Shown: one piece after another, positions 1 through 44,212 of the stretch
Numbering within the stretch: the stretch's first letter is position 1
Layout: every line of letters begins with the position of its first letter
Origin: Candidatus Omnitrophota bacterium
Lineage (GTDB): Bacteria > Omnitrophota > Gorgyraeia > 2-01-FULL-45-10
Assembly: GCA_018823705.1 (NCBI GenBank)
Contig: JAHJHP010000090.1
Span: 1-44,212, forward strand
Length of the DNA stretch: 44,212 nucleotides
Direction: 5' to 3'
Position numbers and translations under genes: made by a program
The notes under the pieces: model-generated
The model's database searches: none
The model's input: the letters and a program-made list of their open reading frames with translations, nothing else
What the model was told of the DNA's origin: nothing

Positions 1-249
1 CTTCCGATCTAATATTTTCTTAATACCAAGCCTTTTTATTTTTTCCATTTCGGTGAACTCACCCCATGAAAACAGTAGTTGAATTCCTGCAATAATTAAA
101 CCTGTGGCTAAGCCGCCAAAAAGAACAGAAACCTTGGGCTCTCCAACGTTATAATAAAAAATCAGAAAAATAATCGCAGCCAAAAAAATCACAAATATTA
201 TTAATTTAGCACATTGAATTTTGATGATATCTTCAAATATTTTTTTCAT
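1..249 (-). CDS. Partial two-helix membrane protein (N-terminus only)
   Basis: The reading frame starts at ATG 249 and stays open to the window edge, giving 83 residues. A good ribosome site (GAGGGAG) lies just before the start. Two hydrophobic segments are visible, at about residues 14-32 and 40-60, followed by a charged stretch (EFTEMEKIKRLGIKKIL). It follows the D12 methyltransferase by 12 bases and is probably the last visible gene of the same operon. The layout of two membrane helices and then a cytoplasmic domain is common in membrane-anchored effector or PLD-like proteins of defence loci. The defining domain lies outside the window, so no function is assigned. Confidence 0.6.
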   Translation of the reverse strand, partial: MKKIFEDIIKIQCAKLIIFVIFLAAIIFLIFYYNVGEPKVSVLFGGLATGLIIAGIQLLFSWGEFTEMEKIKRLGIKKILDRK

Positions 250-261
250 ACATCTCCCTCT

Positions 262-1350
262 TTAATTGTTATCGAGGCCTATTAACAAATATTCTTTATG
301 AAAACCATTATTCTTATTTAAGGCATAGCTATATTCTTTTCCTGGGATGGAGATAACTCGTCTTTTAAATTTTTTCAGGATTTTAATCATTTTTGATTTT
401 GAAGGAATTCCGGGTTCTTTATAAGATATGACGATGGTAGATTTTTTAAAGGCTTTGAAAAGATCCTCGAAAGCAATTTTGTTAAATTTCGGAGACGTCC
501 ATTCATTCGATTTGCTATCGTTTAAAGAAAGATTTTTAGAACTATAATTAATCCGCGTTTTCCATTTTTGTTTATCACAAGCTCCTTCCAAAAAATGATA
601 AAATTTCAAATAATCAACATCAGATCCACTAGCTTCTTTTCTTATATATGGTGGGTCAATATAAACTAGATCATATGCCTTTATGGTATTGATTTCCGAC
701 GCTCTGTTATTTAACGTATAGTGCTTCTTTTTGTTACTAAAGATAAGGCCATTTAACTCAGTTGCAAAACTTTTAAAATATGTTTCAAAGGAACCCTCCC
801 AGCTGGTCTTGTTGCCAAATTTTCTTTTAACTTCGTTCAAACGCAGGTATAAATTAGCTCTATGGAAAAGATTAAAAGGTCGCTTCTTAAGTGCACTTTG
901 ACAAAAAGCATAAAATGCCATCGCCTTTTTATATTCACTAATATTTTCTGGATAAATATTTGAAATGTTTTCCCAGTTGCATAAGAACCTGTCGATCCAT
1001 GCATTCTCTTTGTCGGTATAGTAGATACCCTTGAAAGTATCTTCAACAAATGGAATATATTTTATTGTTTTATGTTTTCTTAAAAGAAATTCGACATCTT
1101 TGGTGGTGAGAAAAACGTTGTCATTCTCAATTAAGGCTTTACCGATATAATAATTACATCTTAGATAATCATTATAAGTTACCGTTTTGCCCATTGTCTT
1201 AAAAAGATAACTAACGGACGCAGTGCCTCCAAAAACATCCAAGGCGGTACTAAATTGCAGTGACGAAAAGTGTTTGTAAAGCCATGGCAAAAGCTTCCTT
1301 TTGCTACCCTGATATCGAGTTGTTGGAAATTGTTTAAAATCTATTTGCAT
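262..1350 (-). CDS. D12-class (Dam-like) DNA adenine N6-methyltransferase
   Basis: This 362-residue protein has the motifs of D12-class adenine methyltransferases. RYQGSKRKL (residues 12-20) and DVFGGTASVSY (38-48) form the S-adenosylmethionine site, and DPPY (232-235) is the catalytic motif. D12 enzymes methylate adenine N6 in short palindromes; the target here cannot be read from sequence. The gene lies 18 bases downstream of the GGCT-like gene, in line with the type I restriction operon, and no partner type II nuclease is visible. It may be an accessory or solitary methyltransferase protecting the island or tuning gene expression. No clear ribosome site precedes the start. Base composition is more AT-rich than the rest of the window, consistent with horizontal transfer. 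Confidence 0.9.
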   Translation of the reverse strand: MQIDFKQFPTTRYQGSKRKLLPWLYKHFSSLQFSTALDVFGGTASVSYLFKTMGKTVTYNDYLRCNYYIGKALIENDNVFLTTKDVEFLLRKHKTIKYIPFVEDTFKGIYYTDKENAWIDRFLCNWENISNIYPENISEYKKAMAFYAFCQSALKKRPFNLFHRANLYLRLNEVKRKFGNKTSWEGSFETYFKSFATELNGLIFSNKKKHYTLNNRASEINTIKAYDLVYIDPPYIRKEASGSDVDYLKFYHFLEGACDKQKWKTRINYSSKNLSLNDSKSNEWTSPKFNKIAFEDLFKAFKKSTIVISYKEPGIPSKSKMIKILKKFKRRVISIPGKEYSYALNKNNGFHKEYLLIGLDNN

Positions 1351-1368
1351 TTTTGAATTTCGCTAATT

Positions 1369-2022
1369 TTAAGATTTTTTTATTACTTCCAGTAGTTTAT
1401 TTCTTGAAAAAATTATAGCTAGTCCTGGTTTTTGGTATAAATACTCTAAAACTTGGTCAGCTGAAAGCTTGTACGTTTGATTAATGCCTCTGATAATATG
1501 CCTTAAATAAATAGCTGATGGCGATAAGACGTCTTCGTACTTATAATCCCAATATGCGGTTAGTGTAACGATAGGAACTCTTTTTTCTTCACCTAAGAGA
1601 ATAATTTTTCCGTACCATGATTTTTTAAGGGTTGTAGTGCCTTTTTTTATGACATCATTAAAATCGATATTAATCTTCTCCTCCAGATCAATATTGTTTT
1701 CTTGTTTAAATATATCGTTGAATTGATCTTTAGTAATTAAATATTTTCTTCCTAAAGTTTTGCTTGTTAAATCAACTTTTGAGTTCAAGAATCCTACTGC
1801 TTTATCATCCCATCTTGGTGACTTCTTTGCGAAATACAGTTGTAAAGGAATTAAGATTTCCCCTCCATCTATAGCCATAGTTTTATCATGACATCCAACA
1901 TCTGCCCTATTAGCGCCTTCAGGAGTTCCTCCTTTTATATAGCATGAAAAACGTTGCTCGTTGAGATTTGTGCCATATACTGCATACCAAACTTTATCGT
2001 TTTTTAGATTCCCTATCCACAT
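1369..2022 (-). CDS. Gamma-glutamylcyclotransferase-like fold protein in restriction operon
   Basis: This is a 217-residue protein. Its N-terminus reads WYAVYGTNLNEQRFSCYIKGG and continues with GANRADVGCHD, close to the YAxYGSNL...RF.xYLxGG signature of GGCT-like (AIG2/BtrG fold) proteins that databases often mislabel as histone deacetylases. True GGCTs cyclise gamma-glutamyl amines; the substrate of this subgroup is not known to me. The C-terminal half, about residues 110-217, is lysine-rich and unrecognised. The start is 2 bases after the hsdM stop, so it is almost certainly translated with the restriction-modification genes. Its role there is unknown. Confidence 0.65.
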   Translation of the reverse strand: MWIGNLKNDKVWYAVYGTNLNEQRFSCYIKGGTPEGANRADVGCHDKTMAIDGGEILIPLQLYFAKKSPRWDDKAVGFLNSKVDLTSKTLGRKYLITKDQFNDIFKQENNIDLEEKINIDFNDVIKKGTTTLKKSWYGKIILLGEEKRVPIVTLTAYWDYKYEDVLSPSAIYLRHIIRGINQTYKLSADQVLEYLYQKPGLAIIFSRNKLLEVIKKS

Positions 2023-2024
2023 TT

Positions 2025-3503
2025 TTATTTCCCCAGCTTCCCTATAATACCTTTAAAGTTCTCAAGCCCTGCTTCGATGTTCTCAATAATCTCTATGGCT
2101 AGGACGTCCGGATCGGGAAGATTATCGAGGTCGGTCAAGCTTTTGTCCTTAAGCCAGAAAATATCGAGGCTTGTTTTGTCCCGCATGATGATCTGGTCAT
2201 ATGTAAATTTACGCCACCGGCCTTCGAGATTCTTATCTGACCATGTTTCCTTGCGTTTATGACGATTGGCTGGGTTATAGCATACAATAAACTCTTTTAA
2301 GTCCTTGAATTTGAGCGGGTCCTTTTTAAGCGTAAAGTGCATGTTGGTACGGAAATCGTAAATCCATACCTCTTTAGTCTGAGCATTCTTGCTTGCCGGC
2401 CTATTATCAAAGAAGATTACATTTGCTTTAACACCTGGTTTATAGAAAATGCCTGTGGGTAAGCGCAAAATAGTGTGCAGATCGGTTGTCTCGAGAAGTT
2501 TCTTACGAACGGTCTCCCCTGCCCCGCCTTCAAAAAGCACGTTGTCCGGTACAACGACTGCGGCACGGCCATCAATTTTAAGCATTGTATGTATATGTTG
2601 AACAAAATTGAGCTGTTTATTTGACGTGGTTGCCCAAAAATCCTGCCGGTTATAAACAAGGTCTTCGCCTTCTTCTTCGCCTTCCTCATTAGTAAAAGTC
2701 ATGCTGCTCTTTTTGCCGAATGGAGGATTTGTTAGAACGTAGTCAAACCGTAAACCATTATCCGCAATTAATGAGTCCGCACGTTCAACCGGAGGCAAGT
2801 TGTCAAGATCTCCAATATTATGCAAGAAAAGGTTCATTAAGCACAAACGCGCCGTACTCTGTACTATCTCCCACCCCTTAAAGGTCTTATATTTCAAAAA
2901 CTGAAGCTCGTCTTTATTAAGTTGATAGTTATTTTTATTTGTGACGAAGTCATATACCGCTAAGAAGAATCCGCCAGTACCACAAGCTGGATCAGCGATC
3001 GTTTTCTCTGGCTCGGGGCGCATACACTCAACCATGGCCCGAATTAGTGCGCGAGGGGTAAAATATTGTCCGGCACCGCTCTTTGTATCCTCGGCGTTTT
3101 TCTCAAGCAAGCCCTCGTATATATCACCTTTGACATCCGTGCCGAGCTTTACCCAAGATTCCTGATCAATCATCTGCACAAGGCGATAAAGCTTGGCCGG
3201 ATCGGAAATCTTGTTTTGTGACTTAAAGAAAATTTTTCCAAGCATTCCGCTCTTCTGCCCAAATTCACGCAAGAGCGTGACATAATGCGTTTCTAATTCG
3301 GCTCCTCGATTGCTGACAATTGTTTCCCAGCAATACTCTTTAGGGATGCCAAGCTTGCGATTATAAGGTGGCTTCGAATACTCATCCGCCATCTTAAGAA
3401 ATAGAAGATACGTTAACTGCTCAAGATAATCACCATAGCTCACACCATCATCTTTGAGCACGTTACAAAACGACCAGACTTTTGAAACTAATGCCTCAGT
3501 CAT
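2025..3503 (-). CDS. hsdM: Type I restriction-modification DNA methyltransferase subunit M
   Basis: This 492-residue protein is the modification subunit of a type I restriction system and transfers methyl from S-adenosylmethionine to adenine N6 in the hemimethylated target. An N-terminal helical HsdM domain covers about residues 1-135. QYFTPR (146-151), motif I DPACGTGGF (171-179) and catalytic NPPF (259-262) are intact. The start ATG overlaps the end of hsdS by 8 bases, and the stop is 2 bases from the next gene. The gene order R-S-M is less usual than R-M-S or M-S-R. Length is normal for the family and no frameshift is seen. Confidence 0.96.
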   Translation of the reverse strand: MTEALVSKVWSFCNVLKDDGVSYGDYLEQLTYLLFLKMADEYSKPPYNRKLGIPKEYCWETIVSNRGAELETHYVTLLREFGQKSGMLGKIFFKSQNKISDPAKLYRLVQMIDQESWVKLGTDVKGDIYEGLLEKNAEDTKSGAGQYFTPRALIRAMVECMRPEPEKTIADPACGTGGFFLAVYDFVTNKNNYQLNKDELQFLKYKTFKGWEIVQSTARLCLMNLFLHNIGDLDNLPPVERADSLIADNGLRFDYVLTNPPFGKKSSMTFTNEEGEEEGEDLVYNRQDFWATTSNKQLNFVQHIHTMLKIDGRAAVVVPDNVLFEGGAGETVRKKLLETTDLHTILRLPTGIFYKPGVKANVIFFDNRPASKNAQTKEVWIYDFRTNMHFTLKKDPLKFKDLKEFIVCYNPANRHKRKETWSDKNLEGRWRKFTYDQIIMRDKTSLDIFWLKDKSLTDLDNLPDPDVLAIEIIENIEAGLENFKGIIGKLGK

Positions 3504-4860
3504 GCTTCTTCCTTCCTTTCGGCTCTGTCTTCAAAGCCTCTTTCTCAGCTTTAATCCTTTCGAGTAAAGCTTCTGCAGAATTCTCATTGGATATTAAATT
3601 TTTATGGTCGTTCCGCCACTGCTTTGTCAGCTTACCATCAAAGGCTTGCTTGAGAATGCTTTGGCGCAAGGCTTCGGCTTTTTGTAGGTTTTCACCAATA
3701 GAGTCTTCTATCTTATCGCATACCGAAAACCGTGATTCTATGCTTTGAATTATTTTTCGTTGTTCTTGTATTGAGGGTAAAGGCATTTCGGTAGACTGAA
3801 TTGCTTTCATCCCGACATTTCCCTGCCCAACATTACCTGTTTCTGAGGCGAAAAAACTGTCTTTAAATAATTGCGTCCATGAATAATAGAGAAAAAACTT
3901 AGGTAAGCATTTTTCATCAAATCTTAACCGCGCCAGTCTTTGATTTAACAACAGGTTTTCTTCCTTTACTATGGTTGTGTACCCGTAGTCTCTTTTCTTC
4001 CTTGTACCTGTTAACGAAATAACAACATCCCCGGGTTTTAATAAATATTTATCGATTATTTTTTGTTCAACTACGTCTAAAAAAACCGGTGATATATTTA
4101 ACCGCATAGTGCCAGGCCTTACATTTCCGATCCTAATAACTTGATAGATTCCACTCTCTTTAAAGTTAGCGCTTTTAAAGGCACATCCTCCAAAGGCTTC
4201 ACTAATACTTTGCATCGGAATTTTTTTCCATTTTCCCTCAAACGAATATTTCAACACTGCCTGCCGATAGGTTTTTAACTGCTCTTGAGTTTTTTTGAGG
4301 TTTTCAACGGCACTATCAAGATCGGAAAATATTTCTTCAATAATATTTACAATCTGTTTTTGCTCTTCACTCGAAGCAAGAGATATTTGTATTCCGTAAA
4401 CTTTCGATAACGGAATCGATGGCAATGTTGTTGCATGAGCAATACTATTAAAATCAATTATCTTAAGCCGGTAATATAGATACTCGCTTAAAACACCATT
4501 GAAGGGTATCGCCGTTGCTATGTGACTGACAACATACATATCCGATTTTAGAATACCGCGCTGATTCAATAAACTCGACGCGCCACTTTTAGTGAACAAA
4601 ACTGTACCCTTAGGGAAAAGTTGCATTTTTCCAATGGCATTCTGATTAATTCGGTCGGCTGTATTAATAATATGCTTATTTTCCCCCAATCGCCCCATAT
4701 CTTGAACGCGAACAAATGGATAAATACCATCCTTAAAAAATTGCTCGCCTTGCGGAGCGGGATTACCAGTTCCAATATCGGCAATATCTCCAAGCGATAT
4801 TTGTTCCCACTCCTCAGGTGATGTACGTCCGTTATGTAATGTATTGGCCATCTTGCTCAT
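3496..4860 (-). CDS. hsdS: Type I restriction-modification specificity subunit S
   Basis: This 454-residue protein is the DNA-recognition subunit that forms the complex with HsdM and HsdR. It shows the two-fold layout of the family: target recognition domain 1 (about 15-160), a conserved helical spacer (EEQKQIVNIIEEIFSDLDSA, then a coiled coil to about 210), target domain 2 (about 215-375), and a second helical spacer (QEQRKIIQSIESRF onward). Each spacer marks the end of one half-site reader, so a bipartite target is expected. Start and stop overlap neighbouring genes by 4 and 8 bases. The target domains are the least conserved parts and cannot be assigned a sequence. Confidence 0.95.
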   Translation of the reverse strand: MSKMANTLHNGRTSPEEWEQISLGDIADIGTGNPAPQGEQFFKDGIYPFVRVQDMGRLGENKHIINTADRINQNAIGKMQLFPKGTVLFTKSGASSLLNQRGILKSDMYVVSHIATAIPFNGVLSEYLYYRLKIIDFNSIAHATTLPSIPLSKVYGIQISLASSEEQKQIVNIIEEIFSDLDSAVENLKKTQEQLKTYRQAVLKYSFEGKWKKIPMQSISEAFGGCAFKSANFKESGIYQVIRIGNVRPGTMRLNISPVFLDVVEQKIIDKYLLKPGDVVISLTGTRKKRDYGYTTIVKEENLLLNQRLARLRFDEKCLPKFFLYYSWTQLFKDSFFASETGNVGQGNVGMKAIQSTEMPLPSIQEQRKIIQSIESRFSVCDKIEDSIGENLQKAEALRQSILKQAFDGKLTKQWRNDHKNLISNENSAEALLERIKAEKEALKTEPKGRKKHD

Positions 4861-7604
4861 GCCACCAAAACCTCATTCAGCTCATTAATAAGGTTGTCGG
4901 TCTGTTTACCAAAAAGCTCATGCAATTTACCTAGCCCACCTCGTTCGCCAAAAGGCGAGAGGGAAAAGTCGTCTTGTTCGATATGAAATGACGTTGCGAT
5001 ATGATCGCGAATCATATAGAGCCAATCCATCTGTTCCTGATTAAAATGGTTATGTCCTGATTGGGCCCGGACAACCCAATCACGAAAATTCCTGCGCGCT
5101 ATTGTGTCATAATCCGTAAGTTCTTTATCGATACTAACTATTCTACGAATTAGGCCCACGAGGGCCGTCAATTCGCTCTTTGGGCTTCCGACACTACTCT
5201 TCTCAAGATGCGCATAGGCCTCCCAAACGCGTAAAGGCGCCAAGCTCGGTTTTTTCTCTTTGATAAGCTCAATAACTTCCTTAATCATTCTATATGTTAT
5301 CTCACGCCTACGATACGGCTGGCTATAAAAGATAGAAAGCGCCTGAATTTCATCTTTATTCGCTTCAATAAATTCCTTAAAATCGTTAACTAATGCTTCT
5401 GCCTGCTTGCTGGCTTGTTTGTCCCATCCGGCAAAAGTTACACGGTCAATATTGACAGTATCTATGATCTGCTCTAGTGACTTGCGTACCACTTCTAAAT
5501 ACTCATTAAGGGGGCCGTTAAAGACATGACTCACTCGTTTTGCCAAATCTTCCTGCGCACGCTTTAATTTCTCATCTTGCGGAATTTCGGCCCCGAGGAA
5601 GAGTTCCTTTGCTTTTTCCTCGATACGATCCGGGTTTTGCGCATCAAGAAGGCCATTCACGATAGCGCCTAAAGGCATACCGCTGGAAAGCTCTTTAATC
5701 TTTTTGTGTTCCTTTTCCTTAATCTGACGGTTCATGCGTGTTAAGCGATTTGCCAACGACAGGAAAGTATCCTCATCACGAGCACCCATCATAATGGCAT
5801 TGAGTAAATCCTTTAACGGCACAGAACTTTTACGTTCCAGCGGACGACTGTCGGTTTTTAGTGACCTTGTAACACCCACAGCATCTACAATAACAAAATG
5901 GTCTTTCTCATATTTCGCTGAAGGCGTAACCTTTTTTAAATCATCGAGACCCAGCGTCCTTGTTCCGCGCCCTTTCATCTGCTCAAAGTAGTTGGTTGAG
6001 CGCACATCACGCATAAAAAGTAGACACTCCAACGGCTTGACATCAGTGCCGGTAGCAATCATATCTACGGTAACGGCAATTCGTGGATTATATGAGTTTC
6101 TGAATTGCGCGAGCAAGGTATCGCCATCCTCTTCGGCCTTATAGGTAATCTTTTTGCAAAAGTCATTCCCTTCGGCAAATTCTTCGCGCACTACGTCGAT
6201 AATGTCATCGGCATGGCTGTCAGTCTTGGCAAATATAAGGGTTTTCGGTACTTCTTTACGGCCCGGAAATATTTCAAGGAGCTTATTTTTAAACGCCTTT
6301 ATGACATTACGGATCTGACTTGGGTTAACCACATCCCGATCCAGCTGTTGCCCCTTATATTTGACCTCTTCATCCAATTGTTCCCACCGCTTCTTGCGGG
6401 TTAAACGTTCGCGCACATCCACATACTCTTTGGCTTGGATTTTGGCGCCTTGTCTCGTTACCTCTGTTTCGATGATAAAAACGTCATAAGGAACATTAAC
6501 AAGGTCCGCGACCGCTTGCTCGTGCGAATATTCGCTTACAATATTTTCTTTGAAAAATCCGAATGTCCGCTTGTCGGGTGTAGCTGTCAACCCGATCAGG
6601 AATGCATCAAAATAATCAAGCACCTGCTGCCAAAGGTTATATATGGAACGATGACATTCATCTATGACAATAAAGTCAAAGAAGTCGGGCGGAATTCTCT
6701 CGCTATAAACAACGGGCATGGGTGCTTTTGGCTGCCTTACTTCGTTTGGATTTATCTCTTCGGCTGATTCGTCGAGCTCTTCGCTTTTCAAAATAGAATA
6801 AAGGCGCTGGATAGTGCTGATACAGACTTGAGAGCTCTTGGAAATATAGCTTGAATTAAGGCGCTGAACATTATAAAGCTCGGTAAATTTGCGATTATCA
6901 TCCGCGGGTGTATAAGCCATAAACTCCTGCTCGGCCTGCCTGCCAAGGTTTCGCGTATCAACAAGGAAAAGCACGCGTTTGGCTTTGGCAAATTTAAGAA
7001 GACGATATATAGAAGTGACGGCGGTATATGTTTTACCGCTTCCTGTCGCCATCTGAATGAGTGCCCGGGGATAATTTTCCTTAAACGACTTTTCGAGATT
7101 CCTGATTGCCTTAATCTGGCAGTCGCGCAGGCCCTTTTCGTCTATACCAGGAATGTCATGCAGCCTTGCCCTCAAACTCTTTGGAGCGGATAGCCATTCT
7201 TTAAATGTTTCAGGCCTTTGGAAAGAAAATGTTTGACGGGCTCGAGGTTTTGGGTCATTAAAATCAGTAAATCGTGTTATCTCACCGGTGCTCTCGTAGA
7301 CATAGCTAAGTGGCGCGTTATTTACATATTTAAGCTGGGCCAAAGCATATGCCTCAGCCTGTGCTTCGTGAACGGTGAGTCGGTGGCCTTCTTCTTCTCG
7401 CTTGGCTTCTATAACACCTACCGGCTGGCGATCAACAAAAAGAATGTAATCAACTGGCCCGATATCGGTTGGATATTCTCGAACAGCGATACCAAGGCCA
7501 GCATTAAAGTTTAACTCCTTTCTGCCCTGTACTTTCCAGCCGGATTGTACAAGCAGGGTATCGATTTTGTCACGTGCTATTTGTTCGGGATTTTGATTTG
7601 GCAT
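4857..7604 (-). CDS. hsdR: Type I restriction enzyme subunit R (nuclease and translocase)
   Basis: This 915-residue protein cleaves and translocates unmodified DNA. The N-terminal nuclease has D52 and E66-x-K68 in the order of the PD-(D/E)xK fold (VDYILF... VIEAK). The SF2 motor follows, with Walker A ATGSGKT (186-192), DECH box (315-318) and the later motif QMKGRGTR near residue 540. The C-terminal 250 residues resemble the EcoEI-type HsdR C-terminal domain that binds the methylase core. The start lies 2 bases after the radC stop, and its TGA overlaps the hsdS ATG. All catalytic motifs are present, so the system looks active. Confidence 0.96.
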   Translation of the reverse strand: MPNQNPEQIARDKIDTLLVQSGWKVQGRKELNFNAGLGIAVREYPTDIGPVDYILFVDRQPVGVIEAKREEEGHRLTVHEAQAEAYALAQLKYVNNAPLSYVYESTGEITRFTDFNDPKPRARQTFSFQRPETFKEWLSAPKSLRARLHDIPGIDEKGLRDCQIKAIRNLEKSFKENYPRALIQMATGSGKTYTAVTSIYRLLKFAKAKRVLFLVDTRNLGRQAEQEFMAYTPADDNRKFTELYNVQRLNSSYISKSSQVCISTIQRLYSILKSEELDESAEEINPNEVRQPKAPMPVVYSERIPPDFFDFIVIDECHRSIYNLWQQVLDYFDAFLIGLTATPDKRTFGFFKENIVSEYSHEQAVADLVNVPYDVFIIETEVTRQGAKIQAKEYVDVRERLTRKKRWEQLDEEVKYKGQQLDRDVVNPSQIRNVIKAFKNKLLEIFPGRKEVPKTLIFAKTDSHADDIIDVVREEFAEGNDFCKKITYKAEEDGDTLLAQFRNSYNPRIAVTVDMIATGTDVKPLECLLFMRDVRSTNYFEQMKGRGTRTLGLDDLKKVTPSAKYEKDHFVIVDAVGVTRSLKTDSRPLERKSSVPLKDLLNAIMMGARDEDTFLSLANRLTRMNRQIKEKEHKKIKELSSGMPLGAIVNGLLDAQNPDRIEEKAKELFLGAEIPQDEKLKRAQEDLAKRVSHVFNGPLNEYLEVVRKSLEQIIDTVNIDRVTFAGWDKQASKQAEALVNDFKEFIEANKDEIQALSIFYSQPYRRREITYRMIKEVIELIKEKKPSLAPLRVWEAYAHLEKSSVGSPKSELTALVGLIRRIVSIDKELTDYDTIARRNFRDWVVRAQSGHNHFNQEQMDWLYMIRDHIATSFHIEQDDFSLSPFGERGGLGKLHELFGKQTDNLINELNEVLVA

Positions 7605-7606
7605 AA

Positions 7607-8311
7607 TTATCCCAGCAATCCTTCGTCCGCAAAACTGTAATATTGATTATCACCTATGATAAGATGATCCAGCACCTTAATCTCCATTAACTTCCCGGCA
7701 TCGTACAACTCTTTCGTGAATTTTTTATCTTCCGCACTAGGCTCTGTTTTTGCGCTGGGGTGGTTATGAGCACAGATAATCGATGCGGCGAATTTCTGTA
7801 AAGCCGAATGAATGATTTCCCTTACTATCGGCATGGCCTTAGTTACTGTACCGGTAACCGCGTCCGCAATATCAATAATCCTATTGTTTGAGTCAAGATA
7901 GACAACCTTAAAGACCTCTGTCTTAAGATCACGCACTTGGGGCATAATGATAGCTACAACATCTTTGGCAGACGTAATTTTCTGCTTACCTGCGCTTGCC
8001 TCATCCTCACGAAACCGCCTGCCAATCTCAAGCGCAGCTTGAATATGCGCGATCTTTGCTGATCCAAGCCCTTTAAGTCCCTTCCAGTCACACAAATCAG
8101 TATGCGTCATATTTCTGAATGTTTTAAATTTATTCAAAACCTTTCGCGCAAGGTCAATAGCGCTTACGCCTCTTGTCCCTGTACGCAAAAGAATGGCGAG
8201 CAATTCAGAGTTGCTTACATTTCGCGCGCCGTTTTTAAGCAATTTTTCCCTTGGCCTATCTTCTTTTGGCCAGGCACGTATAGAGGTACCGGAGCTTTGT
8301 GACTTGCTCAT
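7607..8311 (-). CDS. radC: RadC-family JAB/JAMM domain protein
   Basis: This is a 234-residue protein of the RadC (UPF0758) family. A helix-hairpin-helix segment (LKGLGSAKIAHIQAALEIGRR) lies near residues 78-100. The C-terminal JAMM metal site is HNHPS (182-186) plus D195. The name comes from an old DNA-repair assignment that was later questioned; the biochemical role remains unclear, and family members are frequent in mobile and defence islands. Here it sits between the XRE regulator (3 bases) and hsdR (2 bases) in one apparent operon. A role linked to the island or restriction complex is an inference from that position. Confidence 0.92.
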   Translation of the reverse strand: MSKSQSSGTSIRAWPKEDRPREKLLKNGARNVSNSELLAILLRTGTRGVSAIDLARKVLNKFKTFRNMTHTDLCDWKGLKGLGSAKIAHIQAALEIGRRFREDEASAGKQKITSAKDVVAIIMPQVRDLKTEVFKVVYLDSNNRIIDIADAVTGTVTKAMPIVREIIHSALQKFAASIICAHNHPSAKTEPSAEDKKFTKELYDAGKLMEIKVLDHLIIGDNQYYSFADEGLLG

Positions 8312-8314
8312 ATT

Positions 8315-8509
8315 TTACCTCCCCACCAACTTATCTAATTTAACCCCAAAAGCAGCTGCGATTTTCGCAAGCGTTTCGAGGGTGGGATTTTTATTCAGGC
8401 CGGATTCAATCTTTATTAGTGTGCTATAGGTAATGTCGGCTTTCCGGGCGAGTTCTTCCTGGGATAAATGCTGTTCTTTTCTGAGTTTTTTAATATTCGT
8501 TGCGAGCAT
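8315..8509 (-). CDS. XRE-family helix-turn-helix regulator of the restriction operon
   Basis: This is a 64-residue single-domain lambda-Cro/C1-type DNA-binding protein. The helix-turn-helix covers ATNIKKLRKEQHLSQEELARKADITYSTLIKIE. I chose the ATG at 8509 because GGAG lies 6 bases upstream. An in-frame ATG at 8542 would add 11 residues and has no ribosome site. Small XRE proteins at the head of restriction operons often act as controller (C) proteins that delay nuclease expression. This one lies first in the operon, 3 bases before radC, with a candidate operator upstream. Confidence 0.88.
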   Translation of the reverse strand: MLATNIKKLRKEQHLSQEELARKADITYSTLIKIESGLNKNPTLETLAKIAAAFGVKLDKLVGR

Positions 8510-8548
8510 AATTTTCTCCATTTTAGCTTGACATACTATCAATATAAT

Positions 8549-8606
8549 GCTATTCTTATATTAATAGAACACTATGAATAAACTGCTTTTACTTTAGTGC
8601 TATTCT
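8549..8606 (-). promoter_or_regulatory. Candidate operator/promoter region of the xre-radC-hsd operon
   Basis: The region upstream of the XRE gene holds an 18-base inverted repeat with CTATT/AATAG arms (8550-8567). The octamer GCTATTCT occurs at 8549-8556 and again in the same direction at 8599-8606. AT-rich -10-like sequences (TATATT, TATAAG on the minus strand) lie among them. Repeated half-sites beside a small XRE gene fit an autoregulatory operator. The exact -35/-10 pair is not clear. Confidence 0.4.
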
Positions 8607-8614
8607 ACCGCTAA

Positions 8615-8859
8615 ACTTATGGGTCGGCAAGGAAATTCAATGGAGCTAAAGTAGCTAATAAAAACGAGATTGCTTCTCCGCCAGCTTCGCTGGCGGATCG
8701 CAATGACGATGGAATAGATTCCCGTTTCCGTGGGAATGACAACTGGGTCGATAATCCGGATATCCAAAAGCTACTTGATGTTGTTTCTGAAATCATCGCA
8801 AATGAATATATAGAGATAGCTAAGAAAAACCGCGATGTGTTTTGTAGAGGAGGCGAAGA

Positions 8860-8863
<4 letters not shown>
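8615..8863 (+). pseudogene. Start-less remnant of a small ORF before the recombinase, carrying an in-frame repeat
   Basis: An open frame runs from just after a stop at 8612 to TGA 8861-8863 and overlaps the recombinase ATG. It has no usable start codon. Its C-terminal half (NPDIQKLLDVVSEIIANEY, then EIAKKNRDVF) looks like real protein. The middle (residues about 17-42, NEIASPPASLADRNDD) is simply the translated repeat at 8666-8740. I infer a small helical protein once coupled to the recombinase that lost its 5' end, perhaps by insertion of the repeat. It could still be translated from a non-standard start. Confidence 0.4.
8666..8740. repeat. Composite palindromic repeat (GCAATGAC type)
   Basis: Two adjoining palindromes are visible. 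The first has CCGCCAGC/GCTGGCGG arms (8678-8685 and 8689-8696, loop TTC) followed by ATCGCAATGAC. The second is ATTCCC...GGGAAT, followed by GAC. The interior GAGATTGCTTC and the end GCAATGAC match the interior and ends of the longer repeats at 17256, 31654 and 35947, so this is a related, partial copy. It is read in frame by the remnant ORF around it. Confidence 0.7.
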
Positions 8864-10605
<1,742 letters not shown>

Positions 10606-10755
10606 TTTCCTCTATCCGGACTTCAACGGGCGGAATTCACGGCAGAGTATCCTTTAAGAGCATCATCCAAATCGCTAAAGGCTAAGCGGTAAGGACTATC
10701 CTGTTATCGTCGCCAATCCGCGCTTCACAGGCACGTGCGCAGTTGACGGGTTAGC

Positions 10756-10851
10756 TTATAGGGCTAACGCGACCGGCTGAAAAGCGCTCGGTACCACTTG
10801 CATGGTAGCCAAGAGCTGATCAACCGTTGCTGGAACGTTTACGTTTTCAGC
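10756..10851 (-). other. tmRNA tag-peptide reading frame (31 residues)
   Basis: The frame starts with a GCT resume codon at 10851 and ends at TAA 10758-10756. The peptide begins AENVNVPATV and ends FQPVALAL. The A-E/A-N start and the small hydrophobic ending (cf. ALAA) are what proteases such as ClpXP recognise. It is about three times longer than the E. coli tag. The alternative frame beginning with GCA at the earlier GGCAAATC stops after eight codons and lacks the hydrophobic ending, so I prefer this one. Confidence 0.6.
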
Positions 10852-10959
10852 ATTTGTTGATTTGCCAGGTGTTTTAAGAGGCCTCCTAGCAACCTCTACA
10901 TGCAACCTTTACCTTGCTTATATGGGTCGAAGCCCTTCACCCCCTTTAACATGAGGCCA

Positions 10960-11099
10960 CGACTTATGGAGCGATAGCGACATAAGTCGTTCGCGTCGCT
11001 TCACAGTCGGGCCGAATTAAATCCCGCAAAATACATATAAAATGTCTACCTAACATAAAACGATTTTGCGGGAAGAACAATGCCGCAATTTATTCGGCC
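10960..11099. repeat. Nested inverted repeats between ssrA and smpB
   Basis: Three perfect inverted repeats lie here. CGACTTATG (10960-10968) pairs with CATAAGTCG (10981-10989). TCCCGCAAAAT (11022-11032) pairs with ATTTTGCGGGA (11063-11073). GGCCGAAT (11010-11017) pairs with ATTCGGCC (11092-11099), enclosing the previous pair and reaching the smpB stop codon. The transcript from smpB towards ssrA would fold into one large and one small hairpin. No clear U-tract follows, so it may be a processing signal instead of a terminator. No obvious separate ssrA promoter is visible. Confidence 0.6.
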
Positions 11100-11536
11100 A
11101 ACCTACGCTTGATCTCCCGGTCGGAATCGCGCTTCTTGATCGATTCCCGCTTATCGTATAGCTTCTTACCTTTGGCCAGGGCAATCTCAACTTTTGCGAG
11201 GCCATCCTTAAAATATAATTTCAGCGGGATCAGGACCAGGTGCTTTATTGAAGTTTCGTGCGCAAACTTTCGGATCTGCGCTCGATGGAGAAGTAGCTTC
11301 CTGGGCCTCATGGAGTCCGGATTGTTTATATTGCCGAACTCGTAGGGAGCTATGTGCATATTGTAGATAAAGATCTCTCTGCCGTCGATTCTGGCAAAGC
11401 TCTCATTGAGGCTTACATTACCGCTTCTTAATGACTTAACCTCTGTACCTGTCAAGGCTATGCCGGCCTCAAGGCTCTCTAGGATGGTATAATTAAACCT
11501 GGCTTGCCTGTTGGTGACGATCGTCTTATCTGGCAT
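11090..11536 (-). CDS. smpB: SsrA-binding protein SmpB
   Basis: This 148-residue protein binds the tRNA-like end of tmRNA and places it in stalled ribosomes. It shows the family landmarks: N-terminal TNRQARFNYTILE, GIALTGTEVKSLR, SFARIDGREIF, and the basic C-terminal tail (GKKLYDKRESIKKRDSDREI) that enters the empty mRNA channel. I start it at ATG 11536 (MPDKTI), which matches SmpB N-termini. The frame is open further upstream, but a strong promoter lies within that extension. It is followed by ssrA on the same strand, a pairing common in bacteria. Confidence 0.95.
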   Translation of the reverse strand: MPDKTIVTNRQARFNYTILESLEAGIALTGTEVKSLRSGNVSLNESFARIDGREIFIYNMHIAPYEFGNINNPDSMRPRKLLLHRAQIRKFAHETSIKHLVLIPLKLYFKDGLAKVEIALAKGKKLYDKRESIKKRDSDREIKRRLAE

Positions 11537-11548
11537 TTTAGCCCGATT

Positions 11549-11577
11549 AATATAGCATAATATCGTCATAAAAGCAA
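11549..11577 (-). promoter_or_regulatory. Promoter of smpB (possibly also ssrA)
   Basis: TTGCTT (11577-11572) and TATATT (11554-11549) are separated by 17 bases on the minus strand. Transcription would begin only about 5-8 bases before the smpB ATG at 11536, leaving a nearly leaderless mRNA. This agrees with the absence of a ribosome-binding site before that ATG. Confidence 0.6.
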
Positions 11578-11610
11578 GACGGAGATTTTTCGGCCAATAA
11601 CCAGGGGATT

Positions 11611-11643
11611 TAGGGGACGTGTCACTTTGGGACACGTCCCCTA
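11611..11643. repeat. Perfect 13-bp palindrome (GGGGACGTGTC type)
   Basis: TAGGGGACGTGTC pairs perfectly with GACACGTCCCCTA around a 7-base loop. It lies between two divergent promoters. Partial echoes, GACACGTCC near 11811 and GACACGCCCCC near 12118, flank the tRNA gene. Such GGGGACGTGTC palindromes resemble REP elements mobilised by RAYT-type transposases; no transposase is present here. It could also act as an insulator between the divergent units. Confidence 0.65.
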
Positions 11644-11655
11644 TTTCCTCTTGAA

Positions 11656-11684
11656 TTGACAGTCGGAACGATTTGGAGTATACT
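11656..11684 (+). promoter_or_regulatory. Sigma-70-type promoter of tRNA-Leu
   Basis: A consensus TTGACA (11656-11661) and TATACT (11679-11684) are separated by 17 bases. Transcription would start about ten bases before the tRNA. This is the closest match to the housekeeping promoter consensus that I found in the window. Confidence 0.8.
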
Positions 11685-11701
11685 TGGTGAGCTAATTTCG
11701 T

Positions 11702-11786
11702 GCGGAAGTGGCGGAACTGGCAGACGCGTACGGCTCAGAACCGTATGGGTAATTCCTTAAGGGTTCGACTCCCTTCTTCCGCACCA
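11702..11786 (+). tRNA. tRNA-Leu (anticodon CAG)
   Basis: The 85-base gene has acceptor arms GCGGAAG/CTTCCGC, discriminator A and an encoded CCA. The anticodon loop CTCAGAA between TACGG and CCGTA gives CAG, reading CTG leucine codons. A long class II variable arm (TGGGTAATTCCTTAA) and the T arm GGGTTCGACTCCC are present. No intron or mismatch in the acceptor stem is seen. Confidence 0.96.
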
Positions 11787-11835
11787 ATCTCACCGTTATA
11801 CATAAAGCGACACGTCCACTACGATCTACCGATTT

Positions 11836-12069
11836 TTAATTGGTGACGGTGCCGGTATCCATCGTTTCTTCCATCTGGCCTATTTCTTGCTCTGATTGGT
11901 CCTGCTCGTCGCTAATCTCGGATTCGAGATTTTGATCGAGCTCGGATTCAGGCTGCTCAGTTTCACTCTCCGCTTCGGAATCGGATCCGTCTTCATTCTG
12001 ACAATAGCCGGAGATCTCCCAGCCCACAAGAAGTAGGCAGGCGATTATTACTATTACGACTTTTTTCAT
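11836..12069 (-). CDS. Small acidic secreted protein
   Basis: This is a 77-residue protein starting at ATG 12069, with a strong ribosome site (GGGAGGGG). A Sec-type signal peptide covers roughly residues 1-22 (MKKVVIVIIACLLLVGWEIS). The remainder is almost entirely Asp, Glu, Gln and Ser, with no hydrophobic core, so it is probably disordered in the periplasm or outside. No family is recognised. Its own -10 box suggests independent expression. It could bind cations or coat a surface, but that is a guess. Confidence 0.65.
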   Translation of the reverse strand: MKKVVIVIIACLLLVGWEISGYCQNEDGSDSEAESETEQPESELDQNLESEISDEQDQSEQEIGQMEETMDTGTVTN

Positions 12070-12091
12070 CTTCCCCTCCCTCGTTGCTTTA

Positions 12092-12097
12092 ATTATA
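12092..12097 (-). promoter_or_regulatory. -10 element of the acidic secreted protein gene
   Basis: A perfect TATAAT (12097-12092, minus strand) lies 22 bases before the start codon. The matching -35 region is weak (TGTCAA at 18 bases), so the strength is uncertain. Confidence 0.45.
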
Positions 12098-12143
12098 ACG
12101 CGTGGGCAGGCCAAATTGACACGCCCCCTATAACCCTATGACT

Positions 12144-14033
12144 TTACTGGCTCAGCCTACCCGCTACGACTCTCTTCAGTTCTTCCATACCCCGGCCGCA
12201 AAGCGCCATAGCTCTTTCATAATACTCCCTGGCCGTTTCAGGATTCTTTAACCTCATATAAATATCACCAACACGGACATACGCGATGGCTATCGATTGG
12301 GCTGACCTGGTATTAGCCACGGCAGTCTCATAGATCCTGATGGCCTTCTCATGCTCTCCCATCTGGTCATACGTTGTCGCGAGGTTCATATAGCCGTCCA
12401 CAAACGACGGATCGACTTTTATCGCGCGCTCAAATTGCCGTATCGCCTCGGGATACCTTTTCGTCTCGGCGTACGCCACTCCCATGCTGCTCAAAGCCTC
12501 CAGATTGTCAGGCCTGATCTCGAGCGCCTTCGCCAGGACCGCGATAGCTTCATCGTAACGGCCAAGCCCGACATAACAGAACCCCAGAATATTTCTTGGG
12601 GCGAAATAGCCCTCCGATAAAACTATGGCCTTAAGAAGAGGCTTTATTGCCGCTTCATATTGCCCCCGGTCCGAATATGCCGCGCCAAGCGTCGCGAGGC
12701 CCCACGGGTTAAGCGGGTTTATCTTCAGTATTGAGTTCGTCACCGCGACCTGGCTCTTCCAGTCCTCATTCCTCATCATAGTCCTGACGGAATATACTAA
12801 TACCAGTATAGCGGCTATGGCTACGGCAAACCTTCCGGCTTTCGATCTATTGACGGCTCCCGCGCTGATCGCGTACTTTCCCAAAAGGATCGCAAGGAGC
12901 ATGCAGAACCCTATCGAGGGAAGATATAAGAATCTTTCCGCCATAATCGCCCTTAGAGGCACTATATTCGAAACGGGCAGAAGCGCCGCGAAGAAGAGGC
13001 ATATGGCAAAAGAAGTCCTGCGCGAACGCCTGAATATGAAGGGAAGCGCCGCTATCAGAGCTGCAATCGCCGCCGCCGACATAAGAACCCTTGGCTCGGC
13101 AATGGATGAGTAGACGGTCGTGACATAATAAGCGCTTAATTTTATCGGCAGCGCTAATATCTTGATATAATCGCACAGCGCGACCAGCATAGTAAGGAAT
13201 GTATCATAGGGGCCGCCTCCCCACCACGGGCACTGGCTGACTCTATTTATCACCAGAAATCTCACCGCAACGAAGAACGCGCTGAGTAAAAAATACGGCG
13301 CAAATTTCAACACTCTTCGCTTAATGCTCTCCCGCCCCGCGAAGTGAATATCATATAGGACCAATAACAACGGCAGACTGATCGCCATCTCTTTCGAAAA
13401 TAGCGAAGCTGTAAATAGCACCAGGGAAAAAGCGAGATATCTCTTCTTCCCGGCTTTCATGAATAACAGGTAGAGTATAAAGGCCCCAAGATAAAAGAAT
13501 AAGAATAGCACGCTGGAACGAGAGGATATCCAGGCGACCGCTTCCGTCTGTACCGGATGGCACGCGAAGAGGAGGCTGGCGAGAAACGCTATGGAGCCCA
13601 CCCGAAATTCTTTTCTTTCGTTGCGACATCCCGCCCCGCCTATCCCCGATCTGAAGGCCGGGGCGTTGGGCGGCGGGACAACGCTATTTCCGAAGATGAG
13701 CTGTAAGAGAATAAAGAGCAGCACAACGTTTAACGCGTGCAGGACGACATTCTCCAGGTGATACCCGAAAGTATTAAGGCCCCAGCGCCGGTAATCCAGC
13801 GCGAACGATATGGTAGTAAGAGGCCTGTAGACGTCCTGCGCGAGTTCCGCAAACGCCGCCGCCGACGGACTTGTAAAAAATGAAGGGATGTTTTCAAAGC
13901 TGCGTATATTGATATTCTTTACGATGAAGTAATCGTCATCGTATAAAAATTCTCCGCCCAACGAATTGGAATAAACTATGATCGTGAAGATGGAAAGCAG
14001 CAGGGCCGCTTTTACTTTATTATTCAGGCTCAT
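12144..14033 (-). CDS. TMTC-like multi-membrane-span TPR protein (probable GT-C transferase)
   Basis: This 629-residue protein begins with a membrane helix and then the acidic signature FLYDDDYFI (D32-D34), followed by YRPLTTISFALDYRRWGLNTFGYHLENVVLHALN. This is the first-loop pattern of TMTC-like, GT-C-fold glycosyltransferases. About ten hydrophobic segments extend to about residue 420. Roughly five TPR units (about 435-610; e.g. NLEALSSMGVAYAETKRYPE) follow, probably outside the membrane. Family members are thought to transfer sugars from a prenyl-phosphate donor to proteins, but many bacterial ones are uncharacterised. The start overlaps the YdjC-like gene by 14 bases, so it belongs to the same operon. 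Confidence 0.75.
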   Translation of the reverse strand: MSLNNKVKAALLLSIFTIIVYSNSLGGEFLYDDDYFIVKNINIRSFENIPSFFTSPSAAAFAELAQDVYRPLTTISFALDYRRWGLNTFGYHLENVVLHALNVVLLFILLQLIFGNSVVPPPNAPAFRSGIGGAGCRNERKEFRVGSIAFLASLLFACHPVQTEAVAWISSRSSVLFLFFYLGAFILYLLFMKAGKKRYLAFSLVLFTASLFSKEMAISLPLLLVLYDIHFAGRESIKRRVLKFAPYFLLSAFFVAVRFLVINRVSQCPWWGGGPYDTFLTMLVALCDYIKILALPIKLSAYYVTTVYSSIAEPRVLMSAAAIAALIAALPFIFRRSRRTSFAICLFFAALLPVSNIVPLRAIMAERFLYLPSIGFCMLLAILLGKYAISAGAVNRSKAGRFAVAIAAILVLVYSVRTMMRNEDWKSQVAVTNSILKINPLNPWGLATLGAAYSDRGQYEAAIKPLLKAIVLSEGYFAPRNILGFCYVGLGRYDEAIAVLAKALEIRPDNLEALSSMGVAYAETKRYPEAIRQFERAIKVDPSFVDGYMNLATTYDQMGEHEKAIRIYETAVANTRSAQSIAIAYVRVGDIYMRLKNPETAREYYERAMALCGRGMEELKRVVAGRLSQ

Positions 14034-14877
14034 TTTTTGAAAGGAATTCCCCGTAGCTTACGAGGCTTATCTCTTTTTCATCTGCCGATTTTTTCACACG
14101 GCGACTCGTCAACGCAAAGAGTTCCGCCTCGGAATTTTTGTGAAATGTATATCTATTCAGGACTTCCGGCCCCAGAAAACCGGGATGGCACACAAGCTCC
14201 GTTGTCCCGTCTTTCAGGTTGGCCAGCATATCGAGCAGTATGTCTTCGGTGATATTGCCGGAGTCGAGGAATCCCAGGAAATGCTCCGGCGCTCTCATCC
14301 CGGATAACTTTATAGCTCGCGCCATGTTGCCCGCAAAAATTGATAGCGCCATCTCCTTGCAGACGGTTCTTACGCTACAGCGGGATCTCGAGCTCTCAGC
14401 GTGCGGATATCTGAGGGCGGGAATATTGTATTCTTTAGCGAGCGAGATAAGGATATCCAGTAATTTCGGCAGCATATGTATATGTTCGTGGCTCGACAGG
14501 TTAGTTATATTGATGCCCGTTTCATGCGCCCTTTTCAGCTGGGCTTTCCATTCGATATATACTTCGTCGAGACTGATCGCTCCGGATATGTACTTGAGCA
14601 GGAATTCGGCGTGTCCTCTGTAAAACCTGCCATCAGCATCGACAAGGGACGGTATCGCGGAAGGTTCCGTAAGGGCTTCTGTTTCAGTCAACGCAAGATG
14701 CGCGCCGGCTTCACCCAGGCCGATCTTTTTGGAAAGCAATATAGCATCGTCAAACGCTTCACCGCTCGGCAGGAGGTTTAGTGACGTGACGATCCCCTCT
14801 GCATAAGAGCGCGCTATGCCTTCATTCACGCTCTTCGTCAGTCCGAAATCATCAGCCGCCACTATCAGTTGTTTCAT
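14020..14877 (-). CDS. YdjC/ChbG/HpnK-family carbohydrate deacetylase (NaxD-like)
   Basis: This 285-residue protein belongs to the YdjC family of metal-dependent deacetylases. Visible motifs are the N-terminal VAADDFGLT (D9-D10), H60 in GAHLALTE, and SSHEHIHMLP (H130, H132, H134). Family members remove acetyl groups from chitobiose (ChbG), hopanoid precursors (HpnK) or undecaprenyl-phosphate GalNAc (NaxD). The gene starts 1 base after the GT2 gene and is followed by the TPR transferase. This placement between a prenyl-phosphate glycosyltransferase and an ArnT-like enzyme favours a NaxD-type role, though the substrate is not proven. Confidence 0.8.
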   Translation of the reverse strand: MKQLIVAADDFGLTKSVNEGIARSYAEGIVTSLNLLPSGEAFDDAILLSKKIGLGEAGAHLALTETEALTEPSAIPSLVDADGRFYRGHAEFLLKYISGAISLDEVYIEWKAQLKRAHETGINITNLSSHEHIHMLPKLLDILISLAKEYNIPALRYPHAESSRSRCSVRTVCKEMALSIFAGNMARAIKLSGMRAPEHFLGFLDSGNITEDILLDMLANLKDGTTELVCHPGFLGPEVLNRYTFHKNSEAELFALTSRRVKKSADEKEISLVSYGEFLSKNEPE

Positions 14878-14878
14878 A

Positions 14879-15580
14879 TTACTGTCCTTTTCGTCCTAAT
14901 CTGTAACTAAACATGTCGAAGAATGTGCGCGCCACAACGCTCATGCGCGATATGGTGGACGAGCCTTTTGTGCGATGCTCAAAGATCAGGCCGTACTGTT
15001 TTATCCTGAATCCGCGTCTCACGGCTTCGGCGAATATTTCAACGTCGATGAACGGGCTTCTCGATTTCAAAGCGAGCCCGTTCAGGACCTCGCGCTTGTA
15101 TATCTTCAGCCCTGAATTGATATCCTTAAGATGCAAATTGAACAATGACTGGACCAGAAGATTATATACCTTTGACATCAATATACGCCTAAGCTTCGAG
15201 TCTTTTATGACCAGAGAATATGCCGTAATGATATCGGCTTCGTCAAGAAACTCCATCGCCTTCTTTATATCCTGCTCTTTGGCGGGAAAGTCCGAGTCCG
15301 TATATATTACCACGTCTTTCGTGGCAGCCATCAGGCCGGTATTCAGCGCGCCGCCGAATTTTGAATTAACTTTAAGGTGTACAGACTTAATGTGCTGATC
15401 CTTGAGAGCCATCAAGTCCACGAGACGTCCGCTCCCGTCTGTAGACGCGTCATCCGCGACCACGATCTCATAATCGCTTGATATCTGCACGGCCAATTCT
15501 GTGGCCCGGCGTATCGTCTCGGCGATATTGTCGGCCTCATTGAACATGGGAAATACAAATGAGACACTTTTAAGCGTCAT
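14879..15580 (-). CDS. GT2 family prenyl-phosphate glycosyltransferase (ArnC/DPM-like)
   Basis: This 233-residue protein has a GT-A fold. FPMFNEADNI opens the nucleotide site, VADDASTDGS (41-50) binds the nucleotide, and YTDSD (93-97) supplies the DxD metal motif. It resembles dolichyl-phosphate mannose synthases and ArnC/FlmF, which load a sugar onto a lipid phosphate. No C-terminal membrane helices are present, unlike ArnC, so it is the short soluble type. It overlaps the ArnT-like gene by one base at 15580 and leads directly into the deacetylase gene. Confidence 0.87.
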   Translation of the reverse strand: MTLKSVSFVFPMFNEADNIAETIRRATELAVQISSDYEIVVADDASTDGSGRLVDLMALKDQHIKSVHLKVNSKFGGALNTGLMAATKDVVIYTDSDFPAKEQDIKKAMEFLDEADIITAYSLVIKDSKLRRILMSKVYNLLVQSLFNLHLKDINSGLKIYKREVLNGLALKSRSPFIDVEIFAEAVRRGFRIKQYGLIFEHRTKGSSTISRMSVVARTFFDMFSYRLGRKGQ

Positions 15581-17244
15581 TACGAGCCCTCTCGCTTCAC
15601 CAGGAAATGTCCGTCAGCAGGGGCCTCGTTGGTTATTATAGCGCGTTTTCCCGTCACGGATAGCATATACGATGGCTTAACATATGTCTTTGTGATCTCC
15701 GGATCATATAGATGTTTATGGTTCTTCTCTTTCATCACCGCCCATATCCTCTTTTCGGAATTCATGAAATTGATCTGTATGTGGTGCTTGTCCAGATCGA
15801 CCGGAAACTTTCCGGTATAGAAAGCCAGCCCGGGGAGATAATTGCTCGCTGAGCCCAGCTCCTCGCCCGGGTTCATGACGGACGATAGCTTCGTGGCCAC
15901 TTCTTTACTCGTCTCATAACGCTCTATGTCGGGCAGGATCAACACGCTAAACGGACACAGGAATATCGCGATCGACAAAGCTATCAGCGAGAACGCCCAT
16001 CCGAAATTCTTGCGTACGAATGCCATAAGCGAAAATAGGCCTCCGAATGCCAGAAATAGGCCGGATATTATTGCGCCCGGCAGGATCGATGGAAAGTCGA
16101 TCTTTGCGTAAATCGCCGCGCCCACCCATCCCAGGATCATTATGGCCGATAGCAGATAATAAGAAACCTTTGTGACCCCGGTAATTGATTTTGAAGTCCT
16201 GCCTTTCAGGAAATCATCCAGTAGCGCGCCTACGATGACCGCCAGAGAGATAAATAACGGAAAGATGTACGTCGGAAGCTTGGTGCTGGAGACGGTAAAG
16301 AATCCGAATATGACAATGAGCCAGATGAGGACGAATATCGAGCCCTTCTTACTATTATCTACTCCTGTCTCCTGTCCCCTGGCTTTCCTGAACATATGCC
16401 ATATCCCGACCGGCAGAAATATGCTCCACGGAAAGAAACCGCCGAATATAATAGGAATATTATAGTAAACTTGAGAACCAATTTTATGTTCGGAAACTAG
16501 AAACCGCGTGACGTTATGCAATCCGAAGAAACCGTCCATAAATGCCTGGCCGTGGAGCTTATATATCGCAATATACCATGGCGCGCTTAAGGCGATAAAG
16601 ACGATGGCCGCCTGCAATAAAGGCATTCTCCTGAGCGCCTTCAGATCTTTCACGAATAACAGGAACGCGAAGATCGCGATGATAAACAGGACCAAATATA
16701 CGGGCCCCTTCGTGAGAGCCGCAAGAGCTATAGATGCCGACGATAACAGGTAAAAATAATTCGTCTTTTTAATATAGCCGCATATAAAAAATAGTGTCGC
16801 CAGCAGCAAAAATACGAATAGCGCCATATCAGTAATGCACGCTCTCGATAATATTATATATTCGACGTTAGTGGCAAGTATAAGAGCTGAAAGGAATCCC
16901 GCGCGGCGGGTAAAAAGGATACTGCCCAAAAAAAAGATGGCGATGACACCGGCCGTTCCTAATACAGCCGAAGGCAGCCGCGCGGCGAACTCATTCACCC
17001 CAAACGCCTTGAAAGAGGCCTCGACCAGCCAATAGAAGAGTATCGGCTTCTCGAATTGCGGTTTCCCGTAAAGATACGGGGTCACCCATTCATCCTTAGC
17101 CAGCATCTCTCTGGCAGTCTCGGCGTAAAACGTCTCATCCGGATCTGTCAGCGCAAGCTTCCCCAGCTGAAGAAAGAAGAGGTAGTTGCAGATAAGGATA
17201 AGTACCGATAGGGCTATCAGTGTCTTTTTATAAATTCTGTCCAT
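15580..17244 (-). CDS. ArnT/FlmK-like lipid A glycosyltransferase (PMT_2, GT83-like)
   Basis: This 554-residue polytopic membrane protein has an ArnT signature in the first periplasmic loop: LTDPDETFYAETAREMLAK and DEWVTPYLYG, with catalytic-type D34/D36-E37, then FEKPILFYWL. About 12 hydrophobic segments follow, with a soluble C-terminal domain from about 450. ArnT and its relatives move a sugar from an undecaprenyl phosphate to lipid A or other acceptors at the periplasmic face. It is the first gene of a four-gene cassette. A palindromic repeat separates it from the upstream UROD-like gene. Confidence 0.88.
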   Translation of the reverse strand: MDRIYKKTLIALSVLILICNYLFFLQLGKLALTDPDETFYAETAREMLAKDEWVTPYLYGKPQFEKPILFYWLVEASFKAFGVNEFAARLPSAVLGTAGVIAIFFLGSILFTRRAGFLSALILATNVEYIILSRACITDMALFVFLLLATLFFICGYIKKTNYFYLLSSASIALAALTKGPVYLVLFIIAIFAFLLFVKDLKALRRMPLLQAAIVFIALSAPWYIAIYKLHGQAFMDGFFGLHNVTRFLVSEHKIGSQVYYNIPIIFGGFFPWSIFLPVGIWHMFRKARGQETGVDNSKKGSIFVLIWLIVIFGFFTVSSTKLPTYIFPLFISLAVIVGALLDDFLKGRTSKSITGVTKVSYYLLSAIMILGWVGAAIYAKIDFPSILPGAIISGLFLAFGGLFSLMAFVRKNFGWAFSLIALSIAIFLCPFSVLILPDIERYETSKEVATKLSSVMNPGEELGSASNYLPGLAFYTGKFPVDLDKHHIQINFMNSEKRIWAVMKEKNHKHLYDPEITKTYVKPSYMLSVTGKRAIITNEAPADGHFLVKREGS

Positions 17245-17255
17245 GATCTTTCCTT

Positions 17256-17440
17256 GTCATTGCGAGACGCCGAAGGCGGCGAAGCCTGCCTGCTTGCTGC
17301 CTACCTACCGGCAGGCAGGCAGGCAATCTTCATCTCACCGTCATTTCAATCTCGCTAGATTGCTTCAGCGCTTTGGCGCTTCGCAACCTTCGGGATTGCC
17401 ACGTCAGAAAATAGTCCGGCAACATCTTCCTCGCAATGAC
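17256..17440. repeat. MITE-like palindromic repeat, copy A (long)
   Basis: This 185-bp element has terminal inverted repeats GTCATTGCGAG (17256-17266) and CTCGCAATGAC (17430-17440). The interior holds smaller palindromes and a GGCAGGCAGGCAGGCAAT run. It fills almost the whole gap between the UROD-like gene (ends 17444) and the ArnT-like start (17244). There is no coding capacity. The ends match copies B and C. Confidence 0.85.
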
Positions 17441-17443
17441 AGT

Positions 17444-18490
17444 TTACTCACAGCCCTGCAACTGAAAGGAGACGTTGCGCAGCGTCTCGAAGACTTTACG
17501 CGCCGCGGTATCATCCAGGGTACCCAGGCCACAACTTGGAGTAACTATCGAGGATACGTTCTCTCCCGAAATGCCTTTATCCGTTAACATCTTGATGCCT
17601 TCGGTAAACTTCTTTACCAACGATCCCGCGCTCTCCCTGTCGATAGCCTCTGAACTCGGCACTATACCCCACGCAATGGCGCCGCCCCTGCCCAGGAATG
17701 CTTTAAGCTCAGCGCCATATAGAAGGAGCTCCTTTGTGAAAGCATAGGCGTCAAAATTCAATACGTCGAGATCTCTCTTTAAGAGCAACGGCCAATCCGT
17801 GTTGCCGCAACAGTGAAGGCCGGCCATCGCGCCCTCTTCCTTCACGGCAGCGATCACTTCATCGAGCTTCGAGAAAGCATCCTCAACGTTAATATTGACA
17901 AAACTCGAACCTATCGAGACCAGATACGGCTCGTCGATAAATATCATTACCGACGGAAATATCTTTTTAAGCTCCCTTACCTGCCACCTCACTTTCATGC
18001 ACAACGCCTTGGTCAGGACTTCGAACGTGTCCTTGTCATACATGACCGCCTGTTTATTTTCGTTCGTAATGGTAAGCGCGAAACTGATCGGTCCTGTGGT
18101 ATGCCCCTTAATGCACTTCACAGCTCCGCGGCGCGTATCAAATTCTTCGATAAAGGCATATAAGCCCTCGGCGTGGTCTTTCGATATTTTAAAATATTCC
18201 ATATCACCCTCAAGATATTTGGTATAAGCCCCTTCCATCTCACGCATTGCTCTGGCTGTGTCGATATGTATGGTCTTTCTGGCGCTGTCGACCACTATCC
18301 CCGGGAGGCCTTCCGAGTATTGGACGTACATGCTCTCCAGAAACGATCTCTTCGGAAGCTGCGGCCAGAAAGGAATGCTCTGAAAATTATTGAATATAAC
18401 GGAGAGCGCGAATCCGGTCTCCCTGAAAGGAACGCTGCCTATGCCTGTAGCGTCAAAATTGAACTTCAATTTACGAGGCTTTCCACTCAC
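17444..18490 (-). CDS. UROD/MetE-like TIM-barrel protein
   Basis: This 348-residue protein resembles the uroporphyrinogen decarboxylase / cobalamin-independent methionine synthase superfamily. Features include FDATGIGSVPF at the start, FIDEPYL near residue 190 and GLHCCGNTDW near 227, whose His and Cys residues could bind zinc as in MetE-type methyltransferases. It is shorter than MetE and lacks its N-terminal barrel, so it is probably a stand-alone methyltransferase of unknown substrate. The start is GTG at 18490, within the 3' end of the htpX-like gene (20-base overlap). Translation is probably coupled, since no ribosome site is visible. Confidence 0.6.
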   Translation of the reverse strand: MSGKPRKLKFNFDATGIGSVPFRETGFALSVIFNNFQSIPFWPQLPKRSFLESMYVQYSEGLPGIVVDSARKTIHIDTARAMREMEGAYTKYLEGDMEYFKISKDHAEGLYAFIEEFDTRRGAVKCIKGHTTGPISFALTITNENKQAVMYDKDTFEVLTKALCMKVRWQVRELKKIFPSVMIFIDEPYLVSIGSSFVNINVEDAFSKLDEVIAAVKEEGAMAGLHCCGNTDWPLLLKRDLDVLNFDAYAFTKELLLYGAELKAFLGRGGAIAWGIVPSSEAIDRESAGSLVKKFTEGIKMLTDKGISGENVSSIVTPSCGLGTLDDTAARKVFETLRNVSFQLQGCE

Positions 18491-19433
18491 TCAAGCGCTT
18501 TATGCGCTTCAGCATGTTAGGGTGAGTACTCATGATCTCCATAAGCCTGTCGCCGAACGATAGGCCCACTCCCTTATTTTGCAATGCCAGCATTTCGGAG
18601 GAGTCTATCGTCCCGTTCTTATCGAGGTCCAGGTCACGGAGGTCTTTAAGCTCTTTCATGGCTCTTGAAGGATCATTCGCGAAAAACGCCTTCATCCCCT
18701 CCACGTCCTTTAAGGCCTCTTTAGGCATCCTGGCAGACCCGTATACGAGTTTATATAGCGCCGACGCAAGATCCGCCGGCCGGCTGCCCAGATCGACCGA
18801 TCCCTTATCCGCGAAATACTCTCTTATTCTCGACGCATATAATACCAGAAGGTTCGTTATAAAATAGAATATGAATGCCGCCATGCCTATGAGGGCCGTA
18901 TTGGCACCGGAACCCCTGCTGCGTCTGTTAAAAAACAGAAACTGCCAGGCGATCCTGTAGAGTATCATCGGTATTACCGAAAGCAGCGTGATCGTAAGCA
19001 CGTCCCTGTTTTTTATATGACTCATCTCATGGGCAAGTACAGCCTTAAGTTCGTTCTCTTTTAAAAGATTCAGGATCCCTTCCGTAACGCATATTCTGCC
19101 GTCCTTCACGGAACGGCCGAACGCGAACGCGTTCGGAATGGCTATCTGCGCGATACCTATTCTAGGGCAGTGCACTTTGGCTTTGACGGCAAGCTCTTTT
19201 ATCATTCGATGAAGTTCCGGATATTCGGCGTCTTTTATATACTTGACCTTCATGGACCATTCGACGATCTTAGGCCCCATCATATACTGGATAAGCATGA
19301 TCACGATCGAAAGTATCAGATAGAAGTAAAAATTAGAAATTCCCGCTCGGGCGCTGACCATGGCTATAATAGCGTACATTATCGCGAAGAGAAGAGCAGT
19401 AGCTATCATCATCCTCAGCCTTAAAGAAAACAT
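18471..19433 (-). CDS. htpX: HtpX-like M48 membrane metalloprotease with EF-hand loop
   Basis: This 320-residue protein starts at ATG 19433 (GGAGAG six bases upstream; the longer in-frame GTG/ATG extension lacks support). Two N-terminal membrane helices (about 8-52) precede the zinc site HEMSH (135-139), and two more hydrophobic segments lie at about 145-165 and 180-205. The C-terminal part contains DLDKNGTIDSSE (269-280), a full EF-hand calcium loop, which is not typical of HtpX. HtpX degrades misfolded inner-membrane proteins, with the catalytic site in the cytoplasm. It lies 22 bases after the ROK regulator. Confidence 0.85.
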   Translation of the reverse strand: MFSLRLRMMIATALLFAIMYAIIAMVSARAGISNFYFYLILSIVIMLIQYMMGPKIVEWSMKVKYIKDAEYPELHRMIKELAVKAKVHCPRIGIAQIAIPNAFAFGRSVKDGRICVTEGILNLLKENELKAVLAHEMSHIKNRDVLTITLLSVIPMILYRIAWQFLFFNRRSRGSGANTALIGMAAFIFYFITNLLVLYASRIREYFADKGSVDLGSRPADLASALYKLVYGSARMPKEALKDVEGMKAFFANDPSRAMKELKDLRDLDLDKNGTIDSSEMLALQNKGVGLSFGDRLMEIMSTHPNMLKRIKRLSEWKAS

Positions 19434-19455
19434 TTGAAGCTCTCCTTTTTTATGC

Positions 19456-20685
19456 TCAGGCCCGTATAAATACTTCCCTGGCGGCAAGCGCCGCGGCGCC
19501 CATAACGATAGCGTTTTCGCCCAGGAGGCTCGGCACGATCTTCACAATGTTCATGGGTTCCTCAAAAGCAAATTTCCTGACAGACTCCTTCAGTGGATCG
19601 AGGAATATATCCCCCGCCTTCTCTATGCCGCCGCCGATTATAACTACCGCCGGATTCAGGAAATTTATAAAATACGCCACCCTCACACCGAGATCCCTGC
19701 CGGCAGAGCGAATTATCTCCAATGCGACCTTGTCATTCTTTCCGGCGGCATCTATCACGTTCTCTTTTGTTATCGCGCCGGCGTCGCCCCCTGCCAGAGC
19801 CAGTATCTCCGTCGGTGTCTTCTTTGATATTGCTTTTCTAGCTTCGAAGACGACCCCCAGATCCACTCCCCACGGCCTCATAAAAGTATGCTTTTTATGT
19901 TGCGCTCTGTCATTGTCTTGAGACGACTTAAGCATTATCTGCGGTTCCCCCGAACAGCCGCTGGAACCTATATAAACGTCTCCATGGACGATTATGCCGC
20001 AGCCCACATCTGAATAAACGTAGATCAGGTTATCGACATCGGCTCCCGGATTCAGCGCTTTCTCGCCGAAGACAGCGCAGGAAGCGTCATTCCCTATAAA
20101 TACGGGAGCGTTAAACCTCTCTTCAATAGCTTTTGTGAGCTTTAGAAAATTTACCTTGGTCCTGCCTCTGGCGGGATCCGTATCACGAATGGTTCCGGAA
20201 TAGTAATCCACTATACCGGAGATACCTATGCCCACCGCCTTTACAGCTTCACGCTCGATCTCGGATTTAACGATCACATCTTCTATTGCGCTCGCGATGC
20301 CCGGCGCCAGATCCTCCATATTGACCGACGGCCTCGGATAGCTGATCTCGGAAACCATCTTTATATTGAGATCCGATACTATAGCCGATATGGTCTCAGG
20401 GCCGATATCCACACCGACGACATATCCGATTCTGGCATTAAGCTCCAAAAGCTCAGGCCGTCTCCCGCCTGACGATATGTCGAGCCCTATCTCGAGCACC
20501 ATCTTCTTATTGATATAATAGTCAAGATAGTTAGTAATCGTGACTATATTGTAGCCCAGGGTCCTGGATATCTCAGCTTTTGAAATAGGGCTGCGCTTAC
20601 GTATTAGCTCCAGGATCGCGAGATTTTTACGTTCCCTGTCCTGCATTATGTGGTACGTAAACATGCCTTCGGATTTTATAGCCAT
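19456..20685 (-). CDS. ROK-family transcriptional regulator (NagC/XylR-like)
   Basis: This 409-residue protein has an N-terminal winged helix (about 15-75; SKAEISRTLGYNIVTITNYL) and a ROK domain with the GVDIG phosphate motif near residue 90 and a C-terminal VVIIGGGI. Such proteins are usually repressors released by a sugar. The usual ROK zinc motif (GExGH plus CxCGxxGC) is not seen: the matching region reads GSSGCSGEPQIML, so sugar binding may be altered. The start ATG 20685 has AGGAGAT before it and overlaps the upstream gene by 10 bases. It follows the sugar permease genes and likely senses the glucan or its product. Confidence 0.85.
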   Translation of the reverse strand: MAIKSEGMFTYHIMQDRERKNLAILELIRKRSPISKAEISRTLGYNIVTITNYLDYYINKKMVLEIGLDISSGGRRPELLELNARIGYVVGVDIGPETISAIVSDLNIKMVSEISYPRPSVNMEDLAPGIASAIEDVIVKSEIEREAVKAVGIGISGIVDYYSGTIRDTDPARGRTKVNFLKLTKAIEERFNAPVFIGNDASCAVFGEKALNPGADVDNLIYVYSDVGCGIIVHGDVYIGSSGCSGEPQIMLKSSQDNDRAQHKKHTFMRPWGVDLGVVFEARKAISKKTPTEILALAGGDAGAITKENVIDAAGKNDKVALEIIRSAGRDLGVRVAYFINFLNPAVVIIGGGIEKAGDIFLDPLKESVRKFAFEEPMNIVKIVPSLLGENAIVMGAAALAAREVFIRA

Positions 20686-21446
20686 TTCGATCTCCTCGCT
20701 TTAGCTACGTATATGTCTTTAATGAATATAGCCGCGCCGGAACTGTTACCTACGGTCAAGCTTCCGAATTCGAATTTTATCGTCGTGATATTGCCCAAAT
20801 CTACCGATTTTTTGACAGGCCTGAAATTTACCTTATAGAGCTGCCACTCACCGGTAAGCCTGGTGGAGAGGTCCCGCTCCATCCTATACGTCTTATTATC
20901 AGAATCCGATATGACGATGCCGAGAAGCTCTCCGCCTGAAGAACCTCTCGCAACAAATTTTAGATCCAGCTTGTTGAGGCCGATCGGTTCTTTCAAATCT
21001 ATCGTAAAATTTCCCCATCCGCTTCCTTTTGCGTTTGAAAGCAGTATATAATCATCGGCTGTCCTTGACCCCAATCCGGCATCTCCCGCGAAAAAAGTCG
21101 TCTTCACGATATCATTATTGACGGATGTGCCCTTTATCAGAAAAACTCCCTTATCTTTCATATTGTCAAAATTTATCTGGCCCCGCTCTACGCTCACTGA
21201 AGGTATCTCGCTCAATATCCTGATCCTGACATCAAGATTGACCTTCGTGACAAAGGCAATTATGGCCAATATGGAGGCGATGCCGGCAATTGACCAGGCA
21301 AGCCTGAGCGCGGCCTTCTTCCGGATATATGATTTCTCCGAGGTCTTAAGATACGTTCTTGTGATCTCGTCATTGAGTGCCTCCTGGAGATCCCTCGTAT
21401 GGGTCTTTCCGGTTTTACTTGTAGTCCTATTCATCGCAAGCGCCAA
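20676..21446 (-). CDS. Membrane-anchored protein with a carbohydrate-binding-like periplasmic domain
   Basis: This protein has about 256 residues. A charged cytoplasmic N-terminus (1-45) is followed by one membrane helix (about 47-66) and a beta-rich domain (about 80-250) ending GAAIFIKDIYVAK. That ending parallels the GLIYIDD..F ending of the binding modules in the neighbouring glucan proteins. The longest form starts at TTG 21446 with AAGGG before it; an ATG at 21434 would remove four residues. It begins right at the end of the permease gene, so it belongs to the transport operon. It may hold a glycan at the inner membrane; no catalytic motif is seen. Confidence 0.6.
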   Translation of the reverse strand: MALAMNRTTSKTGKTHTRDLQEALNDEITRTYLKTSEKSYIRKKAALRLAWSIAGIASILAIIAFVTKVNLDVRIRILSEIPSVSVERGQINFDNMKDKGVFLIKGTSVNNDIVKTTFFAGDAGLGSRTADDYILLSNAKGSGWGNFTIDLKEPIGLNKLDLKFVARGSSGGELLGIVISDSDNKTYRMERDLSTRLTGEWQLYKVNFRPVKKSVDLGNITTIKFEFGSLTVGNSSGAAIFIKDIYVAKARRSKWL

Positions 21447-21447
21447 T

Positions 21448-22332
21448 CTACCCTTTCATCCCCGTCAATTTTATCCCCTCTACAAAAAATCTCTGATTAA
21501 ACAGGAATATTATTATGATCGGCACCATCGTTATCAGTGAGCCCGCCATCAGAAGCCCCCAGTCCGGCTGGGCATACTGGTAGAGCTCCTGAAAATACGC
21601 CAGGCCCACCGGCAGAGTCCTCTTCTCTATGGAGTTCGTAACCAGAAGCGGCCACATAAAACTTACCCAGTTTCCGAGCGACACAAATATCGTGAGCGTC
21701 GCTATGGCGGTATGCGACAACGGCATTATGACGCGCCAGAATATACCCCAAAGGCTGCATCCGTCTATCTTGGCCGCGTCTTCGAGGTCTCTCGGAATAG
21801 TCATGAAGAACTGCCTGAGTAAAAAAGTGCCATAAGCGGAAAATATGGCCGGTATTATGAGCGCTTTATATGTATCGATCCAGCCAAAAGCGCGCATAAG
21901 CGCGAATACCGGTATCATCGTTACGGAGCCGGGTATCATCATGGTGGCAAGATATGCGAAAAATATCTTATCCCGGCCGGGAAACTTCAGGCGCGAAAAC
22001 GCGTATGCCGCTCCCGCGCTCGTCACAACTTGTCCAAGCGTTACACAGATCACGATGAATATGCTATTGGCATAGAACCTGGCAAACGGCACGACCCTCC
22101 ATACATCTATGTAATTTTTCCAATATACGGGGCTCGGGAACCATTGTATATCTCCGACGTTAAATATGAATACGGATGAGTAAGGCTTAAGGGATGTTGA
22201 AAGCATCCATATGAAAGGGATCACCATAGTTACGCCGCCGATAATGAGAAAAGCGTATATGGCGCTCTTATTTAAAAAAGTGCGCGCCCTGCCGCTGACC
22301 AGTTTCTTCTTTATATCATCTCTGTATTGCAT
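21448..22332 (-). CDS. Sugar ABC transporter permease, MalG-type
   Basis: This 294-residue protein has six predicted membrane helices and the cytoplasmic EAA-type loop DAAKIDGCSLWGIFWRVIMPLS, which docks the ATPase. It is of the CUT1 family that imports oligosaccharides and polyols. It pairs with the MalF-type gene 18 bases upstream. No ATPase gene is in the window, so a shared (MsmX-like) ATPase elsewhere is likely. Confidence 0.93.
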   Translation of the reverse strand: MQYRDDIKKKLVSGRARTFLNKSAIYAFLIIGGVTMVIPFIWMLSTSLKPYSSVFIFNVGDIQWFPSPVYWKNYIDVWRVVPFARFYANSIFIVICVTLGQVVTSAGAAYAFSRLKFPGRDKIFFAYLATMMIPGSVTMIPVFALMRAFGWIDTYKALIIPAIFSAYGTFLLRQFFMTIPRDLEDAAKIDGCSLWGIFWRVIMPLSHTAIATLTIFVSLGNWVSFMWPLLVTNSIEKRTLPVGLAYFQELYQYAQPDWGLLMAGSLITMVPIIIIFLFNQRFFVEGIKLTGMKG

Positions 22333-22350
22333 CTTATGCCCTTTGCGCGA

Positions 22351-23295
22351 TCAATAATGTGAATATTGAACCAGTTTACCGCCGAATCTCCAATTAAAGA
22401 CAGTCACCATAAATATCACTATGAATACAAACCAGGCTATGCTCGCCGCATAACCCACATGCTGCCAGCTGTAAAGATGATTATATATAAGGTATTCAAG
22501 CGTGGTGGTTGACCGGTCAGGCCCGCCGCCGGTCATTATGTAAGCCTGCATGAAACCGCCCTGAAACCCGCCTATTACCGCCATCACAAATACGAAAAAT
22601 GTCGTAGGGCTTATCATGGGCCAGGTCACATTCCAGAACTTATGCCAGGGCCCGGCTCCGTCGATCTCCGCCGCTTCGTACAGCTCCCTGGGAACCCCCT
22701 GAAGGGCAGCCATGAATAGTATCATATTGTAACCGCCGAGCATTATCCATAGGCCCATAAACATCAGCGACGGCTTTGCCCATGCAGTCGAAGTAAGCCA
22801 TTCCACCCTGCTGATTGGTATCGCCAGCATATCTCCCACTTTCAGAAAGAGAGTGTTAAATAATCCGAATTCCGAATTATATAACCATGCCCAGAGGAGA
22901 CATATCGCGACACCGTTCGTTATTGTGGGTAAAAAAAATATCGCCCTGAATATGTTTATAAATCTCACCTTATTATTCATGACAAGCGCCAGCCCAAGCG
23001 ATGCCATTATCTCAATAGGGATTATGATCATCAGGAAGAGTGTATTGCCTACGCATTTCCAGAAGAGAGGATCGTTCGCGGTGATGGCCCCGGCTTCCGT
23101 ATGGAAACCGAGAAGATTTATAAAATTCTGTAATCCCACGAATTTGGGGGCGGATAACATGTCCCAGTCGACAAAGCTCAGGACGAGAGATAGAGCGACA
23201 GGCACAAGCGTAAATACCATAAATCCCAATAAGTTCGGGAGCAGGAAGAGGTAGCCGGCCACAGCTTCTTTTTCGGAGCCTCTTATCCTTGCCAA
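22351..23295 (-). CDS. Sugar ABC transporter permease, MalF-type
   Basis: This 314-residue protein has six membrane helices and the EAA loop YEAAEIDGAGPWHKFWNVTWP. It forms the channel with the MalG-type partner (CUT1 family). The start is TTG at 23295 with AAAGGAG at good spacing. The gene sits directly after the GH189-like secreted enzyme, which suggests that products of that enzyme or of GH144 are imported. The only binding protein visible lies about 15 kb away at 38982. Confidence 0.93.
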   Translation of the reverse strand: MARIRGSEKEAVAGYLFLLPNLLGFMVFTLVPVALSLVLSFVDWDMLSAPKFVGLQNFINLLGFHTEAGAITANDPLFWKCVGNTLFLMIIIPIEIMASLGLALVMNNKVRFINIFRAIFFLPTITNGVAICLLWAWLYNSEFGLFNTLFLKVGDMLAIPISRVEWLTSTAWAKPSLMFMGLWIMLGGYNMILFMAALQGVPRELYEAAEIDGAGPWHKFWNVTWPMISPTTFFVFVMAVIGGFQGGFMQAYIMTGGGPDRSTTTLEYLIYNHLYSWQHVGYAASIAWFVFIVIFMVTVFNWRFGGKLVQYSHY

Positions 23296-23368
23296 ATAAC
23301 TCTCCTTTTATAATGTCTGTAATAACCGGCCAACACAATCCCCGGCAGTTAATGTTAATATACCATAA

Positions 23369-25435
23369 TTATTCAAAGAAATCTTCAACCTTTAAGAGTT
23401 CCTCGGCATTTTTAGCTATAGGGTCACTATGGAACCTCTTCCTTATGGCTCCGTCATTGAGATAGTTGTTAATGGCGATAAAGCTCAAAGCCTGGTCCAG
23501 GCATAGATACTCCATAGCAGCCCTGCCGGTAAAAACATCTATCGCGTCATAAAAACCATACTCGCCATATGCATTGAATTTCGCCGCTATGGCCCTTAAA
23601 TTATTAATGGACTCCTTAGGCGTGAATTCGAGAGAAAGAAACGAGGCGTGAGGCGTAATAACGCCTCCCTTGTACCCCTTTATTCCGAGGACTTTTACGC
23701 CATATTCGGAATACCCTCCTCCGGGAACGCAGGACGGAGACATGCCGAATACCGGATAGCCCAATTCTTCCAGCGCGAACTTCACCTGGATCTTCGCGTG
23801 CCGCTCATCATTTAGCCCCAATCCTTTCGGCGCAAGAGCTTTCTCATCTATTATGACCGTCGGCATCAAAGCTTCGAACATGCTCCCGCCCCAACTTGGC
23901 ACGAATTTTATGCCTTTATACTCATAGTAACCACCCCACACTTTGTATCCCAAATATGTTTTTTCTTTCCTATCCCGCGGCATCTGAGTCTGCCATGGCC
24001 AGGTATCGGGAAAAGTTCTCAGCATACGGAACCAGTGATCCTTCGGCACATCACCTTTTCCTATGGCTATGTAACTTATGGCCCTGGGCTCGGTGTATAA
24101 AGCTCCGTATTGATATTCCGAATAATAATCTATATTAGTGTAGAAACCATGGTACATATGCCCTTCGACGGGATCGTAGAAGAACGAGAAGTCCATGGCA
24201 TCCAGTAATTTTTGACATATCGGGTTTAGTTCTTCGGGAAAGGCGTTCTTTGCCACGATGATCCCGGCCGCCAGCCAGCCGCTATCCACAAAAGATATGA
24301 AATTGCTGGTCCTCTGGAATATCGTGACGTCGTAATAATTATAAGGAAACCCGTTGTACTTCTCCAGCTTTTCCACGGACCCTATTGTGGAGCTCAGGCG
24401 CCTCACCGCGTCTTCCTTCGAAATAAACCCGAGGTCGTATGCCGACACCACGCACATAAGATATACGCCGATGTTCGTAACGTTGGTATAGTCCCCTATA
24501 AACGTATCCTCGGAAACCGTGGTCTTTTCATTGAATTGGATATTGTCAAGAGGCAGATCGTGCTCTTTATCCACGATCTTATCGAAGTACTTCCAGGTAT
24601 CTTTGGCGACCGCCAGCAGGAATTCGCGGTCATCTTTCGGAAATGATCTCTTAACAAAGACTTCCCTGGGGAATCCGTAGAGCCTGGCTATGAGGAACCT
24701 GGCAAACTTTTCGCGGTTATTCTCTACATCGGTCTTCTTTTTTTTATGAGGAACCACGTCGGTGATACTGGGCCCGGGCTGCCAGGTCTTTGTGAAGGCA
24801 AAGTCGTCGAAATACAGAACTCCTTCGGCTTTGTCAACGCGCCTTTTCTCAAACGATATCACGAACTCTTTCAGCTCGCGCCAATCCGATATTCCATTCA
24901 TAACATTAAGCGGGATCGATATCTTCTGCCATCTGCCCGTGACGCCTTTTACGACATAGCTTGCCTTTATCGTTTCGTCACGGCCGTCCCGATCTGTCTT
25001 TATCTTTTTAAACTCGATCTTGAATATAGTAGTATAACCTTTATCCTCATCACCTTTAACCCAGAATTCGAAATGATCATAGAGCGATGCGTTCAGGTCG
25101 CGAAGCTGGGTCCAGAAACCGTTCGCGGTGTCATCAGCAGAATTGACGTCGTATTCCAGTTTCAGCGATGAGCCGTTATTTCCGTACCTGACTTTATTAT
25201 CGATAGAGACTGCTATAGACTGGCCCATATCATCCGGAAACTTCTCCCATGTCCCGGACTCTCCGCCCAGATTATTGATAAGGCCTTCTCCGTTGAAATT
25301 CGCGATAGTTTGGGTCGGAAATTCGAGGGATTCCGCGCGGCTCTCTGCCGGAACGGCCTGTGTCGCCGTAGAGCTCATCATGAAGATAAATGAGATGAAT
25401 GGGACAAGTAGAGCTACTCTATATCTGTTGATCAA
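23369..25435 (-). CDS. Secreted protein: binding-like module plus glycoamylase (CGS middle-domain, GH189/GH144-like) domain
   Basis: This 688-residue protein has a signal peptide (1-28) and a binding-like module (about 42-222, ending GVLYFDDFAFTK). A large helical domain (about 250-688) resembles the middle region of cyclic beta-1,2-glucan synthases. Landmarks are LPLDNIQFN, TNVTNIGVYLMCVVSAYDLGF, FPYNYYD, VDSGWLAAG, SWGGSMFEALMP, VFGMSPS and TPHASFLSLEFTP. In classical synthases that part (recently GH189, the cyclising transglycosylase) sits between GT84 and GH94 in one chain; here it is a separate, exported protein. The start is TTG 25435. It lies 16 bases after the GH94-type gene and probably acts on the same glucan. 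Confidence 0.72.
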   Translation of the reverse strand: MINRYRVALLVPFISFIFMMSSTATQAVPAESRAESLEFPTQTIANFNGEGLINNLGGESGTWEKFPDDMGQSIAVSIDNKVRYGNNGSSLKLEYDVNSADDTANGFWTQLRDLNASLYDHFEFWVKGDEDKGYTTIFKIEFKKIKTDRDGRDETIKASYVVKGVTGRWQKISIPLNVMNGISDWRELKEFVISFEKRRVDKAEGVLYFDDFAFTKTWQPGPSITDVVPHKKKKTDVENNREKFARFLIARLYGFPREVFVKRSFPKDDREFLLAVAKDTWKYFDKIVDKEHDLPLDNIQFNEKTTVSEDTFIGDYTNVTNIGVYLMCVVSAYDLGFISKEDAVRRLSSTIGSVEKLEKYNGFPYNYYDVTIFQRTSNFISFVDSGWLAAGIIVAKNAFPEELNPICQKLLDAMDFSFFYDPVEGHMYHGFYTNIDYYSEYQYGALYTEPRAISYIAIGKGDVPKDHWFRMLRTFPDTWPWQTQMPRDRKEKTYLGYKVWGGYYEYKGIKFVPSWGGSMFEALMPTVIIDEKALAPKGLGLNDERHAKIQVKFALEELGYPVFGMSPSCVPGGGYSEYGVKVLGIKGYKGGVITPHASFLSLEFTPKESINNLRAIAAKFNAYGEYGFYDAIDVFTGRAAMEYLCLDQALSFIAINNYLNDGAIRKRFHSDPIAKNAEELLKVEDFFE

Positions 25436-25451
25436 ATATACTCTTCGCGCC

Positions 25452-28400
25452 TCATTTAAAAGGACTATTTTTAACGTCCCTCGTTACGCTCTTTACCTTA
25501 AGTCCGCCGCGCGGGCGATCAAGATCCTTCGGCAGGATCATCTGATTCTTTACCAGCGACGCTCCTATCACGCCTTCCATCGCCTGGCGAAGCATCCAGC
25601 CGGCTGCGCCGGTATATCCATGCCATATCATCCGTCCGGGCTCAAAGTTCGTTAGCACGTCCGCCGCCTGCTTATTCGGCTGGCCGCCATATACCTCAAT
25701 TTCTCCCGGTTTCATATGGGCTATAGGGGATATCTTCAGCCACAGCCTGTATGCAGTCGCCGCATACTCATCCGCTTTTACGCAAAGCCCCTGTCTTTCA
25801 AATTCCTCCGAAATGACGCGCGCGGCCCTGACAAGCCACTGGACACCGTGGCAATACATGCCGTTTTCGCGCACCCCTTCGGGATATTTACTGCTTCTGC
25901 CCAGATATGGTTTCGTATCTTCACGCAGAGCCGGCCATCCGAGCAATATGGCGTTATCTTTTTCAAGGATCTTAAGGGCTGTGTCAAATATGGTAAGCCC
26001 ACGTTCGAAGTTAATGCCGCTGGTCACCGCCCATGACGCCGTAAGCGCATCTATCTCCCATATCCCGCTGTCTTTCAGGCCTATCTCCGTACCGTCATCA
26101 TGTATGGCGCGCAGATATCTGTCGCCCCTCCAGGTTTTTTCCAGGGCGCTCTTCAGAGCATTCATTTTGTTCACGTAGTACTCTTTGCGGGCCTTGCCAT
26201 CTTTGGCCTCTATGATATCGACCATCTCTTTCAGTATATAATAGAGGAAGAACCCCAGCCATATGCTCTCCCCTATGCCTTCCGAACCGATCTCATCGAG
26301 GCCATCGTTCCAGTCTCCGGTCTGGATCAGCGGTAATCCGTTCTTACCTGTCCGCTGGTCCAGGATAAGATCTATCGACCGCATACAGTGCCTGTAAACG
26401 GTATCCGATCTCGTCGTCCTGTGATACATATGCCCCCACCCCTGTTTATTTCTGGGGAGTTTCGCAAAAGGAAACTCGCTCTCCACGTAAGATGTCATCT
26501 CGTCCAATATTGAATTATCACCCGTGGCCCTTATATATTCGGCCACTCCCCATGATAACCATACCGGGTTGTCGGAGGCGTGAGAACGGCAGGAGAATGC
26601 CGTCCGGCCGTCCGTCAGTGTAAAGAACCAGTGGAAAACATCTCCCTGTATAAATTGCTGGGACGCGTGAAGAATGATCTGCTTACGCGCAAGGGCCGGA
26701 TCGACCCAGATCAGGTTCACTGTGTCCTGAAGCTGATCGCGGAAACCGTAAGCGCCGCTGGTCTGATAGAAACCGCGCCTGGCCCAGATACGTTCGGCCA
26801 GCGCCTGATATTTAAGCCAGTTCTGATACCGGTCAAACTCGGGCTGATTGGTCTCGACCTTGATGGTCCCCATCAGGCTTAGCCACCATCGCCGCGTATC
26901 AGCCAACGACTTCTTAGCTCTTTCCGCATCTTTATATTTCCGGATTATCGCGCAGGCGTCTTTCTTATTATCGGCCTGTCCGAGAATGATCGCTATGGTA
27001 CGTTCTCCGCAAGCGGGGATCTCCACGGTTCCGATCAATCCGGCTATCTGAGCGTCATCGGATACTTGAGTTACGTCGGGCTTGCCGCTGCGCACCATGA
27101 ACGGGCGCGCGATATCCCCGTCGGATCCAAAGAATCTGCCGCGCTTTGTCTCAGCGCACTCGCCCGGTATGGACATGGATACAAATGCCGGTCCGGAGCG
27201 GAAGATGTTTCGGGGATTCTGATAAAACAGGGTGTTCATTTCCCTGTCATACCGTCCTCCCAGGGGGCCCGACTTTTCAGGCATGAACCCAAGTACCATC
27301 TGAAAATAAGAAGCTACTTTCATATGTACGGCGTGTCCAGAGCCGTTCCTCACTGTCAACAGGTAAACTCCCGTCGGTTCATCCGGCGGCACAAAAACTG
27401 TAAGTTCGGTCGAAACCGGGCCTTTGGCCATGCGGAATACGGCGCTTCCGTCTACGCTGAATTCGGATTCATATTTAGCGCTCTTATCGTTCAGAGGATG
27501 GTATGTCGGAGAATACCATTCATTGCCGGCCTCGTCATAAAGATAGATGGCTTCAGATGGGATCTCTCTTGTAACGGTATCGGCCCAATCGGGAGTAAGG
27601 CGGTTCTGCTGTGAATTACCATTACAGGACGTATGAAGGCCCCGGTTGGTCACCATCACGGAATGTATGGCATTCGATACAGCATGGTCGATCGGCCTGG
27701 GCGTGTATGGTGTATGGACGATCAATGAATTTCCGTCCTCGGAATGTGTAGAGTATGGCTGCGGAGTCCCTTGCGGGATCTCTCCGTGGCCAATCAATAA
27801 CGATCTCTTCTTTTCCGGCGCTTTCGCGGTGGAGTGCGCGCCCTGCGGATTCAGGTGTTCCTTAATAAGCTCAATGGCTTTATCCTTGTTCTTAGCATAC
27901 CCTATCATAAGGCGCACCGTCGCGGAAGCTTTTGGCCCTACCGCGGCATCTACGATGAAACTTCCGATAGGATCGAACGTCGGATACCCGATAGTATCAT
28001 GGCTGGGCATAAAGTCAAGGTTCTCCATTACGCGCGGGCTCCAGATGCTCCTGGCGCGGCCGATAAAATCGACGCGTGAAGTCAGAAACCCTTCCGTGGG
28101 AATATCTGATGCCAGTATCCCCGTCGACTTGGTAGCCTTCTGCCACGACAGGATAGCATTCACCGCGCCGGCATACTCCATTTCCGGATAGAGCCTGGCG
28201 TACTGCGTATGAAATCTGTCGTGTATCCCGCCGTTCAGCACCCACTCCAGATAAGGTATGATCTTTAAACGGCGCGCTCTATCGGTCAGGTTCTCGACGG
28301 TTACCTTCCATATTTCCACAGGGGAATCCTGATCCGGCAGACTGATATCAACGGTCGTCCTGACTTCATTGCTAACGTTCGTAATTTTCAGGGAATCCCC

Positions 28401-31400
28401 GCATTTTTCAATGTTGGACAGGGTGAACTTCCCTGCCGGGAAATTGCCCGCTATGGGCCATGCCCGCCGGCCGGAGCCGGGCGTCTCTGCGGTATCCGCT
28501 ATATATAATATCCTGCCGCAGGGATCGATCGTATCATAAGAGCGCCTCGTCACATCAATCTCCTTACCGGTCACTTCACTGTATATATCACCGTTCTCCC
28601 GCAGGACAACCTTGTACTCTCTGTTCGCCAGTTCGTAAGAAACGATCCGGCGTCTGCGCGCATTCCGGCTCAAGCGCCGGAGGAACGCGGATATGCATGT
28701 GCATACCAGTATGCCGCACGAGACGAGGATGACGATTTGAAATAATCCGAGAGACTGTATCGTGAAGATCAGCCCTTTACCTTCGGCCGCGTTTTGCATC
28801 GCCGTCGAAGTGCTCCAGGCATAATCCCACGCTTTACCGCGGGGAAGATAAAACGGGATCAGAAGGGGCGCCCATGTCGTAAAACGCTTCACGCTTTCCG
28901 GAATATATCTCTGCGCTGACGCGGGGCCTATGAAACGGCCTATCTTCTCATCGAGCTTATCCATTCCGATGAAACTCAGGTTTACCAGCGTGGCGACGCG
29001 CAGTCCCATATGGTCCATCCATATAAGAACACGAAACCAATCTAAGGCCAGAACCCATACGAATACCTGGAGGCTCCAGGCCTTGAACGCTTCCGGGGTC
29101 ATCGTTATATTATTAAAGATGGCGAAGAAGGTGCGGATCGCGCCATCCTGGTTATACCAGGTCGGCTCAGGCATCATCCTCAGGAATGTGAATATGATGG
29201 GTGACATCCATAGCCCCCATCGCAATACGTATATCATATGCTCGATCAGCTGGGCAAATCCGGCTTTCGAAAAGAAAAATTTAATGGGGGTCTTATCCTT
29301 GTCGAAAAATGCCTGTAGAAATACTTTGTTGATCGCAAAGAGCCATGCGGCGACAGACCAGTTGATGACGCCTGCCAGGGATTCGTTGAAAAGTAATTTT
29401 ACTCCGCCCGTATAACTACCCAGGTCTATACGGCCCCATTTATTGACCAGAGGATAAGTGATATAGTCGGCGGGCGGCAGGCCTGAACTGAGATATAGCT
29501 TGAACTTCTCTATGACAACCGGCACCTGAAGCGAATCAAGATAAAAGGCCGCAGCGCTTCCGATGAAAATTCCAAGAAGCGAATCTACGAAATATAACCT
29601 CCACGACTGTACCTTTCCCCTGCCCATGAAAGCATATACGACATCTCTCAGAATGCTCACGCCTCCTGATGCCAGAAAACCTATGGACAGTCCGAATATA
29701 ATGCGCTCCGGCATATTATGAGTGAACAGGTTAGTCGTAGCCATGTAGGTAAATCCGAAGCCGGCAATGGCCCCCCTGGCGGAAAGCGTAATATCGCTAT
29801 AGCTGTACCGCACCCGTTCAAAGAACCGCAGGCTGCCGTCAAAGCTCTCTATGATGGTTTTGATGAGCGGAAAGAGGGCTGCGCCGGATATGATACCGAT
29901 CACGATGGGCATAGCGGAGATGATCTTTTGCGATAACGGCGCGCTCAGTACCATACTGAACGAATAGAGGAGTCCCACTAATATAGCGCTGTATGCCATG
30001 CCTTTCTTTGTGCCCGCCATGATATGCCTGGATATAGAAGCCGACGAAGGAGCCATATGCTTGCCGGCGTCGAGCAACATTCCCGTTATAAGATAGACTT
30101 CGCCCCATAAACCGCCGTAAGCCAGCGCTGTCGTCAACATGCAGGCCAAAGCCCTGAGAACCACCGGAAGCTTTGCTATGAATGCGGCAGAACCGATATT
30201 CGCGATCACCGGGGCGATAACAACGCCTAAAGAGACGAGGATGATCGTAATATGAGCCTTGGACGCCTTGACAGCCTTAGCTTTTACCGCCAGGCCGATA
30301 CCGTTTGTAATAAGCTCATTGAATACGAGCACAACGATAAACCTGCCCATTATCTCTGCTATGGCAGGATAGCGTTGGAGAAGCCCGAATGTAAAACCGT
30401 TTCCCATCGTCTTCAACAGGCCCGCACTCCCCAGGAGAAGCAGCCAGTTAAAAAGATACGGTGTCCCGGCTATCATCGCGCCGGTAATAGCTTTTAAGTG
30501 CTTGCCTGAAGACGCCAGCGATCTCGCATTCGCGAAATGATATATGACAAAAGCCAGCGCGGAGATAACGTTACTCAGCATCAGCAGTTGGACCCATGAG
30601 GCGGGTGACTGCAGAAGTTCAAATCTGCTTGAAGACGCCGCCAGGATCCCTGATATTAAAATATTTTGAAACAGCTCTGCGCCCGTCAGATGCCTGCCGG
30701 TCAAAGAATACTTTAAGACTTCGGCTATAAGAGCGCCTATCAATCCGACCGCAAGAAAAGTTAAGCTGAGGCCGGCATCTAAAGGATTGGCCATTCCGGC
30801 GCTATAGATCTGTATCGCAAGGCCCAATACCATTACAACCGTCACGCCGTATAGGATATCCCTCTTGATGCCCGATAGAACCCATGCCTTCTTATCGGAG
30901 GGTTTCTTGCCAGGGAGCATTCCGCAGGCGGAAAATATCAAAGCCAGGAGAAGGCCCGATAGTAAGACCAGTCCTGCTTTTATGACTAGAGCGTACTTCT
31001 GTAAGGGCGTCAATTTGTAAAAATTAAGATCAAAGTAGATTATTCCATCGAGGCGCTTCTTATTGTCGGTCGGACTGACTACGAATACCACCTCACTGAG
31101 CTTGCCTATCCTGTCCCAGTCGATCGACTCCCTTATGTAGCTCCATCCCGACCCCGTCAAGCGCATGGCCGCTTTCTGAACGCCTCTGTCGCCCTTTATT
31201 TCGAGCTTGACTGTAACCTCGCGCAGTTGAACGGGATCCTGCAGTTTTATGCCGGCTATAACCGCGTCGACCAGGCTCGGGTTAAACCTGGCAGGATAAG
31301 ACTTTGTCCAGAGGCCTGCGATGGCGCCCGGGAATATGGCGTAGTCGAATTTTAAAACGTCTTTTTTTATTGTCTCTTCCGCTTCGGTGCTGACACCGCC

Positions 31401-31601
31401 TATCGCGGGGCCGATATTGAACATCCCGTTCTCTTCGGCTTCCAGCACACTGAAACCGGTCGGATCGTTTATTATAACGGCCCTCTCATCGGCTCCGGCA
31501 AGCGGCAAAACAGGAGCTGCCGGGAAGATCATCAGAACGCATATGGCAATACAGCTTACAAGGACGCTCTTCCTGAGCGATAATTTGCTACACTCCGTCA
31601 T
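25452..31601 (-). CDS. Giant membrane protein: binding-like module, ~18 TM helices and cyclic-glucan-synthase-type GH94 region
   Basis: This 2049-residue protein has four parts. A signal peptide (1-35) precedes a beta-rich module (about 50-200, ending LDGIIYFDLNFYK). Roughly 17-19 membrane segments (about 205-1000) follow, with no recognisable GT84 or GT2 motifs. The C-terminal half (about 1010-2049) has two tandem GH94 N-terminal-type sandwich domains and an alpha-barrel with GDWNDG (catalytic-type D1766), GMYCHGVQW and IWHGYTGAAGWM. This half matches the end of cyclic beta-1,2-glucan synthases, which resembles 1,2-beta-oligoglucan phosphorylases. A basic stretch (RRLSRNARRRR) after the last helix suggests a cytoplasmic GH94. 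I infer glucan handling coupled to membrane passage. Confidence 0.8.
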   Translation of the reverse strand: MTECSKLSLRKSVLVSCIAICVLMIFPAAPVLPLAGADERAVIINDPTGFSVLEAEENGMFNIGPAIGGVSTEAEETIKKDVLKFDYAIFPGAIAGLWTKSYPARFNPSLVDAVIAGIKLQDPVQLREVTVKLEIKGDRGVQKAAMRLTGSGWSYIRESIDWDRIGKLSEVVFVVSPTDNKKRLDGIIYFDLNFYKLTPLQKYALVIKAGLVLLSGLLLALIFSACGMLPGKKPSDKKAWVLSGIKRDILYGVTVVMVLGLAIQIYSAGMANPLDAGLSLTFLAVGLIGALIAEVLKYSLTGRHLTGAELFQNILISGILAASSSRFELLQSPASWVQLLMLSNVISALAFVIYHFANARSLASSGKHLKAITGAMIAGTPYLFNWLLLLGSAGLLKTMGNGFTFGLLQRYPAIAEIMGRFIVVLVFNELITNGIGLAVKAKAVKASKAHITIILVSLGVVIAPVIANIGSAAFIAKLPVVLRALACMLTTALAYGGLWGEVYLITGMLLDAGKHMAPSSASISRHIMAGTKKGMAYSAILVGLLYSFSMVLSAPLSQKIISAMPIVIGIISGAALFPLIKTIIESFDGSLRFFERVRYSYSDITLSARGAIAGFGFTYMATTNLFTHNMPERIIFGLSIGFLASGGVSILRDVVYAFMGRGKVQSWRLYFVDSLLGIFIGSAAAFYLDSLQVPVVIEKFKLYLSSGLPPADYITYPLVNKWGRIDLGSYTGGVKLLFNESLAGVINWSVAAWLFAINKVFLQAFFDKDKTPIKFFFSKAGFAQLIEHMIYVLRWGLWMSPIIFTFLRMMPEPTWYNQDGAIRTFFAIFNNITMTPEAFKAWSLQVFVWVLALDWFRVLIWMDHMGLRVATLVNLSFIGMDKLDEKIGRFIGPASAQRYIPESVKRFTTWAPLLIPFYLPRGKAWDYAWSTSTAMQNAAEGKGLIFTIQSLGLFQIVILVSCGILVCTCISAFLRRLSRNARRRRIVSYELANREYKVVLRENGDIYSEVTGKEIDVTRRSYDTIDPCGRILYIADTAETPGSGRRAWPIAGNFPAGKFTLSNIEKCGDSLKITNVSNEVRTTVDISLPDQDSPVEIWKVTVENLTDRARRLKIIPYLEWVLNGGIHDRFHTQYARLYPEMEYAGAVNAILSWQKATKSTGILASDIPTEGFLTSRVDFIGRARSIWSPRVMENLDFMPSHDTIGYPTFDPIGSFIVDAAVGPKASATVRLMIGYAKNKDKAIELIKEHLNPQGAHSTAKAPEKKRSLLIGHGEIPQGTPQPYSTHSEDGNSLIVHTPYTPRPIDHAVSNAIHSVMVTNRGLHTSCNGNSQQNRLTPDWADTVTREIPSEAIYLYDEAGNEWYSPTYHPLNDKSAKYESEFSVDGSAVFRMAKGPVSTELTVFVPPDEPTGVYLLTVRNGSGHAVHMKVASYFQMVLGFMPEKSGPLGGRYDREMNTLFYQNPRNIFRSGPAFVSMSIPGECAETKRGRFFGSDGDIARPFMVRSGKPDVTQVSDDAQIAGLIGTVEIPACGERTIAIILGQADNKKDACAIIRKYKDAERAKKSLADTRRWWLSLMGTIKVETNQPEFDRYQNWLKYQALAERIWARRGFYQTSGAYGFRDQLQDTVNLIWVDPALARKQIILHASQQFIQGDVFHWFFTLTDGRTAFSCRSHASDNPVWLSWGVAEYIRATGDNSILDEMTSYVESEFPFAKLPRNKQGWGHMYHRTTRSDTVYRHCMRSIDLILDQRTGKNGLPLIQTGDWNDGLDEIGSEGIGESIWLGFFLYYILKEMVDIIEAKDGKARKEYYVNKMNALKSALEKTWRGDRYLRAIHDDGTEIGLKDSGIWEIDALTASWAVTSGINFERGLTIFDTALKILEKDNAILLGWPALREDTKPYLGRSSKYPEGVRENGMYCHGVQWLVRAARVISEEFERQGLCVKADEYAATAYRLWLKISPIAHMKPGEIEVYGGQPNKQAADVLTNFEPGRMIWHGYTGAAGWMLRQAMEGVIGASLVKNQMILPKDLDRPRGGLKVKSVTRDVKNSPFK

Positions 31602-31653
31602 GACATCGGCTCCTGTATTTTTAGAATAACTCAGCCCCTAAAAGCATCTCATC

Positions 31654-31757
31654 GTCATTGCGAGGAGCATGTTATTTTCCGCGCAATGCTGACGAAGCAA
31701 TCTAAAACGAGATTGCTTCGTCAGCATACAAGCTAACTGCAGCTTCCTCGCAATGAC
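31654..31757. repeat. MITE-like palindromic repeat, copy B
   Basis: This 104-bp element lies between the TPR gene and the GH94-type gene. Its ends are GTCATTGCGAGGA and TCCTCGCAATGAC. Inside is a perfect 18-bp inverted repeat (ATGCTGACGAAGCAATCT at 31686-31703 and its complement at 31710-31727; loop AAAACG). RNA from this region would form a long stable hairpin, which could stop or slow transcription between the two genes. Confidence 0.88.
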
Positions 31758-31767
31758 AACCCCCCGT

Positions 31768-33579
31768 TCACTTCACTACAATATTTATAACCGTATCTCT
31801 GGCTAAATCTTTTCTCACGCCTTTATTCGGGACGCGCACAAGGCCAAAGTCGTCGACTTTAACTGTCATCTTATAGGTGCCCGGCTCATTCGGCGCCTGC
31901 CATATCTTGACATCCGTCTCTTTGCCGTCGGCAAAGTTACCGCCGTCTACGGACCATCGGAGCAGGAGCAGGTCTTTTCCAGTCTCTTCCTTTATCATCT
32001 TCGGAAGCCTCGACTGATCATCTTTGTCGATCGTATATTCATTGAACTTATCCTCATCCACCAGGCCCTGTATCGCAAATTGTATTTTAGCGAGCTTATT
32101 CACTTCCATGCGAAGCGAACCGTCCTCGGCCTCAGTAAGAACCGGGGACTCTTTTTGATCCGAAGAACCCGCCATCGTCGGTGATATTTTGACGTCGATC
32201 CCCTGATAGGGATCCCATATCTTATATGTCTCCGTGGCATCGTTCCCGAACGCCGGCGCAGCATTATTTTTCCTTATCTCATTGATATCGTCCATTATCG
32301 TCCGCGCGGCGTAAAAACAGCTGCTGGTAGGGTCTATCTTCTTCAGCCTATCCTCGGCTGTATCATAATTTTTCGCCCCATAGTAAAGCATCGCCATCAG
32401 GATCTGCGCGTAATCGCCGGTATCCTTTCTGTAATATTTGTCTATTAAAGACTGTATGCTCTCCAGCGCTTTGTCGCGCGGCAAATTCTCATAATATACT
32501 TTTGCGAGCATCTCAAAGGCCTTGTCAAACCAGACGCTGGTTTTATACTTCTCAAGGAAGTCCGTAAGCAAAGAGATGGTCCTTATATTGTCTTTCATGT
32601 AGTATGAAGCCAGCGCAAGCCTGTAACTGCAATAATCGGCGGGTGGCAGATCGGAATATCGGTCCATATACAGTGAATAATATTTTTTCGCCTCTCTGTA
32701 CTTTCCTGCCGCAAAATATTTCTCCGCCACACCCATCATCCTGGCGGCCATATCTTCCTTATTGTAGTAAGCGGGAGCTGAAGCCATATACTGTTCGTAC
32801 AGGTTGGCCGCCGCTTTCAAATCGTTCTGCTCAAAATACTGGTCAGCTGATATCCTGATCTCATCAAGCACTCCCCTGGCTGTTTCGGGATCAACCTTTG
32901 AGGCATAAATGATCTTCAGTTTTATGGCGTGCTTCGGAAAGCCAAGTTTCTTCAGCCTTTCGAAAATATTTTCAAGCTCTTTCTTATTAATCCCGGCATC
33001 ATCGCTGTATTTGGCGATAAGGCCGGCTATCAGGTCGAATATCGCATCCGACTTTTCGGGCTGGAACTTTTCTTTGAAGATAATAAACCTTAACAGGTTG
33101 GCGTCGATGACCAGGCCCTTGGATGCCGTTGAAAGGCCTGCTTTATCAAGATAGTCCATCGCCTCACTGAAATACTTATCGTTTACGGACATGTATAGGC
33201 GCCCGGCTTCGATATCATTATTTTTGGAAAGGGCTGAGAGCTGGTCAATCCTTGCCCTGGCCATCGCGTAATTCAGATAATCGCTATTATTGAACGTGGG
33301 CTCCCCTGCGAGCGCGGCCTGCGCGTCGGCTATAAATTTTTCATAATTTTCGTAGGTGCCGGTTTCGGAAAACGCCTCTTCTATAAGAACCCTTAACGCC
33401 TCCGCATCCGTAGCCGCGTTTATATCCTGTATGATGCCGTCAAATTTGCATGGCGGCAGCGTTTTTTTCTGTTCGTCAGTGGCCGTCATGTCTTCCTGCG
33501 GATAGACTGCAGAACATACGCTCACGGTCAAGACGGATACGATAGACCCGACGACCGCCAATAATTTCAAATATCGCAT
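31768..33579 (-). CDS. Secreted TPR-like repeat protein with C-terminal beta-sandwich
   Basis: This 603-residue protein has a Sec signal (MRYLKLLAVVGSIVSVLTVS, cleaved near SVCSA). Many TPR-like helical hairpins (about 60-430; e.g. AANLYEQYMASAPAYY, REAKKYYSLYMDRYSDLP, EMLAKVYYENLPRDKALES) follow. A C-terminal region (about 500-603) has a PKD-like WSVDGG...PNEPGTYKMTVKV segment. I start it at ATG 33579 because AAAGGGTGAT precedes it; a GTG at 33588 is also in frame. It overlaps or abuts the upstream GH144 gene (TGA at 33585) and likely works with it. It may scaffold periplasmic proteins; no enzyme motif is seen. Confidence 0.7.
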   Translation of the reverse strand: MRYLKLLAVVGSIVSVLTVSVCSAVYPQEDMTATDEQKKTLPPCKFDGIIQDINAATDAEALRVLIEEAFSETGTYENYEKFIADAQAALAGEPTFNNSDYLNYAMARARIDQLSALSKNNDIEAGRLYMSVNDKYFSEAMDYLDKAGLSTASKGLVIDANLLRFIIFKEKFQPEKSDAIFDLIAGLIAKYSDDAGINKKELENIFERLKKLGFPKHAIKLKIIYASKVDPETARGVLDEIRISADQYFEQNDLKAAANLYEQYMASAPAYYNKEDMAARMMGVAEKYFAAGKYREAKKYYSLYMDRYSDLPPADYCSYRLALASYYMKDNIRTISLLTDFLEKYKTSVWFDKAFEMLAKVYYENLPRDKALESIQSLIDKYYRKDTGDYAQILMAMLYYGAKNYDTAEDRLKKIDPTSSCFYAARTIMDDINEIRKNNAAPAFGNDATETYKIWDPYQGIDVKISPTMAGSSDQKESPVLTEAEDGSLRMEVNKLAKIQFAIQGLVDEDKFNEYTIDKDDQSRLPKMIKEETGKDLLLLRWSVDGGNFADGKETDVKIWQAPNEPGTYKMTVKVDDFGLVRVPNKGVRKDLARDTVINIVVK

Positions 33580-33584
33580 GAGGA

Positions 33585-35873
33585 TCACCCTTTCTTCCCG
33601 GTAAATCCCGCTTTTACCAGAGAATTCTGAATATACTCATTCTTCATGAAATTTTTCCATACAAACCCTGTGCGAAAATTCTCTACAGGAACAAGTATCA
33701 TCCCCACGCCTATTCCGTAATAGGTGGGCGCATACCAGTTCAGGTCCAGATTAAAAGAATCCTTAAGGCCGTACTGTCCCCATAATCTGGGGTGTGTCAT
33801 GTACATATATTTTAACGCAGATGTCGCTAAATAGGGAGTGAAAACTATGGATCCGGCAGGGCCGGTCGGAGATATCGTGCCATCGTATTGCGGCTCACCG
33901 CTTCCTGTCGGAGGAGCGCCGAAGTGCATTATATATCCGCCGGGCCTGGCCATCGATGTTATTCCCCAGCTATTAGGGCCGTACCCCTTGAACTTATCCG
34001 CGTTATCGATACAAAACTGCCTGTTGGCCAGAGTAGCGTTTGTAGTATTTTCAAACCAGTCGACTCCTTGCCTGTCAACTATATTGCGCAGATCAAACCA
34101 GAGATGGGCATATTGATATGAGAAGAGAGCGCCGTGCCATGTAAAAATGAACGGCTTGCCTGTCTCATAAGCGGCGGAATGCCTGGCCCAGGTATAAAAA
34201 ACCTCCGGGTCTACGGGATGCGTGGGAGACCCTATTGCAAGGAGGCTGATAAGTATGGATTCATCCGTATAAAAATCCCAATACGAATCAAGGAACCCTC
34301 TCTCCGGAGACCAACCCATAGAAAAATTGTTAAACCAGGGCCCCTCCTCCAGGGACAGGAACTTTTCCCATTCGACCCTCTTATATATTTCTTCCGCCTT
34401 CTTTTTGACTTCGCCGCCGAAATACTCACCGGCTGTAAGCGCGCCGCAGACGAGTATCGCCGTATCTACGGTCGATATCTCGCTCTTTCCTGCGCGTTTA
34501 GCGGTGTGCTTTCTTAAGAAATGGTAGAAGAATCCGAACCTGCCTTCCGCCAGAGGTTCTTCCTCCGGTGTCCGGGGCAGGAATGTGTCGAGCGTCGTGA
34601 TCGCCCTTTTCCTGGCTTCGTCTTTATCGATCCATCCTCTTTCAGCTCCTATACACAACGCGGCAAAGCCTATTCCTGTAGAGGCTATGCTTGCGTCGCC
34701 GCCGCCTGAAGTATCGGCGAAAAGCCCCGTATTCGGATCCTGATGATCCTTAAAAAATTCAAACGCCTTCTTCTCTATAAGATTTAAAAATTCGTCATCG
34801 GTGATGGGCCGAACTCCGCAGTCTATGAGCACCTCCGTGGCTTTCTCCGCCCCTCTTATGTCTACGGCTACCGCTCTCAACTGGTAGTTGTACAGCTCCC
34901 TTGAATTATCCGGCTCCCAATCAAACTTATGGACATTCCCGCTCATATCATAGTCGACGCCTATAGTCCTCCAGGAGTCCCCTTTGTCCGCTGAATATTC
35001 AAATCTTACGCTCTCTAAAAAAGGGTTTTGATAGAAACTCTCGGACTTTATCTCGATCTCATTGGCGCCGCTAAAAGTAACGCACTGTTTGGCGCTTATG
35101 CCGTTTACTTTAAACGATAACTCGTCCGGAGGAGCTATCTCTCTCCTGTCATCTTCGTTCCGGGAGAGCACATCTTCCGAGCGGTTTCCAAAGAGGATGT
35201 CATCTATGTATATAAGGCCCTTTTTAAGGCCTGCTTTATTTTCAAATACAAATACCAGCTCCGACATCTTTGACCAATCCGTTATTTTACCGAACGCCTT
35301 GAGAGGTATTACCACCTTACTCCAATCTTTCGATATTATTCCGCCGCCGATAAAAGCGTTCACATATACATAGCTGGTTATATCCAGGCCATACGAAAAT
35401 ATGCCATCCCCGTTCACGTCCTGATGAAGCTCTATCTTAATATCGCTGACATCCTGCGCGCCCTTGATCCAGAATGACAGATAATTGCAGTTAGAAATAT
35501 CGAGGGGTTCCGTAGATCCGGCCTTGCCGGGGATCTCCCTGCCGAGCTTTATCCAGTAAAAAGTAAATTCACCGAGCCTTTCCACATCGTAATCCAGCGC
35601 TACCGCGCTGCCGGTATTACCTTTTATATAACCTTCGTCCTGAATCATGGACGCGAAAACGGTCCCCGGCTTATTATCATCTCCCCCCGACAGGCCTCCG
35701 AGATTCGTATATAGAGAACCGCCGTTGTAATCGGCTAAAATTACCGGTTTAATGAACCTGGTTGTCTTTCGCGGAAGTTCCTGCGCCATCGGTGTCGCGG
35801 TAAAAGCGATATTGCAGAGAAGCTGAAAGCAGGCGGCGACTGCTATCTTCTTTAATACGGGGACAGATATCAT
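33585..35873 (-). CDS. Secreted GH144-like beta-glucanase with N-terminal binding-like module
   Basis: This 762-residue protein has a signal peptide (1-30) and a binding-like module (about 47-232, NLGGLSGG... GLIYIDDILF). An Ig-like linker domain (about 250-340) leads to a C-terminal glycoamylase/GH144-type domain (about 355-755). The last holds GFFYHFLRKHT, SEISTVDTAILVCGAL, FSMGWSPERGFLDSYWDFYTDESILISLLAIGSPTHP and FSYQYAHLWFDLR. GH144 enzymes are endo-beta-1,2-glucanases releasing sophorose or oligosaccharides. The whole domain aligns with the protein at 41971, so the two are paralogues with different accessory parts. The catalytic residues were not assigned. Confidence 0.82.
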   Translation of the reverse strand: MISVPVLKKIAVAACFQLLCNIAFTATPMAQELPRKTTRFIKPVILADYNGGSLYTNLGGLSGGDDNKPGTVFASMIQDEGYIKGNTGSAVALDYDVERLGEFTFYWIKLGREIPGKAGSTEPLDISNCNYLSFWIKGAQDVSDIKIELHQDVNGDGIFSYGLDITSYVYVNAFIGGGIISKDWSKVVIPLKAFGKITDWSKMSELVFVFENKAGLKKGLIYIDDILFGNRSEDVLSRNEDDRREIAPPDELSFKVNGISAKQCVTFSGANEIEIKSESFYQNPFLESVRFEYSADKGDSWRTIGVDYDMSGNVHKFDWEPDNSRELYNYQLRAVAVDIRGAEKATEVLIDCGVRPITDDEFLNLIEKKAFEFFKDHQDPNTGLFADTSGGGDASIASTGIGFAALCIGAERGWIDKDEARKRAITTLDTFLPRTPEEEPLAEGRFGFFYHFLRKHTAKRAGKSEISTVDTAILVCGALTAGEYFGGEVKKKAEEIYKRVEWEKFLSLEEGPWFNNFSMGWSPERGFLDSYWDFYTDESILISLLAIGSPTHPVDPEVFYTWARHSAAYETGKPFIFTWHGALFSYQYAHLWFDLRNIVDRQGVDWFENTTNATLANRQFCIDNADKFKGYGPNSWGITSMARPGGYIMHFGAPPTGSGEPQYDGTISPTGPAGSIVFTPYLATSALKYMYMTHPRLWGQYGLKDSFNLDLNWYAPTYYGIGVGMILVPVENFRTGFVWKNFMKNEYIQNSLVKAGFTGKKG

Positions 35874-35946
35874 GAATGGTTTCCTTATGCATGATGTGGA
35901 AATATTGGTAGTAGTTTAGCTTCGGAAGTAACTCGACGGAAAAAAC

Positions 35947-36047
35947 GTCATTGCGAGGAAGATATTGTTTAACTATTTTCTGACGCGGCAATCCCTTTTA
36001 AGATTGCTTCGTCGGAAAGGGTCTATAAACATCCTCCTCGCAATGAC
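35947..36047. repeat. MITE-like palindromic repeat, copy C
   Basis: This 101-bp element with ends GTCATTGCGAGGA and TCCTCGCAATGAC lies between the stand-alone binding-module gene and the GH144 gene. The interior holds AAGATTGCTTCGTCGGAAAG, matching the GATTGCTTCGTC interior of copy B. Like the other copies it sits at a gene boundary and has no coding sequence. Confidence 0.87.
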
Positions 36048-36070
36048 GTAGTTCTTCCAGAACTGAAATG

Positions 36071-36682
36071 TTACTTGTTCTTCGTAAATCTGACATCATC
36101 AATATAGACAACGCCTTTTTTATTCGAAGCTATCCTGTCTTCAAACACGATAACAAGCTCTGCCAGATTGGAGAAATCGGTTATCCCTTTAAAATCTTTC
36201 AGTGGAATAACAATATCCTGCCACGTATCTGTGATGTTGGTGACGTAATAACGCCCGACCTGCTTGGAGGCGTTCTTCAGCTCTACTTTAAATACGGTAG
36301 TATAGCCGATCTTTCCGTCGCCCTTCACCCATATCGAGAGATTGTCATACTTTGAGGCATCGAAGTTCTGCAGGAACATCCAGAACCCGTTATACGCGGG
36401 ATTTTTTGAATCGACTGAATAGTCCAGTTTCATCGCAAACCCCGTCGCCCCGCGCCTATTCACGCTATCGAACGCCTCGCTGCACCCTTGAGAGAAATCT
36501 GTGGGATCTTTGCTCCATGCCCCAAAATCCCCGCCTATATTATTAGGCTTCTCTCCGGTATTAAAATCTGCGACCAAAAATTCGCTCCCGGCCCCCTCAA
36601 CATCGGCTGCGCTGGAAACTCCGGCCGCTAAAATCACCGCCGCGGCCACTAACATCGCGGCTAAAACCATCTTCTTTGCCAT
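36071..36682 (-). CDS. Secreted stand-alone carbohydrate-binding-like module
   Basis: This 203-residue protein has a Sec signal peptide (1-25, cut near VSSAAD). A single beta-rich module (about 33-203) is very close to the N-termini of the proteins at 23369 and 33585: NNIGGDFGAW, KLDYSVDSKNPAYNGFWMFLQNFDASKYDNLSIWVKGDGKIGYTTVFKVELK, and GVVYIDDVRFTK. The fold resembles CIA30/CBM-type sandwiches that bind glycans. No catalytic residues are evident. A strong ribosome site (AAAGGAGGAG) suggests high expression. It may be an accessory sugar-holding protein for the GH144 and GH189-like enzymes; binding is inferred only. Confidence 0.75.
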   Translation of the reverse strand: MAKKMVLAAMLVAAAVILAAGVSSAADVEGAGSEFLVADFNTGEKPNNIGGDFGAWSKDPTDFSQGCSEAFDSVNRRGATGFAMKLDYSVDSKNPAYNGFWMFLQNFDASKYDNLSIWVKGDGKIGYTTVFKVELKNASKQVGRYYVTNITDTWQDIVIPLKDFKGITDFSNLAELVIVFEDRIASNKKGVVYIDDVRFTKNK

Positions 36683-36777
36683 AATCTCCTCCTTTCGTTT
36701 TTCTTCCCTTAAATATACTACAGAGGCGATTAAAATCCGGTTAGTGCATGATTAAAAATAACTAATGTGGGTGAGCG

Positions 36778-38247
36778 CTATAAACCGGCGGGCAGGGATA
36801 TGATAAAGGACGCTCCCTGTCCTGGAGAGCTCTCTATCTTTATCTTGCCGTTGTGCGCGTCCACGACCGACTTAACTATGCTTAAGCCCAGGCCGAACCC
36901 CTGGCCGGTCCTGGACTTGTCAGCCCGATAGAAGCGATCGAATACACGTTCGATCCGGTCTCCGGCGATCCCGCGGCCGGTATCCTGTACCTTTATCCTT
37001 AAATTTTCTTTCTCTCTGCGCGCGGTAACGGTCACCTTGCCGTTTTCGGGCGTATACTTTACGGCGTTATCAAGCAGATTGAGGAACATCTGTTTCAATT
37101 GTTCCTCATCGCCCTTTATACCCATATTGTCATTTTGCGAGAGACTGATCTCTATATGCTTCTCATCCGCAAGCTTCCTTATATTATTGGCAACGCCTTG
37201 TATAATAAGACTGAGATCCAGTTTTTTTCTATCCGGCATTATATTCTGCGCTTCGAAGCTCGCCAGCATAAGCATATTGTCGGCAAGCCTGATTATCTTA
37301 TTCACTTCCTCAAGGCTTGAGCGCAATACCGATTCATAATCTTCCGGGTTCCTCTTCTTCTTTAAAGCCACTTCGAACTCGCCTTTTATGATAGTGAGCG
37401 GAGTCTTGAGATCATGAGACAGGTCCTCAAAAAGCCTCTTCTGGGAAGTGAAAGCATAATCCAGGCGCGCCAACATATCGTTAAATGTCACGGCGAGCTT
37501 TTCTATCTCATCGCGTGTCCCGGGAAGCTTGAGTTTCAGCTTCATGTTTTCGACCGTGATGTCGTGGATCGTCTTTATCATATTATCGACCGGACGCAGC
37601 GTCATCTTGGCCAGGAGCGCCCCAATCATGCCCGTTAGAAAGACGGTCAGCGGAAAGAGTATAAAGAGCGCCACCTTCATAGTATCGAGCGTTGTCTGTA
37701 TGGAAGAGAGCGGGCTCGCGACCTGGACGACATATTCGACCTGGTTATTTTTGACGGCAGGCGTTATAAATATCCTGAATTTCACTATTCTTTTTGTGGG
37801 GAACGACGGTGTCAGGGTATCGAACATGCTGTTTCCGTACAGCACATATATGAGACTGTCTTCAGAGATACTGGCTATGCCCTGGGTGCTCTTCGAGGAG
37901 GCTACGACCATACCGTTCGGATCGTATATCTGGACTATTATATCGAGAAGTTTCGGGTCTTTCGAGCGTTCCTGGACCCAGCGCTGAGCTATAGTGGCAA
38001 AATTAATGCTGCCCTGCCATTCATCTATCCTGGCGCCGTACCGGTTCGGACCGAGCCTCTCGGCTTCCCAATATGTGCCTATCGCGTGGACTATACCCTC
38101 CGCCTTCGACCGCAGAAGCGTATCCATATTTTCATAAAGGCTGCGACTGACATAATGATACAGCACCGCGCTGAACGCGGAAAGCGTCAGCGCCAGGACC
38201 GCCATATACACTATCGTCATTTTGAAACGTATCGATCTATAAAACAT
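36778..38247 (-). CDS. Sensor histidine kinase (HAMP, OmpR-partner type)
   Basis: This 489-residue kinase has two membrane helices (about 10-30 and 190-212) around a periplasmic sensor domain of about 155 residues, a HAMP linker, and the kinase core. The H box FEDLSHDLKTPLT holds predicted phospho-His 278. The N box NLLDNAVKYTPENG and G boxes DTGRGIAG and GFGLGLSIV are complete. The sensor region is not a known family that I can name. It lies 9 bases after the response regulator gene, so they form a two-component pair. Its stimulus could be the glucan or envelope stress. Confidence 0.93.
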   Translation of the reverse strand: MFYRSIRFKMTIVYMAVLALTLSAFSAVLYHYVSRSLYENMDTLLRSKAEGIVHAIGTYWEAERLGPNRYGARIDEWQGSINFATIAQRWVQERSKDPKLLDIIVQIYDPNGMVVASSKSTQGIASISEDSLIYVLYGNSMFDTLTPSFPTKRIVKFRIFITPAVKNNQVEYVVQVASPLSSIQTTLDTMKVALFILFPLTVFLTGMIGALLAKMTLRPVDNMIKTIHDITVENMKLKLKLPGTRDEIEKLAVTFNDMLARLDYAFTSQKRLFEDLSHDLKTPLTIIKGEFEVALKKKRNPEDYESVLRSSLEEVNKIIRLADNMLMLASFEAQNIMPDRKKLDLSLIIQGVANNIRKLADEKHIEISLSQNDNMGIKGDEEQLKQMFLNLLDNAVKYTPENGKVTVTARREKENLRIKVQDTGRGIAGDRIERVFDRFYRADKSRTGQGFGLGLSIVKSVVDAHNGKIKIESSPGQGASFIISLPAGL

Positions 38248-38256
38248 GGCCGGTAA

Positions 38257-38928
38257 TTACTCTTCCTTCAGTATGTATCCCCTGCCGCGAACCGTATGTA
38301 TGAGTTTCTTCTTAGACCCGGAGTCTACTTTATTGCGCAGATAATTGATATAGACATCTATCACATTTGTGAAGGTGTCGAAATCGATATCCCAGACATG
38401 CTCGGATATCATCGTGCGCGTCACTATTGTACCCTCGTTGCGCATAAGATATTCGAGCAGGGAAAATTCCTTAGTCGTAAGCTCTATCTCTCTGGAGCCC
38501 CTTATCACCTTATGCGTAAGCAGATCAAGCTCCAGGTCGGCGGCCTTCAGTTTCGTCGGGGTTCGGGCGTCTTTTTTTCTCAGCATGGCACGGATCCTTG
38601 CCAGAAGCTCTTCAAACGCAAACGGCTTCGTAAGGTAATCGTCGGCCCCTGAATCGAGCCCCATGACTTTCTCTTTTACGGTATTCTTTGCGGTGAGCAT
38701 GATGACGGGCGTCTTGATCTTTGCCCCTTTAAGTTTTTTGCACAGGGTCAGTCCGTCAAGCTTCGGGAGCATCAGATCGAGGAGGACCAGGTCGTAATCA
38801 TTAGTCTTGGCTAAGAAGAGGCCTTCTTCGCCATCGTGGGCCATATCCACGGCATAGCCTTCTTCCTTAAGGCCGCGCCTAATAAACTCCGCTATCTTCT
38901 TCTCATCTTCTACTACCAGTATACGCAT
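38257..38928 (-). CDS. OmpR/PhoB-type response regulator
   Basis: This 223-residue protein has a receiver domain (1-115), with acidic pair E7/D8, phospho-acceptor D51 in LVLLDLMLP and the K in LTKPFAFEELLARI, followed by a winged-helix domain (about 125-223; TTKEFSLLEYLMRNEG, VIDVYINYLRNKV). It binds DNA when phosphorylated by the kinase encoded 9 bases downstream. It follows the binding-protein gene by 53 bases. The paired system probably controls this glucan cluster, but no repeated operator was identified. Confidence 0.95.
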   Translation of the reverse strand: MRILVVEDEKKIAEFIRRGLKEEGYAVDMAHDGEEGLFLAKTNDYDLVLLDLMLPKLDGLTLCKKLKGAKIKTPVIMLTAKNTVKEKVMGLDSGADDYLTKPFAFEELLARIRAMLRKKDARTPTKLKAADLELDLLTHKVIRGSREIELTTKEFSLLEYLMRNEGTIVTRTMISEHVWDIDFDTFTNVIDVYINYLRNKVDSGSKKKLIHTVRGRGYILKEE

Positions 38929-38981
38929 CTACCCCATCACTACTTTTCCGTCACACTTCTCCTGCAACCGAACCGTTTCTT

Positions 38982-40301
38982 CTACTGCCTCTTTATCAGG
39001 CTATTCACCTTATTGATAAAAGCCGCCACGGCCTGTCGGGCAGTCTTCTTCCCTCCGAAGAGAAGCTCGAGCTCCGGGATTATATACATCTCCTTAGCTT
39101 CTCTCCAGACAGGGGTAAATGGATCGTAAACAACATATCTCATAGCTCCATCCAGCATCTTCTTATTATAGGGAATTTTGCCGTCGTTTGCCCAGAGGTT
39201 ACTCATAGCGATCGACATTATCGCGGGCTGCGTCAGGCCCGTCTCCGCAAGAGCCATCTGCGCGTCTTTACCGGCCAGCGCCTTTATCACCTCGAACGCT
39301 TCTTTCGGATGCTTTGACTCTTTCAATATACAATATCCGGAGCCGCCTGTGCCGAAGCCGCGTTTACCGTTTGGCCCCTTGGGAAACATCGCGACATCCC
39401 ATTCAAAGTCCTGTATCTTCCGAAGCCCGGGAGTCTCCCAAATACCTGAGGCAAACATCGCCAGGCGTCCCGTCATGAACATCCCCTGCACGCCCATCGC
39501 AAGGTTCGTCATGGCGTTAGTAGACGGCTGCACTTTATATTTATTTATGAGGTCGGAATAAAACTGGAGGGCTTCCACGGATTCCGCGGAATTGAGCGTG
39601 CATTCCGTGGGATCTTTAACGTCATCCACGAGGCTGCCGCCGAAGGAGTAAACGAAGTTCATCCATGCCCACGCGTAGAAACCGTATTGCACGACCCTTC
39701 CTTCTCCGTCTATTTTGGTCAGCCTCTTTGCCTTCTCGAGCATATCATCCATATCCCAGTCGTCGGTAGGATACGGCAGATTCGCCTCGTCGAAGAGTTT
39801 CTTGTTGTAGTATACGCACGCGAAAGGCGCAGTGTCTCTGGGCACGGCATAAAGCTTGTTGTCCACCGTAAAGCGGCCGATTATCTGGGGATAAAAATCC
39901 TTCAGGTCGAACTCCGGATTACCGCCCACATATGGCGTAAGGTCCAGAAGGACGTTCTTTGATTGAAACGTAACGAAGAGGTCCACTTCGGTGCAGATGA
40001 TATCGGGAGCGGCGCGGCCCGCTATACGCGTCAGGAGTTTGTCCGCGTATCCCCTGTAGGGAGTGTGTTCAAGCCTCACCCTGATCTCAGGATGGACCTT
40101 CTGCCAGCGGCTTATTATTTCGGCTATTATATTTACTTCGTCGGGAGCGCCCCAGAAAGCAACTTTTATTTCAATGGGCGCCTTTTCTCCCGGAGCCTTC
40201 GGAGACGCGGATCCGGCGCGATCGGACTCGCAGCCGGCAAGGCATAACGAAAAGGATAAAGGCAGGATCAACAGCGCCGCTATGAGTTTATCAGGCCTCA
40301 C
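38982..40301 (-). CDS. Sugar ABC transporter solute-binding lipoprotein
   Basis: This 439-residue protein belongs to the CUT1 (family 1) binding proteins, like MalE. The start is GTG 40301 with GGGAGGAATA before it. A lipoprotein signal has the lipobox LAGC with Cys24 as the anchor. IKVAFWGAPDEVNIIAEII, PDIICTEVDLFV, LYAVPRDTAPFACVYYNKKLFDEANLPYPTDDWDMDDML and GGSGYCILKESKHPKEAFEVIKAL are typical. It lies 23 bases after the outer-membrane gene and presumably supplies the permeases at 21448-23295. The ligand is unknown. Confidence 0.92.
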   Translation of the reverse strand: MRPDKLIAALLILPLSFSLCLAGCESDRAGSASPKAPGEKAPIEIKVAFWGAPDEVNIIAEIISRWQKVHPEIRVRLEHTPYRGYADKLLTRIAGRAAPDIICTEVDLFVTFQSKNVLLDLTPYVGGNPEFDLKDFYPQIIGRFTVDNKLYAVPRDTAPFACVYYNKKLFDEANLPYPTDDWDMDDMLEKAKRLTKIDGEGRVVQYGFYAWAWMNFVYSFGGSLVDDVKDPTECTLNSAESVEALQFYSDLINKYKVQPSTNAMTNLAMGVQGMFMTGRLAMFASGIWETPGLRKIQDFEWDVAMFPKGPNGKRGFGTGGSGYCILKESKHPKEAFEVIKALAGKDAQMALAETGLTQPAIMSIAMSNLWANDGKIPYNKKMLDGAMRYVVYDPFTPVWREAKEMYIIPELELLFGGKKTARQAVAAFINKVNSLIKRQ

Positions 40302-40324
40302 TATTCCTCCCTTTTATGCCGCGA

Positions 40325-41893
40325 TTACATGAAGAAAAAACATTTGAAATAGAAGGTCGTGAGGAAATCGTCGATATTATAAAACTGGTTGCCTCTCCAG
40401 CCAACATCGACCCTTATTATACCGGGAGCGTAATATTCGAGGCCGGCAAGCCATCCGACATTGTCAAAGTCTGACATATTGATGCCGGTGCCAAGATCGA
40501 GTCCGCCCTGAACCCACAGCTTATCATATATCCTGTACTGGGCCCTGTTTTCAAACGTCAGCGCTATCGCGGTGACATCGAACGGGGCGGAAATCGGCAT
40601 ACCTCCCGTATACCCCGGAGGCCGAATCCACCACGCGTTATCTTCAGAACGAGTGTGACCGTATGCGTACTTAAGCATGGTGTAGGCGTTAAACCGGTCG
40701 TTAAAGTCGCGGCCTACCCTGGCCCAGATTTCGTATTTTTCAAATGTGTTGTTGAAAGGAGAGTATATATCGAGCGAATAGCTGAAACGCCCGGTGTAAC
40801 TTGTCTTCAGATCCTTTGATTTCAGCCTCAATTCGCCTGCCACAAGATAATGGTCCGGAGAATACGCCCAGTCGTTATGAGGATAATCGGCTTTAAAATA
40901 CTCGCCCTGGCCAAAGATCTCAAGCCTTGGGTTGGGCGCAAGCGACTGGTTGATATAGTATGTGCTTCTCACTTGTTGAGCCGAACCAAAATTCCATCTG
41001 ACATCGTATGATTTTTGATCTATATTTGAATATCGGTAGCCGACGTTCGATATATACAGCCAGTTGATCGGCTCGATTCTCGCCGTAGTTATAAACATTA
41101 TGTCCTGCTGAAACCAATTTGAGTCTTTGAGATCCGGAAATTTCGGATAGTACTCCCTGTACACATCGCGGTAATCTATGGTGTATTTTATCTGGCCTTT
41201 GATGTTACTGGCGGACTCCTTGGGGTCGCTTAGCGTGAACTCCGTCCCATATGCTCTTACGAAGAGCGGCTGGACTATGCTCCTGTAGTTGGCCGGTGTC
41301 TGTTGCACGCTATTCTGCCGCATGCCATGAAAATCACTCCATACATACTGCATCTCCTTTGCCATGATTATGTACGAATCGACAGGTTTCGGCTCCGCAT
41401 AGATCTCGACCCTCTGGCCCACTCCAAGAGCGGGGTTCTTAAGGACATATTCGATCGGCCTGAATCCTCCGAATGTGGTATATGAAGACTCCGCGCCGAT
41501 CCTGTTCGGGTCTATCTTCTTCAGCTGGTATATCTCTTCAGGCGTCTCTACCATGGGCAGGTCTATCTTATTTTCGACAGGCTGGCCGATGTTGATCTCT
41601 TCTTTAGTGTTTTGCGCAGAGGCATTCTGTTTGAAGAGCTCCTCTTGAGCTGGAGCGTTCTGCGCAGGGGCGTCCTGCTTAAAGAGTTCCTGCTGCGCTG
41701 AAGCGTTCTGCGCGGAGGCATCCTGCTTAAAGAGTTCCTGCTGCGCTGAAGCGTTCTGCGCAGGGGCGTCCTGTGCAAGCGTGTCCTGCCCGGAGGCGTC
41801 CTGTGCAAGCGCGGAACCCGCTACGCCGAAGCTGAATAAGCATAAGATCATGAACATGATCGTGATAAAATACATGATCTTCGTTCTTAGCAT
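40325..41893 (-). CDS. Outer-membrane beta-barrel protein with Gln/Ala-rich tandem-repeat linker
   Basis: This 522-residue protein has a signal peptide (1-31, ending GSALAQ). A low-complexity segment (about 33-100) contains three 16-residue repeats ending LFKQ(D/N). A C-terminal region (about 130-522) is rich in alternating aromatic strands (e.g. WLYISNVGYRYSN, ARVGRDFNDRFNAYTMLKYAYGH) and ends with aromatic residues. That is what outer-membrane barrels look like. It may form the pore for glucan or oligosaccharides across the outer membrane. It is followed directly by the binding-protein gene, which supports a transport role. The specific family is not recognised. Confidence 0.7.
   Translation of the reverse strand: MLRTKIMYFITIMFMILCLFSFGVAGSALAQDASGQDTLAQDAPAQNASAQQELFKQDASAQNASAQQELFKQDAPAQNAPAQEELFKQNASAQNTKEEINIGQPVENKIDLPMVETPEEIYQLKKIDPNRIGAESSYTTFGGFRPIEYVLKNPALGVGQRVEIYAEPKPVDSYIIMAKEMQYVWSDFHGMRQNSVQQTPANYRSIVQPLFVRAYGTEFTLSDPKESASNIKGQIKYTIDYRDVYREYYPKFPDLKDSNWFQQDIMFITTARIEPINWLYISNVGYRYSNIDQKSYDVRWNFGSAQQVRSTYYINQSLAPNPRLEIFGQGEYFKADYPHNDWAYSPDHYLVAGELRLKSKDLKTSYTGRFSYSLDIYSPFNNTFEKYEIWARVGRDFNDRFNAYTMLKYAYGHTRSEDNAWWIRPPGYTGGMPISAPFDVTAIALTFENRAQYRIYDKLWVQGGLDLGTGINMSDFDNVGWLAGLEYYAPGIIRVDVGWRGNQFYNIDDFLTTFYFKCFFFM
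41627..41770. repeat. Three tandem 48-bp coding repeats
   Basis: Three units of exactly 48 bases (starting 41627, 41675 and 41723) encode 16-residue repeats of the form (N/D)APAQNASAQQELFKQ. The second and third differ at only a few positions, and the first is more diverged. Degenerate copies continue to about 41,815. In-frame length means copy-number change would preserve the reading frame. Confidence 0.85.
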
Positions 41894-41946
41894 ATCACCT
41901 TTCCTGGTCTTTTTTATTACAGGATGCTAATGATACTATTATGCTT

Positions 41947-41974
41947 ATATTATCACACAGCCACTGTTTGTCAA
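41947..41974 (-). promoter_or_regulatory. Promoter of the outer-membrane/binding-protein/two-component genes
   Basis: On the minus strand TTGACA (41974-41969) overlaps the stop codon of the upstream GH144 gene and is followed, after 16 bases, by TAATAT (41952-41947). An alternative -10, TATAAG, lies at 19 bases. The match at -35 is perfect and the -10 is moderate. It would start the run from 41893 to 36778. Confidence 0.5.
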
Positions 41975-43236
41975 CGGGTTTCTATGTCTGCCGGCACTTT
42001 TCTGGTCAGGCACATGTCAATCCACCTTTGTATTGCCTCTAACTTCATAAACTTCTCCCAGATAAGCCCGGAACGGTAATTTTCGATCATAACAAGCGTT
42101 ATTCCCACATCTATGGCGAGATGTTCTTCTGCCCACCAGTTTTTATCCAGGTTAAAAGCGTCTTTAAAGCCATATTTTCCGTAAAGAAAGCCTCCATGAT
42201 TATCGTATAGGTACTTCATCCCGTCCAAAGACGCCCGGGGGTCAAAGACTATCGAGCCGGCCATTCCACAAGGAGCTATCGTGCCATCGTTGAATCCTTC
42301 ACCGGGCTTCGCGCCATATCCCCTATATCCATCCGGACCGAGAGAAGCTGTTATACCCCAGGAGTCCTTGCCGTACGTTTTGTATTCTGAAGCGCTGTCG
42401 ATGCAAAACTCCCGGTTCGCCTTCGTGGCATTTATGGAATTCTCAAAATAGTTAATATTACCGTCATACAAATCCCGAAAATCTATCCAGGCATGCGCAT
42501 ATTGATATGTGAAGAGGCTGCCCGTATAACAATAGACGAGCTCGTATTCTTTATACCAGTCCACGGGCCTCTTCCAGGCAAACCATGCGTCTCTCGGTAT
42601 CGGGTGGGTCGGGGAGCCTATAGCCAGAGCGTACAATATCATCGCTTCGTTGTAGGAATCCCAGTAGTACCATAAGAAACCGGACTCCGGCTTCCAGCCC
42701 ATACACATGGTGGACTTGCCGTTCATCATCCAGGGCCAGTCCACCTGCTCGTAAAGTTCGCGCGCTATCTCTTCGGCCTCCGTCCCTTTAAAATATTCTC
42801 CCGCGAATAACGCGCCCGCCAGAAATAACGCCGTATCTATCGAGGAGATTTCCGAGCTCCAGGTCCTGGACCCCGTACGCATGTCGAGAAAATGGTAGAA
42901 AAAACCATGTTCGTTCGGCACCTCATCCCTGAAGGCCTTAAGAGTCCTTATTACCCTCTCATACGCCTTATCGCGGTCTATCCACCCTCTCGCTTCCCCT
43001 ATGCACATGGCGGTCAGGCTGAATCCCACTGCCGCTACGCTGCAGGGAGCTCCGGGCCGGGAGCTGTCCTTTACGAACCCGTTCGCGGGGTTCGCCTCGT
43101 TGGCGAAGTAAAGGATGCTGTCGTATTGGAGCTTGTCCAGAAACTCTTCATCCTGAGCGGCTGCATTATCGATCGGCATAATAGTGATCGCGATCCAGAG
43201 CGGGACCGCCAAAGCGGTTATGTAGATCTTCTTCAT
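41971..43236 (-). CDS. Secreted GH144-like beta-glucanase, single-domain
   Basis: This 421-residue protein has a signal peptide (1-27, ending NAAAQD) and one glycoamylase/GH144-type domain (about 30-410). Landmarks are GFFYHFLDMRTGSR, SEISSIDTALFLAGALFAGEYF, GWKPESGFLWYYWDSYNEAMILYALAIGSPTHP, FTYQYAHAWIDFRD and NREFCIDSASEYKTYGKDSWG. It aligns along its full length with the C-terminal domain of the protein at 33585 but lacks the binding module. It would cut beta-1,2-glucan in the periplasm or outside if the family assignment holds. Its ATG overlaps the stop of the HAMP gene (ATGA). Confidence 0.85.
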   Translation of the reverse strand: MKKIYITALAVPLWIAITIMPIDNAAAQDEEFLDKLQYDSILYFANEANPANGFVKDSSRPGAPCSVAAVGFSLTAMCIGEARGWIDRDKAYERVIRTLKAFRDEVPNEHGFFYHFLDMRTGSRTWSSEISSIDTALFLAGALFAGEYFKGTEAEEIARELYEQVDWPWMMNGKSTMCMGWKPESGFLWYYWDSYNEAMILYALAIGSPTHPIPRDAWFAWKRPVDWYKEYELVYCYTGSLFTYQYAHAWIDFRDLYDGNINYFENSINATKANREFCIDSASEYKTYGKDSWGITASLGPDGYRGYGAKPGEGFNDGTIAPCGMAGSIVFDPRASLDGMKYLYDNHGGFLYGKYGFKDAFNLDKNWWAEEHLAIDVGITLVMIENYRSGLIWEKFMKLEAIQRWIDMCLTRKVPADIETR

Positions 43237-43913
43237 GTCTTGTATTTGGAAAGCACCCCGTCAATGACTCTGACTATCTCTTTTAATAGCAGGGCGTCCT
43301 CTTTTTTAATCTGCGGCTCGATGACAGCTATCTTCTCGTCGAGCGCCTGGTCGGCTTTCTTTATCTTCGCGAAATCGGCCTGTAGCGAGTCCACCATCTC
43401 TTCGAGCGCGGAGGAGGCCTCTTTCATCTCGTCGCCTTTTCGTATCTTGAAGCTGACGGAAAGGTCACCGTTACTTATGGCTTCGGCCGATTTTTCTATC
43501 CTGTACATAGGGCCGGCTATCTTATGGGAGATGATTATCCCGGCTACGAATATTATCACGGCAAGCAACATTACCTTCGGAAACATCGAACGGTTAACGG
43601 CCTTGAGGGCATTCTTCAGCGCATCCTTCTGCTGGACGCTTAATAGTTCCGCTTCCCTGAATATCCTGCTCAGGCGATAGTCGCCCTTTCTATAGCGGGC
43701 ATCTTCGTAATCGGCTATGCGCTTTGCCGTCTCGAGATTCTGCGAAACTTTAAATTGGGAAAAGTTCTCTATGATCGACCCCCACATGCCAAAGTAAATG
43801 CCTACACCGCTGGTGATCATCACCACGGCAAGTATAGCCACTATTGAAAGCGTGTACTTAAGCTGGAACTTCCTCTTTATGAAATAGTTTCTTCTTTTTG
43901 GTTTATTGGGCAT
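43233..43913 (-). CDS. HAMP-domain membrane protein without an output domain
   Basis: This 226-residue protein has two membrane helices (about 20-42 and 112-130), a short periplasmic loop between them, a HAMP domain (about 130-185; GPMYRIEKSAEAISNGDLSVSF) and a coiled-coil tail. No kinase, methyl-accepting or cyclase domain follows, so it must pass its signal through a partner. It is co-translated with the GH144 gene (4-base overlap). A clear promoter precedes it and AGGAG lies before ATG 43913. It could be a sensor adaptor for the histidine kinase at 36778, but this is speculative. Confidence 0.8.
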   Translation of the reverse strand: MPNKPKRRNYFIKRKFQLKYTLSIVAILAVVMITSGVGIYFGMWGSIIENFSQFKVSQNLETAKRIADYEDARYRKGDYRLSRIFREAELLSVQQKDALKNALKAVNRSMFPKVMLLAVIIFVAGIIISHKIAGPMYRIEKSAEAISNGDLSVSFKIRKGDEMKEASSALEEMVDSLQADFAKIKKADQALDEKIAVIEPQIKKEDALLLKEIVRVIDGVLSKYKT

Positions 43914-43940
43914 TTTATCGCTCCTATCTTTAATACGATT

Positions 43941-43968
43941 AGTATATCATATTACGGGAAATAGGCAA
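43941..43968 (-). promoter_or_regulatory. Promoter at the head of the glucan gene run
   Basis: TTGCCT (43968-43963) and TATACT (43946-43941) are separated by 16 bases on the minus strand. Transcription would begin about 20 bases before the ATG at 43913. With the terminator just upstream it marks the beginning of the transcription unit. Confidence 0.65.
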
Positions 43969-43995
43969 CGGTAGGGAGATTTTTTGTGGGAAGGA

Positions 43996-44035
43996 AAAAG
44001 GCGCAGGGTAGATTCAGATCAACCCTACGCCTTTT
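43996..44035 (-). terminator. Rho-independent terminator of the partial gene at the right edge
   Basis: On the minus strand a 14-base stem (AAAAGGCGTAGGGT pairing with ACCCTGCGCCTTTT, one mismatch) has a 12-base loop and ends in a run of five T. It lies 18 bases after the stop codon at 44053. It separates that gene from the glucan run. Confidence 0.85.
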
Positions 44036-44052
44036 ATATTCGATCTATGGGA

Positions 44053-44212
44053 TTACAGTGACACGAGAGCCGCCTGCGCGGCCTTGTAAGCCTCGACGGC
44101 TTCGGCCATATCGACAGGCCTGATCTTCGGCAGTATCCTTATTACGCCTCTTCTTATGTCTTCCATAGTGAACGGCGTGGGATCATTGGGGCCTCTTATC
44201 GCGATCCTGTTC
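44053..44212 (-). CDS. C-terminal fragment of an unrecognised protein
   Basis: The last 52 residues of a protein enter from the right edge and end at TAA 44055-44053. The visible part includes NRIAIRGPNDPTPFTMEDIR and ends AYKAAQAALVSL. It is soluble and helical at the end. I do not recognise the family, and the start lies outside the window. It has its own terminator downstream, so it is a separate transcription unit. Confidence 0.65.
   Translation of the reverse strand, partial: NRIAIRGPNDPTPFTMEDIRRGVIRILPKIRPVDMAEAVEAYKAAQAALVSL

Follow-up and report, generated by a model that had tools for sequence, protein, structure and literature searches.

A conserved ArnT–GT2–YdjC cassette, predicted to supply lipid A with an aminosugar, and its optional TMTC-like fourth gene in Omnitrophota

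A family of uncultured environmental Omnitrophota carries, in fixed order, genes for an ArnT-like glycosyltransferase, a GT2 enzyme and a YdjC-type deacetylase. By analogy with known systems, this three-gene core probably makes and uses a lipid-linked aminosugar, which would be passed to a phosphate of lipid A. A TMTC-like gene genuinely belongs to the cassette as a fourth member that is conserved yet optional. The case described here comes from the window, by which we mean the whole stretch of 44 212 nucleotides that was analysed; it corresponds to contig C90 in the 1.70-Mb genome, 99% complete, of an Omnitrophota bacterium.

The four genes are co-directional on the minus strand, and their open reading frames agree exactly with the span of 12144-17244 given in a preliminary description of this DNA. 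The first gene (15580-17244) encodes an ArnT-like GT-C protein of 554 amino acids, a GT83-type candidate aminosugar transferase. It is followed by a predicted GT2 polyprenyl-phosphate hexosamine synthase (14879-15580), which at 233 amino acids is short and lacks the C-terminal membrane part of the ArnC type, and by a 285-residue deacetylase of the YdjC family (ChbG/HpnK/NaxD superfamily; 14020-14877). The last gene (12144-14033) encodes the TMTC-like protein of 629 amino acids, with an N-terminal GT-C membrane domain (approximately residues 1-425) and C-terminal TPRs. The same description called the genes overlapping, which holds for two of the three junctions (1 nt between ArnT and GT2, 14 nt between YdjC and TMTC) but not for GT2 and YdjC, which are 1 nt apart. 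Packing is comparably tight in relatives. Upstream, a gap of 199 nt separates the cassette from another gene; downstream lie a small ORF, a tRNA-Leu gene and smpB. The small ORF (∼ 11836-12069), which would encode an acidic secreted protein, is without relatives among the other genomes compared. The upstream gap (17245-17443) contains repeat-like sequence, a 49-base copy of which (88%) is present at 35947-35995.

Two other regions of the window deserve mention. A large serine recombinase gene (8860-10944) overlaps at its 3′ end a predicted tmRNA gene (10528-10944) with a long tag of 31 amino acids; this suggests an element that has integrated at ssrA, with an HsdR-like gene of type I restriction (4857-7604) beyond it. 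Between 23369 and 35873, genes for a GH94-domain protein of 2049 amino acids and for two glucoamylase-like proteins adjoin sugar ABC transporter genes, an arrangement that resembles a cyclic glucan synthase region.

The core is almost universal in the GTDB family to which the host belongs. A family-wide search found the YdjC gene in 25 of 26 genomes, and the order ArnT–GT2–YdjC was present in 21 of the 21 genomes with contigs covering the place; in the remaining genomes contig ends cut the cassette place, and these were left out of the count. Beyond the family, the class has at least 15 more genomes with this order. Conservation on this scale rules out a chance neighbourhood, and the unlinking of the genes in relatives, which the preliminary description had named as an outcome that would speak against a cassette, did not occur for the core. 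Considered by itself, the deacetylase has a scattered distribution across the phylum (81 of 285 genomes). Negativicutes and other Bacillota also have YdjC near an ArnT-like gene (17 loci), in one instance (L087) with a sugar-epimerase-like gene in between.

Each of the core proteins is recognizable by family and catalytic residues. The ArnT-like protein matches Pfam PMT_2 (8e-19) and PMT (2e-18), and its best NCBIfam model is ArnT, at 163 bits and below the curated cut-off. The sole solved relative returned by sequence search was CmArnT (5ezm; 1.6e-34 over 353 residues). In an alignment read by eye, with the chain numbering offset by 3, residues D36, Y40, E65, K66, D139, K179 and Y326 correspond to CmArnT D55, Y59, E84, K85, D158, K203 and Y345, and all seven are invariant in 16 relatives. 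The host genome holds no second match to this protein. The GT2 protein (Pfam Glycos_transf_2, 5e-25) appears from its sequence to be of the ArnC type: ArnC is its best NCBIfam model (76 bits, below the curated cut-off, with PpgS at 37 bits), and it matches ArnC structures (9hwj and others) at 3e-18, although those chains have 322-363 residues. D43, D44 and the D95xD97 motif are invariant in 16 relatives.

The deacetylase matches Pfam YdjC (1.3e-60, 206 bits), and the metal residues of the superfamily, D9, D10, H60, H130, H132 and H134, are invariant in 15 relatives. HpnK is its best NCBIfam model, which could mean that the enzyme is HpnK-like and that the cassette serves the glycosylation of hopanoids or another polycyclic lipid. 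However, the score of 182.9 bits falls under the HpnK cut-off of 232.6, squalene-hopene cyclase was found in none of 25 family genomes, and HpnK genes on annotated plasmids have hpnI/hpnJ as neighbours. We built a tree anchored by HpnK (Mycetohabitans, Caballeronia), ChbG (E. coli, Rahnella) and others. All sampled cassette-linked Omnitrophota deacetylases formed one clade (100/99) that included neither HpnK nor ChbG, and a topology forcing the family together with HpnK was rejected (AU p 0.008). The hopanoid reading was discarded on model score, absence of the cyclase and tree, and is highly improbable. An action on soluble chito-oligosaccharides, like that of ChbG, with an incidental link to the glycosyltransferases, would be in keeping with the common superfamily and with a ChbG model score of 149 bits. 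Yet that score is also below its cut-off (227), ChbG lies far outside the cassette clade, and the linkage is kept across a class; this reading was rejected on score and tree position, and we give it next to no weight. The preliminary description had proposed a phylogeny against HpnK and ChbG and had regarded a grouping with HpnK in a hopanoid operon as fatal to its view; the cassette clade stands apart from both.

Read as a system of the FlmK–FlmF2–NaxD or Lgm type, providing lipid-linked hexosamine for lipid A, the core is well supported by analogy. The likeness to the Francisella genes, on which the preliminary description was built, came through the comparison of synteny and of the deacetylase with HpnK and ChbG and stands as an analogy of family and gene set. 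With gene content, order, conservation, catalytic residues and lipid A genes observed, we infer the chemical steps, the sugar, its flipping and, here as for the TMTC-like protein, the acceptor. In the cytoplasm, the GT2 enzyme would use UDP-GalNAc or UDP-GlcNAc to load the N-acetylhexosamine onto undecaprenyl phosphate, and the YdjC protein would strip the acetyl group to leave a positively charged hexosamine. Some flippase would bring the lipid-linked hexosamine to the periplasmic side, where the ArnT-like GT-C would transfer it to a lipid A phosphate. The cassette itself encodes no flippase, and GtrA was not found in the host genome. The host has both LpxC and LpxK, which were found in 21 and 23 of 25 family genomes, respectively; a phosphorylated lipid A acceptor is therefore predicted. 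The ArnT-like protein might instead decorate another envelope glycan or a protein, the cassette then providing aminosugar for the envelope in general. Such GT-C proteins are known to use a wide range of acceptors, the lpx genes are located elsewhere and are not linked to the cassette, and one close relative (G007, locus L030; 99% complete) gave no match to LpxC, though it has both the cassette and LpxK. Against this, the nearest solved protein is a lipid A transferase whose active site is conserved here, and nearly all family genomes have LpxC and LpxK; we consider a different acceptor rather unlikely and prefer lipid A.

The fourth protein matches only TPR families in Pfam, but it has the TMTC architecture, a GT-C membrane domain followed by TPRs. 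Published TMTC motifs are DD, YRP, KE, ERxxY and a DW in EL4 (PMC7801869). Of these, DD (residues 32-33), YRP (69-71), KE (214-215) and ERxxY (366-370) are conserved, together with HPVxTE (159-164), and the four are kept in nine cassette members and in nearly all of 41 relatives. The cassette proteins lack DW at the published position and have an invariant W270 W271 in what seems to be the corresponding loop. An AlphaFold2 model from a 41-sequence alignment reached a pLDDT of 92.6 for the GT-C domain; with nine sequences the membrane domain was poor (mean pLDDT 66) and gave TPR matches only. In structural alignment the better model scored highest against the STT3 subunit of OST (Z 21.2), followed by PMT (19.6) and ArnT (18.2). 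All of these are GT-C enzymes, and the ranking of the modelled fold leans towards protein glycosyltransferases (STT3, PMT), which only hints at the acceptor. In the host gene, some 29 GC-rich codons (13595-13710) are inserted in frame and are absent from the other cassette TMTCs; model confidence is low there, and no copy was found elsewhere in the sequence examined.

The gene is linked to the cassette but dispensable. It lies directly after YdjC in 12 of 23 readable family genomes, whereas in the other 11 smpB is close by and TMTC is absent at that place, which argues that the core does not need it. The four-gene synteny that the preliminary description proposed as a check is thus complete for the core and partial for the TMTC-like gene; the latter's place in the operon, also proposed there, is borne out in that the protein is a genuine TMTC-type GT-C linked to the cassette, with the reservation that it is optional and of a common kind. 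On the core tree, TMTC presence changes about five times, a rough count because the backbone of the trio tree is poorly resolved. Genomes with TMTC fall on either side of the family's deepest split, which suggests an old cassette member that was lost several times. Omnitrophota often carry TMTC-like genes (in 137 of 197 genomes of the class), so that a single linkage would mean little and the argument rests on a place kept across a clade. One TMTC search used the C-terminal two thirds of the protein as query and was swamped by TPR matches, and only strong matches were counted. Within the family, a second TMTC group lies beside leuS (L229, L230, L231, L233 and L238); in several of these loci small ComEA-like and large ComEC-like genes, recognized by eye, come next, possibly placing this group near competence genes.

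Phylogeny connects the cassette TMTCs to pilus genes. They form one clade (100/100), which includes one unlinked protein of family f45, and their sister group consists of TMTCs from families f37 and f45. In five genomes of these two other families, the sister gene comes immediately after a type IV pilin gene, and longer contigs show the order PilB–PilC–pilin–TMTC–PilM–PilN–PilO, the pilus names having been assigned by eye from sequence and order. The window's family has a pilus cluster in the same order with no TMTC between pilin and PilM, so the cassette TMTC is tied to pili by kinship only. Related arrangements occur in other phyla. TMTC, pilin and YdjC genes are side by side at an Acidobacteria locus (L139). 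A Syntrophaceae MAG (L066) has another GT-C, a GT2–YdjC pair of the cassette type and, following this pair, a TMTC of a different lineage; because its deacetylase groups within the window's family, transfer or mis-binning is likely. At two Acidobacteria gp2 loci, L107 and L139, some 330 bases separate YdjC from a type IV pilin gene.

We tentatively suggest that the TMTC-like GT-C is a second periplasmic transferase, which would take the lipid-linked monosaccharide of the core, or one much like it, and pass it to another acceptor; the likeliest candidate is a secreted or pilus protein, which the TPRs would hold. Because the nearest TMTC relatives adjoin type IV pilin genes, a protein acceptor comes into view, and sequence and model together make protein (pilus) glycosylation plausible. 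A real possibility, though short of probable, is that the core acts on lipid A while the TMTC-like protein uses a different donor, such as a lipid-linked hexose from another GT2, and is merely co-transcribed or co-regulated. TMTC-like genes do occur in many contexts without YdjC; in f37 the pilus-linked TMTC has a GT2 neighbour of its own (L214, L215), with the trio elsewhere (L220); and the gene was gained or lost some five times while the core stayed. These points are set against the single clade of cassette TMTCs, kept directly after YdjC with junctions that overlap or span a few bases, and against L066 as a second GT2–YdjC–TMTC arrangement with a TMTC from another lineage. If the TMTC-like protein does share the donor of the core, one aminosugar pool would have two outputs, lipid A through ArnT and periplasmic or pilus proteins through TMTC, and bacterial TMTC-type O-glycosylation with an aminosugar would exist; this proposal is about as tentative. 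In the literature consulted we found no function for bacterial TMTC homologues and no paper on such homologues beside pilin genes. The cassette TMTC offers a concrete, testable hypothesis for their role.

Cassettes for lipid A hexosamine are familiar from pathogens and influence their resistance to antimicrobial peptides. In this family of uncultured environmental bacteria the core is near-universal and would be basic envelope chemistry. Francisella carries flmF2 and flmK next to each other, as FTN0545 and FTN0546 (PMC4688374); Und-P-GalN for lipid A is made with FlmF2 and FlmK (PMC4688374, PMC11279074), and NaxD deacetylates Und-P-GalNAc ahead of transfer to lipid A (PMC11279074). The Omnitrophota cassette has, by predicted activity, the same three components, an ArnT-type transferase, a GT2 prenyl-phosphate sugar synthase and a YdjC deacetylase. 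It differs in belonging to another phylum, in its fixed gene order, in the short GT2 and in the TMTC-like gene that often follows. In Bordetella, lgmA-D are required for the addition of GlcN to lipid A phosphates (PMC11895810), LgmB being an inner-membrane transferase (PMC11895810, PMC11401268). Likened by description, this too is a multi-gene locus for hexosamine on lipid A phosphates. We know of no TMTC-like gene in lgmA-D.

Human TMTC1-4 carry out O-mannosylation of cadherins. The cassette protein resembles them in its GT-C domain with DD, YRP, KE and ERxxY followed by TPRs; it is bacterial, however, it has an invariant WW near the place of the EL4 DW, and its donor is probably an Und-P-linked aminosugar rather than Dol-P-mannose. 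Pseudomonas TfpW, a GT-C encoded in association with the pilin gene, glycosylates type IV pilin with d-arabinofuranose (PMC11841053). By description it parallels the pilus-linked relatives of the cassette TMTC; in the window's family, unlike TfpW, the TMTC gene lies outside the pilus cluster. Judged by gene content, the core joins the Francisella and Bordetella systems as a new member of their kind, with chemistry that is expected and a phylum that is not; the novel part is the addition of TMTC.

Follow-up and report, generated by a model that had tools for sequence, protein, structure and literature searches.

The window, by which we mean the whole 44,212-nucleotide stretch analysed, comes from an Omnitrophota metagenome-assembled genome (MAG) and contains an open reading frame of 2049 amino acids (25452-31601(-)). 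From N to C terminus the frame encodes a signal peptide, a CBM11-like module, a polytopic domain of ~19 predicted helices, and a complete GH94 half of the type found in cyclic-glucan synthases (CGS). The putative signal peptide (residues ~1-41; 31479..31601 (-)) was judged by eye, from a hydrophobic stretch at residues 13-31 followed by AGA-DE. Given that the source is a MAG and that the frame is split in a few genomes (L037, L039/G023, L141/G048), the fusion might be two genes joined by an assembly or gene-prediction error. Dozens of genomes and three finished plasmids, however, carry the same fusion intact, at ~1,850-2,500 aa, and we therefore reject this explanation, whose probability is negligible.

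The surrounding genes include several for enzymes of β-1,2-glucan. Directly upstream of the fusion is a TPR protein (31768..33588 (-)), and the next gene (23369..25435 (-)) encodes a signal peptide, a CBM11-like module and a GH189-like barrel. The latter is a homolog of the CGS cyclisation domain (8wy1 TiCGS-Tg, E 2e-44; Cgs CY domain, E 1e-42) and retains the counterparts of Cgs D1104 and E1300 in the alignment. Two GH144 endo-β-1,2-glucanases match XcSGL (8xul), one following a CBM-like module (33585..35873 (-); E 5e-65) and the other of 421 aa (41971..43236 (-); E 4e-79). The cluster also contains a secreted CBM11 protein (36071..36682 (-); PF03425, E 2e-7), a two-component sensor kinase and response regulator (36778..38928 (-)), a ROK-family protein (sugar kinase or regulator; 19456..20685 (-)), two BPD_transp_1 ABC permease genes (21448-22332 and 22351-23295 (-)) and an ABC sugar-binding protein (38982..40301 (-)), with no ABC ATPase in the source cluster. 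The matches of the sugar-binding protein include the sophoro-oligosaccharide-binding Lin1841, not as the best; since Lin1841 is just one of many, we do not take it as evidence for specificity. Secreted enzymes of the β-1,2-glucanase clan were found within ~10 kb of the fusion in 20 of 40 genomes or records, about half of the loci having no glucanase gene in the stretch examined (some contigs are short). The GH189-like gene accompanied the fusion in 34 of 37 genomes; among genomes lacking the fusion, ~29 of 347 had it.

The C-terminal half contains two copies of GH94_b-supersand, mapped separately to 26979-27701 and 27900-28631, and a full Glyco_hydro_94 barrel (Pfam; E 4e-63 and 8e-65, respectively), with scores (213.6 bits for PF06165, cut-off 23; 219.7 bits for PF17167, cut-off 27) that place it in GH94. 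The first sandwich (residues 990-1260; 27822..28634 (-)) corresponds to GP1 of Cgs (hmmsearch to 8rf9 1543-1813, E 4e-9), and is followed by the second supersandwich (residues 1301-1541; 26979..27701 (-); PF06165) and the catalytic barrel (residues 1572-2013; 25563..26888 (-); PF17167 and alignment to Cgs). D1766 of the GDWNDG motif aligns with D2528, the catalytic acid of Agrobacterium Cgs, and D1622 aligns with Cgs D2393. Both are 100% conserved among 43 relatives, as are the candidate phosphate-site residues H1918 and T1997-G1998. Homology to the phosphorylase half of Cgs/NdvB spans the full length (profile comparison probability 100%), with a gap at the position of the Rossmann-like insert of Cgs (1847-2012), which the fusion lacks. 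The half scores 447 bits against CGS and 20 bits against LpSOGP, i.e. it is nearer CGS, and in a tree the fusion sequences form a clade (support 100/100) beside CGS; the fusion arose once. The original prediction, which had recognised a CGS-type GH94 end from its tandem sandwiches, barrel and D1766, thus agrees with both Pfam and the Cgs alignment. Its coordinates and residue number were correct, and the loss of the catalytic aspartate, looked for by alignment, did not occur. A genome-wide search of the source genome found no other GH94 or GH94 sandwich, so that no CGS is detectable and the fusion is the only such phosphorylase there.

The closeness of the GH94 half to CGS would fit an ordinary cyclic-glucan synthase with an unrecognised GT84 or GT2 module within residues 200-1000. 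Searches with Pfam, NCBIfam and PDB profiles, however, found no such module in the fusion, and a profile comparison of the membrane domain against CGS GT84 halves gave a probability of 0.1%, versus 100% for the GH94 control. The region has no QxxRW, a single, non-conserved DKD, and no conserved DxD/DxE, and its model is all-helical. Profile, motif and fold searches therefore agree with the earlier statement that glycosyltransferase motifs are absent, and the GT84/GT2 fold with DxD and QxxRW looked for in the membrane domain was not found. At the sensitivity of a profile comparison with a positive control we reject an ordinary synthase, a reading we regard as extremely improbable. The fusion shows that, contrary to what has been assumed, a GH94 domain of the CGS type need not be accompanied by GT84.

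Ahead of the membrane domain, the model of residues 48-200 (31002..31460 (-)) matched the jelly roll of CtCBM11 (1v0a/6r3m, E 1e-4 by Foldseek; 1v0a, E 1.2e-4, probability 1.00). The module originally described only as binding-like is therefore present and can be refined to the CBM11 type, at the level of fold only, since Pfam found no CBM match in these residues. Some relatives carry a further, diverged copy of the module N-terminal of the first (31-40% identity). In four genomes the CBM and first helix form a separate gene, and the split form of one relative (L134) has four CBM copies.

Modelled on its own with AlphaFold (AF2), the polytopic domain (residues 200-985; 28647..31004 (-)) gave a confident, all-helical model (pLDDT 84.8, pTM 0.81). 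The large polytopic domain of the original prediction stands, with ~19 helices, counted by eye from the model and topology output, in place of ~18; the first helix is separable. The membrane-only model replaced a query containing the CBM, whose fold search was dominated by CBM matches and spurious alignments of CBM plus helix, e.g. to WLS/TMEM87A. Foldseek of the membrane-only model against solved folds in the PDB found no match (best E 0.16, TM 0.11), and the domain has no Pfam family and no PDB sequence match; the same Pfam, PDB sequence and PDB fold searches connected it to no known transporter or flippase family. The membrane domain is thus without precedent, being represented neither in Pfam nor among solved structures. 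Distant homologs sit in giant Omnitrophota proteins without detectable GH94, which implies that the basic job of the domain need not involve phosphorolysis. The long frames in one family of these genomes (f4) are not products of N runs, the checked stretches holding 0-100 N; a 26,995-aa frame in another genome (G421) was discarded as an artefact of masked N runs.

Residues 690-940 are conserved (0.82) at least as strongly as the GH94 barrel (0.79; 43 sequences from the sampled phyla), suggesting that the membrane domain probably does more than hold the protein in the membrane. Overall, the domain equals the enzyme in conservation, with its peak in this stretch, and W, Y, N, Q, D and R abound in its loops. 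The predicted periplasmic loop 688-732 (29406..29540 (-); conservation 0.74 in 43 sequences), assigned its side by the positive-inside rule, forms a short hairpin in the AF2 secondary structure (QVPVV..YITYPLVNKWGRIDLGSYTGG). Predicted periplasmic loop 807-835 (29097..29183 (-); 0.83) carries the nearly invariant LRMMPxPTWYNQDGAIRT, of which PTWWNQ is retained in a distant homolog (L099), and a third predicted periplasmic stretch, 892-952 (28746..28928 (-); 0.75), contains RYIPEAVKRFxTWAPLLIPFYLPRG. Such invariant polar and aromatic clusters at the predicted periplasmic face, together with the occurrence of the domain in proteins without detectable GH94, would suit an enzyme in its own right. 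It could be a glycosyl or lipid-linked transferase, say, whose active site faces the periplasm and which feeds chains to GH94 or receives them. We consider this improbable, because among solved folds no GT-C, GT-A or other membrane transferase rose above noise (DPY19, a GT-C protein, E 2.4, probability 0.04) and a conserved DxD/DxE motif is lacking.

C-terminal of the last helix is the basic patch RRLSRNARRRR (28647..28685 (-)), already pointed out in the original prediction and R-rich in the consensus of 28 homologs. Its conservation argues for a cytoplasmic GH94 half. The natural split into a CBM-TM1 subunit fits an N-outside, C-inside orientation of helix 1, and the topology first proposed, with the binding module in the periplasm and GH94 in the cytoplasm, is thereby supported as a prediction.

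We found the fusion in Omnitrophota, in two other phyla represented by MAGs, and in Planctomycetota, where cultured Isosphaeraceae carry it on plasmids under the annotation 'hypothetical'. The plasmid proteins (WP_076351704.1, from Paludisphaera borealis, WP_148599143.1 and WP_156513202.1) share the full architecture and are 48-49% identical over ~1,900-1,970 residues. Their adjoining partner is EeSGL1-like, in contrast to the GH144 and GH189 of the source cluster; we rejected a GH189-like assignment for this ~700-aa protein (no match by BLAST; best PDB match EeSGL1, E 8e-5). Ivanova et al. 2017 (PMC5352709) listed the P. borealis plasmid gene as a GH94 phosphorylase, without mention of the membrane domain or use of the word 'transmembrane'.

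Cgs/NdvB-type synthases (GT84, GH189-type CY and GH94) share with the fusion both sandwiches and the catalytic acids, and both are large membrane proteins with GH94 on the cytoplasmic side (predicted in the fusion). The fusion, however, has neither GT84 nor CY nor the Rossmann-like insert, adds a CBM11 module predicted to be periplasmic, and has ~19 helices unrelated to the 6 of Cgs. The counterpart of CY is the GH189-like enzyme encoded next door, and PF10091 matched only ORFs other than the fusion in the genome. SOGP has in common with the fusion the GH94 fold, the catalytic acid and the predicted reaction and substrate, but is soluble, whereas the fusion carries a membrane domain and a CBM. 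Soluble Omnitrophota GH94 proteins (~780-820 aa, e.g. L032:321-2732) have one sandwich and a barrel, are ~30-36% identical to the fusion, lack its membrane domain and GP1 sandwich, and form a separate clade. One of these soluble proteins is encoded within a related cluster. The literature searched describes no GH94 fused to a polytopic domain, in line with the earlier remark that no characterised protein has this layout; the architecture is undescribed there.

The frequent position of the fusion beside β-1,2-glucan enzymes suggests a one-protein machine for uptake and cutting by phosphate. We tentatively propose, giving it somewhat less than an even chance, that the fusion is a membrane-embedded β-1,2-glucan phosphorylase that couples uptake to cytoplasmic phosphorolysis. 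The interpretation given in the original prediction is partly supported, its coupled transport being a proposal here too. Secreted GH144, GH189-like or related enzymes would cut or remodel β-1,2-glucan outside; capture of the chain would fall to the CBM11-like module together with the conserved loops on the predicted periplasmic side of the membrane domain, through which the non-reducing end of the chain would be passed inward. The CGS-type GH94 half would then phosphorolyse it to glucose 1-phosphate, inorganic phosphate pulling the chain in at no ATP cost. The β-1,2 phosphorylase reaction is reversible, and added phosphate shortens the chains (PMC10901819, PMC11842490). A broader version, 'phosphorolytic group translocation', in which β-1,2-glucan would be threaded through an unprecedented membrane fold for phosphate-driven uptake or glucose 1-phosphate-driven export, we hold to be possible, at roughly a one-in-three level of belief.

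Against uptake we count the lack of resemblance of the membrane model to any known transporter (PDB Foldseek), and the sugar-binding protein and two ABC permeases of the source lineage, which could import oligosaccharides, so that this lineage need not rely on the fusion for transport. The loci without a glucanase gene in the examined stretch and the distant homologs without detectable GH94 also weigh against it. The membrane part might instead be a scaffold or sensor, anchoring the phosphorylase, sensing glucan through the CBM and receiving oligosaccharides from ABC permeases or other porters. Permeases and binding protein in the source cluster and its nearest relatives, the predicted outside position of the CBM and the nearby kinase-regulator pair all suit this arrangement. 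It is nevertheless rather unlikely, given the number of helices and the conservation of residues 690-940, which point to more than an anchor, and given that the Planctomycete plasmids list no ABC importer beside the gene, nor do other lineages show one.

The reaction might also run in reverse, with GH94 extending β-1,2-glucan from glucose 1-phosphate, the membrane domain exporting it and the secreted GH189-like enzyme cyclising it. Growth would then take place at the cytoplasmic non-reducing end, making the system a cyclic-glucan synthase without GT84. The geometry is the same as in membrane glucan synthases, the cyclisation-domain homolog is the next gene and co-occurs with the fusion, and the source genome has no detectable CGS. 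The two GH144 glucanases, the sugar-binding protein and the permeases of the cluster argue for uptake, however, and the partners in three phyla are glucanase-type (GH144 or EeSGL1-like) and not cyclase-type. Cellular phosphate is high and glucose 1-phosphate low, which favours breakdown. SOGP does produce long β-1,2-glucan by reverse phosphorolysis in vitro (PMC11842490). Paludisphaera borealis, one of the bacteria with the fusion on a plasmid, already possesses a GT84 synthase according to its CAZy count (PMC5352709). On balance we judge synthesis and export unlikely.

If the membrane domain moves glucan, as in the proposed uptake, the fusion would represent polysaccharide transport powered by phosphorolysis, a mechanism different from the ABC, PTS, ion-coupled and synthase-coupled kinds. 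Bacteria that are small and short of energy, Omnitrophota among them, would save energy by it. The presence of the fusion on plasmids of cultured Isosphaeraceae makes it experimentally testable. Even without transport, the fusion, whose anatomy is solid, reveals a single-origin family of membrane proteins extending over Omnitrophota, Planctomycetota and two more phyla known from MAGs.

The open reading frame at 25452-31601 (minus strand) encodes a fusion protein of 2049 residues, in a genome of 1.70 Mb that is 99% complete and whose close GTDB relatives are Omnitrophota MAGs. Pfam matches are confined to its C-terminal half (two GH94 supersandwich domains and the GH94 barrel), and among PDB sequences the top match was Cgs/NdvB, the cyclic β-1,2-glucan synthases (CGS), at 365 bits versus 124 for cellobiose phosphorylase. 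With a profile of 19 relatives, both the first sandwich of Agrobacterium Cgs (residues 1543-1813) and its remaining phosphorylase part (2034-2762) aligned to the fusion; Cgs, however, contains a Rossmann-like insert that the fusion's GH94 half lacks. In this alignment D1622 and D1766 correspond to Cgs D2393 and D2528, the residues chosen to inactivate the phosphorylase of Agrobacterium Cgs (PMC10901819). This agrees with the original description of a CGS-type GH94 end, whose catalytic Asp, D1766, is intact by sequence.

In the N-terminal half, residues 48-200 are predicted to form a CBM11-type jelly roll, and residues 200-985 are entirely helical in the predicted model (pLDDT 76.4 and pTM 0.72 with the CBM included; 84.8 and 0.81 for the membrane domain modelled by itself from 43 aligned sequences, 5 distant ones among them). 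This membrane domain has no Pfam family and no match in a PDB profile search, and Foldseek found no similar fold in the PDB (best E 0.16, TM-score 0.11). When the domain was compared directly with the GT84 halves of three CGS proteins, the probability was 0.1%, against 100% (E 1e-91) for the GH94 halves, which served as a positive control. The QxxRW motif is absent from the domain, and its lone DxD is not conserved among relatives. Since neither profile, fold nor motif points to a glycosyltransferase, the GT84/GT2 fold with DxD and QxxRW, which would have made the protein an ordinary synthase, was not found, as originally predicted.

Counting model helices and weighing loop charges, we infer 19 membrane crossings, which would put the CBM on the outside and GH94 on the inside. 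A basic patch that follows the last helix is conserved in relatives. This predicted layout agrees with the proposed periplasmic binding module, cytoplasmic GH94 and large polytopic domain, with about 19 rather than about 18 helices. In four genomes (one of them, G092, with a closed contig) the fusion is naturally split between helices 1 and 2: the first gene encodes the CBM part and helix 1, ending in a basic or polar tail, and the next encodes helices 2-19 and GH94, which fits helix 1 running from outside to inside. The separate gene for the CBM module(s) and helix 1 lies directly upstream of the second gene at L134 (5033-7219, 729 aa, with four CBM copies), L135, L136/L037 and L143 (14580-15347).

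Conservation was scored as the average share of the most frequent residue across 43 relatives, which come from Omnitrophota, Planctomycetota and two phyla known through MAGs. It was 0.54 for the CBM, 0.57 for residues 200-430, 0.67 for 430-690 and 0.82 for 690-940. The GH94 catalytic region (1290-2013) scored 0.79, so the best-kept membrane part equals the enzyme. Nearly invariant membrane-domain stretches (YITYPLVNKWGRIDLG, WGLWMSPII, PTWYNQDGAIRT, IWMDHMGLRVATLVNLSF and RYIPEAVKRF.TWAPLLIPFY) are enriched in residue types typical of sugar sites, and several are modelled as loops on the predicted periplasmic side.

The membrane domain was matched strongly in 37 of 384 Omnitrophota genomes, and every strong match that could be followed runs on into GH94 or stops at an adjoining contig edge or frame break. 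The fusion is also present in MAGs that carry the labels Elusimicrobia and Chlamydiota, and in their phyla. Three finished Isosphaeraceae plasmids carry it at 48-49% identity, annotated 'hypothetical protein'; the plasmid gene has been counted among GH94 phosphorylases, its membrane part undescribed (PMC5352709). These plasmids (NZ_CP019083.1, NZ_CP042998.1 and NZ_CP011274.1) belong to one replicon cluster, and also encode a secreted protein of ~700 aa with no Pfam match and a weak likeness to EeSGL1 (Group 1 of the β-1,2-glucanase clan); it is possibly a new branch of that clan. In a GH94-half tree, rooted by midpoint only, all 23 fusions form one clade (support 100/100) on a long stem, separate from four CGS sequences and from soluble Omnitrophota GH94; the fusion thus arose once, long ago, and not by recent GT84 loss from a CGS. 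One soluble GH94, from a close relative (L032:321-2732) and not present in the window, is ~30% identical to the fusion's GH94 and sits between an ABC sugar-binding protein and a response regulator.

Around the fusion gene, the window encodes a secreted GH189-like enzyme, nearest to the CGS cyclisation domain and keeping the equivalents of Cgs D1104 and E1300, together with a CBM-GH144 and a GH144 protein, both nearest to XcSGL. Also in the cluster are CBM11 proteins, a two-component system, a ROK protein, an ABC sugar-binding protein and two ABC permeases, with no ATPase gene among them. A 256-aa protein (20676-21446) with a single helix, a CBM11-like jelly-roll look and no Pfam match follows the permeases and is kept in relatives. 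A secreted 522-aa protein (40325-41893) with an aromatic C-terminus, AQxASAQ repeats and no Pfam match is probably an outer-membrane barrel or porin serving the cluster. At 262-10605, genes for type I restriction-modification, a D12 methyltransferase, RadC and a large serine recombinase look like an inserted island adjoining the glucan cluster. A model search of the window's genome found no second GH94 or GH94 sandwich, and therefore no CGS visible to these models.

At other loci the surroundings vary and a β-1,2-glucanase-clan gene recurs: GH144-like genes adjoin the fusion at L134, L136, L139, L140 and L141, GH189-like genes at L106, L107 and L113, and an EeSGL1-like gene lies near it in the Planctomycete plasmids, with a relative at L115. 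By hand count, such a gene lies within ~10 kb of the fusion in 20 of 40 genomes or records, spanning at least 11 lineages, against a rough chance expectation of ~5% (assuming ~5 such genes per 2 Mb). GH189-like proteins (E < 1e-100) occur in 34 of the 37 fusion genomes versus ~29 of 347 others, the latter by hand count (Fisher p ~1e-27, ignoring relatedness of genomes).

Phosphorolysis by GH94 enzymes is reversible (PMC11842490). In the mechanism that we propose, glucan, presumably β-1,2-linked, would be shortened outside by the glucanases and bound by the CBM and periplasmic loops; the membrane domain would let in its non-reducing end, and the cytoplasmic GH94 would use phosphate to release glucose 1-phosphate units. 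Of this scheme, the sequence itself shows the identity of the enzyme, its intact active site, the lack of a glycosyltransferase and the gene neighbours; linkage, topology, passage of the chain and its direction are predicted. Because GH94 phosphorylases work reversibly and from the non-reducing end, the machine could also run backwards, making and exporting glucan while the GH189-like enzyme closes rings outside. We prefer uptake over synthesis and export because the fusion is accompanied by glucanases and an ABC importer, its partners are of hydrolase type in three phyla, and cellular phosphate normally exceeds glucose 1-phosphate.

Distant relatives of the membrane domain (matching the family profile at E 1e-18 to 1e-4) lie inside giant ORFs of other Omnitrophota (family f4; 4,782-25,048 aa; L099, 6120-10541, and L100-L103). 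No GH94 was found in these ORFs of up to 25,048 residues, so the membrane domain is not confined to GH94 proteins. The genome of the window itself encodes a 10,168-aa giant (G000:C89, contig positions 1-30504, minus strand; L074/L075) with SecA-like ATPase domains, PG_binding_1, OEP and a GH189-like domain (residues 3077-3510). The latter is circularly permuted, its C-terminal piece preceding the N-terminal one, an order also seen in large ORFs of genomes G003 and G021.

GH94 enzymes and β-1,2-glucan loci are of already known kinds; in the literature searched, we found no description of a GH94 of the CGS lineage that lacks GT84 and is joined to a polytopic domain of unknown fold. The membrane-domain homology may offer a first handle on the role of the giant proteins. 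Should the fusion prove to transport glucan, it could be something categorically new.
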